Assembly: GCA_950295325.1 (NCBI GenBank)
Contig: OX485805.1
Location: 7,130,501 to 7,194,500, forward strand
DNA length: 64,000 nt
Direction: 5' to 3'
Source: Polytrichum commune
Lineage: Eukaryota > Streptophyta > Polytrichopsida > Polytrichales > Polytrichaceae
The translations under genes were made by a program, and so were the position numbers. Under the pieces are notes generated by a model. That model saw only the letters and a program-made list of their open reading frames with translations, was not told where the DNA came from and did no database searches. This document shows positions 1 through 64,000 of the stretch, piece after piece; the stretch's first letter is position 1, and each line of letters begins with the position of its first letter.

Positions 1-1077
1 AATTGGCTGGTGTGATTAGCCCGGTACTATTGAAATGATCTTTAGTATCGACATTCTCATCCTTGACAATCTTTAATGGAAGATGACATATCAACATAAT
101 CATCCAAGGTCACAATTGCTTTTTCATCTCAATGCCAATTCCTACCATATATTCATGGCATGTTGCCTTGGGATTCACTTTCATAATGAATTGGTTGATA
201 GGGGGTTTTTTTCCTCAAGGGTGCATAAATCATTAGGTCCACTTTACATGAGGAGTTGAGGCCTTCAAAATTTGAAGCCAATTCACACGAAATATTAATG
301 CAGGCCAAGAAGGAAGGAAGCTTTGATGCAACCCCAAGGAAGCAAATTGGGTTTTCATTTTGGTCCAACCTATTTCTCTTCCCTTGGGTCGTGTAAGATT
401 TTGTCTTTAGTGTATTGGAACATAGTTTCATCTCATTAGAGCATGAATTTCAAGGAATAGCTTTGGCTTCATCATGTAAAGGCCTTGACTCCTCATGTGA
501 AGCGGTCCTTATACACTGTTGCATTCCCCTCCTTCAATGCGAAAGTTATGGGGGTCCCTTTAACAACCTCTATTGTTTTGCCCATCTTTGATGACAACCT
601 CATACTTGCATAGATCAATTAAACTTGTTATGGTCTGCCCATATCAATTGTCAACATCTTATGTTTGACAAGTTTGAGTAATCGTACAAGCCGAAACAAA
701 CCTTGAAGTAAGGCACGCGTAAAGCGACATGCTAAGGGTTTTTGCTAATTTTGTGTTCTTTGACATTTAGAAAGATTACAAGAAAGTTGATCTAGGTTGG
801 CAACTGGGTTAGAAACATGCTTGTTAAAATAAAATAAAATAAAATCCTTTGTGACCTTTATAAATTATCAAGTGCACTATGTATGTCATTGGGGCTTTTG
901 ACATCACATAAGGGAATACATTGATGGTGGATTGTTAGATAAAAACCATCACAAAATCAACCTCATATAATGTGAAAGTCTTTTATTAGATGAGGGATAT
1001 TGTTTGCCTTTTATTGAACACTTTTTACACCACCTTGTTAAACAAGTAAATCCTATACTAACCATTCTGATGAACCA
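1..1077. other. Intergenic DNA, no gene recognised
   Basis: AT-rich sequence without a coding segment I can support. The short open frames are interrupted and show no domain signature. The right edge is the target site of the LINE that follows: its final bases are one copy of that element's target-site duplication. Confidence 0.5.
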
Positions 1078-1092
1078 AACTTGATGATCTTC
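1078..1092. repeat. Left target-site duplication of LINE
   Basis: The 15 bases AACTTGATGATCTTC recur exactly at 2272-2286 directly after the poly(A) tail, so both junctions of the LINE are defined. Confidence 0.85.
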
Positions 1093-2273
1093 TCTAGATG
1101 CCTGAGGGAATGGGAACGTCCACAAGGGGAGCTTGAGGGGTTCTTCCACAAAGTTAAGACTATCCACACTAACCGGGGGCCTAAGAGAGAGGGGAAAAGG
1201 GAGGAAGTTATCTTCTTCTACGGCAAACTTGCCACCCTTGAGTGGGACCCGGATAGGTGGCGATGGATTGATGGGAGCCACTTCCTTGACTATACGACTA
1301 AGGATGGCCGTGACAACATCCTTAATAGGAACCAGGGCACCACGCGGGTGGCGGATAAATGGCAAGGTTACCTCCCAGGGAATTACAAGTTTTATTGGTC
1401 ACAAGTATGGGATCCAATGCGATCGGGTAAGGAAGCCGCATTCATTTGGTCCATTTGGCACAAGGCAGTGGCAGTTAATGAGTGGAGGGCACGCATTGCT
1501 CCGGTTTCTATCTCCAAGCAATGTGTGTTTTGCTTACCTAACACTAGCGAATCGGTTAAACATAAATTTTGGGATTGTATCCAAGCTAGACGGGCATGGA
1601 GATGGGCTACTTACATCATGCACGAAATGTGCGGGGTTAGGTCCGGTAACTATGACTGCTTCAACTGGAAGCAAGTGGTGTTCGGGGAAAGAATTCCCAA
1701 AAGATACGGGAAAGTGATTAAAATCTGGCACCTTCTTAGAGGCATTACTCTTTGGACCATTTGGATTGAACGGAATGACAAAGTGTTTAACCAGACACAA
1801 TGGCATGAATCCAAGGTCAAACAACAAATTTGGGATGCTTTGATCATCTACGCTAAGATGGCCTGGAAGAGGGTGTTGGAACATGTTAAGATTAGCAGCT
1901 TCTCCAAAGAGGCGTTGGTGCGTGGTTTCGACAAGACTTGGGGCGCGAGGGGAGTCCTTTGTCGACGTCATGATTTACACATGAACTGGAATTGGAAGAG
2001 ACAGCGTAGGTAGGGAGGGGACCCTTGTTTGGGTCCCGGGGGGTTTGGTGGGTAGGGGGTTGTCCTTGGTTGGTGGGGTGGGGGTTGTCCTTGGTTTGGG
2101 TGATCCGGGGGTTGTCCTTGGGTGGGGTCGGTGTTTTCTTTTCTCTTTTACGTGGCGGTGTTCACGCGTCCGAGGGGCCCGCCTCCCCTCTGTGAGGGCG
2201 CGTGTTTTTCTTTTGTGGTATCCATTTTGGCGCTGGCCGTTTGGCCTTCTGTCTCAAAAAAAAAAAAAAAAAA
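1093..2273 (+). mobile_element. 5'-truncated L1-like LINE insertion with zf-RVT ORF end and poly(A) tail
   Basis: The open frame at 1081-2013 ends in a reverse-transcriptase zinc-binding region (zf-RVT type): KEAAFIWSIWHKAVAVNEWR, then a CVFC motif, then a histidine (VKHKFWDC) about 13 residues on, then a W-rich tail (TLWTIWIERNDKVF). This is the usual C-terminus of plant L1-type LINE ORF2. The reverse-transcriptase and endonuclease parts are missing, so the copy is 5'-truncated. A roughly 240-bp GC-rich 3' untranslated region follows and ends in an uninterrupted A run (about 2256-2273). The insertion is bounded by identical copies of AACTTGATGATCTTC (about 1078-1092 and 2272-2286), the signature of target-primed reverse transcription. 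The frame is open to its end, so insertion is probably fairly recent. It is not an independent host gene. Confidence 0.88.
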
Positions 2274-2286
2274 CTTGATGATCTTC

Positions 2287-3026
2287 ATAGACTATTCTTA
2301 TATTCTTCTCATTACACAACCAAAATTATGATTGTCAACCCAAATAATGCCATTTTGTACCAATTGCCATATATAGTTAGTGGCTTTCAACTTTTGCTCC
2401 CTTTATGTGCCGTGATACTCATTTGGTGACAAATTGAAGGATGAAAAATAGACACCACTGTTAGGTGAGCAAGGTGCTTTAAGAACTGCTTACTTTAGAC
2501 CTGATAAAGGATGCTGAATCTACGTAACCCCCACTCAGTTGAATAATCTGATATAATTCTAATCCCTTCATCACATGTCCCCCAAGGTGTGGAGAGGGAT
2601 GGGGTCCTCTTTCCAACACTTCACTTAGGGCCACTTCACACATGAGCCAAGAGCCGTGACCTTGTAATGGTGAGGACCCTTGACTCTCATCCAAAGGTTG
2701 TACCATGGGTGTTGGGAAAGCCATTTTATGTAGGCACAGGCCCTCATGCATAGTGTGAAGTGAGAACCTCGCATATGATGAGGACCCCCACCTTCATTGC
2801 CTAGAACCAACACAACATAGTTGGGTACTAAACCCAAACTACATCAAAGCCCAAGTAGTAATGGTACGCAAAGCCACACGGCTACCTCCATGATCCCACC
2901 ATGTTCGCTTACAAAACCATCACCTTGCATCCTGGGAACCGACCCCCTTGCATCCCGGGAAATGGCCATGTTGTGCTTTGTGGGCCTACCTCCTTGGCGT
3001 TGTGAATAGAATGGCTAGAATTGGCA
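2287..3026. other. Intergenic DNA between LINE and hAT element
   Basis: No gene recognised. The short frames on both strands are low complexity or lack any motif. The last part is the host sequence into which the hAT element at 3035 inserted. Confidence 0.4.
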
Positions 3027-3034
3027 TTGGCAAG

Positions 3035-4745
3035 CAGTGTATATGTTTGACAAAGTTTTTGCAAGTTTTTCTCTTTTGACACGCAAAAACTTGCACACAA
3101 AAAAAATGCACGTCAATTGACACGCACAATCTAGAAATTGACACGTACTGTGACTTGTGAAGAAAAAAACCACGCGTCAATTGACACTAGAAATTGAAAT
3201 GACACATATTACTTGAGTACTATAAAGTGCAGCTCAAGTATCCGGAAAACATAACCCATAACAGTAGGAGAACTTCCTACACTCACTCACATACTTAAGT
3301 TCAACTTTGCTCTTGCAATTTCCTTTGTAACTGGGAGCTACGACGGTGATTGGAGAGCGAGACTAACTAGGAACATGGCGAGGCAAATGTTTGTATCACC
3401 ATGGTGCTTGCACATCCTCCACTCCATCTGAGTTTTTTCTTGCTTCCAACCAATGTGAGTTTTTCTTGCTTTCAACCAAAGTTGTTTTGAGCAATTCCCT
3501 TTGAATCGCAAAGCTCCCTTGTTGAAAGCATCTAAATCCCTTTGAGCTTTCTTGGAGCTGGAGAGGCTTCTTATTGCAAAAATGACGCAGAAGTGGCACG
3601 AAGATCAATGCCTGCTTTCGGTTAGGATTGATTGTAGCGCACTTTGTTCCAGAGTGAATTGTTCTGTTGGGATAATTAACTTGTAATTATGAAGTTGTGA
3701 TTGTGTGGTTGCTTTCCACTTCCCCTGCCTCTCTGGAAACACCTGGAACCAATTAATTCCCAACGATAATCAGTATTCCTTCTTGTAACAACCTTTTGTT
3801 GGCTAGCGCACTAGAAGCGTTTCTATATTTCACAATTCCAGTTCAGAGACCTAGATCAGACCTCACCAATTGAACAACTTTTTACCACTAAAGGATATAA
3901 TATGCTTCAAGAGGATATCGGTTGATATTGATTGTTCAGCAGATAGGTAGATAGATAAATAGATACATTCAACTAGAATCAAGCAAAGGGAGGAGCATAC
4001 GTAATTGTGAGCCTAAAAGCCTCCACTTTGAAGTGCAAGAGAGTCACCCATGTTGATCACCTTTGAGAGTTTATGTCCGTAATTATCCAAGCGATGATAG
4101 TGACCAAATCACAAATACCGAATTGTGGCTCGAAAGGATATTGTTGAAGTTTCAATACACTGAAGAAGAGAGTGACATGTGTAAGGGAGAACTCTTGGAA
4201 TTTACGGAAACACTTCAACATGAGTGTGAGAACAAAACGATATTTGAGGCTTGGCGCATATGTGGTAGCAATTTGGAATGGCACACAAATTGGCCTAAAC
4301 TTATGCAACTTTGACAAAAAAAAATTGTGCTCATTCCATCAAGTATAGCTATTTGTGAGAGAGGGTTTTCCAAACAAAATGCAATCAAAAGCCACTTGCG
4401 CAATAGGTTGAACTTGAAGACCCTTGATGCCCTTATGCGGGTTTCTCTTTGTGGGCTAGAAGTGGATGCAATGGATTGGGCTACCATCTTCAACATTTGG
4501 AGAAACATGCGAGACTGAAGGATACTTATGCTCGATTGATAGTTTTTTTTTTGTTACAAATCAAGTTTGTTTTTTATTATTCAAAATATTAGTTTTCTAA
4601 AATATTGTGTAAGCCAAAAATTGAGGTGACATTTTGGAATAAAATGTAGATGTCAATTGACATTCGTTTTTGTTTTTGAAAACGTCACGTGACACTTTGG
4701 ATTTGAGGTTGAACGTCACATGAAATTTGTCAAACATACACACTG
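3035..4745 (+). mobile_element. Degenerate hAT DNA transposon with TIRs and 8-bp target duplication
   Basis: Terminal inverted repeats are visible: CAGTGTATATGTTTGACAAA at 3035 and the reverse complement of CAGTGTGTATGTTTGACAAA at 4745. The 8-bp TTGGCAAG is repeated directly outside both ends (3027-3034 and 4746-4753). Eight-bp duplications and CAGTG-type termini are characteristic of hAT elements. Inside, 4063-4518 encodes a hAT C-terminal dimerisation region. The N-terminal part of the transposase, including its DNA-binding and DDE regions, is not seen, so this is an internally deleted, non-autonomous copy. The 1.0 kb left of the transposase remnant holds no other recognisable gene. Confidence 0.88.
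4063..4518 (+). pseudogene. hAT transposase C-terminal (dimerisation) remnant
   Basis: The translated segment contains SSIAICERGFSKQNAIKSHL followed by NRLNLKTLDALMRVSL. This matches the C-terminal dimerisation block of hAT/ZNF862-like transposases, whose typical form is S-x-x-CERGFS-x-x-N-x-IK-x-xLR. The frame is cut by an in-frame TGA between KLMQL and QKKIVL (about 4312), at a place where family members have a tryptophan, so a TGG-to-TGA change is likely. Only about 150 residues of an expected 600-800 remain. It lies inside the TIR-bounded element 3035-4745 and is read in one orientation with it. It is non-functional as a transposase. Confidence 0.82.
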
Positions 4746-5362
4746 TTGGCAAGCCACCCTAATCCCACTTTCAACCAACCTGAGATTGAGTGGAGCCCGT
4801 TACCTACCCTACGTGGAGGTAGTGGAGGCCACTATAAAGTGGCACCACTAATGACACCTAAAACCATCACTCCGTGGGCCCAGACTCCTACACCACCAGG
4901 TATGGTTCAAGGTCGTACAGTGTTGGCAATTGGGAGACGTTTATAGGTGTTGGTTTTGAATGGGGTGTTGGTTTTAGCACCCTCTCTACCTTAAGATGTA
5001 CGAGGAACCTGCAGTTGCTCCATTTGCTTCCCCTTATCCTTTCTGGTATGGATTTCTAAATTAGTATAGAGTGACTCTTGTCACTTCGACATGAAACTCG
5101 ATCAGTCTCGAGTTTAAAGTAGGTTAAGGGCATAGAAGCCAAGTCTTCACATTTTGTGTTAGCTCCAAAAGAAACTGCAGAAGAGTAGCTTGACATCTCT
5201 CATAGTTGAGACATAAATGTCTGGCAAAGTCACTTCTACCTTATTAGGGCAAGCAGCAAAGACTTTCAGTGAGTTGTCCATATCTTCGTCCTGACAAATG
5301 GTTCTTAAGCCTTCAAGCAATTCTTTATGAATATTCCTCTCTGAACACCTCAGGCGAGGTTA

Positions 5363-5807
5363 GGGGCGGTTTACACTATGGACCATGAAGTCGTCCCAAG
5401 GCCGTCTAGGCGATGTGATTGGACGTTGAAGTCGTCCCGGGACGACTTGGGTTTACACCAAGGAAAAAATGGCAGAGTGACCACGGAGGTTGAGGTCCAC
5501 AAAATATTATTTTTTAAGCCTACTCTATCCACTGCCATGGTCCAACGGGTTTTCCGTTGGGACAAGCAAAAGAGGTGGTCCGGGAAAAAGAGCAAGGGCC
5601 CATGTCAGAAAAATGCCGTTTTAAGCCTTTTTGGTGCATGGTCATTCTTCATGGTCCACATTCGGTTTACACCTAGTGAAGGGCCCATGAACCATGAAAA
5701 CTAATATTTTAGTAACTCGGACCATGGAAGTTGTCCCATGAAGTTGTCCCACGCAAAATAGGCCTCTTACGTGGGACGACTTCATGGTCCATAGTGTAAA
5801 CCGCCCC
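5363..5807. mobile_element. PIF/Harbinger-like MITE (445 bp)
   Basis: The ends are long, nearly perfect inverted repeats: GGGGCGGTTTACACTATGGA at 5363, with CCATGAAGTCGTCCCA continuing, and its reverse complement ending at 5807. TTA flanks both sides (5360-5362 and 5808-5810). A 3-bp TTA duplication with G-rich termini is the PIF/Harbinger hallmark. No transposase is encoded, since the internal frames are compositionally trivial. Part of the interior (around 5634-5690) is related in reverse orientation to the element at 16467-17588. Confidence 0.85.
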
Positions 5808-5819
5808 TTAAGCTAACCT

Positions 5820-7560
5820 TCTCCCACCTTCAAACCGACCTCATCAAACATTTATTTTTAAACATCTTTTTATGAACATTTGTCCCGAGATTAGTCTAGC
5901 CTCCTTCGACCTTCAAACCAACCACATCAAATATTTGTTTCCAAACATAGGCTCACAAGCTTCATCATGTTCGATAAATGAACACATTGGAGTTATCCGT
6001 AAAGTAAGCTGGTGTTTTGACAGATTTTGAGTGCACTATTCACACAAACCCATGGAAACGCAAAGTAAGGCTCTTGAATTCCGGGGCATAATACACAAGG
6101 CCATGGTTTAGGGTCAGAGCTGGTCTGCTTGTTTTTGGTCAGCCACGCCTTCATCCTTGATCCCCCACAAAGATGAGAGAGAGCCACTTGTTTTTTCCTT
6201 TCCTTTGCTTTGCATCGCCACCTTCCCCCCTTCCCCTGTCCACCATCACCCCACCATCGCCATCGCCATCATGCGCGTCTTGTTTGCACCCCTAACAGAA
6301 TTAGCGAAACAGGAGAGGGCCCTCTGACAAAGCGACGCTAAATTCCCGGGGCGCGCTCGCAACACAAGAGCAATTTTTTTTTCCACCATTTCCGGTCCCT
6401 CAAAAGATTTGTGCCTGTGTTTTTTTATAGCTACAGACACCTGCTCCACTTTTAGGGCCTGTCACACAATTTTCTCAAATCCAGGCCCAAAACCCTCTCT
6501 TCAACTCACATTACGGATAACTCTATTGTGTCCATCATTTATTTGGAACATGTGAGTTTCCATGTAAATGGTACTAAATTAACTTAATCGAAACTCTAAA
6601 ATGAAATCCCACTCGAAAGATAAAGCATGAGCAACTACAAAAGAGGAGATGAGGGTTACAAGAGAGATCAATGTATTCTTTTTATCTATGGTGCTTGCTC
6701 TCCAACCTCCTCTCCATAGCTCACGGTTGGGTGATTTGTGCTGCTAAGGCTCCTCTACAGTCCTAGATTGTTACAAATATGTTAGAGTATTTACACTAGG
6801 TTTTTGCAATTTTCTTTGAAAAGATGACTCTTTAGTATCTATTGTTATTTATGACCAAAATCTTACTTTCTCGCATATTAAGCTAATATGGATAACTGAG
6901 TAGATCTACTAGGGAATAACTGACGTTCCACTAGAAACCATAGTGTGACAAAGGTAGGGTCCCATTGATGTTTCAAAGTTAAAAGTATGAATCATTAGAA
7001 GAATTTAGGGTACTCATATTTCTATTTAGAACATGTATATCATGTATATCATGTATATTTCAAATTTTTATATTAAATATGCAAAATAACCCATGAATAT
7101 GCGCATTATTTCATAGTCCCCTTAAAACTACCCCTTTGTCTCATGTGCTATGTCTGTAACTCTAGAAGGGATTTACCCCCATGTAAATCTAGTACGATTT
7201 ACATGGATACTCACGTGTTCCAAATACATAATGGACACAATATGCTCATTCATCATGTTGCTTGTGAGCCTATGTTCAAAAAGAATTGTTTGATGAGATC
7301 CGTTTGAAGGTGCAAGGAGGCTAGGGTAATCTCGTGAGAGATGTTCACGAAGAGATGTATAAAAATAATTGTTTGATGAAGTCCATTTGAAGGGCAGAGA
7401 TGGCTAGCCTATCAACCTTGCAAGAGATGTCCATAGAGAGATGTTTTAAAAATAAAAGTTTGTCGAGGTCGGTTTGGAGGTCGGAGAAGGCGAGGCTCAC
7501 CTCGAAAGATGTTCAAGAGAGATATTTAGATTGTCTAAGTGTTCAATGAGGCCACTTTAA
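5820..7560. repeat. Inverted-repeat complex with nested TIR element and degenerate 85-bp tandem units
   Basis: The segment 5820-5985 reads in reverse complement like 7228-7500 (shared words include TTGTGAGCCTATGTT, TTTGATGAGATC and TTTGAAGGT). Between them, 5990-6002 and 6511-6523 form an exact 13-bp inverted pair (GAGTTATCCGTAA), extended imperfectly outward for about 30 bp, so an element with terminal inverted repeats is nested here. The right arm contains about three degenerate copies of an 85-bp unit (7265-7520, each with AGAGATGTT). No coding capacity is recognised. The element class is unknown. Confidence 0.6.
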
Positions 7561-9028
7561 AGGTCCACCTATATTTTGGTCCAAAAGTGGGCACCTATGT
7601 GCTTCAGAAATACTATAAATCTTAAGACTAAGAATCAAAACGCACTCCAATGGTCGAGGGAGATAAATAGTCAGCAATCAACATTGTTTGCTTGGGGGAG
7701 AGGGAAAACTAACCACTTTAGATAGCAATTTTTTTGTTGAGACTTTTATCATCTAATCCCATCTAAATCACTTGATGTCAAAATTTAATTAGCCTCAAGT
7801 GCTCAAGTGTCTCTTATATGCACAATTACCTTAAGTGCTATGATGAGCTTATTAATTGGATGAAATTGCCCTATCTTGTTGTAATTATGTCAATAATTTT
7901 TTTTTGCCAACCTTGCCATTGAGATCTCAATGTAGAGGTTCTACTTGTCATGCTTTTTATATATAGCATATTTGGATTACGATCTACAAAGATTGGAGAA
8001 TCCATGTGTGTGTATTTAACTTCCATTAAATAGACTTCTAATCTTCATACTTGGGTGCATTTGATACACACAATATTTGACAAGTTAAATTTAGTGATTG
8101 TTGGGGAAAATTTGTTGTCAACAACTAGCACCGCCAATAAGAACTAAAAAAAAAAAAAAAACTAATATAATCTTCCAAGCCTGCTCCCTCGACTTAGAAT
8201 GAAACACACAACAACTTCTTGTTACCTTCGGTTTTAACATTTCTACCCTTCTCTATAGACACATATGTAGAAAAAGAAAATACATGTTGTTAATAATTCC
8301 CCTCAAATTTGCTCATTCCTCTTGAAGACTACATGCTTCTCCATGGAGCATCAAGCGATTGTCCAACGCATACCACAATTAGGAGCAACCCAAGAGATTT
8401 CACTATGACACTTGCTTACAATAAAGTACATAGGCCTTAGAACATGGTCATTCTTCTCAATCAAACACCTATGACATCTGAACGGTATATGGCAAGGTTT
8501 GTGTTAAGAATCAACACCAATAAGACATGTGTTATAATGAGATTGGACTATGTGCGCAAAATACAACCACCATTCTAGGTCCAATAGTTAATACAATAGG
8601 AGGGTCTATGTTAATATAATAGTTAATACAAATGAAGAGAAAGACACTTTTCACTTTGACCTCTTATACCTTTCACATCTCAATTCCATTTCCAAACGTG
8701 ACTACATGACAACCGGGTGAGGCATTTCCCAATCCGATCCAACAACCAAATTTGTTTGTGAAGTTGGAAGTCCCCACAACAAGGCCACATGTCTTACTTG
8801 AACATGAATCCAGACAAGACTTCCACATCTAAGCAGGAACCATCTAGCTTGGAAGAAAGCAAAGATTCCAACGGGCCTAACATAGCTCTACCAAAGGCTA
8901 ACCAATTTATTTTGAAGCTCTACACCCTGAGCAATCGCTCCTGAGTAGGTGTACTCGACAAATTGTTGAATATAAACGAAACTCCCAAGAAATAGTTTGT
9001 GAAGGGCTGATCCATGTCCATATGCAAT
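6524..9028. other. Intergenic region, no gene recognised
   Basis: AT-rich DNA with no supported coding sequence. It includes the right arm of the inverted-repeat complex and, at about 8455-8670, a diverged copy of dispersed repeat family R1 (see the entry at 15865). Confidence 0.5.
8455..8670 (+). repeat. Dispersed repeat family R1, copy 1 (diverged)
   Basis: Shares ordered words with the other R1 copies: AGACATGTGTT, GAGATTGGACTA, ATTCTAGGTCCAATAGT and a final CACTTTGA block. No terminal repeats or coding potential were identified, so it could be a solo fragment of a larger retroelement or a MITE. Confidence 0.55.
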
Positions 9029-9376
9029 TCATTTGGCCCAAAATTTCCAAGCTCCAAATCTCTTTGGACCTGTTTGGTTAGGATTTGCAGTCATCGACAA
9101 AGAACCGCGGGCCACTTTGTCGACAATATATGTGCCATTCGCATCCTCCTTGATAGTGATTGACTGGTTATCTGCACACTCATCTGAGTTGATGATGAGG
9201 AGATTCCCATTGCGGTCCATCCCCATGTAATATTCTTGGTAAGTTGCGTTCGTATCAATGTGCACGGTGTACTCATTGTCTTTCTCCACCACTGTCAAGT
9301 CGGTGAATACAAGGTTGTTGCCCACCTTCAACTTCAAGTCTTTCGTGGTTTTGTTGATGATCTTTGTTGAACTCAT
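9029..9376 (-). CDS. Small conserved-looking plant protein, 115 aa (DUF7748-like?)
   Basis: A single open frame starts at ATG 9376 (MSSTKIINKTTKDLKLKV) and ends at 9029, giving 115 residues. It has no signal peptide and no membrane segment. It is rich in beta-strand-like alternating residues, with the blocks GNNLVFTDLTVVEKDNEYTV, HIDTNATYQEYYMG and INSDECADNQSITIKE. From memory it resembles a family of short plant proteins in seedless plants (possibly DUF7748). I am not sure of the name, and no biochemical function is known to me. The frame extends upstream only to a GTG, and an acceptor-like TTTTCTGTAG lies just before the 5' leader at about 9406, so a non-coding upstream exon is possible. 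It is the intact gene nearest to membrane gene A, with no evident functional link. Confidence 0.65.
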   Translation of the reverse strand: MSSTKIINKTTKDLKLKVGNNLVFTDLTVVEKDNEYTVHIDTNATYQEYYMGMDRNGNLLIINSDECADNQSITIKEDANGTYIVDKVARGSLSMTANPNQTGPKRFGAWKFWAK

Positions 9377-10098
9377 GGTTCTAGGTGGCTCAAAATCGCA
9401 AAGAATGCTACAGAAAACCACACCGAAACTTGAGTTGGTCAGTGCTGAGAAGTAACAAACATGTAGGGCTTGATGTAGATGGACAATTCTTCCAGGTTGA
9501 AATCAATAAGGTCCACATGCAAGGCGTCACTGATTTCAACTTTACACTTGAGCTTGAGGGCTTGAGGGCCTGACTACCAAGGTTCACCTTAAAGAGGTGG
9601 GTCTCACACAAAACCAGGTGACCATGACAACTTCAAAATCTCACAACCTTTGAATTATTATAACTTTTATATCGTGTAGAAGGGCCCACATGCATAGAAT
9701 GGTAATGAAATTGCATCCGATTTCTTTATACTACACTTGAAAGCCCATGACCACACAAATCTTTAATTTCCATGGACGTACAACCTTCATATAAGTTTGA
9801 CTTTTCACAACTTAGCTTAACTATTGGCCAAGGGTATAGGGTATAGGGTGACTGTGACCATGAAGTTTTGATTATGCTAACTAGCCATAGTTACACAGAG
9901 TGGCCCTTTGGTTTAGGGGAGAAGAACTCAAGGAATTGTGGCAGATTGAAGGTTGGTGATGCTTAAACTACTAATACTATTTATTATCAAGTCTAATTCA
10001 TGGTCCAAGAAATTACTTGTAAATATGAAGAGGAAGATTGTACCAAATAATAGCAAAGTCTTGTGTTGGAATATTATGCAAAGAGGTTTTGTAACCCT

Positions 10099-12150
10099 CT
10101 ATGATCCTGGTCCTGGTCCTGGTTCACAAAGGATACGCATGCACGAGGCCAAGAAAACTGCAGAGAATGCCAACAAAACGCTAATCACTGCCACCATGTA
10201 TGCGATCAAAGAAAGTCCAGGTTTATTTCGATTTTTCTCCTTCCCATCAACAGCGTGCAAATTGAAGATGAACTTTGATGGTCCCTTTACTTTTACGTTA
10301 TTGATCCGCTTTCTTAACACCTGCAAATTCAATATGTGTTTGTTATTCGAATATGATGGATCGAACCCCATATCAAAGAAAACACTTACCTAACAAATGC
10401 CAAACCTTAGCTTTAACTTAACTTATTGATATTGAGTATTCAAATAGCATGGACATTGGTTGCAAGCATAATACGAACTAGGAAATGGATGTGGTAGGTG
10501 TCTAGGACAACATATGTCCATTGCCGGATGTATGTAGCAATCAGAAAAAACATTTGGCCTTGCCAATACAAAACTAACAGTTCTTGATGTTCTTACTAGT
10601 CTTTTTCCGTAATGGAAGGCCAAGATATTTTCTTAACATGTTTATTTTCCATTGGATGCAAGGAAGCACTTTATCATCCGTAATCACTGGCCATGCCATG
10701 ATCTAACCACTACATCTAGTAATGGACATGCATGGCCTTGCCATATTAGTTGTAATGGGCACCTACTAATGTTAGCTTGGGATTCATGGTGTCTACATAA
10801 ACTCATCCATTGTGGAGGTGAAAACATAGTGAATTATATTACAGCATGTAAATGACTATTTTGAGAATTTTTACTCCAAAAATAATATAAAAAATTCAAA
10901 TCAATCTAATGTACTCCAATTGTAAAAATCTTGGTTTTATTAAACCCCCTTCATCCATGATGGATAAGTTTACATAGATGTCAAGAACCCCAAGGCCCCC
11001 AACCTACTTGCTAGTACTCTTGTTTGTGGTGGTCAGGCCAAGATATATTATTGACATGTTTATTCTTCGTTGGATAAGAGGAAACGCATTATCATTCACA
11101 ATCGATGACCACTACATCTGGTAATGGTAATGGACATTTGTGGCCATGTCATCAATGAGCACCCAATACCTACCTGCCGCCATCACGGTTGGATAGGTTA
11201 GGCACCTACTAATAGCATGTCCACCCTAGGCTAATCGCTACCCCTTGACAACATAAGGAGTCCCTCTTGATAGGAAAAGTTCATCTCTTTCGAAACTTTA
11301 CAGCTATCGGTAAGGATTTTTCGTCCTAATCATAATAACCTCACCAAATATAATGTATTGCACTTTCGCCCGTTCACTTCATTGCATACAAACAAACCAA
11401 AACTCCTTTCAAAATGGAAACTCTCCCAACAATGTGGGCCAATCGCTGATCCTAGTGTGAGCATCCTGTAAGTTACAATGATGCGCAAGTGAAAAAAGCA
11501 TTCACCTTCAATGAGAGCTTCTCGTTGGCAATGGTTTTCTCCAAGGCCCACTGTGCGGAGAGCTTCTGCACGACTGCACCGATCGTGACGACGGACGCGA
11601 GCAGGGACAATGTGAACGACGTCCACCAGTTGGTGCACCGCAGGACGGCTGCTTGCGCAACGGCCGTGAACACAACGCCCTGGAACACAATGAAGAACCC
11701 GATCAGCTGGTAAATCTCGTTGCGGATGTGGCCACGTTGCGCTTCCTTCACCTCGCTCCGCTTCGTGAACATGTGAAACCCCGCCTCCCACTCCTGAAAC
11801 GCAATATGGAGTTTCGGGTGCTTCCCACTATTGAGCTCCAACAGATTGTTGGCCACTACCTCGGACACGACCAGCTCCTCATCATCCCCTGGCAAAGAAA
11901 GGCCTGTGTCGATCTGAACAGGCACAGAGCCTTCGTCGTTATTGCTCACACCTGATCGTGGCGTTGCAACTGAATCAGCTTCTAAATTTCGACCCCTTAC
12001 TTCAGTGCCGGTCTCCCCATCTGCTGCTGATCCTTCCCTTCTACGCGACCGGACACCCTCTGGCAAACTTTCTCCGTTGAAGCTTGACTGCTGCTGATGA
12101 TATAAGCAAGTGCAAGTGGAACAATGGGCTGCTTCGAGAGTGGGCGCCAT
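10099..12150 (-). CDS. Three-TM membrane protein gene A (two exons, 288 aa)
   Basis: Exon 1 is complement(11506..12150), 215 codons from ATG. Exon 2 is complement(10099..10320), 73 codons and a TAG stop. The intron (10321-11505, 1185 bp) has a GT donor after TTGAAG and a TTTGCAG acceptor and is phase 0. The N-terminal 145 residues are hydrophilic and variable. Then come RNEIYQLIGFFIVFQ and the first membrane segment (about 148-168), a second (about 175-197) containing NWWTSFTLSLLAS, a basic loop, and a third (about 251-275) near the C-terminus. Gene B at 45092-47465 is a clear paralogue with the same order, the same NEIYQL-GF--VFQGV and C-NWW motifs, and an intron at the identical position and phase. 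I associate this family with mosses, ferns and conifers. Its function is unknown, probably in a membrane. No lesion is seen. The intron holds two copies of dispersed repeat R3. Confidence 0.82.
10618..10760 (+). repeat. Dispersed repeat family R3, copy 1 (in intron of gene A)
   Basis: Contains ordered words shared with 11028-11235 and 23530-23750: AACATGTTTAT, CACTACATCTAGTAATGGACA, GGGCACCTACTAAT. Non-coding; class unknown. Confidence 0.55.
11028..11235 (+). repeat. Dispersed repeat family R3, copy 2 (in intron of gene A)
   Basis: Begins GTGGTCAGGCCAA like the copy at 23530 and carries CACTACATCTGGTAATGG, CAATACCTACCTG and TTAGGCACCTACTAATAG. It is longer than copy 1, and both lie in one intron, so a local duplication or independent insertions are both possible. 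Confidence 0.55.
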
Positions 12151-12608
12151 AGCCCAAATTACTTGAACAAATAACCAGGCTGCAAGGTGGTAAGGAACTT
12201 GGAAGCTTCAAGGCGCCTCGGGGGTGTCAGGAGAATAAATGCAATGGGGAAAGACATCGATCATAATCTGTGGATTATACAAGTTACGTGCCCAGGAATC
12301 TGCCGCGAGCTATGCATCATGCAGGGAGGGTGTCGTTGAAAATTGAACCTGAGCGCAGTGAGCGGCATCATCAACAAGTCTGTATCGATTACCGACAAGT
12401 CTGTATCTGAAGAAGAGTGGGCCCAGTTACCTATTTAGCATTGAGTACAATAGCCAAACTCTAATTCTGGTGAGGCATGTTGCCCTGTTATAGTGGGCTA
12501 CATCTTGAGCAATTTTTTCTATTTATGTACATCAGCATTTGCCAAGGATTTTGTTCTTCGATGTGGGCCCTCGAACTATAACAGTCGGATGTTGGGAGCT
12601 CAGTTAGA

Positions 12609-12679
12609 TTTTATTTTATTTTTTGAGACAGAAGGCCAACCGGGCCAACGCCAAAATGAATACCACAAAAGAAAATCAC
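12609..12679 (-). mobile_element. 71-bp extreme 5'-truncated LINE insertion
   Basis: Read on the minus strand, this is only the last stretch of the LINE at 1093-2273 (TTTTCTTTTGTGGTATTCAT, then GGCGTTGGCC, then GGCCTTCTGTCTC) followed by an A-rich tail (seen here as AAAATAAAATAAAATC on the minus strand). Both sides carry the same 12-bp AGCTCAGTTAGA (12597-12608 and 12680-12691). This identifies it as an authentic target-primed reverse-transcription event that aborted after about 55 bases. Confidence 0.85.
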
Positions 12680-13238
12680 AGCTCAGTTAGAATTTGAGGC
12701 TCCCTATATAGCTTTTTGAGCATCCCATTGCTATATTTTGAGAGCCCACTAAACGAGCACTAAGTGTTAAGTAATGTTATGAAATTCATGCCATATTATT
12801 TTAAATTTATTCAACATTTTTAAAATTAGTTATGAAATTTTAAAGTATTATGCTAGAGTGTGCTATAGTAGATTTCAAAAGGTCTCGTTTTGGGATTAAG
12901 CAACTCTTACCATAGAATCAAATCTTGTTTACTAATTACCTCTAAGTTTATCTTTACACACACATCATGTGTCTTGGAACTTGACACTTAAAGAGCTAAT
13001 TCCACACTACCTTAGCTCTAAATACACTCACCAAGTGTGCTATATCCGACACCCTAGCCAACCAATCATAGGAAGAGGAAGGAATTTTCTTGGGTTTGAA
13101 ACCATGCTCACCTTGTCATATTTAAAGAGATTGTGTTCTTTGTTTTTTGTACTTGTTTCTCCCAAGGACGTGCTTCTAAATTTTTTCTTGGAGATGGGCT
13201 CCACCTACAGTAACTCCGACACCTCCCCTCCCTCCTTA

Positions 13239-14580
13239 GGGCCAAGTTCCATGTACCGGTCCCAGTCCGTTTTTTAAATGGGTGAGAAACGGGTGACATC
13301 ATCCAAAAAAGGGTGATGTCACTCATTTTATGGAGGGGTACTTCTATGTGGGGTGTCGGTTTTTCGATTTCCTACTTTCTAACTAAATTTGGTGAGTGAT
13401 AAGACATGACACTTTATGAAGGTCACCATCAATGGAGGTCATCATCATTTAACTTTTCATAGTTGATTTGCACATCAATTCCCATACATTTTTTGAATGA
13501 ATTCCAAATTATGTGTTGTTGATATGTGTAGGTTGGTAAAATTGTCATCTATAGAAATATGTAAATATTTATATATATTATTTTTAAAGTTGAAATCGTC
13601 ATTGTACATTGTTTATAAGTGATTTTTAATACTTTTTTTATTAAACCCAACACGTAACATGGGCCATCATTAGTACATATTGACTAGAATTAAGATGACG
13701 GTAGTCTAGAATGAATTTAAAGTAAAAGCACATAGTTCATTACTTTTGCATTAATAGATTTGCAAAAATAACATGTGTTTACATGGTTTAGGGTTTGTTA
13801 CATGGTTTGTAGCATGGTTTAGGGTTTGCCTCATAAAATAACTGAATTATTCCAGAGGAGAGATTCCTCATGTGATTGTCAATATGTGGTTTAGCTTATT
13901 GACGTAATCCATGAATATTCTGATTACTTTGGCCAAGATTGGGTAAAAGGCTATAGCAGGACAACCTAATTTAAAATCATAATTAATCTAAGAATGTCAA
14001 CAATTTTGATTAATGTTGACCACATTGTAAATTTCAAGTTATACTAATTTTTCAAAATTAAATGCAAGAGTATGAACTATACCCAAGTGCCCCCGGTTTT
14101 GGTAAGTAAATGGCCTACTCATTGCCGGATTGTTGTTTGGGTAATTAGAGTGAGGCGAGTGGTTGTCAACATTGCATGTATTGATCCATTGAGATTTTTT
14201 AAGTTTATACCTCTAATTAATAAGATATAGTGTTAAGATCTAGATTCTAAAAACATCATAAAATACGCATCCCCTAGGAGTACTCCTCAAAAGAAAGGAC
14301 TTGAAGAACAAAGTGGCCTTTAGTACCCAAGGGTGTACCCTAGGTGACTGGCCGATCCGGTCACCGGAGCTTTCTAACCGGTACATGTCCTTCTTGTGAC
14401 CATTAGGACTGCCGGTCCTTTGGCAGCCGTTCTTGCACAACACAAAATGTGGGGCACCCATCCATGGGGGGTACCGGTCCTTGGGTGAGAGGGATGGGCA
14501 CATGGCACCACCCTCTTTTTACCGGCCCACTCGTTTATTTAAAAAAAAATGGACCAAGACTGGTACATGGAACCTTGCCC
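13239..14580. mobile_element. PIF/Harbinger-like element (1342 bp), no transposase seen
   Basis: Left end GGGCCAAGTTCCATGTACC, right end the reverse complement of GGGCAAGGTTCCATGTACC. The inverted repeats continue imperfectly for about 50 bp (GT-x-CCATTTTTT...TTTAAAT). The flanks are TTA on both sides (13236-13238 and 14581-14583), as expected for PIF/Harbinger. The interior is AT-rich with no recognisable transposase or Myb-like ORF, so it is a non-autonomous, decayed copy. Confidence 0.78.
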
Positions 14581-14583
14581 TTA

Positions 14584-15864
14584 GTTCACTACATCGGAAC
14601 TTTGGGAACCCTAGGACCTTTAAGTTTGGTACGTAGGGAATAAGATAGGGAATCATACCTTATTATTTGTGTTCGGCCATCATGACCAAACACCCACCTT
14701 TTTTAGTTGGGCCCCCACTACTATTACCCAAGGTTAAACGCAGTCAATTATTATAGCATGTACCTTTTCTATTTCTAATCAAATTAACACGATAATTAGC
14801 ATCAGATGCCCTGAATTAGTCTAGATGAATCCACTTGAGATGAATTAATCACAAATCTATGGAGGGGGGGGGGGGCAGTTTTTACCATGCCCCCATTACC
14901 TTGGTAATAATGGTGGGGATCTAGCTCAAAGAATTGCATGTCTAGCCCTAACCCTATAATTGTGACCTCCATGTGCACTAGTGTAAGCCATTATTCATTT
15001 TGTTGTAGTAGCCAAAGTGGTGATCATCATCAATTCTTCTTATGTGAGTTTACTTAGATGTAATGTGAAAACTCATCCTAGACTCTACTAATACTACTAC
15101 TTTGGGGGCAATTTTATCATTTATAAAAAAATCAAGATTTGTCAAAAATAGATCTTATTTGGACAAAATATTCCGTTATTAAGTTTGAGGTAGGCATTTT
15201 GCAAAATTTTGTTGATGTGCACCAAGCCTTGGCCTTGGCAAGTTGTGCTTTTGTCCCTCTTGAATATGACAACTCTTAAATATGCTATTGCTTGGACACT
15301 CCTTGTTAATATGAAAGTGCACATAATATTATTTCGCTATGTGGGTTGGATCCATGACCTAGGAATATGTCAATTATATTCTATGGGCCCTTGAACAAAT
15401 TGGGAATACTTGTTTATTATTCATACATACATGCTGAACTTGGAAATTTTGGTGGAGGTATATTCCCGGCATTATTTGTAGGAAATTTTTGTTCATCACA
15501 TGATTTTCCGTAGGAAACATTGTTCATCCCAATATGATTCCTTGGAATTATTATTAATGAAAGCATTATCAATAAAAATACCAATATTTTTCACAATATT
15601 CTTACTATTCAAATTGGCACTATCCATTATTCATATCACCATCAGTTTCTTCCTACTTTCTAAGTTTCTTCCCATAAGGTAAGATAGTGGAGGCCCATGT
15701 CATATGTTAAATATAGAATGAAACTCAACCATATAGTTGAATAATGTTATCCATGGGAGATCGCTAAATTAAACTAATATAATCATTATCATGTCGGTGT
15801 CTTCCTGTGTTAAGAGGTTGCCACTTAAGGCAAGATGTGCACCTAATTCAATAATTTATCTTAA
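14584..15864. other. Intergenic DNA with a poly(G) tract
   Basis: No gene recognised. A run of 12 G lies at 14864-14875, one of eight G/C homopolymers in the window. Otherwise AT-rich unique-looking DNA. Confidence 0.45.
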
Positions 15865-16100
15865 TTAAACACCTATATTTGAGTGGTGTATGCTTGGTGT
15901 GGATCTAAAAACAAACACCAAAAGACATGTGTTGAAAAGAGATTGGACTACATTCCCAAAAGTTGTTAATCATTCTAGATCCAATAGTCAACATAATTTA
16001 AGAGGGAGGGGGACTTATATGATCATTTAATAACTCATAGAATGAAGTTCACTTTGATAATGAATAGAATATTCATACGAGCTCCAATTTTTTTGAGGAA
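15865..16100 (+). repeat. Dispersed repeat family R1, copy 2
   Basis: One of the better preserved R1 copies, with CACCTATATTTGAGTGGTG, GTGTGGATCTAAAAAC, ACACCAAAAGACATGTGTTG, AGAGATTGGACTAC, CTAGATCCAATAGTCAACAT and ACTTATATGATCATTTAATA. The same ordered words recur at 8455, 25595, 27955 and 34740. No coding capacity is seen. Confidence 0.7.
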
Positions 16101-16225
16101 TGAGGGTACAGACTACAGACACGATTGTATATGTTAATCATCTCTCACCGATTGTGTGTTTCATAGATTCCTTTGAGAAGTGGACCCATTGACCCTTCCA
16201 TATAAGTCAAACTTGCCTAAGTTAA

Positions 16226-16446
16226 CCCACCCAGTTCCCGGGAAGTTTTTGGGCATAGTGGGTCAACATCCTAGTGCTTCTAAATTAAGCCGGTTTGATC
16301 CTCCAGTTTTTCTTTCTTCATTTGAGGCATATTCTTCTATAGATTCATCTAAAATGATTGGTAAGTCTCCCGAAGACTCGAACTTCAATCGGTTATTTCT
16401 CAAACTCAACCGGTTCATCTGTAACTAGCTGTCGGCTCTCCCTGAG
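16226..16446 (+). repeat. MITE-like family M1, copy 1 (about 220 bp)
   Basis: Starts near CCCGGGAAGTTTTTGGGCAT and ends near AACCGGTTCATCTGTAACTA then GGCTCTCCCTG. The same architecture occurs at 30525 and 44262. The two ends are partly complementary (left TG-CCGGGAAG, right reading TGTCCGGGAAG in reverse in the 30.5-kb copy), which suggests short terminal inverted repeats. Non-coding. Confidence 0.62.
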
Positions 16447-16466
16447 CAGTGAACCCACTCATATGA

Positions 16467-17588
16467 GGGCCAGTTTACACTAGGGACCACGAAGTCGGAC
16501 CACGAAGTCGGACCATGGAAAATGGCCTTTGTCAATGGTCCGAGTTCATGGTCCGATTTCCATGGGCCGACTTCATAAAAAATCAGTTTTGAGAGCCTTG
16601 GGCCCCTCACTAGGTGTAAACCGAATATGAACCAAGAAGAATGACCATGCACCAAAAGTGAAGGTGCTGATTTTTTTTAATACATGCCCAAAAAGGGCAA
16701 TTTTGAGAAAAATTCAAGTTTGACCATTCTCTTGTCTTCTTTTGGGCTTCACTTGTCTTCACTTCTTGTTAAATGTGTCGAAGATGTGGCTTGCAAATCT
16801 TCTCACAACAATTTTTACAAAAAAATGAGCGATCTAATTTGTACATGTTCAATGTAATTTACATGTGACATGTACCTTGTGTTGTCACTACACTAAATAG
16901 GATATTTAGTGTTTGATTATACTCAATGTTGTTACCACCCTACCTTGCTCAACACTAAAATTCAATTCTTTGATAATAAGTGTTAGAAGATTTCCCATTG
17001 CGGTTCTTTTGACCACCCTGATTTACAGTCACTAAACGACTACATATTTTTCTTTTTCATTATGAAACTATAATTTAAAACATTTTGGAGCGTGTAATAT
17101 ATCGTTGGAAAGGTATTTTCAAGACCTTTCCAATGATATGTTACAAGCCCCCAAATTCCAACCATTTCAATTAGTAGAGCAAGAAAACAAATCTGCACTC
17201 AAATTCTTGAGTTTAGATGTCCCACGTTGTTTGGTGAAACACGTGGGAGCCGGTTTAAGGGGTAGGGAAAGGTAGTAATGATATGTCTCATGGGCTATGA
17301 TATGATTAAAGCACATAAAGGGTATATTTTTAAATTTTTTATATTAAAATGGCATTTCTTTGCCGTAGGCCCTTGCCTTTTCCTACTAGACCACCTCTCT
17401 CACTAGAAAACCCATTGAATCATGTTAGTGCATTTATTAGGCCTTAAAATTTGTATTTTGGGGACCTCGACCTTCATGGTCCCTCTGACATTTTTTCCTT
17501 AGTGTAAACCAAGATGTCCCAAGACAACTTCAACAGCCTATCAATTGCCTTGCAGAGCCTTGGTCCATAACTTAGTGTAAACCGGCCC
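16467..17588. mobile_element. PIF/Harbinger-like element (1122 bp) with TGA duplication
   Basis: Termini are GGGCCAGTTTACACTAG and the reverse complement of GGGCCGGTTTACACTAAG. The flanking triplet is TGA on both sides (16464-16466, 17589-17591) rather than the usual TTA/TAA. Internal blocks around 16600-16660 match the 5363-5807 element in reverse orientation (GGTGTAAACCGAAT and GAATGACCATGCACCAAAA), so the two belong to one family. No transposase was recognised. Part of the interior near 16885-17000 resembles the ACTACACTAAATA element described at 29457. Confidence 0.72.
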
Positions 17589-17904
17589 TGAGCAGGCACC
17601 ACCCACCCACATTGTTCAAGGTTGAAGTCCTCACATGCATGTCCAATGGAAAGGCACCAAACTAAATGCAAGTTCGCATTAAAAAATCTTATACTTATTT
17701 AGAATACTCCACAAAAAATTCTTAATGATGTATAACTTGCCAACATGCTAATCTAAAACCTTCAAAGAACCACTTTCTTCAAAGCCAGCATAATTTGGTC
17801 ACATAAATATGATAGATCGCGTGCATCTGTGTGGAGTCCACTTGTCAAAATAATAGCCTACGATTCTTGGTGGTTTTCAAAGTCACAAAATAGTAGCCCA
17901 ATCT

Positions 17905-17919
17905 CCCCCCCCCCCCCCC
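17905..17919. repeat. Poly(C) tract, 15 bp
   Basis: Uninterrupted C run, one of eight G/C homopolymers of 12-15 bp in the window. Confidence 0.9.
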
Positions 17920-18479
17920 AAAAGAAAAGAAAAGAATAAACAAACAAAAACACAAGGGCAAGGGAACTTTGACCACTAATTTCACATGTTGATCAAATCT
18001 TTATCCAAGTAAATTATATTTAATCCCAACACTACTAGAGAGAAAATAAACGCTGACCTTAGTGGGATTAGTGTGATTGAAATGTCCGTTCGACCCACCC
18101 TTGGTATTATGTCCACTAAATATAATATCAGTGGTGCAGGCTACTAACCCCTCTCGAGTGGGCACTATATATAGTAATCAAGGTGACCAAAGTGACCATG
18201 GGATCTTAATGATTGGATGTTCTGTGTATTGGTGGGGCTAGTGCGGTTGTAGTGTTGTAGGGGTATATGATCTCTTTTCTTCGTGAGATGGCCGCCGAGT
18301 CATGGAACTTCTTAGTAGTTCATTGTATGCGAGGGTTAGTATCACATGTTTAGTGGTTTGGGTTCCATTCCTAATGCCTTGTACGCGCACTATATTATGA
18401 TGTAGGTGACTTGGCATCTACTATGTGAGTTACTTGGCAAAACAATATGGCCATCGGCCCTTACCATGAGTTGCGACAG

Positions 18480-20032
18480 TTCCTTAGCCAGTGTTAGCAT
18501 TAATTCTTTTGTTATCTTAATTATTTATTGGTTGGTGGATACTTGGGGTTGCTATGGTGGTTGTGTGTTTTTTGGTAGCGCTTCATTGTTTTTTATCCTT
18601 CTTTTGTGTAGAATTTATAGACATAGCATATTATATGGCGATGACGTTGATTTCGTCAAATGTGTGTTTGATGCTTAGTGTAGGGATTTGAAATGTTCTA
18701 TCAATATTTTCTATAGAAGGGGTGTGTGTGGCTGCCCTAGCACTGCTCGTGATGACTATTAGTGGATTTACCTTCCATCCTCTGTTGATTATATCGTCTA
18801 TTAGTGGATTCTATTTTTCTATTTTTTCTAATTATAGTTTCATTTGGTATTCTATCATTACAGTATGTGATTTCCATGAATTGTATTGTTAGATTATCAT
18901 TAGGTTTTGTTGGTGGTGGGGATTGATATGGTAGTCTTTTCACATATAAGAGGTCTGGTTTGAATATGACATTGCAGTGACATCTTTGTTTGCCACACGT
19001 GCAAGGTAATAACCATGGGGGGACTGTGTTTTTTGGGGGGCAATTGTTGAACGTGCATGTATTCATTAGAACATAGCACCTTGACTATTGTGATGGCACT
19101 ATAAGTTTTCTTAACTCCCATAATGCCTTATTATGTCTTTTAGTTCATAGGGCATGTATGTGGTGTTGTTTGCACTTTAAAATTACATGTAGCCATGTAT
19201 CAAGGTTTGAGGACTTACATATAGGGCATGCAATTGATGGGAAGGCTTCCCTACCAAAGAACAATTGTTTTATGGCGTTCCCCATGTATTGACCATGTCT
19301 TAGTTTTAGAAGGCGTGTTTTTTGAGATTCAGTTATGTTTTTGTTTGTCCAAAACTTATTTGATAACTCATTATCTATTTTCTCATTGGCTATCCATTTA
19401 TCTATGTTGGGATATAGTATGGGGATCATTTCTAGATATATATTCTTATCATATTTCATGAGATGTTTTTTCAAGGAATCTAATAAGTCCTTTGTCAGGG
19501 GTTGTTCCCATTGACGGCCAATCGTCTCTTTGGTAGTAGTACGGTGTTGAGTGGGCAAATTCATGTGGTTGTGAGGCGTTGGAGTGTTCTTTTGATGTAC
19601 CCTCTTTAGCAAGTGTGTTGGCTTCTTCGTTTCCTATGATGTTTGCATGTGCTCTTACTTTGTATAGTGTTGTGGGTTGAGTTCTTTGTGTAAGGAAGTT
19701 GACTATTTCTTCCAAAATGGTTTCATCGGGGTGGTTGTTGTGTAGTGCGGGGTGTTTTGTTTGTTTTTTTTTGTTTTTTTATCACATTTAGGTCATTAGG
19801 GCAATCTATGAAGATATGTGCGGGTTCATTTGGGAAGTCTTTATTTATTATTGTAAGGGCGTGATGTATGGCCATTAATTCTAGTCTAAATATGTTTTGT
19901 AGGCCTGGTCATTGTATTGCCAATTTAATATTTTTTTCGTGGTTATATACACCGTATCTAGCTTCTTCCAGTAGCCATATATCGCCTACTTTTTTTGGAG
20001 GGTTAAAGGATCCATCTGTGTAGAAGCCTCAA
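18480..20032 (-). pseudogene. LINE remnant: RNase H and C-terminal domain (LINE family L2)
   Basis: Reading on the minus strand from 20032, the order is RNase H then a C-terminal domain. RNase H signatures are FYTDGSFNPPKK, ELMAIHHALTII, IFIDCPNDL and KVRAHANIIGNEEANTLAKE; the three upstream acidic residues are present but the last catalytic Asp reads Asn. A CPICKSSNLDTWLHVILKC zinc-ribbon-like block and an INRGWKVNPL-type tail follow (about 18780-19250). Reading jumps frames (open pieces 19449-19715, 19145-19612, 18737-19066), so it is broken. The reverse-transcriptase part is absent. It is related to the element at 37050-41450 and the fragment at 33330-33610. Confidence 0.75.
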
Positions 20033-20539
20033 TACTACTAACACTAATGAATCCCATTCAATGTAAGATTCATGACCCCATTGAATATTATCTACTTCCA
20101 AAATCTAGCAAGTACAAAAACTTGTCAATTTCTCACTAGAGCTAGAGAGAATATTGAGAATCTCAAGAATAACTCAATGGCAACATGTTTTAGCAAGGTT
20201 GAATCTTGAAATGTGAATGTGATTCAATTTAAACTTCAAATTAATAGAATAACGCAAGTCTCAAATTGTAGTTTGTCTTGTGTTTTGCAGATAATAGAGT
20301 TAAATGTAAAGTGTGGGCATTAGTTGGGTCAAATGAGGGTTCAAACCCCCAATTGGAATTAATCATGAAACTCTACCTCCAGTTCATTGAAGTAATGACA
20401 AATTACCGTCATTGCATTAATTTGACTATGCTCATTGGTGGTGGCCAAAGGTTACCCCCTTCCTCGTTTTCTTGGCCAAGGAGGGGAGGAAGTAGATTAC
20501 TAAGCAAACGATCCTTAAAAACCCACTCTTCGCACAAAT

Positions 20540-21205
20540 GGTAGAATGAAATTCCTCCCTCCACCTCCCCCAAGGGGAATATCATCTGGCACAAAGCTAA
20601 GACACAAAAAGAAGCAGCTTTCCTCTGGTCGGTGATCCACAAGGCAATCACAATATATGAATGATGCAATAAAATCTCGTTGGAGATTGACAAAAGTTTG
20701 CCCCATTGTGGCCCTACGTCGGTGGAATATGTGGAACATAGGTTTTACAGTTTCCCGCTGGCCCAACAAAGGTGGCGATACGCGGCCAACATCATTTGGC
20801 AATTTTTTGCAAAACAAAGGAATCTCAGCCCACGGAAGTCCTTTTTTCTATGATACAATTTCTCTTTGATCAACCTCTATGCAAAACCCTTAGGCGGTTC
20901 AACCGCCATTGGTTCTTTATGAGGAGTAATCTCCCGTGGATAATCTGGCGTCAACAAAACGATCTGGTCCTTTACAATTTGTAGAGGTCCATTGAGAAAA
21001 CACGTCAAGCCATTTCGGACACCCTGCAAGATTATGGAAGGATTTCGTGGAAACAAACTCTCAAGGATCTTGAAGAGGCACTAGACGTGGGCTACCAAGA
21101 CGTCATGAATGAATTCGATTCGACCTGGGGTGTCAAAAACCTTATTGTGACCCAAAGTAACTTAGTTATCACTTGGATGGATAGGCCGCAAATGAGCATT
21201 ATTTC
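20540..21205 (+). pseudogene. Decayed L1-like LINE end (zf-RVT remnant)
   Basis: In shifting plus-strand frames the sequence gives KEAAFLWSVIHKAI, a histidine/WRYAANIIW stretch, LPWIIWRQQNDLV and MNEFDSTWG. These align in order with the zf-RVT C-terminus of the LINE at 1093-2013 (KEAAFIWSIWHKAV, LWTIWIERNDKV, RGFDKTWG). Several stops and frameshifts separate them and the cysteine motif is not intact. I could not place target-site duplications. It is an old insertion of a related but distinct LINE. Confidence 0.7.
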
Positions 21206-21519
21206 TTGATTTCCACTTGGGTCACGTTGGGTCGCCCGGGTTGATTGTATTTTGGGTTCCTTCTTACAATTGAATTTTCAATATGTGCCAAAAATTTAAA
21301 AAAATAATAATGACAGACAAAGGATCCAACCAAGTTGAGAAGGCCTAGCAAAGCCTTGATGTGTACATGGGCCACGTTAAATGGGAATTTGACATGCCTA
21401 CAGTCAATCACACTTAATAAGTTCAAATATGTATGAATACCTGTGAAAGTAGAAGGTATGAACTAAACTATTATAAGCTAAGAAAACTAAAAATAGCACA
21501 AAATATAAGTATTATTTTA

Positions 21520-21860
21520 GAATGACAAAAGACCCTTTCAAATGGTAAGCCACATACATTATAACCTCAACGCTAATGAGAATTTTGTAAAATCTTTTAC
21601 TTTCAAGTTCATTACATGCTTTTAGTTTCAACTTGGGAATGAAATCCTAGTCAATTACTTATTTACTAAGGGGAAGTGAACATATTTTGAATTTTGGGCC
21701 TTCAAGGTGAAATGCACTCAATATGGGATTTGTGGACAAGCGACCTTCAAAATTGCAAGGGCGAATCTTTTTTTGGGAATTGGGCGTGGTGGAGAACAGT
21801 TGTCGGTCGAGATAAAAAAATAAATAGAAATTGGCAGGATTACCCGGGGGTGCTAGATCG
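21520..21860 (+). repeat. Dispersed inverted-repeat family R4, copy 1
   Basis: Shares ordered words with 42045-42500 and, in reverse, 41715-41990: GACAAA-GACCCTTTCAAATGGTAAGCC, GAATGAAATCC, AAGTGAACATAT, GCACTCAATATG, GACCTTCAAAATTGCAAGGGC. Non-coding; probably one arm of a transposable element. Confidence 0.6.
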
Positions 21861-23529
21861 AAAGCCTTGGCCCTAACATCCCCTTCCCCCCATGATGGGG
21901 TTATGGCTCAGCTGGCTGGGGACCGCCCAAATGGCATGAACTCTAGCCCCAGCCACAATAACACGTCACAAAACCAAAGACAATCTAGGCTGGCAATTTT
22001 TTGAGGTTTCAATTGTCATAACCTGGCTTCAAGTATCAAATCTTGGATACTTGGACTTAATTTTGTATGGTAAGTACTACTGACTGGCATTTGGAGACCA
22101 TTCACTGTTGAGATGTTCCAAATTCATTTTTTTGGGTAGAGTTCATCCATTTAGTTGAAGTTCTGAGAATTTAGGTTAGGGCATTACAAGCATCAGAATA
22201 AATAAATAAATAAATATTATAAAAATCACACCCAATTAAATTGTTGACGATATTTTTGGTCATGCATTAGTGTGGAGATAATGAAGAGATTCCCCACAGC
22301 ATTTTGCAAGAATCATTAATTTGACAGGGAAATCATCACTTTCTTCACTCCACTTGGTCAACAACAACATGGGCAAAGAGAAAGCATTGATCTGCGCTTG
22401 TGCTCATAATCTACAATTGCGACAGCAAAGAATGCTATCAGTTACATACACAGTGGCTGTTCAATGTCAGGACCAGCAGTTCCAGGGATTGCAGGTCGAA
22501 GGAGGTCTTGGTATGTTGAGCACCATGACATGTGCTTATGGAAGTGTTATGTACGGGGATGTTACCTTCATCCAAGATCTCAAAGGGTCTCCAAATTATT
22601 TTCAGACACATGAGTCCCACATAATCGTGACATTCCAAGCTGTTAACAATCATCTTCAGAAGCTTGAATTTTGCACTAATCCTGCACCATCAAAGGTCAC
22701 AGGCATGTGTAGCCACTACAATCCCTGCAAGACATGTACCTAATCCACCTGGGCATTATTGTGCTTATAGAGTGATTCGAGGGAAAAGACAGTAATCTCC
22801 TCTTCCTACATGCTTGAACAGGCCAAGGACGTGTTTGTGACTTATTATTGTAGTCTTCAGGCCGAGACACTGGTGCCTTTTGAAGAGGGGATATTTTTCT
22901 GCAAATCTGCTCAAAAATTGTCTCGAATAATTATTCTATCACCATGTTCGTCACCGAACTATGAGTTGTGAAACCTCAACACAGCATGTATGAACAATAC
23001 TGCTGACAGTTGATGTGCAAGCTTCAAAGGACCGTCTCATTGTTGCACCGTTGAACTCAAAAGGCTGCAAAGAGTGTTTCCAAAGTCTGGTTTTGATCGT
23101 GTCTCAGTATGGTTGGACACCAAACTGCAACTGTCATCTCAGTGGATCTCCATCCTGTTCAATTCTCCACCAAAACTGATGACCTACTTGTGGCAACATT
23201 CCTTTGCAAAAAGTTGGTCCAAACACACAATTTTGTACCTCATTCAGAGGGATTGTGTTTGCACCCTGTACAAGAGCCTCAGAAGGAAACAAATGCTTTT
23301 CATAGTAGTCATGGAGCTACACACCAGGGTGCCAGCAAGAAACTCACTTTTTCCCGGAAGAGCTTTTCAATCTTATTCTGCACAGCTTTGCTGTTGAGTA
23401 GACTGTAGCCGAATGCCTCGTCAAAATCTCACCATATGATTTTCATTCGATCTAGGGATGCCTGTTTGATGATTCGTGGGGGATGATGTGGCGTTGCCAA
23501 ATGCCGTCAGCAACATCAGAATGCTCCAG
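21861..23529. other. Intergenic DNA downstream of the BTB gene
   Basis: No gene I can support. Two modest plus-strand frames (22321-22743 and 23074-23397) have no recognisable domain and lie just beyond the 3' end of the minus-strand BTB gene. They may include its untranslated 3' part or old repeats. Confidence 0.4.
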
Positions 23530-23750
23530 TGCTCATTGTGGTCAGGCCAATTTTTTTTGCCAATGTGTATGTTTCTGTTTGAATACAAGGAGGCACATCA
23601 TCACCCGGAATTGACGACCTTTTCATGCCTGATCACTACATCCAGTAATGGACACATGTCGCCCTACCATCGGCTGTAGTAGGCACTCAGTACCTACTTC
23701 AATGTGCAACCGAGGCTCCGTAGGTTGGGCGCCTATTATAGCCCGTGGCA
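23530..23750 (+). repeat. Dispersed repeat family R3, copy 3
   Basis: Begins GTGGTCAGGCCAA and carries CACTACATCCAGTAATGGACA, AGTAGGCACTCAGTACCTAC and GGTTGGGCGCCTATTA, in the same order as the two copies in the intron of gene A. Confidence 0.6.
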
Positions 23751-23769
23751 GGGCTCTTCACATCCATAC

Positions 23770-26700
23770 CTAGTTCATAACTGATGGATCCAACTTCTCA
23801 CCCACTCTGAGCTTCAGATCCAGTTTCAAAAAAACAGGACCATTGATGGTGAGGTTCCACCTCGGCACACTAAACCCACGTTCAATCCCCCAACCCGAGA
23901 AGAAGTCCGTGAAAGGGATGCAACACCCTGCAAGCTCTGACGCTGTCAAATTGAAGGTACCACTGGTTTTCGTGTCATAGTTTTGGGAGTAGTCCCGCTT
24001 CGTGGCGATCGTGTACTCCACAAACTTGTTGCCAGAATCGTTTTCGAATGCTTTCCAGACAGTTTCACTACAAGGAGGCAGGATGAGGTTGATGAAGCAC
24101 GTAAGCTGCTGGTTGTAGCTTGTTTTCACTTGACCGTGACGCGCCTCAAGGTAAAATGCATACTTGTCGCAGAGATGGAACGTGCGAGACTGGAAGCTCT
24201 GGCCTGTGCATATGACCATCTCGAGCGGGAACTCGAAATACACTTGGCAGCTGCCGTCCGGTTGCTTCACTTGAAAAGTTTTGGAGTTTCCCCAAAAGTT
24301 TTCCAAAATCATGGGATTACGTGGCCGGTAACGGTTGTGGTTTGTCTTTTTCCATAGCATCTGTTGCTGTCTGGCGTGGGTGAAGCTCTTGAACTTCAGT
24401 GCTTCCATCACCAATTCCTAAAGACAAAATTGAAGCAGATGTGTAGGTTCAGATCCTGTGGGAACTCCACAATTAAGACGCAGAAGGCCAGAATAGTGCT
24501 CAGATGAATGACCATTCTGTGCACTTGATTTCCAGCACACTCTACCACTCTATGGTCCACCAAATTTAGTGGGAGTATCCAGGTGAACCGGATATTTTCA
24601 TCCAACCATGTGGGAACCCAGAGGCTTGCCCTTGGGGTAGATAGGTGCAGGCCAGCTTGTCTGCGCCCATTCAAGGTGGTTCACCTTTGAAAGGAGGCAG
24701 TAGTCTTTGCGGGGGCCTTGTGATTCTTGTGATGCCCGAGTCGGGATTACATATAGAGTTCGACCAACTCGAACTTGAAGCAAAGCAACACCATTATTCA
24801 TGCCCGTGGCAACATCAGAGTTATCTCTTTTCTGTATCCTCATTGGTTGATTTAGAACAGATTTCTCTAGAATAGGATGTATGGGTGTGGCATTGTTGTG
24901 TGAAAATTAGTGCTGATTAAATTCATCATACACAAATATTGGAGTCAATTCTCTAGAACCCATCCATCTGGGTGGAAGATCAACCAACCTGGCATGTTGC
25001 ACTTTGCATCAGGGGATTCATTGACACAACATCGACAAGAAAGTCGCCTGTCATCCATGGGAACCGAATCACACACGCGACTTCCTCAGCCGCCTGCTGC
25101 TTCTCCTCTGCTGTCTGACAATTCGCGTTCACCCAGTCAAGGAAAATCTGAAATACTTCCTCCTCATATGAAACCATCAGAGCGTCTCTGTCAAGGATAA
25201 CCTTCACGCCCTCGATCGAAAGGGACAGAAAGTCCCCCTTCTTTGATGCAATGTTCTGAAACCACCATGCAAAAGGATCCACGCGAGAATTGAAATTCAG
25301 ACCACATCACATGTATACAGATTACCTTTTCTTACGCATTTAAGTAATAAATACTCATACCAGTAGTAACTGAAATCCAAAAACTACTGTCCACTCATTT
25401 CAAAAACCTAAACACTAGGAACATCCCACACGCAGTTAAGCAGCCAGTTATTATTGAGGCCATGTATACAAGATAAACCATCAAGCATGTCATCATTCAG
25501 TTTCACTTCTGCACTATAATTCTCAAAGCTTGGAAGGGAGGAGTTCGGACGATTGTAAGCTTCTGCGCCACTTCATATTCCCTACACACAATTTAACCTC
25601 TAAGGTAAGCATGTCCAATTCAGGCACTTATCTTGATCAGACACCTATGAGTGGTGTGTGGTCATGTTTGAATCTAAAAACGGACACCAAAAAGACGTGT
25701 ACTTACAAGAGATTGGACTCTGAGCTCAGAATTTGTTGACTATTCTAGGTTAAGTAGTCAACATAATTAGAAGAACCTATATGATCATGTACGAAGAAAA
25801 AGGAAATCTTCAATTTTGATATCGAATAAGATAATCCTTTGAGCTCCAAAAACGATCGGATAATGACTACAGCCTCATACTAATTGTATGTTAAATATTA
25901 TAGGAGAAGTGGGTGCAGAGCCAAAAGTTTACCTTTAAGGCCCACTTACTTTACTGAACATTCGCGATTCAAGCAACGGGTCCACAAGGGTTACATTTTT
26001 TAGAGATCCACAGAAAGAATGTATGAATTTTGCTGAGGAGAATGTTAACAAGAGGAAACATGCCTGGAATTCTGCTGCAAGATAGTTGCAGCAATGCTCA
26101 ACCACAGGTTGCACAGCCCGATCGGCTTTCAGAGACTCTGGCAAGCCAAGAATAAGCAAGCAATCGTTCAGTGTGCTCGGAAACGTCTTCAACACATTTG
26201 CCAGTGGTTCCATGCATGATGAAATAGCGAATCGGTCTGCCAAGCAGAGGAGTGTTACAGTGCCTTCCACATCTACTGGCTCCGCGAGTCGCCCCGTGTA
26301 CATGTACCGAATGAGCTGGTGAAGTCCCAATTTCTCTACACATTGTAAGGAAAAAGAGGAAAATCGGTGTACGCAATTATGCAGAATTCTGAGTTGATGA
26401 GACCAAAATTCACATGCTCTTATTTTATCTGTGTTCTAAAGTGCTGAATTGACCCAGAATGCTTTCAGCTGAATGGATAAGGAGGAGAGTTAAGGTTTAA
26501 AACACCACACCTTCTTCAGAAACTTTCACTTTCGCGACCCCCGAGCTTGACTCGCTCATGCCATTGGAGAACAGACTCATGAAGTAATCTGAATGAGCAG
26601 CCAGTATAACAGAATTGATATGCATTTTCTCTGTTTTCTGTCCGTCTGCAACGTCAACCTTGTCTTCTTTGTCACCACCTAACACCTGTTCCAACACCAG

Positions 26701-27100
26701 GAGAAATAGACCCGCGTGACCTGAAATTCGATTAAGGAGCTGAATGCACCTTCCTAAGAGCTCGCATATTGTCGGGAACTGAAGCTCTGCTACAAGACTT
26801 TCTTTGCAATTACATCTCTCCGTTTGCAGCAATAAGGTCACATTCTTTCCATTGATGTAACCTAGGCTCACGTAGAGTTCTTAAGATAGTGGGGAGCTCA
26901 CTCTTTTGATTTTGAGTGTAGGTATGAATAGAGTAAAATTGGCAGGAATGATTTACGCTTTCAAGATTCAGCCTTAACTCGGTGAGGAATGGGCCATTTT
27001 TCTTGGGTATTAAGAAGGGGTCCCTCCCAAGGAAACTCAACAAATGATATGCAAATTCTTGGCCATTAGGTCTCAAATTCAATAGAGAGTAATGGAATTT

Positions 27101-27139
<39 letters not shown>

Positions 27140-27389
27140 ATGTCTAACAATGCTGGCAGATAGAGAGCATCCTGCATTAACTATGTCCCAAAGGAAATCA
27201 TCATTTGGAAGAAAAAACAATGGAGAAACATTTGCAAAAGAGTGGTGTTGGAGTCACCTCCAACTGAAGTACACGGTCCGAGAACTCAGGATTGTCGTAA
27301 GCAAACTCGAAGCTCACCATCTTGTCAATCCCTCCACCATCACCAAAATTCAGCCTCTTTGAACTTTCCTTTCCCGAATCAAATCGCAT
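23770..27389 (-). CDS. BTB/BACK-domain protein, POB1/LRB-like (five exons, 497 aa)
   Basis: Exons: complement 27258..27389, 26511..26685, 26064..26335, 24989..25255, 23770..24417. Phases are consistent and total 498 codons including stop. The start is ATG 27389 (MRFDSGKESS). Order: FEFAYDNPEFSDRVLQLE, like the FAFNDSNFSDR block of Arabidopsis POB1; BTB/POZ domain (about 55-160) with HINSVILAAHSDYFMSLFSN; BACK domain (about 165-285) with VIRFPWMTGDFL; then a C-terminal MATH-like beta domain with FQSRTFHLCDKYAFYLEA and FLKLDLKLR. POB1/LRB proteins are substrate adaptors of CUL3 ubiquitin ligases, often acting in the nucleus, and by family this one should be too. All exons are open with no lesion. 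The third intron appears to use a GC donor. Introns contain a (GA)n run and a copy of repeat R1. Confidence 0.88.
25595..25905 (+). repeat. Dispersed repeat family R1, copy 3 (in BTB gene intron)
   Basis: Ordered words GACACCTATGAGTGGTGTG, AATCTAAAAACGGACACC, AGAGATTGGACTC, TTGTTGACTATTCTAGG and AGTCAACATAATTAGAAG match other R1 copies. It sits inside the 808-bp intron 25256-26063 of the BTB gene. Confidence 0.7.
27104..27138. repeat. (GA)n microsatellite
   Basis: About 17 uninterrupted GA units in the first intron of the BTB gene. Confidence 0.95.
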
Positions 27390-27954
27390 ATTAAACCCTA
27401 CATCTTGAATGTACAGAGCCTCCAAGAGATGGCATTCACAAGCCACTGGCCTGACTCAATTGCAGGCACATTCTCTTGAATGATATGAAGCAATTCACTA
27501 TCTCATATGGGTAAAATCGAAGAAATATCACGCAGAATTGATTGACCAGGTCACAACGTAGAACTCAGAAGACAATTCTTGCTTTCCTGGAAAATTGCTG
27601 AAAGTGGACCAACTTCGACATGTCCTACAACTACAGCTACAACTAGAGCAGAAAGCCTTCAGATTGGTTTCTAACTTAACCTACCAAAATTCAACTCACT
27701 TGGATCACGCCTTAAAATAAATTTTGGAAGGCTCCACTTCCATACCCAGCTTATAGATCTACTCACACCAGGCTGGTGTGATCGAAGGAGACAATTTTCT
27801 GTGGCGAGATTCCAAACGAATGCAAGTGAAAGTGGCGTCTTGAGATGCTTGACGGACACTCCAAGCTGCTTGAGATGTTCGCCGTGGGTACATCTTGGGG
27901 ATCCAAAGCGTCAGCGCGTGTAGACTCTGCTGCTTGACTCTTGGAGTATATAAT

Positions 27955-28290
27955 GTGAACGTGCCTAATTCGGTTACTTAAATCTTAATTTGACACCTAT
28001 ATTTGAGTGGCATGTGATTGGGTGTGGATCTAAGGACGGACATCAACAAGACATGTGTGTAAAATGGATTGGATCACGTGTCTACAATGTGTTAACCGTT
28101 TTAAGTTCAATAGTCAAAATAATTGGGGGGACTTATATTATCATTTAATAAGAAAGAAAAACTACACTTTCATAGTGACCTCCATATTAAATCATGCGGA
28201 AAATGGATACATGTGCGATTTGGATTTGATAATCACCTTGCATGTTTCATATCCTATGAGAATTGTGTCTAGAACTATAAGTGTTTGATT
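27955..28290 (+). repeat. Dispersed repeat family R1, copy 4
   Basis: A near full-length copy just upstream of the BTB gene: GACACCTATATTTGAGTGGC, GGGTGTGGATCTAAGGAC, AAGACATGTGTGTAAAA, GATTGGATCACGTG, GTTCAATAGTCAAAATAATT and ACTTATATTATCATTTAATA. Confidence 0.7.
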
Positions 28291-28299
28291 AAGACCCGC

Positions 28300-29456
28300 T
28301 TAGAGCCCACTTATCTTCTTGTATAAACGAGGACGGGCAGGTATTGACATTCCAGAGTTCCAGAGCAAACCAACAATCAACAACATGTAGAGTGGGCATC
28401 GGGGTGATGGTTAGGGATACTTTATTCATATGCACGGATGCATCAAGTTGGGACAAAACATGCTCACATCAACAACTATACTTTGAGAACCTTGGAACAA
28501 CGTGGGATGGCCTGGGGAAACCAATTCACGTGCAAGGGTGCAACATGCCAGGATAATACACACCTAAAACTAATACATTATGTATAGATGCATGCATGTA
28601 TGTATGTATTTACACAATTTTTTTATAATATTCATAATTATTGTCTTGACTGCTTCTCAAATTAACAAGTTTGGTAAGTTAGTTTAAATTAGCAATGCCA
28701 AAACTTGCATAATTTCCATCATACTACTGTAGTGTAATAAGGTAGAAAAACCATAACACATGAAAATAAGGTAACTCGCATTGAAGATTTGGTCTAACAA
28801 TCATGAGATAATTTTCCAAGATAGACGAGAAGGATTCATGAAGAATGCAAGTTGTTTCAAAAAAAATCCGCCCTATACAAAAAATGCTACAATTTTTCCA
28901 AGTGGAAAGTTGTCCAAGCTCCTACTCATTCACTAGATTCTCCCTACACTGAACACAGTAATCCGCATTTTCATACAGAACATCGCCTAAATTGGTTACC
29001 TCGTGAGTACATTAACACTTGACTCCCATTGGCTACACTAAGTGTGCACGCATTGAAGTTGCCGCCGAGCCATGATCGGTTTTAGAAATGACACTTCACC
29101 ATTATGACGGTGGTCTAGTGCATGGCTAGAGGGTGGTTAACGGGTTATGATATTTCTACCTTAGATGCCTTCTTATCTCTTATTCTAGTTCCAATTTTCA
29201 CATATCTCAATTTGTGCTTGTAAGAGCCAAGACCTTTCCAAACCTAATAACAAACCGCACGCATCAAGGCTCGACAAGTTTAAAAGGTCGTGATAGCATG
29301 CAGCATGTGGGCACCACCGCACTTGCTTCCACAACCCACAAAGTTCATTACACTACATTATTAGAACTTGGGGTATGCCTAATAGTCAAGTGACTTTTAC
29401 GAAGGTGAGGGATATATTTACATACATAAGCAAATCATGTAGTACACAATATGAAC
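28300..29456. other. Intergenic DNA, no gene recognised
   Basis: AT-rich, with ATGC/ATGT microsatellite-like sequence near 28585-28605. No coding region is supported. Confidence 0.45.
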
Positions 29457-29880
29457 GAACTACACTAACTATAATATTTAGTGTCACCGATTCTAATTGT
29501 CTTGTTCAATACTAATTGTAAAACCGTGGTATAGTGTCACCAACACTAAATGTTAACCCAACATTATTTGTCATTCTTGTTAAAAAATCGTGGATTATAC
29601 ATTTTCAGTGTTGTAATTACTGTCACCTACTAAGTGGTTTTTATTGCAATCGTCCATGACAATATTTTCACCACAAGTTGTTGATAAGAGAAGGTATTGT
29701 CAATGGATGAACTCATCCGTCATCCATGACAGTATTTGTTCAGTTATTCATAAGAAGTGTCAGCCAAAAAGGTACCATAGTGACATCAAATACCATATAT
29801 ATGACACGAAATATCATATTTAGTGTAGTTATAGATGAATCGGTTGAGTTTGAGAAATAACCGGTTGAAGTTCAAGACAT
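29457..29880. mobile_element. TIR element T1 fused to an M1 fragment, copy 1
   Basis: Left end ACTACACTAACTATAATA, right end the reverse complement of ACTACACTAAATATGATA at about 29829. Both continue as TTTAGTGTC or TTTCGTGTC. The interior (about 370 bp) is closely related to 36371-36732. Immediately to the right both copies carry the same fragment of repeat M1 (GAATCGGTTGAGTTTGAG, AATAACCGGTTGAAGTTCA), so the composite spread or was duplicated as a unit. Non-coding. Confidence 0.65.
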
Positions 29881-30524
29881 GATGATTCAACATAACCAAC
29901 AAATTAATCCTTAGGCACAACAAGTCTTCACATGCTTGGGTTTAATAATCGCAAGCGGGGATTTTGGTTTTGGAAGTTGCACTCTGGAGAGGAACATATT
30001 TGTTAGCACATATTGAAGTAGTTTTACATCTAACACCATCGCCCTAGGACAAGACCAAGGATGTCTTACAAACATACATTCTATTCACTCCAGCCTTGTA
30101 CGGAGACTGGAGTTCTTCTTCTTAGCATCGCTCAAGTCATAAGAGCCCTTCCCACTAAGGTTGGTATATCAACAATAACATAACGTAACGTTTATCCAAC
30201 TTCAATTTGTATGAAGCCATGAGCACTTGATGATCAACACATGATGTTATTTGTAAGTATTGCTTACAAATCCATGAATGTAGTATTTATAATAGCATAG
30301 GTGATTCCAAAACGTTGTTGTAGTTGGCGTGATGGGCATTCAAAAAAAAGTGTCATGCAAAGCAATGAGGTAAAGGAGTCATCATGTTGGCAAAGAATGG
30401 TGCATGCTAAATTGCCGTGAAAAAGAAGTGAGGCATTTGAATGCTTAGGTGGTGGTTCAAATTCTCCTATCACCAAGGTTGTCGAAGCAATAGAGGATGC
30501 CCCTATGCAATAAGCTTCAAAAGC

Positions 30525-30752
30525 AGTGCCCGAGAAGTTTTTGGGCATATATAGTTGGTGAAGATCCTAGTGATTCTAAATCCAGCCGGTTACATGTTGA
30601 CATCTTCTGGCTTGCTTTATTCATTTGAGGTATATTCCATAGATTCCTCTAAAACGATTGGTAATTCTCTTAAAGTCTCCAACTTCAACCGGTTATTTCT
30701 CCAACTCAACCGGTTCATCTGTAACTAATTGCCGGTTCTTCCCGGACATTGT
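30525..30752 (+). repeat. MITE-like family M1, copy 2
   Basis: Starts GTGCCCGAGAAGTTTTTGGG and ends AACCGGTTCATCTGTAACTA...GGTTCTTCCCGGACA. The interior parallels 16226-16446 (TTCATTTGAGG-ATATTC, CATAGATTC-TCTAAAA-GATTGG, CTTCAACCGGTTATTTCTC). Confidence 0.68.
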
Positions 30753-30759
30753 TCAAAAT

Positions 30760-33325
30760 ATCTTAATTTATTAATATAAATTAATCACATCTAGATATGC
30801 AAAGTCAAATATAAAACATAAATTCGAAAAATCTAAAAGAAATAAACCAATTGAAAGAACGCATATGATTTTGTATACACAAACATTTTTCAGTGAAACA
30901 TTACATTCATTATCATCAACAGCACATATTACATTACAAATAGATAAATTAGTTTCCCAAGTCATATCATCATATTCTATTTATAGAATGTAATGGTTTA
31001 TGATATTGGTTCAATTAAAAAATGATTTAATCTTCTGGAATATTTTTAGTCATATTCTCAAATAATACATGGAATTGCATAAATAGAAGCACAAAGCATA
31101 AAAATTGAAAGATTTGTTTCAATTCTAAAAAAAAGTATGTTTAAGCCATAGTGTGATAGTATAAATGGAAAATATATGATTTATGATATGTTTATGATAT
31201 TTATTTTAGATTTTTTTGAATATTGAGAAAATAAACATAAAATTATCAGTCTCTTCCATTTAAGTGTATTTCACCTAAATCTTGTTATTTACTTGATAAG
31301 ATTTTTTTTGGAGATATTCAGAATATGATTATTTATTCTAAATCGTAGATTATGAAATCTTCAATAAATTTCACAAAACTTCAACTAATCCAGAAATTAG
31401 AGACTAATTACATGTTATGTAACATATGTAAAAAAAAAGGAGTTATTCAATCGACCATTTGGTTTGTTAAATTGACCACAAAGATGCGTTGCATAGTCAC
31501 ATGACTTGTCAAAAATTCAATTTTTTTTATCATACCTTACATATCAATTATTATTGTTTTAACCAATGTGTGGTTGATTTACCAACCCCCTCAAAGAACT
31601 ACCATGATTAGGTTGATACATAAATATGGAGATCCAGTAGAATAACATGTCATGTATCGTGATTATATATTTGAGATATGTACAACTTGCAAATGCAATC
31701 AAAAGATTATATTCTTGTTTTTATGGTTCTAGTAACCCCAAAGGACCATGTGCATAGCAGAGTAATATTTATCACAATTTTCACATGTTTGATTGGGGAT
31801 TTTAAAGTTTTCTCATAAATTGTTCATGGGCAACTCCACAGACTTTAGCCGTGATGGTTATTAGTGGGTATACTCAGTAAACCCGCTCCGAGTTCACATA
31901 TGAACTCGAGGCCATGATCAAGGTACATCGTCCCTCATTCATGCCATCCCAAGGAGTTGGTTCTCTCTCTCTCTCTCTCTCTCTCTTCAATTTGGTTGTT
32001 TCATATATACACATTACTTTGTATATATGTACAAACATATGAATAAATAAGCTCAAATGGGTTTGTTTATACATACTAAAGCCATCATAATATAAGGCCT
32101 TGAGTACAACTAACTAAAGTGGCTCATAACCATATAATATTCTAAATATTGGCTAAACAAGTAGATTTGACAAGTACCCAAAGTGTATATGGAAAAAAGT
32201 GACAGCCGTACCTAAGGCCCACACCTACGAAACCCGGAAGCATTTGCAAAGTGGGCCATGTGGAGGCTATTTAGTAAGGGCGTACTACTACAAGATATGG
32301 GACGTCCAAATTGGAACATCTTAATCGTTGCTTCCTAAGCAAGGTCATTTAGGATTAGGGGAACCCTAAACCCTTAAGCATTATTTAACACTAAACAATG
32401 AAAAGTAGCCCATTCCAAGAGGTAAGTGTTGTCCAAAGTATGTTGAGTTGTGGATTGGTGTCGTGAGCAGTCACAACTACATGTATGATGGCAACATTTA
32501 AGGTGCAAAGAGTTTTTTACCTCCATTGTAGAGCAAAGTTATAGACATTGGACACAATCATAAACATGTTTCCCTCTTGTTATCAAAGTTTAACTATATG
32601 TATGCATAGATGTGACATCTATAACACGTGGAACACTATTGCGAACATCCGGTGTACACAACTAACCTCATTTTTTTTGTTGATGTTTGGGTGGGCAAAT
32701 GTGAGATAGTTCCTTTAGGGATGCAGTCATAAGAGCTTGTTGTTAGGAGGAAGGAGGTTATGTCTATGTTGTGTGGCATCTTGTGTTCTACAAAACCAAT
32801 AGAGAAGGCGTTGATTTGATTGGAGTATGTAGATACATTATTTTTGCCATTACCTCGAGGGTTTCAGCATAAACTAAGTGTCTAAGTCTGCACAAATGTT
32901 GTCAAGGTGAGCAACAAATGCCCAAACTGCAACACAACCTAGTTGTTGTAAGTTGGTATTTTTGCTACAACAAGGGATAAACAACTTGCGCATCACATAG
33001 CAAGTTTTGAACAAACCTCGCATTTTTCTTAGAATTGGGACATATAGATTGTTTGACAACTTTGAATTTGAATCACGTTTCTTTTGCAAAAATAATAAGC
33101 AAGAAAATAATCCCTCAAAAGAGGGTGATCCCACCCACCTTCCCGGGTGTCTCTTGTTTAGGGGGTATGCATCCCAACCCCTTTGTATTAAATAGGTTCT
33201 TAGTTGGTCATATTTGTAATGTTTACTGTTGATGGTTATTTGGGCACCAATTATGCATAGAATCTCTAGTCTTGCAAGGAATTGACATGGTGGGGTGTTG
33301 CAGTCGCATGGTAGTAGATACCAAA
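30760..33325. other. AT-rich intergenic DNA
   Basis: No gene recognised. Very AT-rich between 30.8 and 31.7 kb. A (CT)n microsatellite occupies 31962-31986. No LTRs or coding motif were found. Confidence 0.45.
31962..31986. repeat. (TC)n microsatellite
   Basis: About 12 uninterrupted dinucleotide units in intergenic DNA. Confidence 0.9.
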
Positions 33326-33329
33326 ATTG

Positions 33330-33610
33330 TTGAGTTTAAAGGTTTGTCATTGGTGGATCTTGCATTTTTTTAGTGTGCTAATATGTTGATTTGAAGAGTT
33401 TGAACTATGAGGTGTATGGCTTTGGTGTGCATGGCTATCCGTAGTTTTTTGATGTGTGAGTTTGTGCACATAGAGAGGAGGTATGACCATGTGGCTTTGT
33501 TGTTATTTGGGCAAAGGGTACAGTTGGGGTTGGTATGGCTGAGTGCCCAAAAGATTTACAAGGGGTAGTAATTATGTGGCACTAGTGCTTTATGCTTATA
33601 GCGTTTGAGA
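33330..33610 (-). pseudogene. Short fragment of LINE family L2 (C-terminal zinc-ribbon-like part)
   Basis: Minus-strand translation of about 33400-33560 gives HTNPNCTLCPNNNKATWSYL and LLSMCTN. This matches NCTLCHRNDKDTWPHLLTLC in the 37-41 kb element and CPICKSSNLDTWLHVILKC in the 18-20 kb element. Only this segment is recognisable, and it is a relic without function. Confidence 0.65.
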
Positions 33611-36370
33611 TTGTTTTGATTATCAAGATTAGTATGTAAAAACTCAACAATGAAAAACAAAGAGGATGTTTGAATCTAAGTTTTGGCTTGTGTTGCCTTC
33701 TTGATGGTCAAAATGCTTTTTTTGAGACAATATTTTGCCTTCCCAACCTCCGCATGTGAGTTCATCTTGACATGTACAAAAAGAAGTTACATTTTTGAAG
33801 TTTTATTTACTGATTCTCTAGGCTTGCTATGCGTAGATGTTAAATATGAGTTGATTTGTGAATTTTATTCGATAGAAAACACATTTCCCAATTACTCAAA
33901 TCCAAACAATCCATGAAAATATACATGTATTTAAAGACATCTATTTTTGTTTTTGTTTTTGTTGGAGTCCATATCAATTCTATTTGAACCTATCCACAAA
34001 TACATGCCTTGATGCCAAAATGCTTCCAAAATGTCAAAAAAACAATTCCAACAAATCTACATGTCACCATGCTTTTTGATAGGTAAATGAACATATTTAT
34101 TGGAAGTAAGTGTGCCCTTACATTGCGGAAACCCCCATATATGCTTGTTTTTTTGCAAATGGATTCAACTTATGTCTTGTGGACCTTGTTAAAAAAACCC
34201 AAAAAACCCCAAATCTGGCCTTATGGTCCTATGGGGGGGTAATTGCAATAGAAAGTAAACATTAAAATTATCATCCCATTGGTTGAGTATTTAGAAATTT
34301 CAATAGTGATAATTTAGATGAAGTAGATTTAGAAATTATGTTAAATGAAACCATTTTTCATTCTATATATAATTCCAATCAGTGTGCAGTAAAAATATAA
34401 GTAAATTTAAAATATTAATACATACCATTCATAGTTAATCATTGTTGTCAAACATGTGCATATCCAATCAATTGCTCGTTTTGCAATGGGTTGAGCTAAC
34501 TATGGATTTGATATCACACCCATAGTATAGATGACATTAAAATCTTATTTTCATACTTGTTGGGAGTTTGTACGAATGCCTTTTAAAAACAAACTGGGTT
34601 GTTAAGGTTGAAATATAAATAGTTCGGGATTCACACATCATACTTTAACCTAGGCCTATTTTCAAGGATTTTATATATGTTGATGTAGGCCCGCATAATC
34701 TACTAGTTTCTTAGATCATGTAATCAAAGAAACATAAAATTAATGGGCTTAATTTGGTTACTAATCTTAATTGGACATTGAAATTAATAGGGTGTTGTGT
34801 AGTTATTTGTTAATCTAAAATTGGATATCAAAGACAAGTGTTTAAGACAAAGTGGACTACATGCTCGAAACTTGTTGATTACTTGAAGTTGAATATTGAA
34901 CATGAATGGGGGGAGATTGCCATACCAGAGCATGAGCACGTGAAACATGTCCCTGTCGCTTGCCATCCATCTGGAACTTTGTAATGGCTCATGTGCCCTT
35001 GCCAATCAAAGTTCCCAAATGTATAAAAGATAGTTTGGACACGTGTTGTCCCAGGTCTTTGCACCCCTACAACTGAATTAGTTGTTTTGACCATCCCCAC
35101 ACCATTTGCTCAACAAGTGATTGTCAACTAGCAACCATTCTAGAACTTCAAAAAATGGCTTTGTCATGCATCCTCGCCATTCCAAAGTTTCAAAAGTTAT
35201 AGTAAATTGAGATATATGACTTGGGACGTAGTATAGAATCAAATTGAGTGGGACTTTGTTCTCCATCAAGTACATTGCTTGGAAAAGCGGGCTTTAGAAA
35301 CGGGACACAATGTGAAGTGATCCTCAATGTTTTTCATGTGTGGATCTAGGGGTTTGTGATGCACATGAAATGAAGGGATGTACCTTGTTAGATTGGTATC
35401 ACTTGGTGCATTGTTAGCCACAACATATTAGCAACCTACCAAAGCCCTAAAATCATGCACCTTAAGTACATATTGTTTTGAAGATGTCCACCACCTTGAC
35501 CCTTAACTTCCCAAGGTTTTAAAAGGCCATGTTTCTAGTGGGCTTTGTTCGTCCAATGTATAGATTTTTCACTAATGAATTAGAGAGACTATAATAAGGT
35601 CAGTGCTCCTCATAAGATCTTGAAGTATGTGAGGTAAAATATTTCCATGAAAAATATAGAATTTTTCACCCTATGATTTACAAGACTATAAGATTTGCAA
35701 TAAAGGGTGCTAAGAAAAATGGTGATTTTGGTCAACAACATACATGCTTCCATGAGTCGCATATAATAGTTGTTTGAATGTATAACTTGCATCTTTCACA
35801 TGTTAACTTGAACATTCAAATAAATAACTTCATAATTTTTTTGTGGATTATCATTCAAATTTTAATTTCGTATGGAATTTGCAATGACAAAATTTGAAGT
35901 GCTACATACAACTAGTAACTATAACACCTCAAATACTCATTGAAAGTGAGACATAGATACTCATTGAGAGTCGGTGTTCCCATGTTGGTTTTGGGTCATT
36001 TACAATAAAGACTTTGAACCCCAATAACTTTCTCATATGAAATTCTCATGTGACATGCTTTGGTACGTTGGAATCCCCTTTTCTATTGCTAAAGAGAAAC
36101 ACCTTGACCTTTATAAATATAGTAATATATGTGCTCAGCACTTAAAGTGACAGTTCTAGCACCACTAGCATTGGACACTTGCATACAATATCCTTAAATT
36201 CATCCTCAGAGTTATAAGTTTGTGAGAAAGGTATACACCTACTTAGCCACTTGCAGGCAGCAGCATTGATGAAATTCTGAACACACCTCATGTGACAACA
36301 GAAGACAAGAGATACAGTACAAGCTAGTGAGCCTTTGGGACCATGCAATGAAAGGGAAGAATCAACCGCT
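33611..36370. other. Intergenic DNA, no gene recognised
   Basis: AT-rich. It contains a partial R1 repeat at 34740-34895. The open frames on both strands are short and without motifs. Confidence 0.45.
34740..34895 (+). repeat. Dispersed repeat family R1, copy 5 (partial)
   Basis: TTTGGTTACTAATCTTAATTG, ATCTAAAATTGGATATCAAA, GACAAGTGTTTAAGACAAAG, TGGACTACATGCTCGAAACT and TGTTGATTACTTGAAGTTGA follow the R1 order. The right half is missing. Confidence 0.55.
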
Positions 36371-36830
36371 AAACTAAATATGATATCTAGAGTCACCGAT
36401 TCTAATTGTCTTGCTCAATAATAATTGTAAACCATGGTATGTGTCATCAACATTATTTGTCATTCCTTGTAATTTGTTGGGGGATTAAAGATTTACAGTG
36501 TTGTAATTATTGTCACTTACAAAGTGAATTTTCATCCAAATTTCAATCATCCATGATAATATTTCATCACAAGTTGATGACAGGAGAAGGTAGGGTTTTT
36601 GCCAATGGATGAACTCATCCTTCATCTATGACAATATCTGTTCATTTATTCATAAGATGTGTCAGTTAAAAAGTTACCATAGTGACATAAAATGCCATAT
36701 GAAACTAAATATCATATTTAGTGTAGTTACGGATGACCCGGTTAAGTTTGAGAAAATAACCGGTTGAAGTTCAAGACTTCAGGAGAATAACCAATCAATT
36801 TAGAGGAATCTATAGAATATATTTCTAATT
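36371..36830. mobile_element. TIR element T1 fused to an M1 fragment, copy 2
   Basis: Matches 29457-29880 along its length: GTCACCGATTCTAATTGTCT, CAGTGTTGTAATTA-TGTCAC, AATGGATGAACTCATCC and CATATTTAGTGTAGTTA. It continues into the same M1 fragment (GTTAAGTTTGAGAAAATAAC then CGGTTGAAGTTCAAGAC). The left terminus is degraded (CTAAACTAAATATGATAT). Confidence 0.62.
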
Positions 36831-37416
36831 AATAAAGAATCAAATTGTAAAGTCACACCATGGTACCTGTTGGACTTGAAACACTAGAATTTTGACTGGA
36901 TATGACCAATAAAATCTCCCTGGACATGCATCGAGACCATAGCAGTGTGCAAGAATTTATTGGGAGGAATGAAGTTGATCCCAAGCAAGTAAGAAATGGT
37001 CATCCTAGTACATAGTGTAGGAGCAAAAAAGAAGATCCTCTCTTGATAACAAATGACTAACCCATAGCCTTGGCAAACACAATCTACAATCTTTACACAA
37101 GTTTCCTCACTTCCCTATTGACTAGCTATGGAACACAACACACAATTTTACATTATAGCGAAGGAGGCATTTGCCCACAAAGAAATACCGCACGCCAATT
37201 CCAAACACTCATAGCAGCCCTAGAAGACGTCAAATACACAAACCAAGACATCTACATAGCCTACATCGACTTCTGTAATGCTTTTACCTCCATTGACCAC
37301 ACACAACTCCTAGTCATAATGGAAGACCTCGTCTTCCCACTAGATGCCATAGAAATAGTAGGTGATATTTACACGAATTCCACAACTACATTTTACAAAA
37401 GCTACTTCGGTACCAA

Positions 37417-37430
37417 CCCCCCCCCCCCCC
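37417..37430. repeat. Poly(C) tract, 14 bp, followed by (AC)n
   Basis: C homopolymer followed directly by about nine AC units, lying inside the decayed LINE reverse-transcriptase segment. Confidence 0.9.
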
Positions 37431-40400
37431 ACACACACACACACACAATAAACATTAGTAGAGGGACCATACAAGGGGGCACCCTCTATTCGTACGTCTT
37501 CATATTCTTCCTCAAACCACTCATGAGATAGTTGGAAACCGAGCTGCTAGGCTACCACTTCAACACCTCCCACAACACATGCGCCTCGATAACACACACA
37601 TACAATCCAACATTGCTCACAAATAACATCCAAAACACGCATCCCCAAATAAAAAAACTTTAAAAAATTGTGGAATGGGCACACATGGACCTTAACCTTG
37701 CCAAATGCACCATCGCAAGAAACTCCAACAAAGCCAAACTTCAACCCACCATTTTCAAAGCGTACATACAAGTACAAAGTATCATGTACAAAGGGAAACA
37801 ATTCCCAATCCACTTACAAAAGAAACCATATACCTACCTAGGATTACAATTAGTAGCATAACTAAAATGACAAATTCAAAAAGACATCACCATGAACATG
37901 GTAAGAGAACAAGCAAACTCCTAATAGCCTCATTGGCCACCATCCGACACAATCAAAATTCTCAACACCATCATCAAACCGGAAATAGCCTATGCCTACT
38001 ACCAAGTACCATTCTCCAACCCGTATATCAAGAGAATTGACATAATACTAGGCAAGGTCACCAAAAGCATGTGTAAACTACCGAACATCACAACCAACAT
38101 CCTCACCCACCTCAATAATCAAGACTTTGAAATTAACACCACATAATTCCTACCTGACTACCTAACATACATAGGCAAACAATTTATCCAAGCCCTTAAT
38201 GACCAAGGTCAACTAAGAAAAATACATCAAGGACTAACTAAATACATAGTAACAAAATACATTGGGTCCCTCAACCTCCCAAAACTCACACACTAAGCAT
38301 GCACCAGATCTTCTATCACTTGGACCCCCTTTTTATTAAAAAATAAAATTCAAAATCCATGTAGACACAACAAAAACCTCCTTCCCTATATGACAAACAC
38401 AATTAGAAACACAACGGCTCAACAACATCAACTATGCACAACTACCCCGACAAGAAGAAGAAAAAAAACCCACACCAGAAAGTGCCTCGATGAACTATAC
38501 CAATACAGTTATATAACCACCCTCCATCAAACCCAAAACTAAGCATGCACCACAATAATCTCCCCCACATAATCCAAACAATAATATAAAAACCTCTCCC
38601 AAACTATCAAAAAAGCTCTAAAACAACAAACATCATATTTACCCCCACTCAAAATAATAATAAAATAAAATAAATAAAAAACCACCACAAAACATTTGTA
38701 AACTAACACAAATACACAACCAAGCAACCGCAAACAACATACACACCCACCAAACCCAACCACCCACCACAAACGGAACCCCCCATACATGAAATAAAAA
38801 ACAAGCAAACCTAAAAAAATAAAAGACAAGTGGGTTGCAATAGCCTACACAAACAATATTGCGTCCATGTGGACCACCCCTACAAGAAATATTGTAAAAT
38901 GGGTTGACAAACAACACATCCTCAACCAAGACAACCTAACTTATGACCGCAACCTTACATTAGTCAACAAATTTAATCCGCAACCAATATAACAATAATT
39001 GCTTGCATGAAAATACAAACAATTTCAACGTGCCCCAATCTTCATACACAAGACTTGTACAACCACCCATCAATGCACCTCTACTTGCCCTCATCACTCA
39101 AGATTGCAACTCAAATAACGACATATGAACCACAAAACCAACAATGCAAAAGCAACAATAACACGCCCTAAACTTTGACCACACTAGTGCACATATAACC
39201 ACCATAACCATAGAAAGACTATGATATGATGGCTTTGGGATGACCACACTATAAATATAAAAAAACCATTCTTAACTACACTCCACCCACCACCACAAAA
39301 CTTTGAAACATAATCGGTATGGCTCTTGCACAAATATACCACCATACTCCCAAGGAAAAAACCAAAACACATCCTCCCCATAAACAAACACCATACCATC
39401 CACCAAGCTATCACCAACCCTCATCCAATCCTTCCAACTCACACACTTGTATTATTGATCACCACTCATATGTCCAACCCTGCTACAAAGATACAACTCA
39501 CCCCATCAAAAAGACACGATATTCAAATCACAAGGCAATTCCACATCATCAAAATGGAACGGATCATGATACGCACACCTAATGAACCACCAAACCTTAG
39601 CATATTCCATACAATGGGCTAGATTTTCAAAGAAGGCCCCCAAAACCTCACCATCATGATCCTTCAACCACAAAGACTGGACACCCCATTTTAAATTATC
39701 CTCCAACGGTCATCAAGACATACACATCATTGCCACAATCCCCCCAAACATTGCCCTATACTCCCATGCCCCACAATGGCCTAGTTGTTACAGTCAACCT
39801 AAGGCCGCCCTCAACACAATCCTATGCATCCACAGTCGATATACTCCACCCACTCACCACACATATGCCATGTTACTACACCACATTCTTCAAGAAACAT
39901 ACAACCTAACATTATCAATTGACAACCCTGCAATTACCATAACACCATATACAGTCAAAACCTCAAACAAATGGTCAAACTCCTTGCTCATTAAATCCCC
40001 CTCAACATCCCAACCTGCACCACAATCCTCCCACCCACACCACTCAATTTCCACAGACAAAACCCCCCCAAATACAACCCACTTCACAACATATGCACCC
40101 ATGGCTCCTCATACTTCCTCATAGGAAAGGCCATGGAAATGTAGCCGGTTCCAAGGTACATAACTTAATAAATAACTTGCAACTAGCCGAAAGACTACCA
40201 GGTTCCGAAAACATATTACGTGCATAATTGTATGCCATTTGACTAGCCCTAGCAAACACACAAAATACTCCCCATGATATACACTTATTAAAAAACAACC
40301 TCAACAATTTCTACCTTATAAACAACCATATCCAAAGGCCATCCTCCCAACACAACCATCCCAACAAATTACTCATAGCCTTCATAATATAATTCATCAC

Positions 40401-40570
40401 ATGGTTCCAATATATATAAGATCATTATACAAAAATTTAGAGCACACACATGCATCCAAGGCAACGAAAACGCATACACACTGGCAAACGAAGGCACCAT
40501 CAAAAACCCACAACCCTAGTATCATGAATTCATGTTGCACACAATCCCATGTAGACTAGCCAAATCCCCT

Positions 40571-40585
40571 CCCCCCCCCCCCCCC
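40571..40585. repeat. Poly(C) tract, 15 bp
   Basis: C run preceded by CCCCT and followed by nine A, within the LINE remnant. Confidence 0.9.
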
Positions 40586-41495
40586 AAAAAAAAACAACAA
40601 ACCTCATGGGCATCATTAGAAACCTTCAATCCTTCGTACAAAAAGAACATACTCAATTTCTAATCAACAAAGCCAAAAAATAATGATCAAATAGACAAAG
40701 AACTCTGAAACCACTATTGGAAATCCACACACACCGTAAACACCCAAATAACACAAATTCTTTGATTCCGCTTTGCACAATACATGGAAAACCATAGAAA
40801 AAGCTTATTTTGGCCACATATACACACAAATTCCAATTGCACACTATGCCATAGAAATGACAAAGACACATGGCCGCACCTCCTAACCCTTTGCGAGAAC
40901 AAAAGTCCTAAAATGGCTTTGAATAACACAACACAATGCAACCGTTCATCAAATTACCGACCTACTCATATCATGCATACACACAAGACACTACACACTC
41001 ACCAACGCATGAACAAAACAAAACACACCCTGTGACGACACCAACCTGCCATGGGTATTGTGATGCAAATGCAACAACCCCAAATGTACATGTTGAGCCA
41101 ACTCACGCCCATACATCATCTACATCCAAGGCGCCACAAAGAATCAAACCGGACCCTTAATTCCCACACCCGACCTCTCCATACAAATAATCAAATTTAC
41201 ATACACACATGACACATGCATCAACCATTTCATCCAAACCACAAAAAAACTTAACCCATTAAAGGAGAAAATCTGTGCACAAGGTTGGAATGTCAACCCA
41301 CTAATAATTGCAAGAGTAAGAGGCGCCATACACACAAATAACATCATAGAACTTAAAAACCTACACATACCTATGCAATCAATAAAAAAATCCATGAAAA
41401 AAAACACCAAACAACAATTAAAATCTCACGTGCCTAATCCTAAATAAACGGAAGCTCGCTAACAAACGAACACCTATACTACCACCCTATGACTA

Positions 41496-41510
41496 CCCCC
41501 CCCCCCCCCC
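41496..41510. repeat. Poly(C) tract, 15 bp
   Basis: C run just beyond the 3' end of the LINE remnant. Confidence 0.9.
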
Positions 41511-41714
41511 ACTTACCATGTGCACCTACACCCAAGGCCCACCTATTACAAGATAAACAATAAACCCATCCTTGTACCAAGAGTACTCTTGAACAAGGTC
41601 AAGCCAATGGGATCAAATTCACGTTGCCCATCAAACCGATGTTCTTTAATTTTTCAATTTTCAAAATTTCAAATTATTTTGCTTTCTTTCCTTTATGTAT
41701 GGTAGGATACTAAG

Positions 41715-42615
41715 TATCCCCATTGAGCTCTTTGGGGGAGGGGTCTATTCATAGTACAAGGGCCGAGGCTTGTGCCATGCAACCCTCTAGCAACTTGAGA
41801 AAAACTTTTTTCGAACCCTACCGAAAAATGTTGCATGTCCCATCCGACTTCAAAAAAAAATTGCACTTGCATTCTTGAAGGCCGTCTTGTCCACAAACCC
41901 CATATTGAGTGCACCACAACTTTAAGGCCCAAAGTCCAATATATATGTTCACTTCCACTTAGTAACTAAATCTTGTCCTTTAATTAGATTTCTTAAAAAC
42001 GAATGCATTAAAATTAGGACATTGTCTGAAGACTAATATTAAAGTGACAAAGGCCCTTTCAAATGATAAGCCTCAACATTATCACCTCATTGCTACATTG
42101 ATTATCCTAATAAGTGTGTGTTACTATTTGGAGTTACGTAGTGCAATAACGTCTTACTCATGAATTTAATTTTTACTAATGAATGTTCAATAGGTTGTTG
42201 GACACTATAGAACATAACTGACTTTGTTTGGTAAAACATTACATTCTCATTAAAAATAGTAGAACTATGTAACTTTGAATGGTTAGGAAGGTTTTTTTCA
42301 TAGCTTTAACTTCCAAGTTAATTACATACTTTATTAACACTTTCCACTTCGAGAATGAAATCCCTGTCAATTTTAAATTTGCTAAGTGAAAGTAAACATA
42401 CATATTGGATTTTAGACCTTGAAATTAAAGTACACTCAATATGAATTTTGTGAACAAGAGGGCCTTCAAGAATGCAAGGGCAACGTTTTTTTTTTTTAAG
42501 TCGGGCGGGACGGGCAGCGTTTTGCAATGGGGTTCAGGGAGGTTTTACTCGGGCTGCCAAAGGATCCGGGTCGCGGGCCCGGCCCTTATTCTATGAGTAG
42601 GCTCCTCCGCAAAAA
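41715..42615. mobile_element. Long inverted-repeat element of family R4
   Basis: The arm 41715-41990 read in reverse (GGCCCTTGTACTATGAATAG, GCATTCTTGAAGGCC in plus orientation, CATATTGAGTG) matches the arm 42400-42610 read forward (GGCCCTTATTCTATGAGTAG, GGGCCTTCAAGAATGCAAGG, CACTCAATATG). The spacer of about 400 bp includes words shared with 21520-21700. No transposase was recognised. Confidence 0.62.
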
Positions 42616-44261
42616 GCTTGATGGAGATGCTTTAGCGTCCTGCATACATGGGTTAGGATCTCTCTCTCCTGGTTATGCGGTCGGATGCCTCAAAAGAGTG
42701 TTTTCACACAACAAGTATGTTGTTTTTGGCTTCTTTATTAGTTGAATTTGAAGTTGCTACACAGTTTCAGCTAAGTTAAGGTAGACTGAAAGGGTGTCAG
42801 GATTTGAAGACCAATCTATGGAGAGGATCACATGTCCGGTCGCAAGGAGGTAGACTTGCTTCTAGACGCTTTGATCACTACTTCATCATCTTATGTAGCT
42901 GGGGTAGAGGAGTCATCTGGCCAACCCATTTCGAGGATTGGCGATTTCCTATCGAAGGTGAGCCTCTTTAGGTTACTATAATCCTTTTTGATTCATTTCT
43001 ATGCAGGAGCTTCAGGTTTGATGTGATAAGCTCTAATCTTCTATGCTAAGAATGATACCTGATTTGTCAAGTCATGGAGTTCCTTGAGAGAGAACTGATC
43101 CGTACAATGTTGAAATTTACCGACAGCTGAGAGTTTGAGAGCATTAGAAGGAGTGATTTATCAAGTGAGCACTAGTCTCACTGGGGATAGTGTTAAAAGC
43201 CATTTGTACTCACTGTAGCAGGGTTTTGCAAGGAATCCTACTTTTGAGTGGCGTCAACTACTGCAATACTAGAAGCATGCCAAAAGTTATAAAGGTTGCT
43301 CAAAATCTTGTACACACGATAGCGGTATAGCCCGTTCCAAGATGAAGTGCTAGAAGTAAGTGCAAGTGGGATGGTTGATTGGATATCGACGCTCAAAATA
43401 TTAATTCAACAGCATATCCTTATTCGAATCCACTGTACCTTTACATACTCGCGAGGTTAGACTGCAGAAATTTGGGGAGAGGACGATAGGTACTTTCGTA
43501 ATCTCCAGACAAGGATGAAGGAAACCCCAATCACCACACTCTCGTGATAGGGTATTGTAATGGGATGTCTGTCTGTGTGGGGCTAAGAGTTTCTTCTTGT
43601 CAGATTTGGCCTCTCACTTGGTCACTGTTCTCGTGGAAGGATCTTAAATCACACCATAAGTTGAGAGGAAAGAGATTCGGTAACATTCATATATGTGTTC
43701 CACAGAAGAGACATTAAAATAGATGTGGCTTCATGATCAAATACACAGTGATGCCAGTTGGTTTTACTTTTTTACTTGTTTCGTGAATTGCTGTTGTCTA
43801 CAGGTTGTGTGTTTGGACTAGGGATAGAGTGCTGCAGAGGGGGATCCCATCTCTCTCTGTCCTTACCTTCTTAAAGTAGGGTTTAGGATTTCTTGCAACC
43901 TACCATGCAAATCCTACGGAGCGGAACGAGTAAGAATGAGTAAGATTTCAAACGCCGTACCGTCGTGTTTAAGGTTCTTGTACTAAATCTTAAGGATGGA
44001 CACCACATGTACGGATTATTTACAGAAAAAGATGGTCAGGGTGTGTGAGCAGTAGGGAGTAGTGAGATTTGAAGGTTGCAAGAGGCCTTAACCCAAAGAA
44101 ACGGTGGGCCGATCGGGATGAGGTCTCCTGTGCAACACTTTTCTTGGATTCCCATAGGAGCTGCGACAGTGAAGAGTGGATGTGGCTTCATGATCAACTG
44201 CCTCTCAATCTCTAGTTGGTGCTTCTCTACATGTTTTCATAAATCCCTGCACAGGGAGCAG
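42616..44261. other. Intergenic DNA upstream of gene B
   Basis: Higher GC than the surrounding repeats, but no frame with recognisable content. It may include remote regulatory or untranslated sequence of gene B; nothing shows this directly. Confidence 0.4.
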
Positions 44262-44482
44262 TGTCCGGGGAGATTTTGAGCAAAATTGGTCGAGATCCAA
44301 CTGTTGCCAAGTCCAACTGGTTACATATTGAATTTTGTTGGTTTTTCTTTATTGATTTAAGGTATACGCTATAGATTCTTCTAGAATGATCGCCGATTTG
44401 CCTAAAGTATGGAACTTGAACTGGTTATTTCTCAAGCCTCAACTGGCCCATCTGTAACTAGTGGTCGAATCTCCCTGTTTGT
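44262..44482 (+). repeat. MITE-like family M1, copy 3
   Basis: GTGTCCGGGGAGATTTTGAG at the left and CCCATCTGTAACTAGTGGTC-GAATCTCCCTG at the right. The interior GATTTAAGGTATACGCTATA, TTCTTCTAGAATGATCG and GAACTGGTTATTTCTCAAG parallels copies 1 and 2. It lies about 0.6 kb upstream of gene B. Confidence 0.62.
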
Positions 44483-45091
44483 AGACAGGGTGTGTGTTCA
44501 AATAGGAGCTTGCATGTTTTGATTATTGTGCTCAAATTCTGAAATCGGGAAATCTTGGTTTCCAGCCCGGGTGGCAACCATTTGTAGCACCCGCAGGGGT
44601 CAGTGTCTCTTAGCCCCTGGTTTGGAGCTGCTAGAATATTTTAAAAATCACTACTTTGGAGCTGTTTTCACATCATAGGCATTTTCAAGACCAAATTCAA
44701 AGAACGTGAATTTTTTTTCTCAAAAGTGGAAGTAAATACCTGGGGATGTGGATGTTTAACCCTGTCTTTAGATAAATTGTCTCTGAATATTTCTAAGAAC
44801 GACATTTGAAAGTGTTAACCAAACACAAAATGGTGTCAATGGAACCTCTGAATGCCCTCTTTCCAAGCATGTTGCCCCTGTGTGTAAACCAAGTAGTCAC
44901 CAAATCATTAGAAGCATAAGAAGTCACAATGAAGAAATAATTGTTCAGAAGGGGGAGAGTTGCCACCCCGGGGTTTCCAGCTTGTCTGATGTGCAAATCT
45001 TGGATGTACTTGCCCAGGCTAATTGTGAGCAGCGAGGATGTGAGCTGCAGGGCTTCATGAGAAGCTAATACGAAGAATTGGCCTGTGAAGA

Positions 45092-47465
45092 ATGGCTACC
45101 ACTGGGGATGTTGTTCGAGTTAGTTCAATGTTGCAACCTGATCATGGCGAGTTGAATGTGGCAGACACAGAGTTGAAGGTGCCAACTGGTTCGATTCCAC
45201 GGGAGTCGACAGTTATTCAAATGCCTCCTGATTCTCATGCAGACGGGCTTCTGAAGGATGATAATACTGAAGCAACCGTGAGCTCGCAAGACCCCGATGT
45301 GATTAATCAAGAAACATTACCTCAAGAAACAGATGCATTGCTTGGGGCCAGTAGGCTAGAGGAGCAGAAAGAGCTTCTCTCAGAAGCTGAAATCCGAAAC
45401 ATCATGTGGATCAAGTTCGGGCCGGAGGAGCTGGAGAGGGTTGATGGTGGTGAAAAACACCTCTTGTACAATGAGGCCCTGGCGCATTGGGAGGCGAAGG
45501 ACAAGCTGTTTGCAACGAGGGTGGAGAAGAAAACGAAGCAGAGCTTGTCGGTCCGCAATGAGATTTATCAGCTGGTCGGATTCTACAGTGTGTTCCAAGG
45601 GGTGTTGCTCACAGCTGTCGCGCAATCGAACTTGCTGCACTGCAACAACTGGTGGAGTGTGTTCACCTTATCGGCGTTGGCCTCCTTTGTCACAGTTTTC
45701 GGTGTGAAACAGAAATTCGAAACCATTTGGGGACTCGAGAAGACCATCGCAACCGAAGATATCTCACGCAAGGTATTATATCACTGCTTCATTGCCATGC
45801 TCTGTACACTGTTATGTTTAGGGGCCCTAAACCCTGAACCTCTGCTCAAAAAAGTGGGCCTCATTTTCCACCAAACGGTGCATCGATCGGGAGTGTGTGG
45901 AATGCCTGGCCTGTTGGAAATGTTTTTTTCCCATCTACTGTAAATGCCCAGGAATTTATAACACAGGATAAATGAGGTCAGGTTTTAAAAGGACTAGATA
46001 ACGAGTGAGAGGAGAGTGGATGACCATTCGCAAAACGGCGAGCCATCCACCTACTCAAGTTGCTTATCAGACATAATTGATCAGCTCGTGGACATAATCT
46101 GGGAGTTATAGATGGAAAAATATGACGAGTTTTGATGACCATTCTGCTCTTGGATGAGCGTTTGGTTATGGTGAATATTGTGGGCCATTTGTAAACAAGG
46201 AAACCGGCATCAAACCCATCAGGGAGATTACTACGGATGCACACTGTATTCCAACTCACAATATTGAACATTGGAGGATTACGTTGTAGGTGTACCAATG
46301 CACTATGGATTCTAATGTACCTGTCCAGGTGCTTTCACATGTAAGAACCCTTGAGCTATAGCCCCCGGGAGGTATGTGCATTTCCGAGTTGTACTCAGTC
46401 AAAATATTGATGTCTTAGAGCATCTCCACTCATGGAGTTGCAAATGGGCCTCTTCCATTGGCTTTTTAGGTCTTTAAGGCCAGAGTCACTGCATGCCACA
46501 TCCCATTTCTGAATCCCATAGAGGTTTATCCAAATTCCGAATTGTTGATCAATTATGGACCGGATAACCAACAAGAGGAGTGGATGACGAGCCGTGGAAG
46601 CATCCCGTCATCCTCGTACTTGAGCTGGTTTTTTATCATAATTGATAAGCTCATGGACAAAATATGGGAACTATGGATGATGTTGCATCTCCATGGATGA
46701 AAAATTGGGGCTTGGTAACCCCTTCGCTCTTGGATGAGTGATCGATTATGTCACATAGGCCCTATAAAAAGAAGCCTTCGGCTCACTATACTTGGGCTCA
46801 CTATCACTAACATGAGTCGTCCTTTGAGACCTTGCCCTAAAAAGTCTAAAAGCCAATGTAGAGAGGGCTGCATCTTTGTGGCTCCAAGAGTGGGGTAATG
46901 TAGCCGAAGGGGTAGCATTGAGATGAGTGGTTATGGGTCAACCTATAGATTGACTTTGTGTAACCCCAAAATCTATGCTTCAAATTTGTAGCAATTTCCA
47001 TATTCATAATTTAAAATAACATAAAATTGCATTCTCTTTAGAATTTGTTTCTCTTTGCAAGAAAATAAATTCCCCGCTATTACTCCTGCTAAATCAGGTG
47101 CAAACCCTCTTGTTTTATTGGTAATGGATGCCTCAACCTTATCTTACTGATGATAAGGATCCTATGTGTAGAGTTAATTGAATAGGTTCACTAATGGTAT
47201 GTTTTAATTTTATTTGCAGCAAGTTGTAAAGTGGCTCTCGTGTCTAAGAATTAAAGGGCCGGAATTCTCATTCAAGGAGCATGCCCAGGATGGTGAGTTG
47301 TCTGCAGACAAAGGGGGTTCTTCACCTCGAAGGAATGGCAAAAAATTGAAGTTATCCATCTTTGCTGTAATTGTTGTGTTGATCTTATTCTCAGGTACTT
47401 TTTTGGTCGCCATCCGTCAGATATTGTGCAACCCGGGCCATTCCTTGTTGCCAAGTAACCGTTGA
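45092..47465 (+). CDS. Three-TM membrane protein gene B (two exons, 308 aa)
   Basis: Exon 1 is 45092..45772 (227 codons from ATG). Exon 2 is 47220..47465 (81 codons plus TGA). The intron (45773-47219) has donor CGCAAG|GTATTA and acceptor TATTTGCAG, phase 0. The N-terminal 155 residues are acidic and polar. Then RNEIYQLVGFYSVFQGVLL leads into the first membrane segment (about 159-178), a second (about 188-206) follows NNWW, and a third lies at about 271-291 in exon 2, with a short CNPGHSLLPSNR tail. It is a paralogue of gene A (10099-12150), with the same motifs and exactly the same intron position. The two lie about 33 kb apart in opposite orientation. No lesions are seen. The function is unknown. 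Reading through the donor gives a 283-residue alternative that lacks the third membrane segment. Confidence 0.82.
45985..46760 (+). repeat. Tandemly duplicated segment in intron of gene B
   Basis: About 45985-46165 and 46565-46760 share ordered words: GAGGAGAGTGGATGA or GAGGAGTGGATGACGAG, CATAATTGATCAGCTC-TGGACA or CATAATTGATAAGCTCATGG, and GCTCTTGGATGAG. Between them is a MITE-like start (AGAGCATCTCCACTCATGGA). Non-coding. Confidence 0.55.
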
Positions 47466-47469
47466 AGGT

Positions 47470-49785
47470 GGTTGTGATTTTTGTTTGAATTCTAGCAACT
47501 TGATATTCCAGACCTTGTACAATTGTATCTCAAGTTAAAGCAAGCTCAAAATGTATGTCTGACTGAGTGGTTATAAGCCCCAAATATTACTTGGTGACTA
47601 CCAAGTGGTTACCGCACAACTTGCTGGGAATTCATAGAAGTGTATGGTTCTACCAAAATTTTGGTGCCTAATTTATGAGTTGCCTTTTTGAAGTTACATA
47701 TGTGTGTCTCTCATGTCTTGGTTGTCCAACAATACAATTGGACAAAAACCCAATTTTGGAAATATGAACTAGGACTACAAAAACACTATTTCGAACAAAA
47801 ATGAACTAGGATCATGTAAGAGAAACATTTGAAAGATAAAGGTAACATCTCCTGCACTGCAATAATATCTATGAAAACATTAAATTTGGTCAGACAACTC
47901 TCGGAGTTTCATGCGATATTGCAGAAATAGTAAGCAATGGACAGTTGAATTTTTTTACATTCTATTGATAGCAAACATGTGGATCTTAACAAAACTTTGA
48001 AATGCTCTGATGTAGATTAAAATTTTAAATGGACTTTGGCAGTTTTACTGCTGACATAAGTAAGGGCCCGTTCTTTCTAGAGTTTGTCGAGATGGTTTAC
48101 CCCAATTGAGTCAGCTCCTGGAATTTCTGGTGTAGATTGACAGATCTGCTTAAGATCTTTTGACGAATCATGTAAATGGAACCAGAGTTTGAAGTACAGG
48201 AATCAGAACTATTGTTAGTTCTTAACACACAATTCTTTGTGAAGATCAATGAAAAGTTTGTGTGACACTTGGTATTTATTAGCTTGTCAGTCGCTATAAC
48301 CCAACAGAAGTACAATGCAATGGAGCAATAATAACATAAAGTGCAACCAGATTGAGGCCTAAGAAAATAATTGTTGGCCCTGGAACACAAAGATTGATGT
48401 GTACGTGGTGTTGCCTCAAGGAAGTTTCCGTTCTTTGAACTTGTTGATATCAAATCTCTGGGCCCATTGAAATGAAATGAAGCGAAATTGATTACAAAGT
48501 TTGGGAAGCCAAAAGGCTAATGGGTCTAAAAGTACACTAGGATGGTATCAAACTGGCTAACTCCCTAAAGTGGAGGAGTATGGTAGCTTCCATGGGATAG
48601 AGGCTAATATAAACTTGATGGTCCAATTGAAAGAGAGACTTGAGACTCCCTAATATTACATTCTCAACATATGATTGAAACTTATCCCTAATATATAAAG
48701 TTGTATAGGGGACACTCCAACACAAGTGTGTCTCATTTTCAACTACATCATAAGAGCGAAAGTGTCATAATATATTATCTCTAGAGATAGGGATAGTCGA
48801 TCATTATCTAGTTTCAATGGCAAGTCCATGATTTGAGGTGTGATAAATGGTAATGATCTTGGGTTGTGGTGGTGTCAATGGTTGCTTCAAGTACAATTCA
48901 CACTCATATTTAAAAAATCCTTGAGGTGAATGTAATCTAGTTTCTTCCCTAACAAATGGAAAGAGTTCCACTCTTTAGCAAGAGCCTCCTTGAGAGAAGC
49001 CTCATTGTGTAAAGGCAAAGCTAGGGTAGACATACATGCATACATACATACATACAAACATACATTTCACATATTGCTAATCTAGAACTTGTCCTTTGTA
49101 GATGTGTGGACACTAACTGCCAATAATATGAACACATGTCATGTTGTCATTGTACATCTTGCAAATCCATCATATGATGTTGGTCTCCCCTCAACACTTT
49201 TAAGGATTGGTCCTCTGGTCTTATGGTTTGAAGTAAAATTTTAAAAATGAACTTGAGTAGTGTGAGAAATAATGTGCTATTTGTGAACATTTTTAACGTT
49301 TTAGAATATTGTACTCAATACATATTTGACCCAACTTTAGATGTTGATTTGACTCAAAATAGAAATAGTTGGAATCTACTTAGAAATCAATGTTTGCACC
49401 CTCCCCAATGACATATGTTGTGACATGTACCTAAGTCTCGTGTATTTGGTGCATGTTGGGTGCCAATCTTCCACCTTTCCTCCTCCTAAGGTAAAGGGTG
49501 TTTGGATCAACCATTTGGCTGATTTAGCCTATTTCGGAGTCCATTTGGAATAAGAGCATGGATAATTGACTTAGCAAATTGACTTAGACATGGTAGGAAC
49601 AAAAATAAAATAAATTCTACATCATATGAATGTGCTACAATATTTTTGGAGTCACTTACCTCTAGCTTTCTAAATCCATCCCTAGACCCACATTTTCCCC
49701 ACTACAATCAACTCCCAAAATTGTCTCAATATTCGCCCAAAACTGCTCCCATTTTATGCACAAACCAACATTCCACCTCCATCAT
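47470..49785. other. Intergenic DNA, no gene recognised
   Basis: The minus-strand frame 48097-48453 has a hydrophobic, cysteine-rich stretch but no motif or paralogue I can name, so I do not call it. Near 49030-49070 is a (CATA)n microsatellite. Confidence 0.4.
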
Positions 49786-50344
49786 GGGGGGGGGGGGGGG
49801 TATTTACCTACTATAATGGATTATAAGGCATGTTAATTTTTCAAAATAATGGTAAATTGCTTTGATTACTAGCACCCTATGGGTAATACTAAATTATTGA
49901 ATGATTAAATTAAAAGTACCTTATATTCATTACATGTAGAAAATCCCCAATTCCTCAAAGTCCTTAAAGTGTATGATAAACCATAAGCCCCATTCACCAC
50001 GTTGAAGCTTTTCCCAATGACAAAAGAATTATGAAAACCTTATCTTTAAGTCATTAGGGGGATGATTTCACAAGTGATTTAATCCACCCCTCAATTCCAT
50101 AAAATCATTGTCCAAAATTATACACCTGAATTGCAAGGTGTATGATTTTTCATAACTAGCCCCTCATTTCCATGGTACTTTATATGTATCACTTAGGTAA
50201 TTTATGATGTTATGTCAAATGCTATATTATATGTTATAATGTTTCACACACCCATAACACCCTATACTATATGTACTTACTTTCCAATTTGACCCAAAAG
50301 TAATGCATTAGACACTATATATTTTATTGCACGTAGTTCTATGT
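49786..50344 (+). mobile_element. Short derivative of the poly(G)-bounded element family
   Basis: Starts with 15 G then TATTTACCTACTATAATGG, matching in reverse the interior of 62462-63778 near 63590-63720 (TATTTACCTATGAGAAAGG; AATAATGGTAAATTG). It ends with CACTTAGGTAATTTATGATG and TGTCAAATGCTATATTA, matching in reverse 62500-62670. The middle of the longer copy is missing, so this is an internally deleted form. Confidence 0.6.
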
Positions 50345-50458
50345 TATTTGCTATACTAAATATAACAATTGGTGAGGGTGGGAAATTAGTGAATGTAATA
50401 CTAATTACTATGAATTAGTGCCACCTAAAAGATCTAAGAAGGATATTTCATCTCAGTA

Positions 50459-50556
50459 GTTGGCACTATTCACTAAAAGTATTGGCACTTGGCACTATTC
50501 ACTAAAGTATCGGCACTTGGCACTAATCAACAAAAGTATCAACACTTGGCACTATT
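50459..50556. repeat. 32-bp tandem repeat (about three units)
   Basis: The unit is CACTTGGCACTATTCACTAA plus AAGTATCGG, repeated about three times with small changes, in non-coding DNA between the poly(G) element and the palindrome-rich locus. Confidence 0.75.
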
Positions 50557-50905
50557 CATTGCCAAGCATGTGGCACACACTAATCACAAGCATGCACTAA
50601 TCTTCCTAAAATCTATGGTAAATGAGCATAGAATTAATTGTAAGTTATGAATTTAGTCACTTAATGGGGATATTAACTAAAATGAGCCAATTGGGCCATT
50701 ATGAGACAATTCGTACCAATGGGAACGTGCATTGGGAACGTGGTTCACGAGTAAATATCCGTGAATTGCCATCATTGACAAGGTTTAGAACAAGAGGAAG
50801 GTCATCAACATAGACTAGGGCACTATTTCATGCACATTGGTGTATATATATAAGCTAAAATAATGCTTATTCTAGCCCACATAAAAACTTAGCCCAGTTG
50901 TCACC

Positions 50906-51118
50906 ATGGGTGTTCACTCGTGACCAACCAACACCCCGCAACAGATGAGCCTAGTATATCCATAATACAACATAAGTCGATACCACTAAGGAACAACCAT
51001 GCGCATGTCAACAACTGTATGCAAATATAATGGGTCTAATCATAAAAGCTATCATGGGCACTTAATACTACTCAGAGAATACAAATACATCTAACCACGA
51101 GTGAACGCCCGTGACCAA
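50906..51118. repeat. Two degenerate copies of the GC palindrome with shared flanks
   Basis: CCATGGGTGTTCACTCGTGA at 50906 and CCACGAGTGAACGCCCGTGA at about 51097 are mutated forms of the palindrome described at 51277. Each is followed by the same type of flank (CCAACCAACACCCCGCAAC versus CCAATCAACGCCATGCAAC), so here flank and palindrome were duplicated together. Confidence 0.6.
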
Positions 51119-51276
51119 TCAACGCCATGCAACACACGATGCAAGATCCATAACACATGAAGGAAGGTCTACATGTCATATCCGACTACACAAATGAGGG
51201 TCAAAAAATCATTTGATTGAATCATAGATGCCACAGTGGGCACAAAAAATGTGAACAAAGTATATGAATTGTTGTA

Positions 51277-51298
51277 TCCACGGGTGAACACCCGTGGA
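51277..51298. repeat. GC palindrome copy 1
   Basis: Arms CCACGGGTG and CACCCGTGG around a central AA, bounded by T and A, so the perfect arms are 10 bp. It lies just 3' of the exon at 51323. Confidence 0.9.
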
Positions 51299-51322
51299 AA
51301 ATCTATCACCATAAAGGTCCGG

Positions 51323-52013
51323 CTATCTACAAGAGGAGTATGAATCCTTAATCATTTTCAACATCTTGTCATGAGGTTGTCTTTGAGCTATAGTACATTG
51401 CTTGCGCTTGACTTCTTCAAGCCGTTTTTTCTCCTCCATCAAAACTGTAGCTTCTCGAAGTTGTTTCACCCTTGCAGCCACGTAATCAGACATGGATGAG
51501 GTGGTATTGGGTGAACTACACCTCCAACATCCAGAACTATTTCCCGAGCCCGTGGGCTCATTGGGGTGAGTGGTTTGGAGAGAAAGGTGTCTCTTCACCC
51601 GAGCGCGTGTGACCGGACCCGCAACATCGACCGGAACAGCCTCCTCAACCGCGACCGGAACAGCCACCGCAACCGCGAGCGCAACATCGTGTGTTTGGAG
51701 CATATGTGTCTACCACAACAAACGACAAATTGATATTAGAATCCCTGGGATGAAACACAACTAAAAAAATTGGGATTCATGTGGAAAATGAATTACCTTA
51801 GGGCATGGAGATGTCACTTCGGCGAAGTCGGCGTTAGCATCCGGAGGACGTTGTCGACATGGTGGACTGGCAATATAGTTCTTAGGTCGCGTTTGGAATG
51901 GGGAATGCTGTTAGGATACAATAACATAAGAGTCCATGGAAGAAGGACATTATGTGCAAGAGGAGCCCGTCCGTTGCCCTTTAGTAAAGATGAACATGTT
52001 CAAAACATATGAA
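51323..52013 (-). CDS. Probable 3' exon pair of an unrecognised gene
   Basis: The frame ending at 51323 (CR followed by stop) contains an Ala/Val-Pro-rich stretch, a CWRC motif, and a basic helical tail (SDYVAARVKQLREATVL, EEKKRLEEVKRKQC) likely to form a short coiled coil. An acceptor-like GTGGTAG lies at about 51715, in phase with an upstream open stretch (about 51797-51900) ending in TSPCPK before a GTAATT donor. No full-length start could be placed. It could be a separate gene or a distal part or alternative 3' end of the neighbouring long gene. No domain is recognised. Confidence is limited because the exon boundaries rest on splice-like signals only. Confidence 0.35.
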
Positions 52014-52128
52014 TTATAGCCGACTAAGTCCTACATATTAAAATTCGCTATGACAACCATAATTCCCAAAAACACAACTAACATTGTCCAAGTGGCCTGA
52101 TACATTCATTGAATCAACTACCACATTG

Positions 52129-52148
52129 CCACGGGTGAACACCCGTGG
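52129..52148. repeat. GC palindrome copy 2
   Basis: Arms CCACGGGTG and CACCCGTGG around AA. It lies 240 bp beyond the stop codon of the FCP1-like exon, possibly in its 3' untranslated region. Confidence 0.9.
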
Positions 52149-52391
52149 GACAATGCCAGACATTCACTGTGGTCGGAAATAGTCGGGTATTCTCTAACAC
52201 CGCAGTGTTGCAAAGTAGTAGACTCCCAGTGAGATACATTCATGACCATGACATGTTTGCATGAAGAAAATCCACAAAACCAAAACAAGTTTCAAATGAA
52301 GTTGAAAGGCAACAAAGTTTCAGATCCACTCATTTCAAATACAATGTACCGATAGTGCAAATGTGCACTATAGGCGGCCCCAATAGGGAAT

Positions 52392-53174
52392 CTACATTAA
52401 CATCTGAGCCTCTGGAACCATACGGGCAGAAGTCAGTATTTTATGTCTAACTAATGATTGCTTATAAATCAGAGAACTTGGCAGCTCTAGATTGAAGGGT
52501 CCCTGTCCTGATGGATAAGGGTTGCTCCCCACAAAATCTGGCACATACTGTTGAGAACTCAAGAGCCTTTGCAGGTAACTATGCAGAGTATCCAAGCTTT
52601 GGTTTGACATAAATGGTACAGGGTTAATGTAGCTCCCAGGAGGGTTTGGGATGCATTTGTAAGGGGAGTCATCAACAAGTAATGTAGTCCTATGACTGGG
52701 TTGCTTCGTATGCGGCACTGGATGCGTCCGGCTCCACTCAAAAAATGCGCACAGGTCTTTCATGAAGAAGCTTGAATCAGCATTCATAGGACTAGGAAGA
52801 ACTTGTCCTCTCTCATCCTTCAGAGTGTGACACAATTCTTGCCCAAACACATACTCTGGATGTCTACAACCATTGAAGAAGTGCCGGACAATTGGCTGAA
52901 GATTCTTCATAAGCTTCGACGACCAGATGACAACATGGAAGTTTGAGAGAACAAAACGCAGAAAGCGTCCCAGTCCTCTCCTAGGTATGAGGGCACTATA
53001 TGGGAGAAAGAGTGGAACCAACTCCCCAGTTATCTGAGGGCTATGTTGTGATTCAAGAGTCTTCCTGGTGTTGACATTGTCGCACTTTGTTAACCTCACC
53101 AGGATCCCGTTCACATCCAGCACTAACCATATCTTCTCTCTCCGATGGACAACAGTGGTTGGAGAGGTGAGGAT
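52392..53174 (-). CDS. FCP1-like (NLI-interacting factor) HAD phosphatase domain, C-terminal exon
   Basis: 260 residues after a CGCCAG acceptor, starting ILTSPTTVVHRREKIWLVLD. The motif-I region is WLVLDVNGILV, then FLRFVLSNFHVVIWSSKLMK (motif II, S/T-S). A central TLLVDDSPYKCIPNPPGSY corresponds to motif IV (VDD), and YLQRLLSSQQYVPDFVGSNP closes the domain. FCP1/SCP phosphatases use DxDxT/V and remove phosphate from Ser in RNA polymerase II tails or other proteins. Here the second Asp is Asn (D-V-N), as in other plant LDVNG proteins, so catalysis is doubtful. It appears to be spliced from the upstream ParB-like/acidic exons through a 32-bp micro-exon. As a separate short gene it would lack a credible ATG. 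Confidence 0.78.
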   Translation of the reverse strand: MLTSPTTVVHRREKIWLVLDVNGILVRLTKCDNVNTRKTLESQHSPQITGELVPLFLPYSALIPRRGLGRFLRFVLSNFHVVIWSSKLMKNLQPIVRHFFNGCRHPEYVFGQELCHTLKDERGQVLPSPMNADSSFFMKDLCAFFEWSRTHPVPHTKQPSHRTTLLVDDSPYKCIPNPPGSYINPVPFMSNQSLDTLHSYLQRLLSSQQYVPDFVGSNPYPSGQGPFNLELPSSLIYKQSLVRHKILTSARMVPEAQMLM

Positions 53175-53434
53175 CTGGCGATGACAAAATTGAAAGTCAT
53201 TGTAAAGAATTTCTATCTAAGGAAAAAGTATATTCTACATGATTTTTATCGAATGAAACAACACATTGGGTACACATGAGTATGCAAGATAAAAGAATGC
53301 CTCCACATTTATGGATTAGTTTTGCGAGATCGAGGAAAATATCGTACCGAAGGTGGTATTCCGGCAGTGGCTGTATGACCTGTGACCACATGCACACATG
53401 ACTTATGAGATCCACACGCTCAAACCCATAATCT

Positions 53435-53456
53435 CCCACGGGTGAACACCCGTGGG
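53435..53456. repeat. GC palindrome copy 3 (intron 53380-53593)
   Basis: Perfect arms CCCACGGGTG and CACCCGTGGG with central AA, 56 bp from the micro-exon. Confidence 0.92.
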
Positions 53457-53534
53457 CACAATATCAAAAGTCCCTTATATAAATATTACTCGAGAGATAA
53501 CAATTTGTATGGAAATTGAAAAGTATAAACAGGT

Positions 53535-53562
53535 GGTCCCACGGGTGTTCACCCGTGGGACC
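53535..53562. repeat. GC palindrome copy 4 (intron 53380-53593)
   Basis: Perfect arms extended outward by GGT and ACC to 13 bp each around TT, the longest uninterrupted palindrome of the set. It shares an intron with copy 3 and has the opposite central dinucleotide. Confidence 0.92.
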
Positions 53563-53770
53563 AATTGCATTCAAATAACACTATATATGATACCTTGAGC
53601 TTGGCTTAGGGGGGGATCCCCACCATGTGCAGGGTCGTCATGAGAACTCGGTGGAATGACATCCCGTTCTGCCGCAACCAACACCTGTTGCAAAGACACT
53701 TTTAGAAATCTTGACGAGTTTGCTTCCACCGCCAAACACAATATAGCATTGGAAAGGGAGTATGTATTAC

Positions 53771-55558
53771 CATTTCGGACGATGCCGGTTGACCCTCAGC
53801 AACACGTTCGACATGAGGGCTTGAGGACTCCGCAACTGCAACATTGACTTCCCTCCTTGGAGACTCTGGCACTCCAGTAATGTCAATGATCTCCAACGTA
53901 GAGTCCACAACACTGCCGGCTTGAGCGGCCGAGGACCCCGCGAATTGACCTCGTTCATCACGATGTTTGGGAGCTTCGAACGCTGTCCATCTCTTTCTCA
54001 TTTTCTTTAATGCAGCGGCATGAAGAATATGTTTCACCTTCACTGCTTCACAAAACGCTGGTGTGGAGAGATAAGCGAACATCTTGTGATAGTCGTACGA
54101 CGTGTACAAATGCGCAAGATTCAATCGCACGTTCTCGGGCACATCTACCAAGTATTTGTCCACAAATGGGGCAAAATGCACCTTGTCCTTCCCATCCGAT
54201 TCCTTGCCCATGTCAGGTCTCCCAGCAAACACCGGGTGAGGGTCATCAACAAAGTTGAGTTTCACTCTGTTGTACCCAGGCTTCCCATAATCCTCATCCT
54301 CGGAATCATCCGTCATGTAGTCCGCAAACGTCCCCCGAACCCGATGTGGAACTCGATCTCTCACCTTCACCCTCACGTCTAGTTCTACGCATCTTTCGGG
54401 CACATCGTCATCACTATCCAAGCATATGACTTCGGTTCGAATAACCTCCTCTGCTTCATTGGATGGTGCCGCTACAGTAGGCTCTTCTGCAACCACAACA
54501 CCAGGTGAATCACGATTTGATCGCCCATGTCCTAGCACCTCGAGAACGGCAGCGGCAACGTCCTCAACAGGTGAGCTGACGTTCAAATCTGTGTTTGTCC
54601 CTTCAACATGCACAGCTTCAGACATGATTGCATCCCGCGGAACATCCGCTTGGCCAGATTCAACCTCGCGATAAAGACCAGAATGCTCCGTTGCCTCCGA
54701 AGACCGCGAGTGATCTCCAACTCTAGCAGGACGTAGAGATGACCTTCCCCTTCGAGGAGCTTTCATTTTCTTTCTTGCAGTCGGTTTCGATGCAGACCTT
54801 GCAGCAGGATTAGCTGACTGCGGACGCTCATCCTCCTCATATTCTTCCATAGGTTGAACATCTAGTTGTTCTTGACTTCGTCTAGATGTGTCAAACTGTG
54901 CAAACCCGCGGCCGGGTGTAGATGGGATCCCAGACGAGAAAGATCCCACAGGGTGATGGACACTGTGCTCGGCTTGTGGACGACCAACTTCCTCTAAGTT
55001 GGAAGCATCCTCTTGCCGCTCCTCCTCACCCTCCCCCTCCCCTTCCCCCACGGGTGAACACCCGTGGGGAACCTGCTCCGGGGACATGGCCTCCAAAGAG
55101 GCCTCCGCCATGGCTGACGCCTTGTAATTGAAGGCCTCCTCCTCCACCTCTGCCATGACCTCAGCCATGGCCTCCGCCAGTGCGTCGTCCATGACCACCT
55201 CTTCTTCCTCTTCCTCTTCCTCTTCCTCTTCCTCTTCGTCGGCCACTTCCTCTTCCTCCGCAGACTCCCCTAGGACAACAACTGGGTCATCTTCCTCCTC
55301 CACCTCTTCCTCCTCCTCCTCCTCCTCCTCCTCTTCTACGTCCTCTTCATTTATGTCATTCGCACGCTTTCTTCCAATCTCGCGCTCAATGATGGAATCC
55401 ACATCGATACGCCCTTCTTCCTCTTCCAAATCCTGGGCAGCGAATTTTCCTTCCTCATTCCACCTTTGTATGCTCCAGTCAACTGCGGCAATCATCTTCG
55501 TCTTCGCCACCTCTAGCATCTCTGCCGGCACAATATTCAACACCTTCATACCCAATGC
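53771..55558 (-). CDS. Exon encoding an acidic, intrinsically disordered region
   Basis: 596 codons, fully open, between a TTTTTGCAG acceptor and a GTAATA donor. It begins with ALGMKVLNIVPAEMLEVAKT (a folded start). Then come two long Glu tracts interrupted by DDPVVVLGESA, Ala/Glu repeats (ALAEAMAEVMAEV), a Gly-Glu run, Ser/Pro-rich stretches and a basic patch (KPTARKKMKAPRRGRSSL) that could be a nuclear signal. A more ordered C-terminal part includes RGTFADYMTDDSEDEDYG and LAHLYTSYDYHKMFAYLSTP. A GC palindrome at 55047-55068 lies in frame and encodes VPHGCSPVG. Acidic tracts of this kind are typical of nuclear or chromatin-associated proteins (inference only). The Ser-rich frame on the other strand is its shadow. 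Confidence 0.65.
55047..55068. repeat. GC palindrome copy 5 (inside coding exon)
   Basis: Perfect arms around AA within the acidic exon, read in frame on the minus strand as PHGCSPVG. The only copy in a predicted coding exon. Confidence 0.9.
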
Positions 55559-55728
55559 CTGCAAAAACCAAGGCATGAGATAAATAACTTCTCAATCAAA
55601 TTAGTCTACATCCAAAAGCGAATAGAATTAAACCAATAGTCCCAACTATTTGTCTACCAACTAATTGTCAGGAAAGCTATCGAGAAGGTGGCTATCAACC
55701 AGGTGGATATAAAGCAGGTGGATGTCTA

Positions 55729-55754
55729 GGCCCACGGGTGTTCACCCGTGGGCC
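55729..55754. repeat. GC palindrome copy 6 (intron 55559-55857)
   Basis: Core perfect arms around TT at 55731-55752, extended by GG/CC on each side. The flanks (AACCAGGTGG upstream, CCCAACCTGG downstream) resemble the spacer of the 48-bp array. Confidence 0.92.
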
Positions 55755-55857
55755 TCCCAACCTGGTTTATGGTTAGGTTATCCAAAACACCATCCAAACC
55801 AACGATAATATTCAGAAATTCAAGAACCACTTAGGGGAAAAGATGCTCATTACTTAC

Positions 55858-57163
55858 ATGTGCCACTATGTGCGCCTTATTGCCTCCACAAATATTGAGA
55901 AAAGAAGACCCCTCAAGACATGAAGGCTTGATGATATCTATGTAGGTCTGCATCCTCAACTCCCCCTTGAATAAACACTTGGCCTCCTCATTGGAATACG
56001 CCCTTTTCACTGAATAACGTTTATATCGCCCCGGGTCATGGACGTCCAACATCTTCCGGCCTTCACAGAGCCGCACAGCCACCTCCGAACTTGATTCGCC
56101 CCTATTGGGAAAAATGCAGTTTGTAACCCGAAGAGCATTTGATTCGAAGAAGCAATCGCGAGATGCAATTTTCTCCTCTTTAGTGCCATGGTATAAGGCG
56201 TCACAAAATCTGGCGTTGCTCAGAAGGTGCGCCTTCAGCACATTGTGAATGAAATGCCGATCCGGATATTCTGAAATCACAGTCCACAATTGGGGGGAGT
56301 TTAAAATGCCTGGGAAATCACGACGAAGACCTTGCAGAGTGGAATCCATACACTCCTTCACACGCCCCCCAGTGTCTTTTCCCGCCTGGACTCCGGGGAG
56401 AAACCTTGTGTCCATGTACGCGTGCAGGACTGGTGCAAACACTGTCCCACCACTGATCTTGTAGTTGTTGTCAATAGACAACACGACATGCTCGGGTGTA
56501 ACCTCGGTGTTATGTGTACCTAAAATGTTCCTCACTCCTTCTTTAAACCGGTCCGGAATAGGTACTCTCTTCCTTGTGGGGTTCATAGCGCCAAGAAGGT
56601 ACTCCGCTCCAAGCAAGTCTACAAGTCGTTATCGCTGGAGTTTACCAAACTTATTCGCATACTTCCATACTCTCCAACAATCACGATCAATGGTCTCTTT
56701 CTGATCGACGTGGACAATGTACAATGGAGTCGGGTCTAGACACTGTGCCATCGCGATATAAGTTTCATTCTTCTTTTTCTTGTTCATCGCCCAATCGCGC
56801 ACAGTCTTCAAGGTATGTCGAGGGTGCTCCTCTCCATCTCTGGTGGTGAGGATTTGATTCGCTGCCATGTCGAGCTCCATCTCTGGTGGTGAGGATTTGA
56901 TTCGCTGCCATGTCGAGCTCCATCTCTGTCAAGCCCCGAAATTGTTTCAGGTCGTTATTGACCACCTTCTTCGACTTAAACCCCTTTGTCTCTTTCATAA
57001 GAGCTTCGGTCTTCGGGTCTACATAGTCACCACTCTCGTAATCCTTGAATATCCGCTCCCACTTCCTCCATATGTCATCGCCCAATACAGGCAAGACGTG
57101 CTCCATGATTAGGTTGGTCTCCTTCTCCACGCGGAACGTCCACATGACGCACGTAATAAATGC
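55858..57163 (-). CDS. Exon encoding an unrecognised conserved-looking domain, disrupted
   Basis: Starts after a GATACAG acceptor with AFITCVMWTFRVEKETNL and ends KAHIVAH before a perfect GTAAGT donor. Mixed-charge globular sequence: VLPVLGDDIWRKWERIFKDY, TPLYIVHVDQKETIDRDCWR, EVTPEHVVLSIDNNYKISGG, HAYMDTRFLPGVQAGKD, NSPQLWTVISEYPDRHFI, CDALYHGTKEEKIASRDCFF, FLNICGGNKAHIVAH. I do not recognise the family. Removing the 43-bp duplication makes the exon 1263 bp, exactly 421 codons with phase 0 at both ends. This argues that the duplication is secondary. The TAA at 56629-56631 falls between KFGKLQR and RLVDLLGAEY in one continuous frame. Confidence 0.6.
56834..56919. repeat. 43-bp exact tandem duplication in an exon
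   Basis: The 43-bp unit at 56834-56876 is repeated identically at 56877-56919, with nine further matching bases after it. 43 is not a multiple of three, so it shifts the frame of the surrounding exon. Confidence 0.93.
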
Positions 57164-57246
57164 CTGTATCAAACACCGGCAATGTATCAATCTCTATGAA
57201 AAAAACCTCCATGTATTTCCAGCAATCACCAACAACATGATAGTCG

Positions 57247-57268
57247 CCCACGGGTGAACACCCGTGGG
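57247..57268. repeat. GC palindrome copy 7 (intron 57164-57313)
   Basis: Perfect arms around AA in the 150-bp intron between the ParB-like exon and the next. The flanks are TAGTCG and AGTCAC. Confidence 0.92.
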
Positions 57269-57313
57269 AGTCACAGAAATGAGAAATTCAAAAGTCACAG
57301 GTTTGAAAAATAC

Positions 57314-58568
57314 CTTCCACTTCTTAAAAGCTTCCGTGTTGCTGGCCTTCTCGCGTACAGTTCGGTCAGGTCTTCCTCGCCTAATCCAGGTCTTCCTAGT
57401 GTGCTGAATGCACTCCGTAAATGACGGAAAGTGCTTCCTGTACTCACTATCCAGGTTCAGAACACCAGAGAGGTGGAACAGAGGGTCGTCATCACCTTCA
57501 GGGGCCCAGACCACATTACAAGGCCATTTCGAGAAAAACCTCTTCACCTCATCTGTGCTGCTAAGGTCATTCACATACTCGAGACAGGCTGCTAACGTGT
57601 GCTGTCCATTTACCACGTGGAACGATTTGTCCTTCACCTCCTCAAAATTGAATGGTTTAGTTCGCCTATCCGAAGGAACGATTGTCAAGAAGTTGGGATG
57701 AATCTTCGGAATGAAGGCATAGTTGAATAACCATGTCTTGATCTCCTTCAAATGCGCCTCGGATATGGGTCGGCAATTATACCCTGCATCTCGAATATCC
57801 ACACCCTTTGGTACTTGTTCTTGAACAACTCCATATCCATCAACCTGTCTCCAACCGATTTGTCTGGAGGCCCATGCATTGATCGCTTGGGAATCTTCTC
57901 GAGTTCAAGAAATGGACTATCCTCAGGTGTTTTCTTCTTGCCTCTCTTGGAGACAACATCCTGGCCGTCAGTGTCTTCGACAATCAGTGGTTGTCCTTCA
58001 TCGGGTCTCGTCTTCTTCCTAGACGAGGTGGCACGTACATCAGCAAGATCCTTCCTCTTGCCATCGCGGATTTCCTTCTTCTTCAAAGATGCTTCCAACC
58101 TTGCCGCCTTTGCCTCCTCAACTATAACCTTCACTCGTGCTAGAGCAGACTTGTAGTCCTGCTCGATCATTACTGACCTCTCCTCCACGGACTTCGTGTG
58201 CACATTGGTCTCGCAATATAGTATACAATAGGTGAGGAAATCACCGTTCAATAAGCGGATGTTCTCTCCCTCATTGTTGAGCTCTTCATTCACATCCGCA
58301 TATGAGAAAGTCTCCACGAGTGCTGCAACCTTGAAGTCCTTCTTCCGTTCAGGCGACTTGCACATTATCAATACCCGGCTCCCATCCGCTTGAATGTCCA
58401 GTACATGTTTTGCCTTCATGTACTTTCTCCATGTGGAATTGGGCCCAGTCCTCGTGTAAAGCGAGAGCACCGTTGTCTCTCCGAAACCACTATACTGCAT
58501 GAACCATTGCAAATCTGGGCCCAAAACTTCAACATCGTAATTCACCCGTCTGCCCACACCTCCCGATA
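57314..58568 (-). CDS. Exon with N-terminal domain and ParB/sulfiredoxin-like segment
   Basis: The first part (58568 down to about 57880) encodes a globular-looking domain (VNYDVEVLGPDLQWFMQYSG, WRKYMKAKHVLDIQ, LLNGDFLTYCILY), then a Lys/Arg-rich helical region (EEAKAARLEASLKKKEIRDG, SSRKKTRPDE) that could be a nuclear signal. In the next frame are CRPISEAHLKEIKTWL and FHVVNGQHTLAACLEYV (about 57590-57620). This is the pattern of ParB/Srx-type domains, where a G-(E/Q)-H-R/T box follows a beta strand; here the box is NGQHT. Two frames are open between 57748 and 57904 and both read plausibly, so the exact shift point is unclear. The 3' edge KKWK precedes a GTATTT donor. DNA or nucleotide binding is an inference from the family. 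Confidence 0.6.
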
Positions 58569-58869
58569 CTGCAGAAGACAATGCACATGTAAGTACTCAG
58601 CATAGCCCAATATTATCACGGATTCTATAACTCATATAACATTGACGTGCACATAGGTATTGTGGTTATACCTTTACGGGCTGTTTGCTTAGTTCTTGCC
58701 ATCTCAATTCAAATGAGAGAACACTTCGACACCTCTATGTACCTGAATGAAACACCAACTGTCTATCACATGTTTATGTCTAAAACCTTCAAATGCTTAC
58801 AGAGACACACCAAATTTGTCTACATAGAAAATCAAAAAGACATTTATCAAACAAAATCTCCCACCCAGG

Positions 58870-59034
58870 TGAGTGCAAAGGCTCACGGGTGAACACCCGT
58901 GGGCACTCCTAACCAGGTGAGGGCAAAGGCCCACGGGTGAACACCCGTGGGCACTCCTAACCAGGTGAGTGCAAAGGCCCACGGGTGAACACCCGTGGGC
59001 ACTTTCAACCAGATGAGGGGAGAGGCCCACGGGA
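58870..59034. repeat. 48-bp tandem array I carrying GC palindromes 8-10 and a half copy
   Basis: Palindromes start at 58882 (one mismatch), 58930 and 58978, spaced 48 bp, and a half copy lies at 59026. The spacer reads GCACTCCTAACCAGGTGAGT-GCAAAGG and is itself partly palindromic (GCACTC...GAGTGC). All full copies have central AA. The array lies in the large intron 58569-59486 of the long gene. Confidence 0.92.
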
Positions 59035-59247
59035 GGGCTGATTTTTCACAAAGTTTTAGCTCGTCCACGTCCAAAAACCTTGAATTGAAAGGCAAAAAAA
59101 ATCTCAACCCGTCCCGAAACCGGTAATATCTATACAAGTTAAGTCTCCCTCAAGTTGGTACAAAATTAGGAAAAAAGAACAGAAAAAAACGAAGATGTCG
59201 ACATGTGACCACGGACATGTTAGGGACCTTGTGAAGAATCACCACTG

Positions 59248-59411
59248 CCCACGGGTGTTCACCCGTGGGCCTCTCCACCTTGTGGGTGCAAAAGCCCACG
59301 GGTGAACACCCGTGGGCACATTCAACCGGATGGGGGGAGAGGCCCACGGGTGTTCACCCGTGGGCCTCTCCACCTTGTGGGTGCAAAAGCCCACGGGTGT
59401 TCACCCGTAGG
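59248..59411. repeat. 48-bp tandem array II carrying GC palindromes 12-15
   Basis: Palindromes at 59248, 59295, 59343 and 59390 (the last with one mismatch, CCCGTAGG), spaced 47-48 bp. Spacers alternate between CCTCTCCACCTTGTGGGTGC-AAAAG and CACATTCAACCGGATGGGGG-GAGAGG, and the central dinucleotide alternates TT, AA, TT, TT. The array lies about 75 bp downstream (in transcription) of the coding exon at 59487-59508. Confidence 0.92.
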
Positions 59412-59486
59412 CACTTCAAATATCCACTTTCAGATAACCGCGTTCACACTAACAGAAAAACTGGGATTTATGTAATGGACACTCAC

Positions 59487-59539
59487 CAGGGTTCTTTGGG
59501 GGGACCATGTCAAAATTCTTTCAATACGAATGTGGTTTC
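59487..59539 (-). CDS. Proposed first coding exon of the long composite gene
   Basis: Acceptor-like TTGTGCAG at 59540 is followed by a short leader, then ATG at 59508 (MVPPKNP) and a consensus GTGAGT donor after 59487. Seven codons plus one base give phase 1, exactly what the exon starting at 58568 requires (G|TA). Upstream of 58568 the frame otherwise offers only a TTG, so this short exon supplies the only credible ATG. Support is splice signals and phase only. Confidence 0.45.
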
Positions 59540-59819
59540 CTGCACAAAACAAAATACAAGAGCTATTGTTTCAAACTATGCCTACATGTGCAATACATTC
59601 ATACTCTCAAACATCTCAATAGGTAAATTCTGCCCTCACATTCTTCTTGCAATCTGGTCTCACATTTTTATGAACATAACCTCTTGTCATTCATCTTGCA
59701 TTCTGATTTGAGCATTTTTCTCACATTTCAATCAACTCTTCACACCCAAGTATCACACAACTCACATGCAAATCTCTAGTATTTCTGGGTTTGAAATTCT
59801 TCAAGCAATTCAAACCCTA

Positions 59820-59960
59820 GTGCACCAGAAATTTGAAATGCAAGCAAGAGGAAGAATGCATGCAAGAGGAACAATGCAAGCAAGAGGAACAATGCAAACA
59901 AGAGGAAGAATGAAATTGAAAGAGAAAGCAAAAGAGTGAAAGAGAGTGCAAAACATTGAA
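59820..59960. repeat. Imperfect AGAGGAA/GCAAGC short tandem repeat
   Basis: GCAAGCAAGAGGAA-(C/G)AATGCA is repeated about four times with small changes, then continues as AAAGAGA. It lies in the proposed leader intron. Confidence 0.7.
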
Positions 59961-59977
59961 AGAGTTCAGAAACTTAC

Positions 59978-60400
59978 AAGCTTGTGGGTTCTCAATTCTT
60001 CATGATTGGAACTTCCCTCCACTTGCTTCAAGGTCGCCTTCCTCTTCTCCACATCTCACCTCTACCACATGCTGGATTGAGCAAGAAACAACTATCCTCA
60101 CCAAGAAACTATCACATATTCCAAGAAAATGCACACTGAATCTATTCCAGGGTTTTCTTGAGAAGAGAATCAAGACAAGGAGTACAATAATTGAATGAAG
60201 AGAAGAGAATGAAGAGAATGAAGAGAAGCAAAGCAAGTTCAGAATTGTGGGAGAAGAGTTTTGCAAGAGCATTCCAGAAAAGTGGAGAGTGGTGAAGGAA
60301 AGAGAGAAAGAATTGGGAAAGGAGAATGAGAGAGAGGGAGAGAGAGGGAGAGAAAGGGTGCGAAATGTTGCCATAATGACGAGTGGGTGGAAGTCGCATG
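59978..60400 (-). promoter_or_regulatory. Probable 5' untranslated exon/leader of the long composite gene
   Basis: On the minus strand this is a long C/T-rich stretch (CTCTCTCCCTCTCTCTCC, then TTCTCTTCATTCTCTTC) ending ACAAGCTT before a GTAAGT donor. Pyrimidine-rich leaders with a spliced leader intron are common in plant genes. A 138-residue frame across it is low complexity and I take it as non-coding. The transcription start and a TATA box could not be fixed. Confidence 0.4.
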
Positions 60401-60559
60401 TCACATAATGCCTCATTAGTACGAAGGGACATGATGGAGGAAATCTCGGGACGCGAAGAGATATGCGATTTGGCGGCTAAAGTACGTTTTGAGGAGGGAT
60501 GGGCGGTATGATGGTATTAGGACGTAGCGATAAACCATTATTGGTACTTTGTAAGGTTC

Positions 60560-60790
60560 GCCCTATTGGTATGATAATTATTAGTACTTAGTAAGATATC
60601 TAAGTATTAGTGAGATAATTATTAGTACTTAGTAAGATATCTAAGTATTAGTAAGACAATTATTAGTAATTAGTAAGATAACTGCGTATTAGTAAGATAA
60701 TTATCAGTACTTAGTAGGATAACTCATATTAGTAAGTTCATTATTAGTACTTATTAAGATAACTCATATTAGTATGATTGATATTATTTT
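60560..60790. repeat. AT-rich minisatellite (about 45-bp units)
   Basis: ATTATTAGTACTTAGTAAGA followed by TATCTAAGTATTAGTAAGA recurs about four to five times, first nearly exact and then degrading. Beyond it, 60790-61080 is built of TAGTAA/TAGTGA-like words. Confidence 0.85.
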
Positions 60791-62461
60791 TATTGTTAGT
60801 AAATTGTCATATTCACTCTATTGTTAATATTAGTAATATTAGTAATATTAGTAAAAATGATTTATAGTGATTAATAGTAATTACCAGTAATAGTAACTAA
60901 TAGTAACTAATAGTGACTAGTAGTGAATAATAGTGAATGCTAGTGCTTCATAGGTCATTATAGTCATTAATAATGTTTAATAGTGATTAATAATTATGAA
61001 TTACTAATGGCTGACTAGTAGTGATTTATAGTAATAATAATAATCACTTTCAATCGATAAATGGTAATAGTATTGATAATGCTTAAAATAGGTTCATATT
61101 ATAACATAGATTCCATACTTTAACATTCTACTCTGTAACATAGATTCCTATTATAACATACCAAAGTCAATTGCACATTCTCATAATATGCGTGTAAGAT
61201 GCTCAATCGCGCTTGACATCAAGCATAGCTATGATTTCCAATTCCTTATTGATGAAGTCGTAAGCATCCATAATAGGCCCACTTTCACCTTAGCCCATGA
61301 ACTCAAGTTCGATTGTTCTCTTGTTTTCTCTTGGACTATGAACCATTAGAGTTCCAAGAATTCAAAATTTTAAATATAACATATATTATGGCAACGAAAA
61401 TAATGGCATGACATAAGAAGCGGCCATGGATACTTATAAAGCATCAAAGTTGCTGGCCATTAGAAATCATCACACATAATACTTGCCGCGCATAATGGGT
61501 ACATGCCCACCTCCCATACCCAATAAACCCTACTGGATAGGTAAATACTACTAGGAATGAACATAAATCGTTTAACATAAAAAAAAAAATTAGGCAATTT
61601 TAGCATAAATCTCTTTTTGGCTTTGCCCTCACCCCCATGCATTGAGAATCACTTCATAACTTGGTTTTAAAGTCATTCTCCTAGCGTTTATTCTTGTAAT
61701 TGTATCTTAAGTTATATTATTACTAGATTCATTATGTGCTCTTCATTGGCTAAGATTTTTGACGTTCATAGTCGACATCTAATATGAACACACATGCTTG
61801 CGATAACACAAATTCAAGAATGACCTTCTCAAAGGCACTAGAGTTATCATTTATCCCACTCAAATTTTTGGGTGGGGGTTGGTTGTTTTGCATGCAACAC
61901 ATATGGACTTAGCCAAAATTAGCGGTCAACTAAAGAGAAAGGACTTTGGAAACTAACATATTGAAGTACAAGGTGATATGCAAGGCCGCGGGAGACATCG
62001 GAATCGAAATCATATTGAGAGGATGACAAAGGAGGTGGCCAACGAGTGGGCCACATCAAGCACCACATGAATCTCGAGCAATATTAAGATTGCATCTCCA
62101 TAACCATACCTCATCGATTAAAGGGAATTCTAAATGATGGCATAAGATTTACGGAAATGAGAACTTGAATAGGAAATGGGTCAAACACTTCAATGAATGA
62201 ATTCATGTAAATCATGTGTACTCTATGAATTGAATGGTTTGTGGAATCTCGTAAAGATACTTTAGCGAGGAGTAGGTTAGGAATACATAAAGTCTTGAGA
62301 CTCTTTCAAATTGAAATATTGAAATATAATTGAATAGAGGAAGAATAATACGTAGGTCATTCAATCCATGAAAGAGATAAAAATAACTCCATAAGTTATT
62401 AGAGATGAGAATGATTTACATGCATGAACACTTAGCTTTGACATTAATGTCTTAGGGACTC
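60791..62461. other. AT-rich low-complexity and intergenic DNA
   Basis: TAGTAA/TAGTGA word repeats to about 61080, then ordinary AT-rich DNA. No gene recognised on either strand. Confidence 0.5.
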
Positions 62462-62696
62462 GGGGGGGGGGGGGGGCACTGGCAAAAAATGTAGGAACTA
62501 CGTGCGATAAAATATAGGGTCTTGTATAAAAATTTGGCGTAAAATTTGTAAAATTATTAGATGTAGTATAGGGTGCTTTGGGATTGTGAAACATGATTAT
62601 ATGTAATATAGCATTTGACAAAACATGATTAAATTACCTAAGTGGTACATATAAAATAGCATGGACAAAAAGCGATAGTTTCAAAAATTAAATACT

Positions 62697-62993
62697 TTGC
62701 CACCAAAATATGGCATGTTCTATATAGGAAGGGTTCAAAAGATAAGGGTGAAGGTTGGTACTAAGTGGGGCAATTGTTGGCAACCCATTGACTTGATGAA
62801 ACGTGCAGTCCAGAACGGAAATAGAGAGACGCTCTTCCCAACTACTATGGCTTACCTCCATTGGTTAAAAAAACAGCTGGGTCTCAACAAATATAAGTAT
62901 GTTGAGAGTGATTGTGTGTGGGTTGATGTGGATGCTATTCTCTCAACAGTGTCTCTAGTAACAATGAATCAACTAGCAAAATCTACACCTTAG
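62697..62993 (+). CDS. Unrecognised 98-aa open frame inside the poly(G)-bounded element
   Basis: ATG start (MPPKYGMFYIGRVQKIRVKV) to TAG. The composition looks protein-like, with KWGNCWQPIDLMKRAV, TTMAYLHWLKKQLGLNKYKY and ESDCVWVDVDAIL. I recognise no domain. It may be a captured exon or a fragment of a transposon protein, and the absence of a matching segment in the 49.8-kb copy fits an insertion. It may also be spurious. Confidence 0.3.
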   Translation: MPPKYGMFYIGRVQKIRVKVGTKWGNCWQPIDLMKRAVQNGNRETLFPTTMAYLHWLKKQLGLNKYKYVESDCVWVDVDAILSTVSLVTMNQLAKSTP

Positions 62994-63459
62994 ATGAGGT
63001 AGATGCAAACTCATTGAATGAGTTCATTTCAAATAAAAAATAAAACCTATTAAATTTGTACTATCTCACACGTGTGGAGATATAATTTGGAGAAAGGGTT
63101 GAATGATCATTAGTATACCTTGAAATCTGTAGTAGCCATTTCAGTTCGATTACCCTCATATCTCCCACATGTGTAAATGGTAGCCTAGCTAGTTTAGGTG
63201 GATTTTGCTTGCATGGCGTGGGATTTTCTACCAATGTGTAGGATTGGAAGATCAAGGCATCAATTGTAGGGCTTCTGCAAACCTTGTAAATGTGACTTTG
63301 AGACACATGTGGCTGGCCTGTTCCCTAAGACCTCAAGGTTTCTAACTGTGTTATCCAACACAACTTTCATTCGTTGGCTCGTGTTGCTTAATGACATGTA
63401 ATTGCAATCTTTTGTTGTTATTGTTTAGTGTTTTGCTTTGCCCGGACTTCAGTGTGACC

Positions 63460-63476
63460 CTGAACCCTAAACCCTA
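63460..63476. repeat. Two telomere-like CCCTAAA units
   Basis: AACCCTAAACCCTAG, two interstitial copies of the plant-type telomere word. Too short to mean a telomere. Confidence 0.6.
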
Positions 63477-64000
63477 GTAAATGTTTGTTTCTCTTACTTT
63501 GTACACGTGCTTCTAACGAGAATTCTACTGTATCATACACTTTAAGGAATGGGGGCAATCAGGGGGGAAAAATTGCATATAAGTAATATAGGGTACCATA
63601 AAATCAACCATCCAAGAATTTATAATTACCAATAGGGTGCAAATAATCACAACAATTTACCATTATTTCAAAAATTAGCATCCCTTATAATCCTTTCTCA
63701 TAGGTAAATAGCCCCCATTTTAATAGATCATTATCGCAGGTGTATGCAAAATATACAAGGGAATGCCCCCCCCCCCCCGAGCTTAGGGAACATCAACTTG
63801 AATTCTAAAGGCACTGACTCACTTAAGAATTATTGGACAAGGATATCATATTGAGATTGGAAATTAGTAAACATATGATCACAGATCCTCAACATAGTTC
63901 ACATGCCAACCCATACCCCATTGTATGCCAGACTATCTCTTCATATGTGAACGCTACATGAGGTATAACTTAGAGCCATGTCATGATGATGGATGAGTTC

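Follow-up and report, generated by a model that had tools for sequence, protein, structure and literature searches.

Lineage-specific 22-bp palindromes in a giant DUF7869 DNA transposon of Polytrichum commune, predicted as self-recognition sites

The window (the whole 64-kb stretch of DNA analysed here) contains a family of 22-bp palindromes, each composed of two 10-bp arms and a 2-nt centre, and these are part of a 25.0-kb DNA transposon (G000:C3:7181166-7206207, from window position 50666 to C3:7206207). The palindromes are lineage-specific and show paired change from clade to clade, and their sites are under purifying selection. They are predicted to be self-recognition sites, read by a dimeric DNA-binding protein that the element itself encodes, with one protein-site pair per lineage; we put the probability of this reading at about two in three.

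The palindromes and their transposon

A search of the window at up to 3 mismatches found 14 palindromes, 10 of them exact, all within 51277-59411 and none in the rest of the window; 100 dinucleotide shuffles gave an expected number of 0. The preliminary description had listed about 14 copies confined to 8.2 kb of the window, together with one half copy and two decayed ones, and all of these were recovered (Table 1). Within the transposon, palindromes precede each of the two main genes and also occur in introns and close to the ends; one is exonic. A perfect dyad TTCACGGGTATTTACCCGTGAA is found in clade B at about the same distance from the end as the degenerate dyad of the window element. Single-base shuffles supplied the expectation for such end dyads, and of three dyads counted at the window end, one is out of the motif register.

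Table 1. Positions of the palindromes, repeats and coding blocks in the window.
Feature	Position	Strand	Remarks
DNA transposon, window part	50666..64000	-	continues beyond window end; terminal repeats at both ends
Terminal inverted repeat GGGGATATTAACTAAAATGAG	50666..50686	+	21 bp; partner ends at C3:7206207
Degenerate subterminal dyad TTCACGAGTAAATATCCGTGAA	50744..50765
Decayed palindrome	50903..50924		read off sequence
Decayed palindrome	51094..51115		read off sequence
Palindrome TCCACGGGTGAACACCCGTGGA	51277..51298		2 mismatches, paired T/A ends; counterparts in clades B, C, D
Small terminal ORF block	51329..51706	-	amino acid identity 68% to clade C (part), 60% to D, 80% to B
Palindrome	52128..52149		1 mismatch; site kept across clades A-D
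NLI-interacting-factor-like (NIF) phosphatase block	52395..53201	-	Pfam PF03031, E=4.9e-9; amino acid identity 78% to clade C
Palindrome	53435..53456		exact; presumed intron
Palindrome	53538..53559		exact; presumed intron
Gene 2, acidic block and conserved C-terminal block	53770..55579	-
Palindrome	55047..55068		exact; coding, acidic linker of gene 2 (-VPHGCSPVG-)
Palindrome	55731..55752		exact; presumed intron
Gene 2, middle blocks	55834..57169	-
Palindrome	57247..57268		exact; presumed intron
Gene 2, VVNGQHTLAA motif block	57275..57790	-	aligned clade E motif IIDGQHSLEA
Gene 2, first exon block	57793..58587	-	amino acid identity 65% to clade D, 82% to B
Gene 2 upstream array 1	58858..59033		palindromes at 58882, 58930, 58978; 48-bp period
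Half copy CCCACGGG	59026..59033		within array 1
Gene 2 upstream array 2	59247..59419		palindromes at 59248, 59295, 59343, 59390; 47-bp period

The family had also been called locus-restricted, which was not borne out, as the exact palindrome of clades A and B (A/B) occurs at 644 places in the 408-Mb genome. The 50 places listed are all on C1; for 38 of them a match to the element proteins is found no more than 15 kb away, and for the other 12 it is not. Among the matches listed, one of these 12 is located in a gene-2 fragment (L028), five in another palindrome array (L026, L027, L029) and one amid listed array coordinates (C1:2.256 Mb). The loci L026-L029 were considered as small non-autonomous derivatives with ends and palindromes only; three proved to be the different repeat array and one the gene-2 fragment. 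The palindrome of that other array is a different one, GAGGCCTCGGatCCGAGGCCTC, with 1917 copies and, in the 50 places listed, an AT centre; no link between this array and any DUF7869 gene was established, and the array is kept out of the main claim. The A and C palindrome types also occur together in one unrelated-looking array, and therefore the types are not strictly limited to their own element.

Four transposon copies, namely the window element, E1, E2 and B, have inverted repeats at both ends; the terminal sequence is GGGGATATTAAC. The copies in the window, B and E2 are flanked by AT on both sides, E1 is not, and these flanks are ambiguous since AT is self-complementary. The window transposon shares 97.6% identity with E2 across 13.4 kb. 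Comparison with E2 also showed that the inverted repeats at 49795-50340 and 62500-63716, considered as element ends, are copies of another repeat. The presumed transposase is a DUF7869 protein (Pfam PF25273, E=2.8e-46); since it lies between terminal inverted repeats and the element is multicopy, the element is a DUF7869 DNA transposon. The genome contains 28 full-length transposase matches with 97-100% identity; 25 of these have no internal stop, and the family was thus active recently. Moreover, dN/dS between clades was 0.12-0.23 for the transposase and the gene-2 middle, indicating purifying selection; it was 0.12-0.19 for the gene-2 middle (261 codons) and 0.32 for the NIF block (A-C). In the window copy, the gene-2 middle is broken by a 43-bp tandem duplication (56832-56928).

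Pfam gave no above-cut-off match for gene 2 except the NIF block, and none for the presumed transposase except DUF7869. NCBIfam gave no match in five frames, and neither Pfam nor NCBIfam revealed a known DNA-binding domain in gene 2. PDB searches with the clade-E gene-2 frame and with the transposase gave no sequence relatives, and the predicted structures (mean pLDDT 42.9 for gene 2, clade D frame, and 40.6 for the transposase) were too poor for use. In the open-licence PMC literature, no paper was found that names DUF7869, that deals with the GHTHED motif or that treats Spm TnpA with demethylation; a search with the arm sequence gave no transposon paper by title, and a search on palindromes and transposons gave none on the present element among the matches listed.

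Conservation of the sites and lineage-specific types

Ten hand-picked single sites present in both compared clades were used for the conservation counts. Between A and B, 3 of 200 arm bases were changed at the ten sites versus 188 of 797 bases in the 40-bp flanks. The corresponding counts were 12/119 and 263/478 for A and C (6 sites), and 10/60 and 106/237 for A and D (3 sites); C and D were not included at the left-end, 5' and exon sites. The counts leave out array copies, E3 at 53538 (one arm lost) and any site with no counterpart in the other clade: 55731 for both C and D, and 57247 and 53435/53538 for D. E1 represents A at the left-end and transposase sites, where the window's own copies fall beyond the window end; in the A-C row for 51277, an alignment gap falls inside the palindrome. 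Within the same element, dS between A and B was 0.14 (transposase) and 0.44 (gene-2 middle), and the arms thus change more slowly than synonymous sites. The earlier suggestion that the palindromes are maintained by selection is supported by these data.

Other lineages carry other palindromes of the same geometry (10-bp arms, 2-nt centre). Exact copies in the genome numbered 177 for the C/D type CCCACGGGCG, 2909 for E TTTACGAACG, 1147 for E' TTTACGGACG and 23 for F GGGTGAGGCA; the reversed-pattern controls gave 0 in every genome search, including that for A/B. One-arm hybrids of the half-sites of two clades were rare (32/853 and 43/4099, by subtraction); the naive independence expectation (about 298 and 1670) overstates this test because the hybrid counts mix clades. 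At position 9, A/B has TG where C/D has CG, a difference that could also have arisen by CpG deamination. Clade E has a similar anatomy, with arrays ahead of each gene and further copies where the frame breaks (presumed introns), and its transposase pieces are just 39-52% identical. Exact F palindromes (3, 3, 4 and 1 copies) are located 4-8 kb from four of the eight top-scoring DUF7869 matches. Three of the four top-scoring DUF7869 loci (L021, L022, L023) have no recurring palindrome in the examined stretch; two of these do have an exact F copy beyond that stretch, at 0.7 and 3.9 kb, and the third has none near.

Predicted function and alternatives

The 10-bp half-sites flanking the 2-nt centre are probably bound by a dimeric protein that the transposon itself encodes, either the presumed transposase (DUF7869) or the product of gene 2. 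We infer this reader, its identity and its purpose, which may be anti-silencing or transposition. Each lineage of the family would have its own protein-site pair. Placed ahead of the two main genes, inside introns and close to the ends, the sites would tag the element throughout its length. By analogy with the VANC motifs discussed below, the tag may keep the element's own genes active and/or allow its own ends to be found, while other elements are ignored. A shift in protein specificity would then alter the sites singly, in both arms, and the arrays would expand via tandem duplication.

The palindromes could instead be subterminal and internal sites of the transposase, used for excision or promoter autoregulation and having no role in anti-silencing. 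In the window element, as in B, degenerate or perfect dyads do lie no more than about 240 bp from the ends, and the DUF7869 protein is common to all palindrome lineages found, though DUF7869 was the search bait. However, the strongest arrays are kilobases away from the ends, 5' of two genes, and more copies are intronic, where transposase sites need not be; this explanation is therefore considered unlikely.

Selection on pairing itself, as for an RNA stem-loop, a cruciform or a small-RNA source, might explain why the arms are perfect (extended in some copies, up to 15 bp) and why changes are paired between clades. The base changes within the A/B clade are less suited to such a hairpin. Among 98 A/B copies, positions 1-2 account for 30 of the 50 one-arm changes, and the core positions show no compensated pair; 21 E copies have no change at positions 5-10. 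The 50 C/D copies include 15 one-arm changes at positions 9 and 10, which suggests a less tight core in C/D. Pairs altered on both arms with matching lost numbered 4 in A/B, 5 in C/D and 1 in E; all these tallies are of non-independent copies from related elements. Thus the paired mutations proposed in the preliminary description are seen between clades, whereas within A/B the changes are mostly one-armed and at outer bases. Since the A/B core keeps base identity and not merely pairing, the sequence comparison favours a candidate dimeric protein site over a hairpin. Moreover, copies are located 5' of genes and not just in introns, and an RNA loop of 2 nt is not possible unless pairs open. The hairpin is accordingly rated as improbable.

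A mobile or gene-converted palindromic element, inserting or copying itself into the transposon, was the other origin proposed at the outset. It might account for the high copy number (644), the five of 12 off-element A copies listed on C1 that sit in another repeat array, and a switch of the centre between AA and TT at one site (A versus B). This proposal is contradicted at the matched sites: three of the ten are shared by A-D, three more by A-C and four by A and B, and their positions and private one-base deviations are retained between clades, which indicates vertical descent inside the large transposon. No insertion-type presence/absence was found at these orthologous sites. Some orthologous introns in C and D have no site, so that no single site is indispensable; the absences coincide with lost, shortened or unalignable introns. 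In addition, tandem units of about 45-63 bp account for the arrays, and a non-systematic look at the clade alignments showed no evident target duplication. Such an origin is very improbable. Equally improbable is that the element has taken up binding sites of host transcription factors which drive its genes; this would fit the locations 5' of genes and in introns, but five different half-sites exist in one nucleus, each in one examined lineage (the A and C types share one other array), and such differences between element lineages are not expected of a host factor.

Comparison with known systems

VANDALs are MULEs. The VANDAL/VANC system of Arabidopsis, as described in PMC5735166 and PMC10398659, has family-specific short motifs of 8-9 bp in noncoding stretches, introns and upstream regions among them; the motifs are arrayed in a single orientation, tandem repeats grow and shrink, subfamily variants are one base apart, and anti-silencing was demonstrated. 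The present element resembles these descriptions in its element-specific motif arrays in introns and 5' of element genes, and in motif variants that differ between subfamilies. It differs in having 22-bp dyads instead of short one-orientation motifs, and its anti-silencing would be by analogy. It also encodes no MULE-type transposase or recognisable VANC protein (Pfam: DUF7869 only; in gene 2 the NIF block only). In the best reading, the palindromes would work like VANC motifs, in an element unrelated to VANDAL.

The palindromes might even represent a second, independently evolved transposon self-recognition code, which is a tentative and somewhat doubtful proposal. The dimeric protein of each giant DUF7869 element would read a private 22-bp palindrome and protect or activate its own kind only; gene 2 would be the candidate reader, and a lineage would split when the reader and both half-sites change together. 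If so, the thousands of sites would be a fossil record of specificity changes. The DGQH-like motif of gene 2 is reminiscent, in our assumption, of ParB/sulfiredoxin-fold proteins, which load at palindromic sites and then spread. How a transposon escapes host silencing without waking every other element has been worked out at the molecular level in few cases. With five parallel site types and thousands of sites in one genome, the co-change of protein and site could be tracked stepwise. The family could also supply sequence-specific readers of 22-bp addresses, and DUF7869 is placed in a testable context.

The En/Spm (CACTA) elements also have a repeated element-specific motif, 12 bp and subterminal, recognised by an element protein (TNPA) which also acts on the promoter of the element itself. 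The repeated motif is a shared property, and recognition by an element protein is known for En/Spm and predicted here. In contrast, the present palindromes are intronic and 5' of genes, and the ends are not CACTA; neither CACTA ends nor a 3-bp target duplication was found. The mobile GC-rich palindromes of organelles, which scatter by insertion, are similarly short, GC-rich and present in many copies; whereas the matched copies here were inherited vertically as parts of the transposon.

The A-type palindrome and its carrier transposon

The A-type palindrome (CCCACGGGTG-NN-CACCCGTGGG, with two 10-bp arms around a 2-nt centre) has 14 copies in the window at ≤3 mismatches, including 10 exact ones, whereas none was found in 100 shuffles. 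All of them lie within 51277-59411, so the coordinates and copy count of the preliminary description are right. Contrary to the earlier proposal, the family is not restricted to this locus; 644 exact copies were found in the genome search (reversed control 0), and the palindrome is therefore a dispersed repeat.

The window element was aligned with two further genomic copies, E1 (C1:33.99 Mb; in pieces, 90-95% identity) and E2 (C1:48.45 Mb; 97.6% identity over 13.4 kb). In these alignments the element is sharply delimited, and its terminal inverted repeat is GGGGATATTAACTAAAATGAG. One frame, which is 687 aa long in E1, matched the Pfam family DUF7869 at E=2.8e-46; the element also encodes a multi-exon second gene (gene 2) and a block for a NLI-interacting-factor-like (NIF) phosphatase. 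The DUF7869 protein is presumably the transposase, given its element context (inverted repeats, multicopy matches). Among the 70 matches listed by the transposase search are 28 full-length ones (97-100% identity), of which 25 lack an internal stop. The CpG observed/expected ratio is 0.59-0.65 inside four elements (window part, E1, E2 and the clade B element) vs 0.44-0.49 outside. This fits copies that are young or carry less methylation, and it also fits coding content.

Location of the window transposon and its transposase frame (C1 and C3, contigs of the same assembly)
Feature	Location	Length	Basis
Window transposon	50666 (window) to C3:7206207	25,042 bp	terminal inverted repeats and copy alignment
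DUF7869 frame of window copy	C3:7202736-7204796		homology search

In the window copy, one gene-2 exon contains a 43-bp unit in tandem duplicate, 100% identical (56832-56928). The copy is probably damaged there, since the open frame is 265 aa vs 429 aa in E2. Another repeat has inverted copies, about 80% identical, outside (49795-50340) and inside (62500-63716) the element; the inside copy is common to E2. The E1 NIF block has a 410-bp insertion (L003:8233-8642; C1:34016233-34016642), of which about 280 bp is 78-79% similar to stretches beside palindromes in three other loci (L026, L027, L029).

Placement and conservation of the palindromes

E2 carries 19 palindromes at ≤4 mismatches. Some lie close to the left end. 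Others are in the intron of the transposase, directly upstream of its frame and in an array further upstream; gene 2 has an upstream array, intron copies and one exon copy. The introns are presumed ones, placed by frame breaks and protein matches between clades rather than by transcripts. The array unit is about 45-63 bp. The exon copy takes the form of a tandem array in clades C and D, in frame in the acidic linker (4 and 5 copies, respectively). Clade E again has palindromes upstream of the two genes and at points where the frame breaks. Three subterminal dyads, one out of register, are present in 665 bp at the element end inside the window, compared with 0.28 in single-base shuffles.

Other lineages of the DUF7869 family have palindromes of their own, each with a reversed control of 0: C/D (CCCACGGGCG-NN-CGCCCGTGGG; 177 exact genome copies), E (TTTACGAACG-NN-CGTTCGTAAA; 2909), the E-like E' (TTTACGGACG-NN-CGTCCGTAAA; 1147) and F (GGGTGAGGCA-NN-TGCCTCACCC; 23). 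Eleven of the 23 F copies sit 4-8 kb from four of the best eight DUF7869 matches, and none is near the other four. Transposase identity to clade A, to which the window element belongs, is 93% in B, 87% in C, 86% in D and 39-52% in E.

The arms are more conserved than their flanks. A and B differ at 3/200 arm bases vs 188/797 in the 40-bp flanks (10 matched sites); the values are 12/119 vs 263/478 for A and C (6 sites), and 10/60 vs 106/237 for A and D (3 sites). Position 9 or its partner accounts for 9 or 10 of the 12 A-C arm differences, as read from the aligned sequences. The position-9 change affects both arms at four of six C sites (one arm at the other two) and at 3/3 D sites. One-arm hybrids are 32/853 and 43/4099 genome-wide, by subtraction. 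CpG decay could account for the TG/CG shift; however, it cannot explain both shifts, because E and E' differ by A/G at position 7.

The 52128 site has a terminal C common to A, B, C and D. Such private quirks, kept across clades, indicate vertical inheritance of the sites without overwriting, and the mobile or gene-converted hairpin suggested earlier is not borne out at matched sites. Some sites were lost: 55731 is absent in C and D, and 57247 and 53435/53538 in D. The element proteins are likewise under purifying selection between clades (dN/dS 0.13-0.23 for the transposase, 0.12-0.19 for the gene-2 middle, 0.32 for the A-C NIF block).

A dimeric protein site or a hairpin

The simplest account is a dimeric DNA-binding protein, encoded by the element, which would read the palindromes as its own sites. 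The main rival is binding by the transposase for transposition, which may hold alongside.

Selection for arm pairing itself, as in a hairpin, fits less well. If a hairpin were selected, swapped pairs should be tolerated at any position, whereas a dimeric protein site should keep core base identity. Among 98 A/B copies from related elements (≤4 mismatches), 30 of 50 one-arm changes are at the outer positions 1-2, and positions 4 and 8 are unchanged throughout. Seven pairs altered on both arms still match, every one of them at position 1; the expectation is about 1.35, but shared descent inflates the observed number. Four further pairs have lost matching. Every change in 21 E copies is at positions 1-4. 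In C/D, positions 9-10 are less tightly kept: 50 copies show 15 one-arm changes there, which may reflect persisting A-type hybrids. The centre is AA, TT or AT in 79/79 exact A-D copies counted, and varied in E copies. The A/B and E patterns thus fit a dimeric protein site rather than a hairpin; of the earlier idea of structure kept by selection, the conserved arms stand, while the hairpin is unlikely.

Two articles on VANDAL/VANC (PMC5735166, PMC10398659) describe YAGTATTAY motifs in introns and upstream regions, a subfamily variant differing by one base, and evolution by tandem repeats. The palindromes here resemble this anatomy in their introns, upstream regions, lineage variants and tandem repeats. 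Judged by sequence, the element is not a member of VANDAL/VANC, since the Pfam profile search did not identify its presumed transposase as MULE, the VANDAL type, and none of its frames gave a VANC protein.

Other arrays and window features

Another perfect palindrome, GAGGCCTCGGATCCGAGGCCTC, occurs in dense arrays in L026, L027 and L029 (C1:62.62, 47.96 and 29.50 Mb) and in L024:164-1413. It has 1917 exact copies genome-wide, with an AT centre in the 50 matches listed. A few A-type palindromes are present in L026, L027 and L029, and one C-type in L026 and L027; in L026, the A-type (1511) and C-type (3829) share the same repeat context, a paired change apart. This co-occurrence in another array is not yet explained by the binding-protein model.

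Two window frames 33 kb apart, 11473-12150 (-) and 45092-45943 (+), look related by eye and share RNEIYQL-GF-VFQGV-TAVAQ; the latter had no match in the Pfam profile search. The two strands differ markedly in composition over window 36001-42000: GC skew falls to -0.55, AT skew is +0.35, and one strand is rich in C and A over a long stretch.
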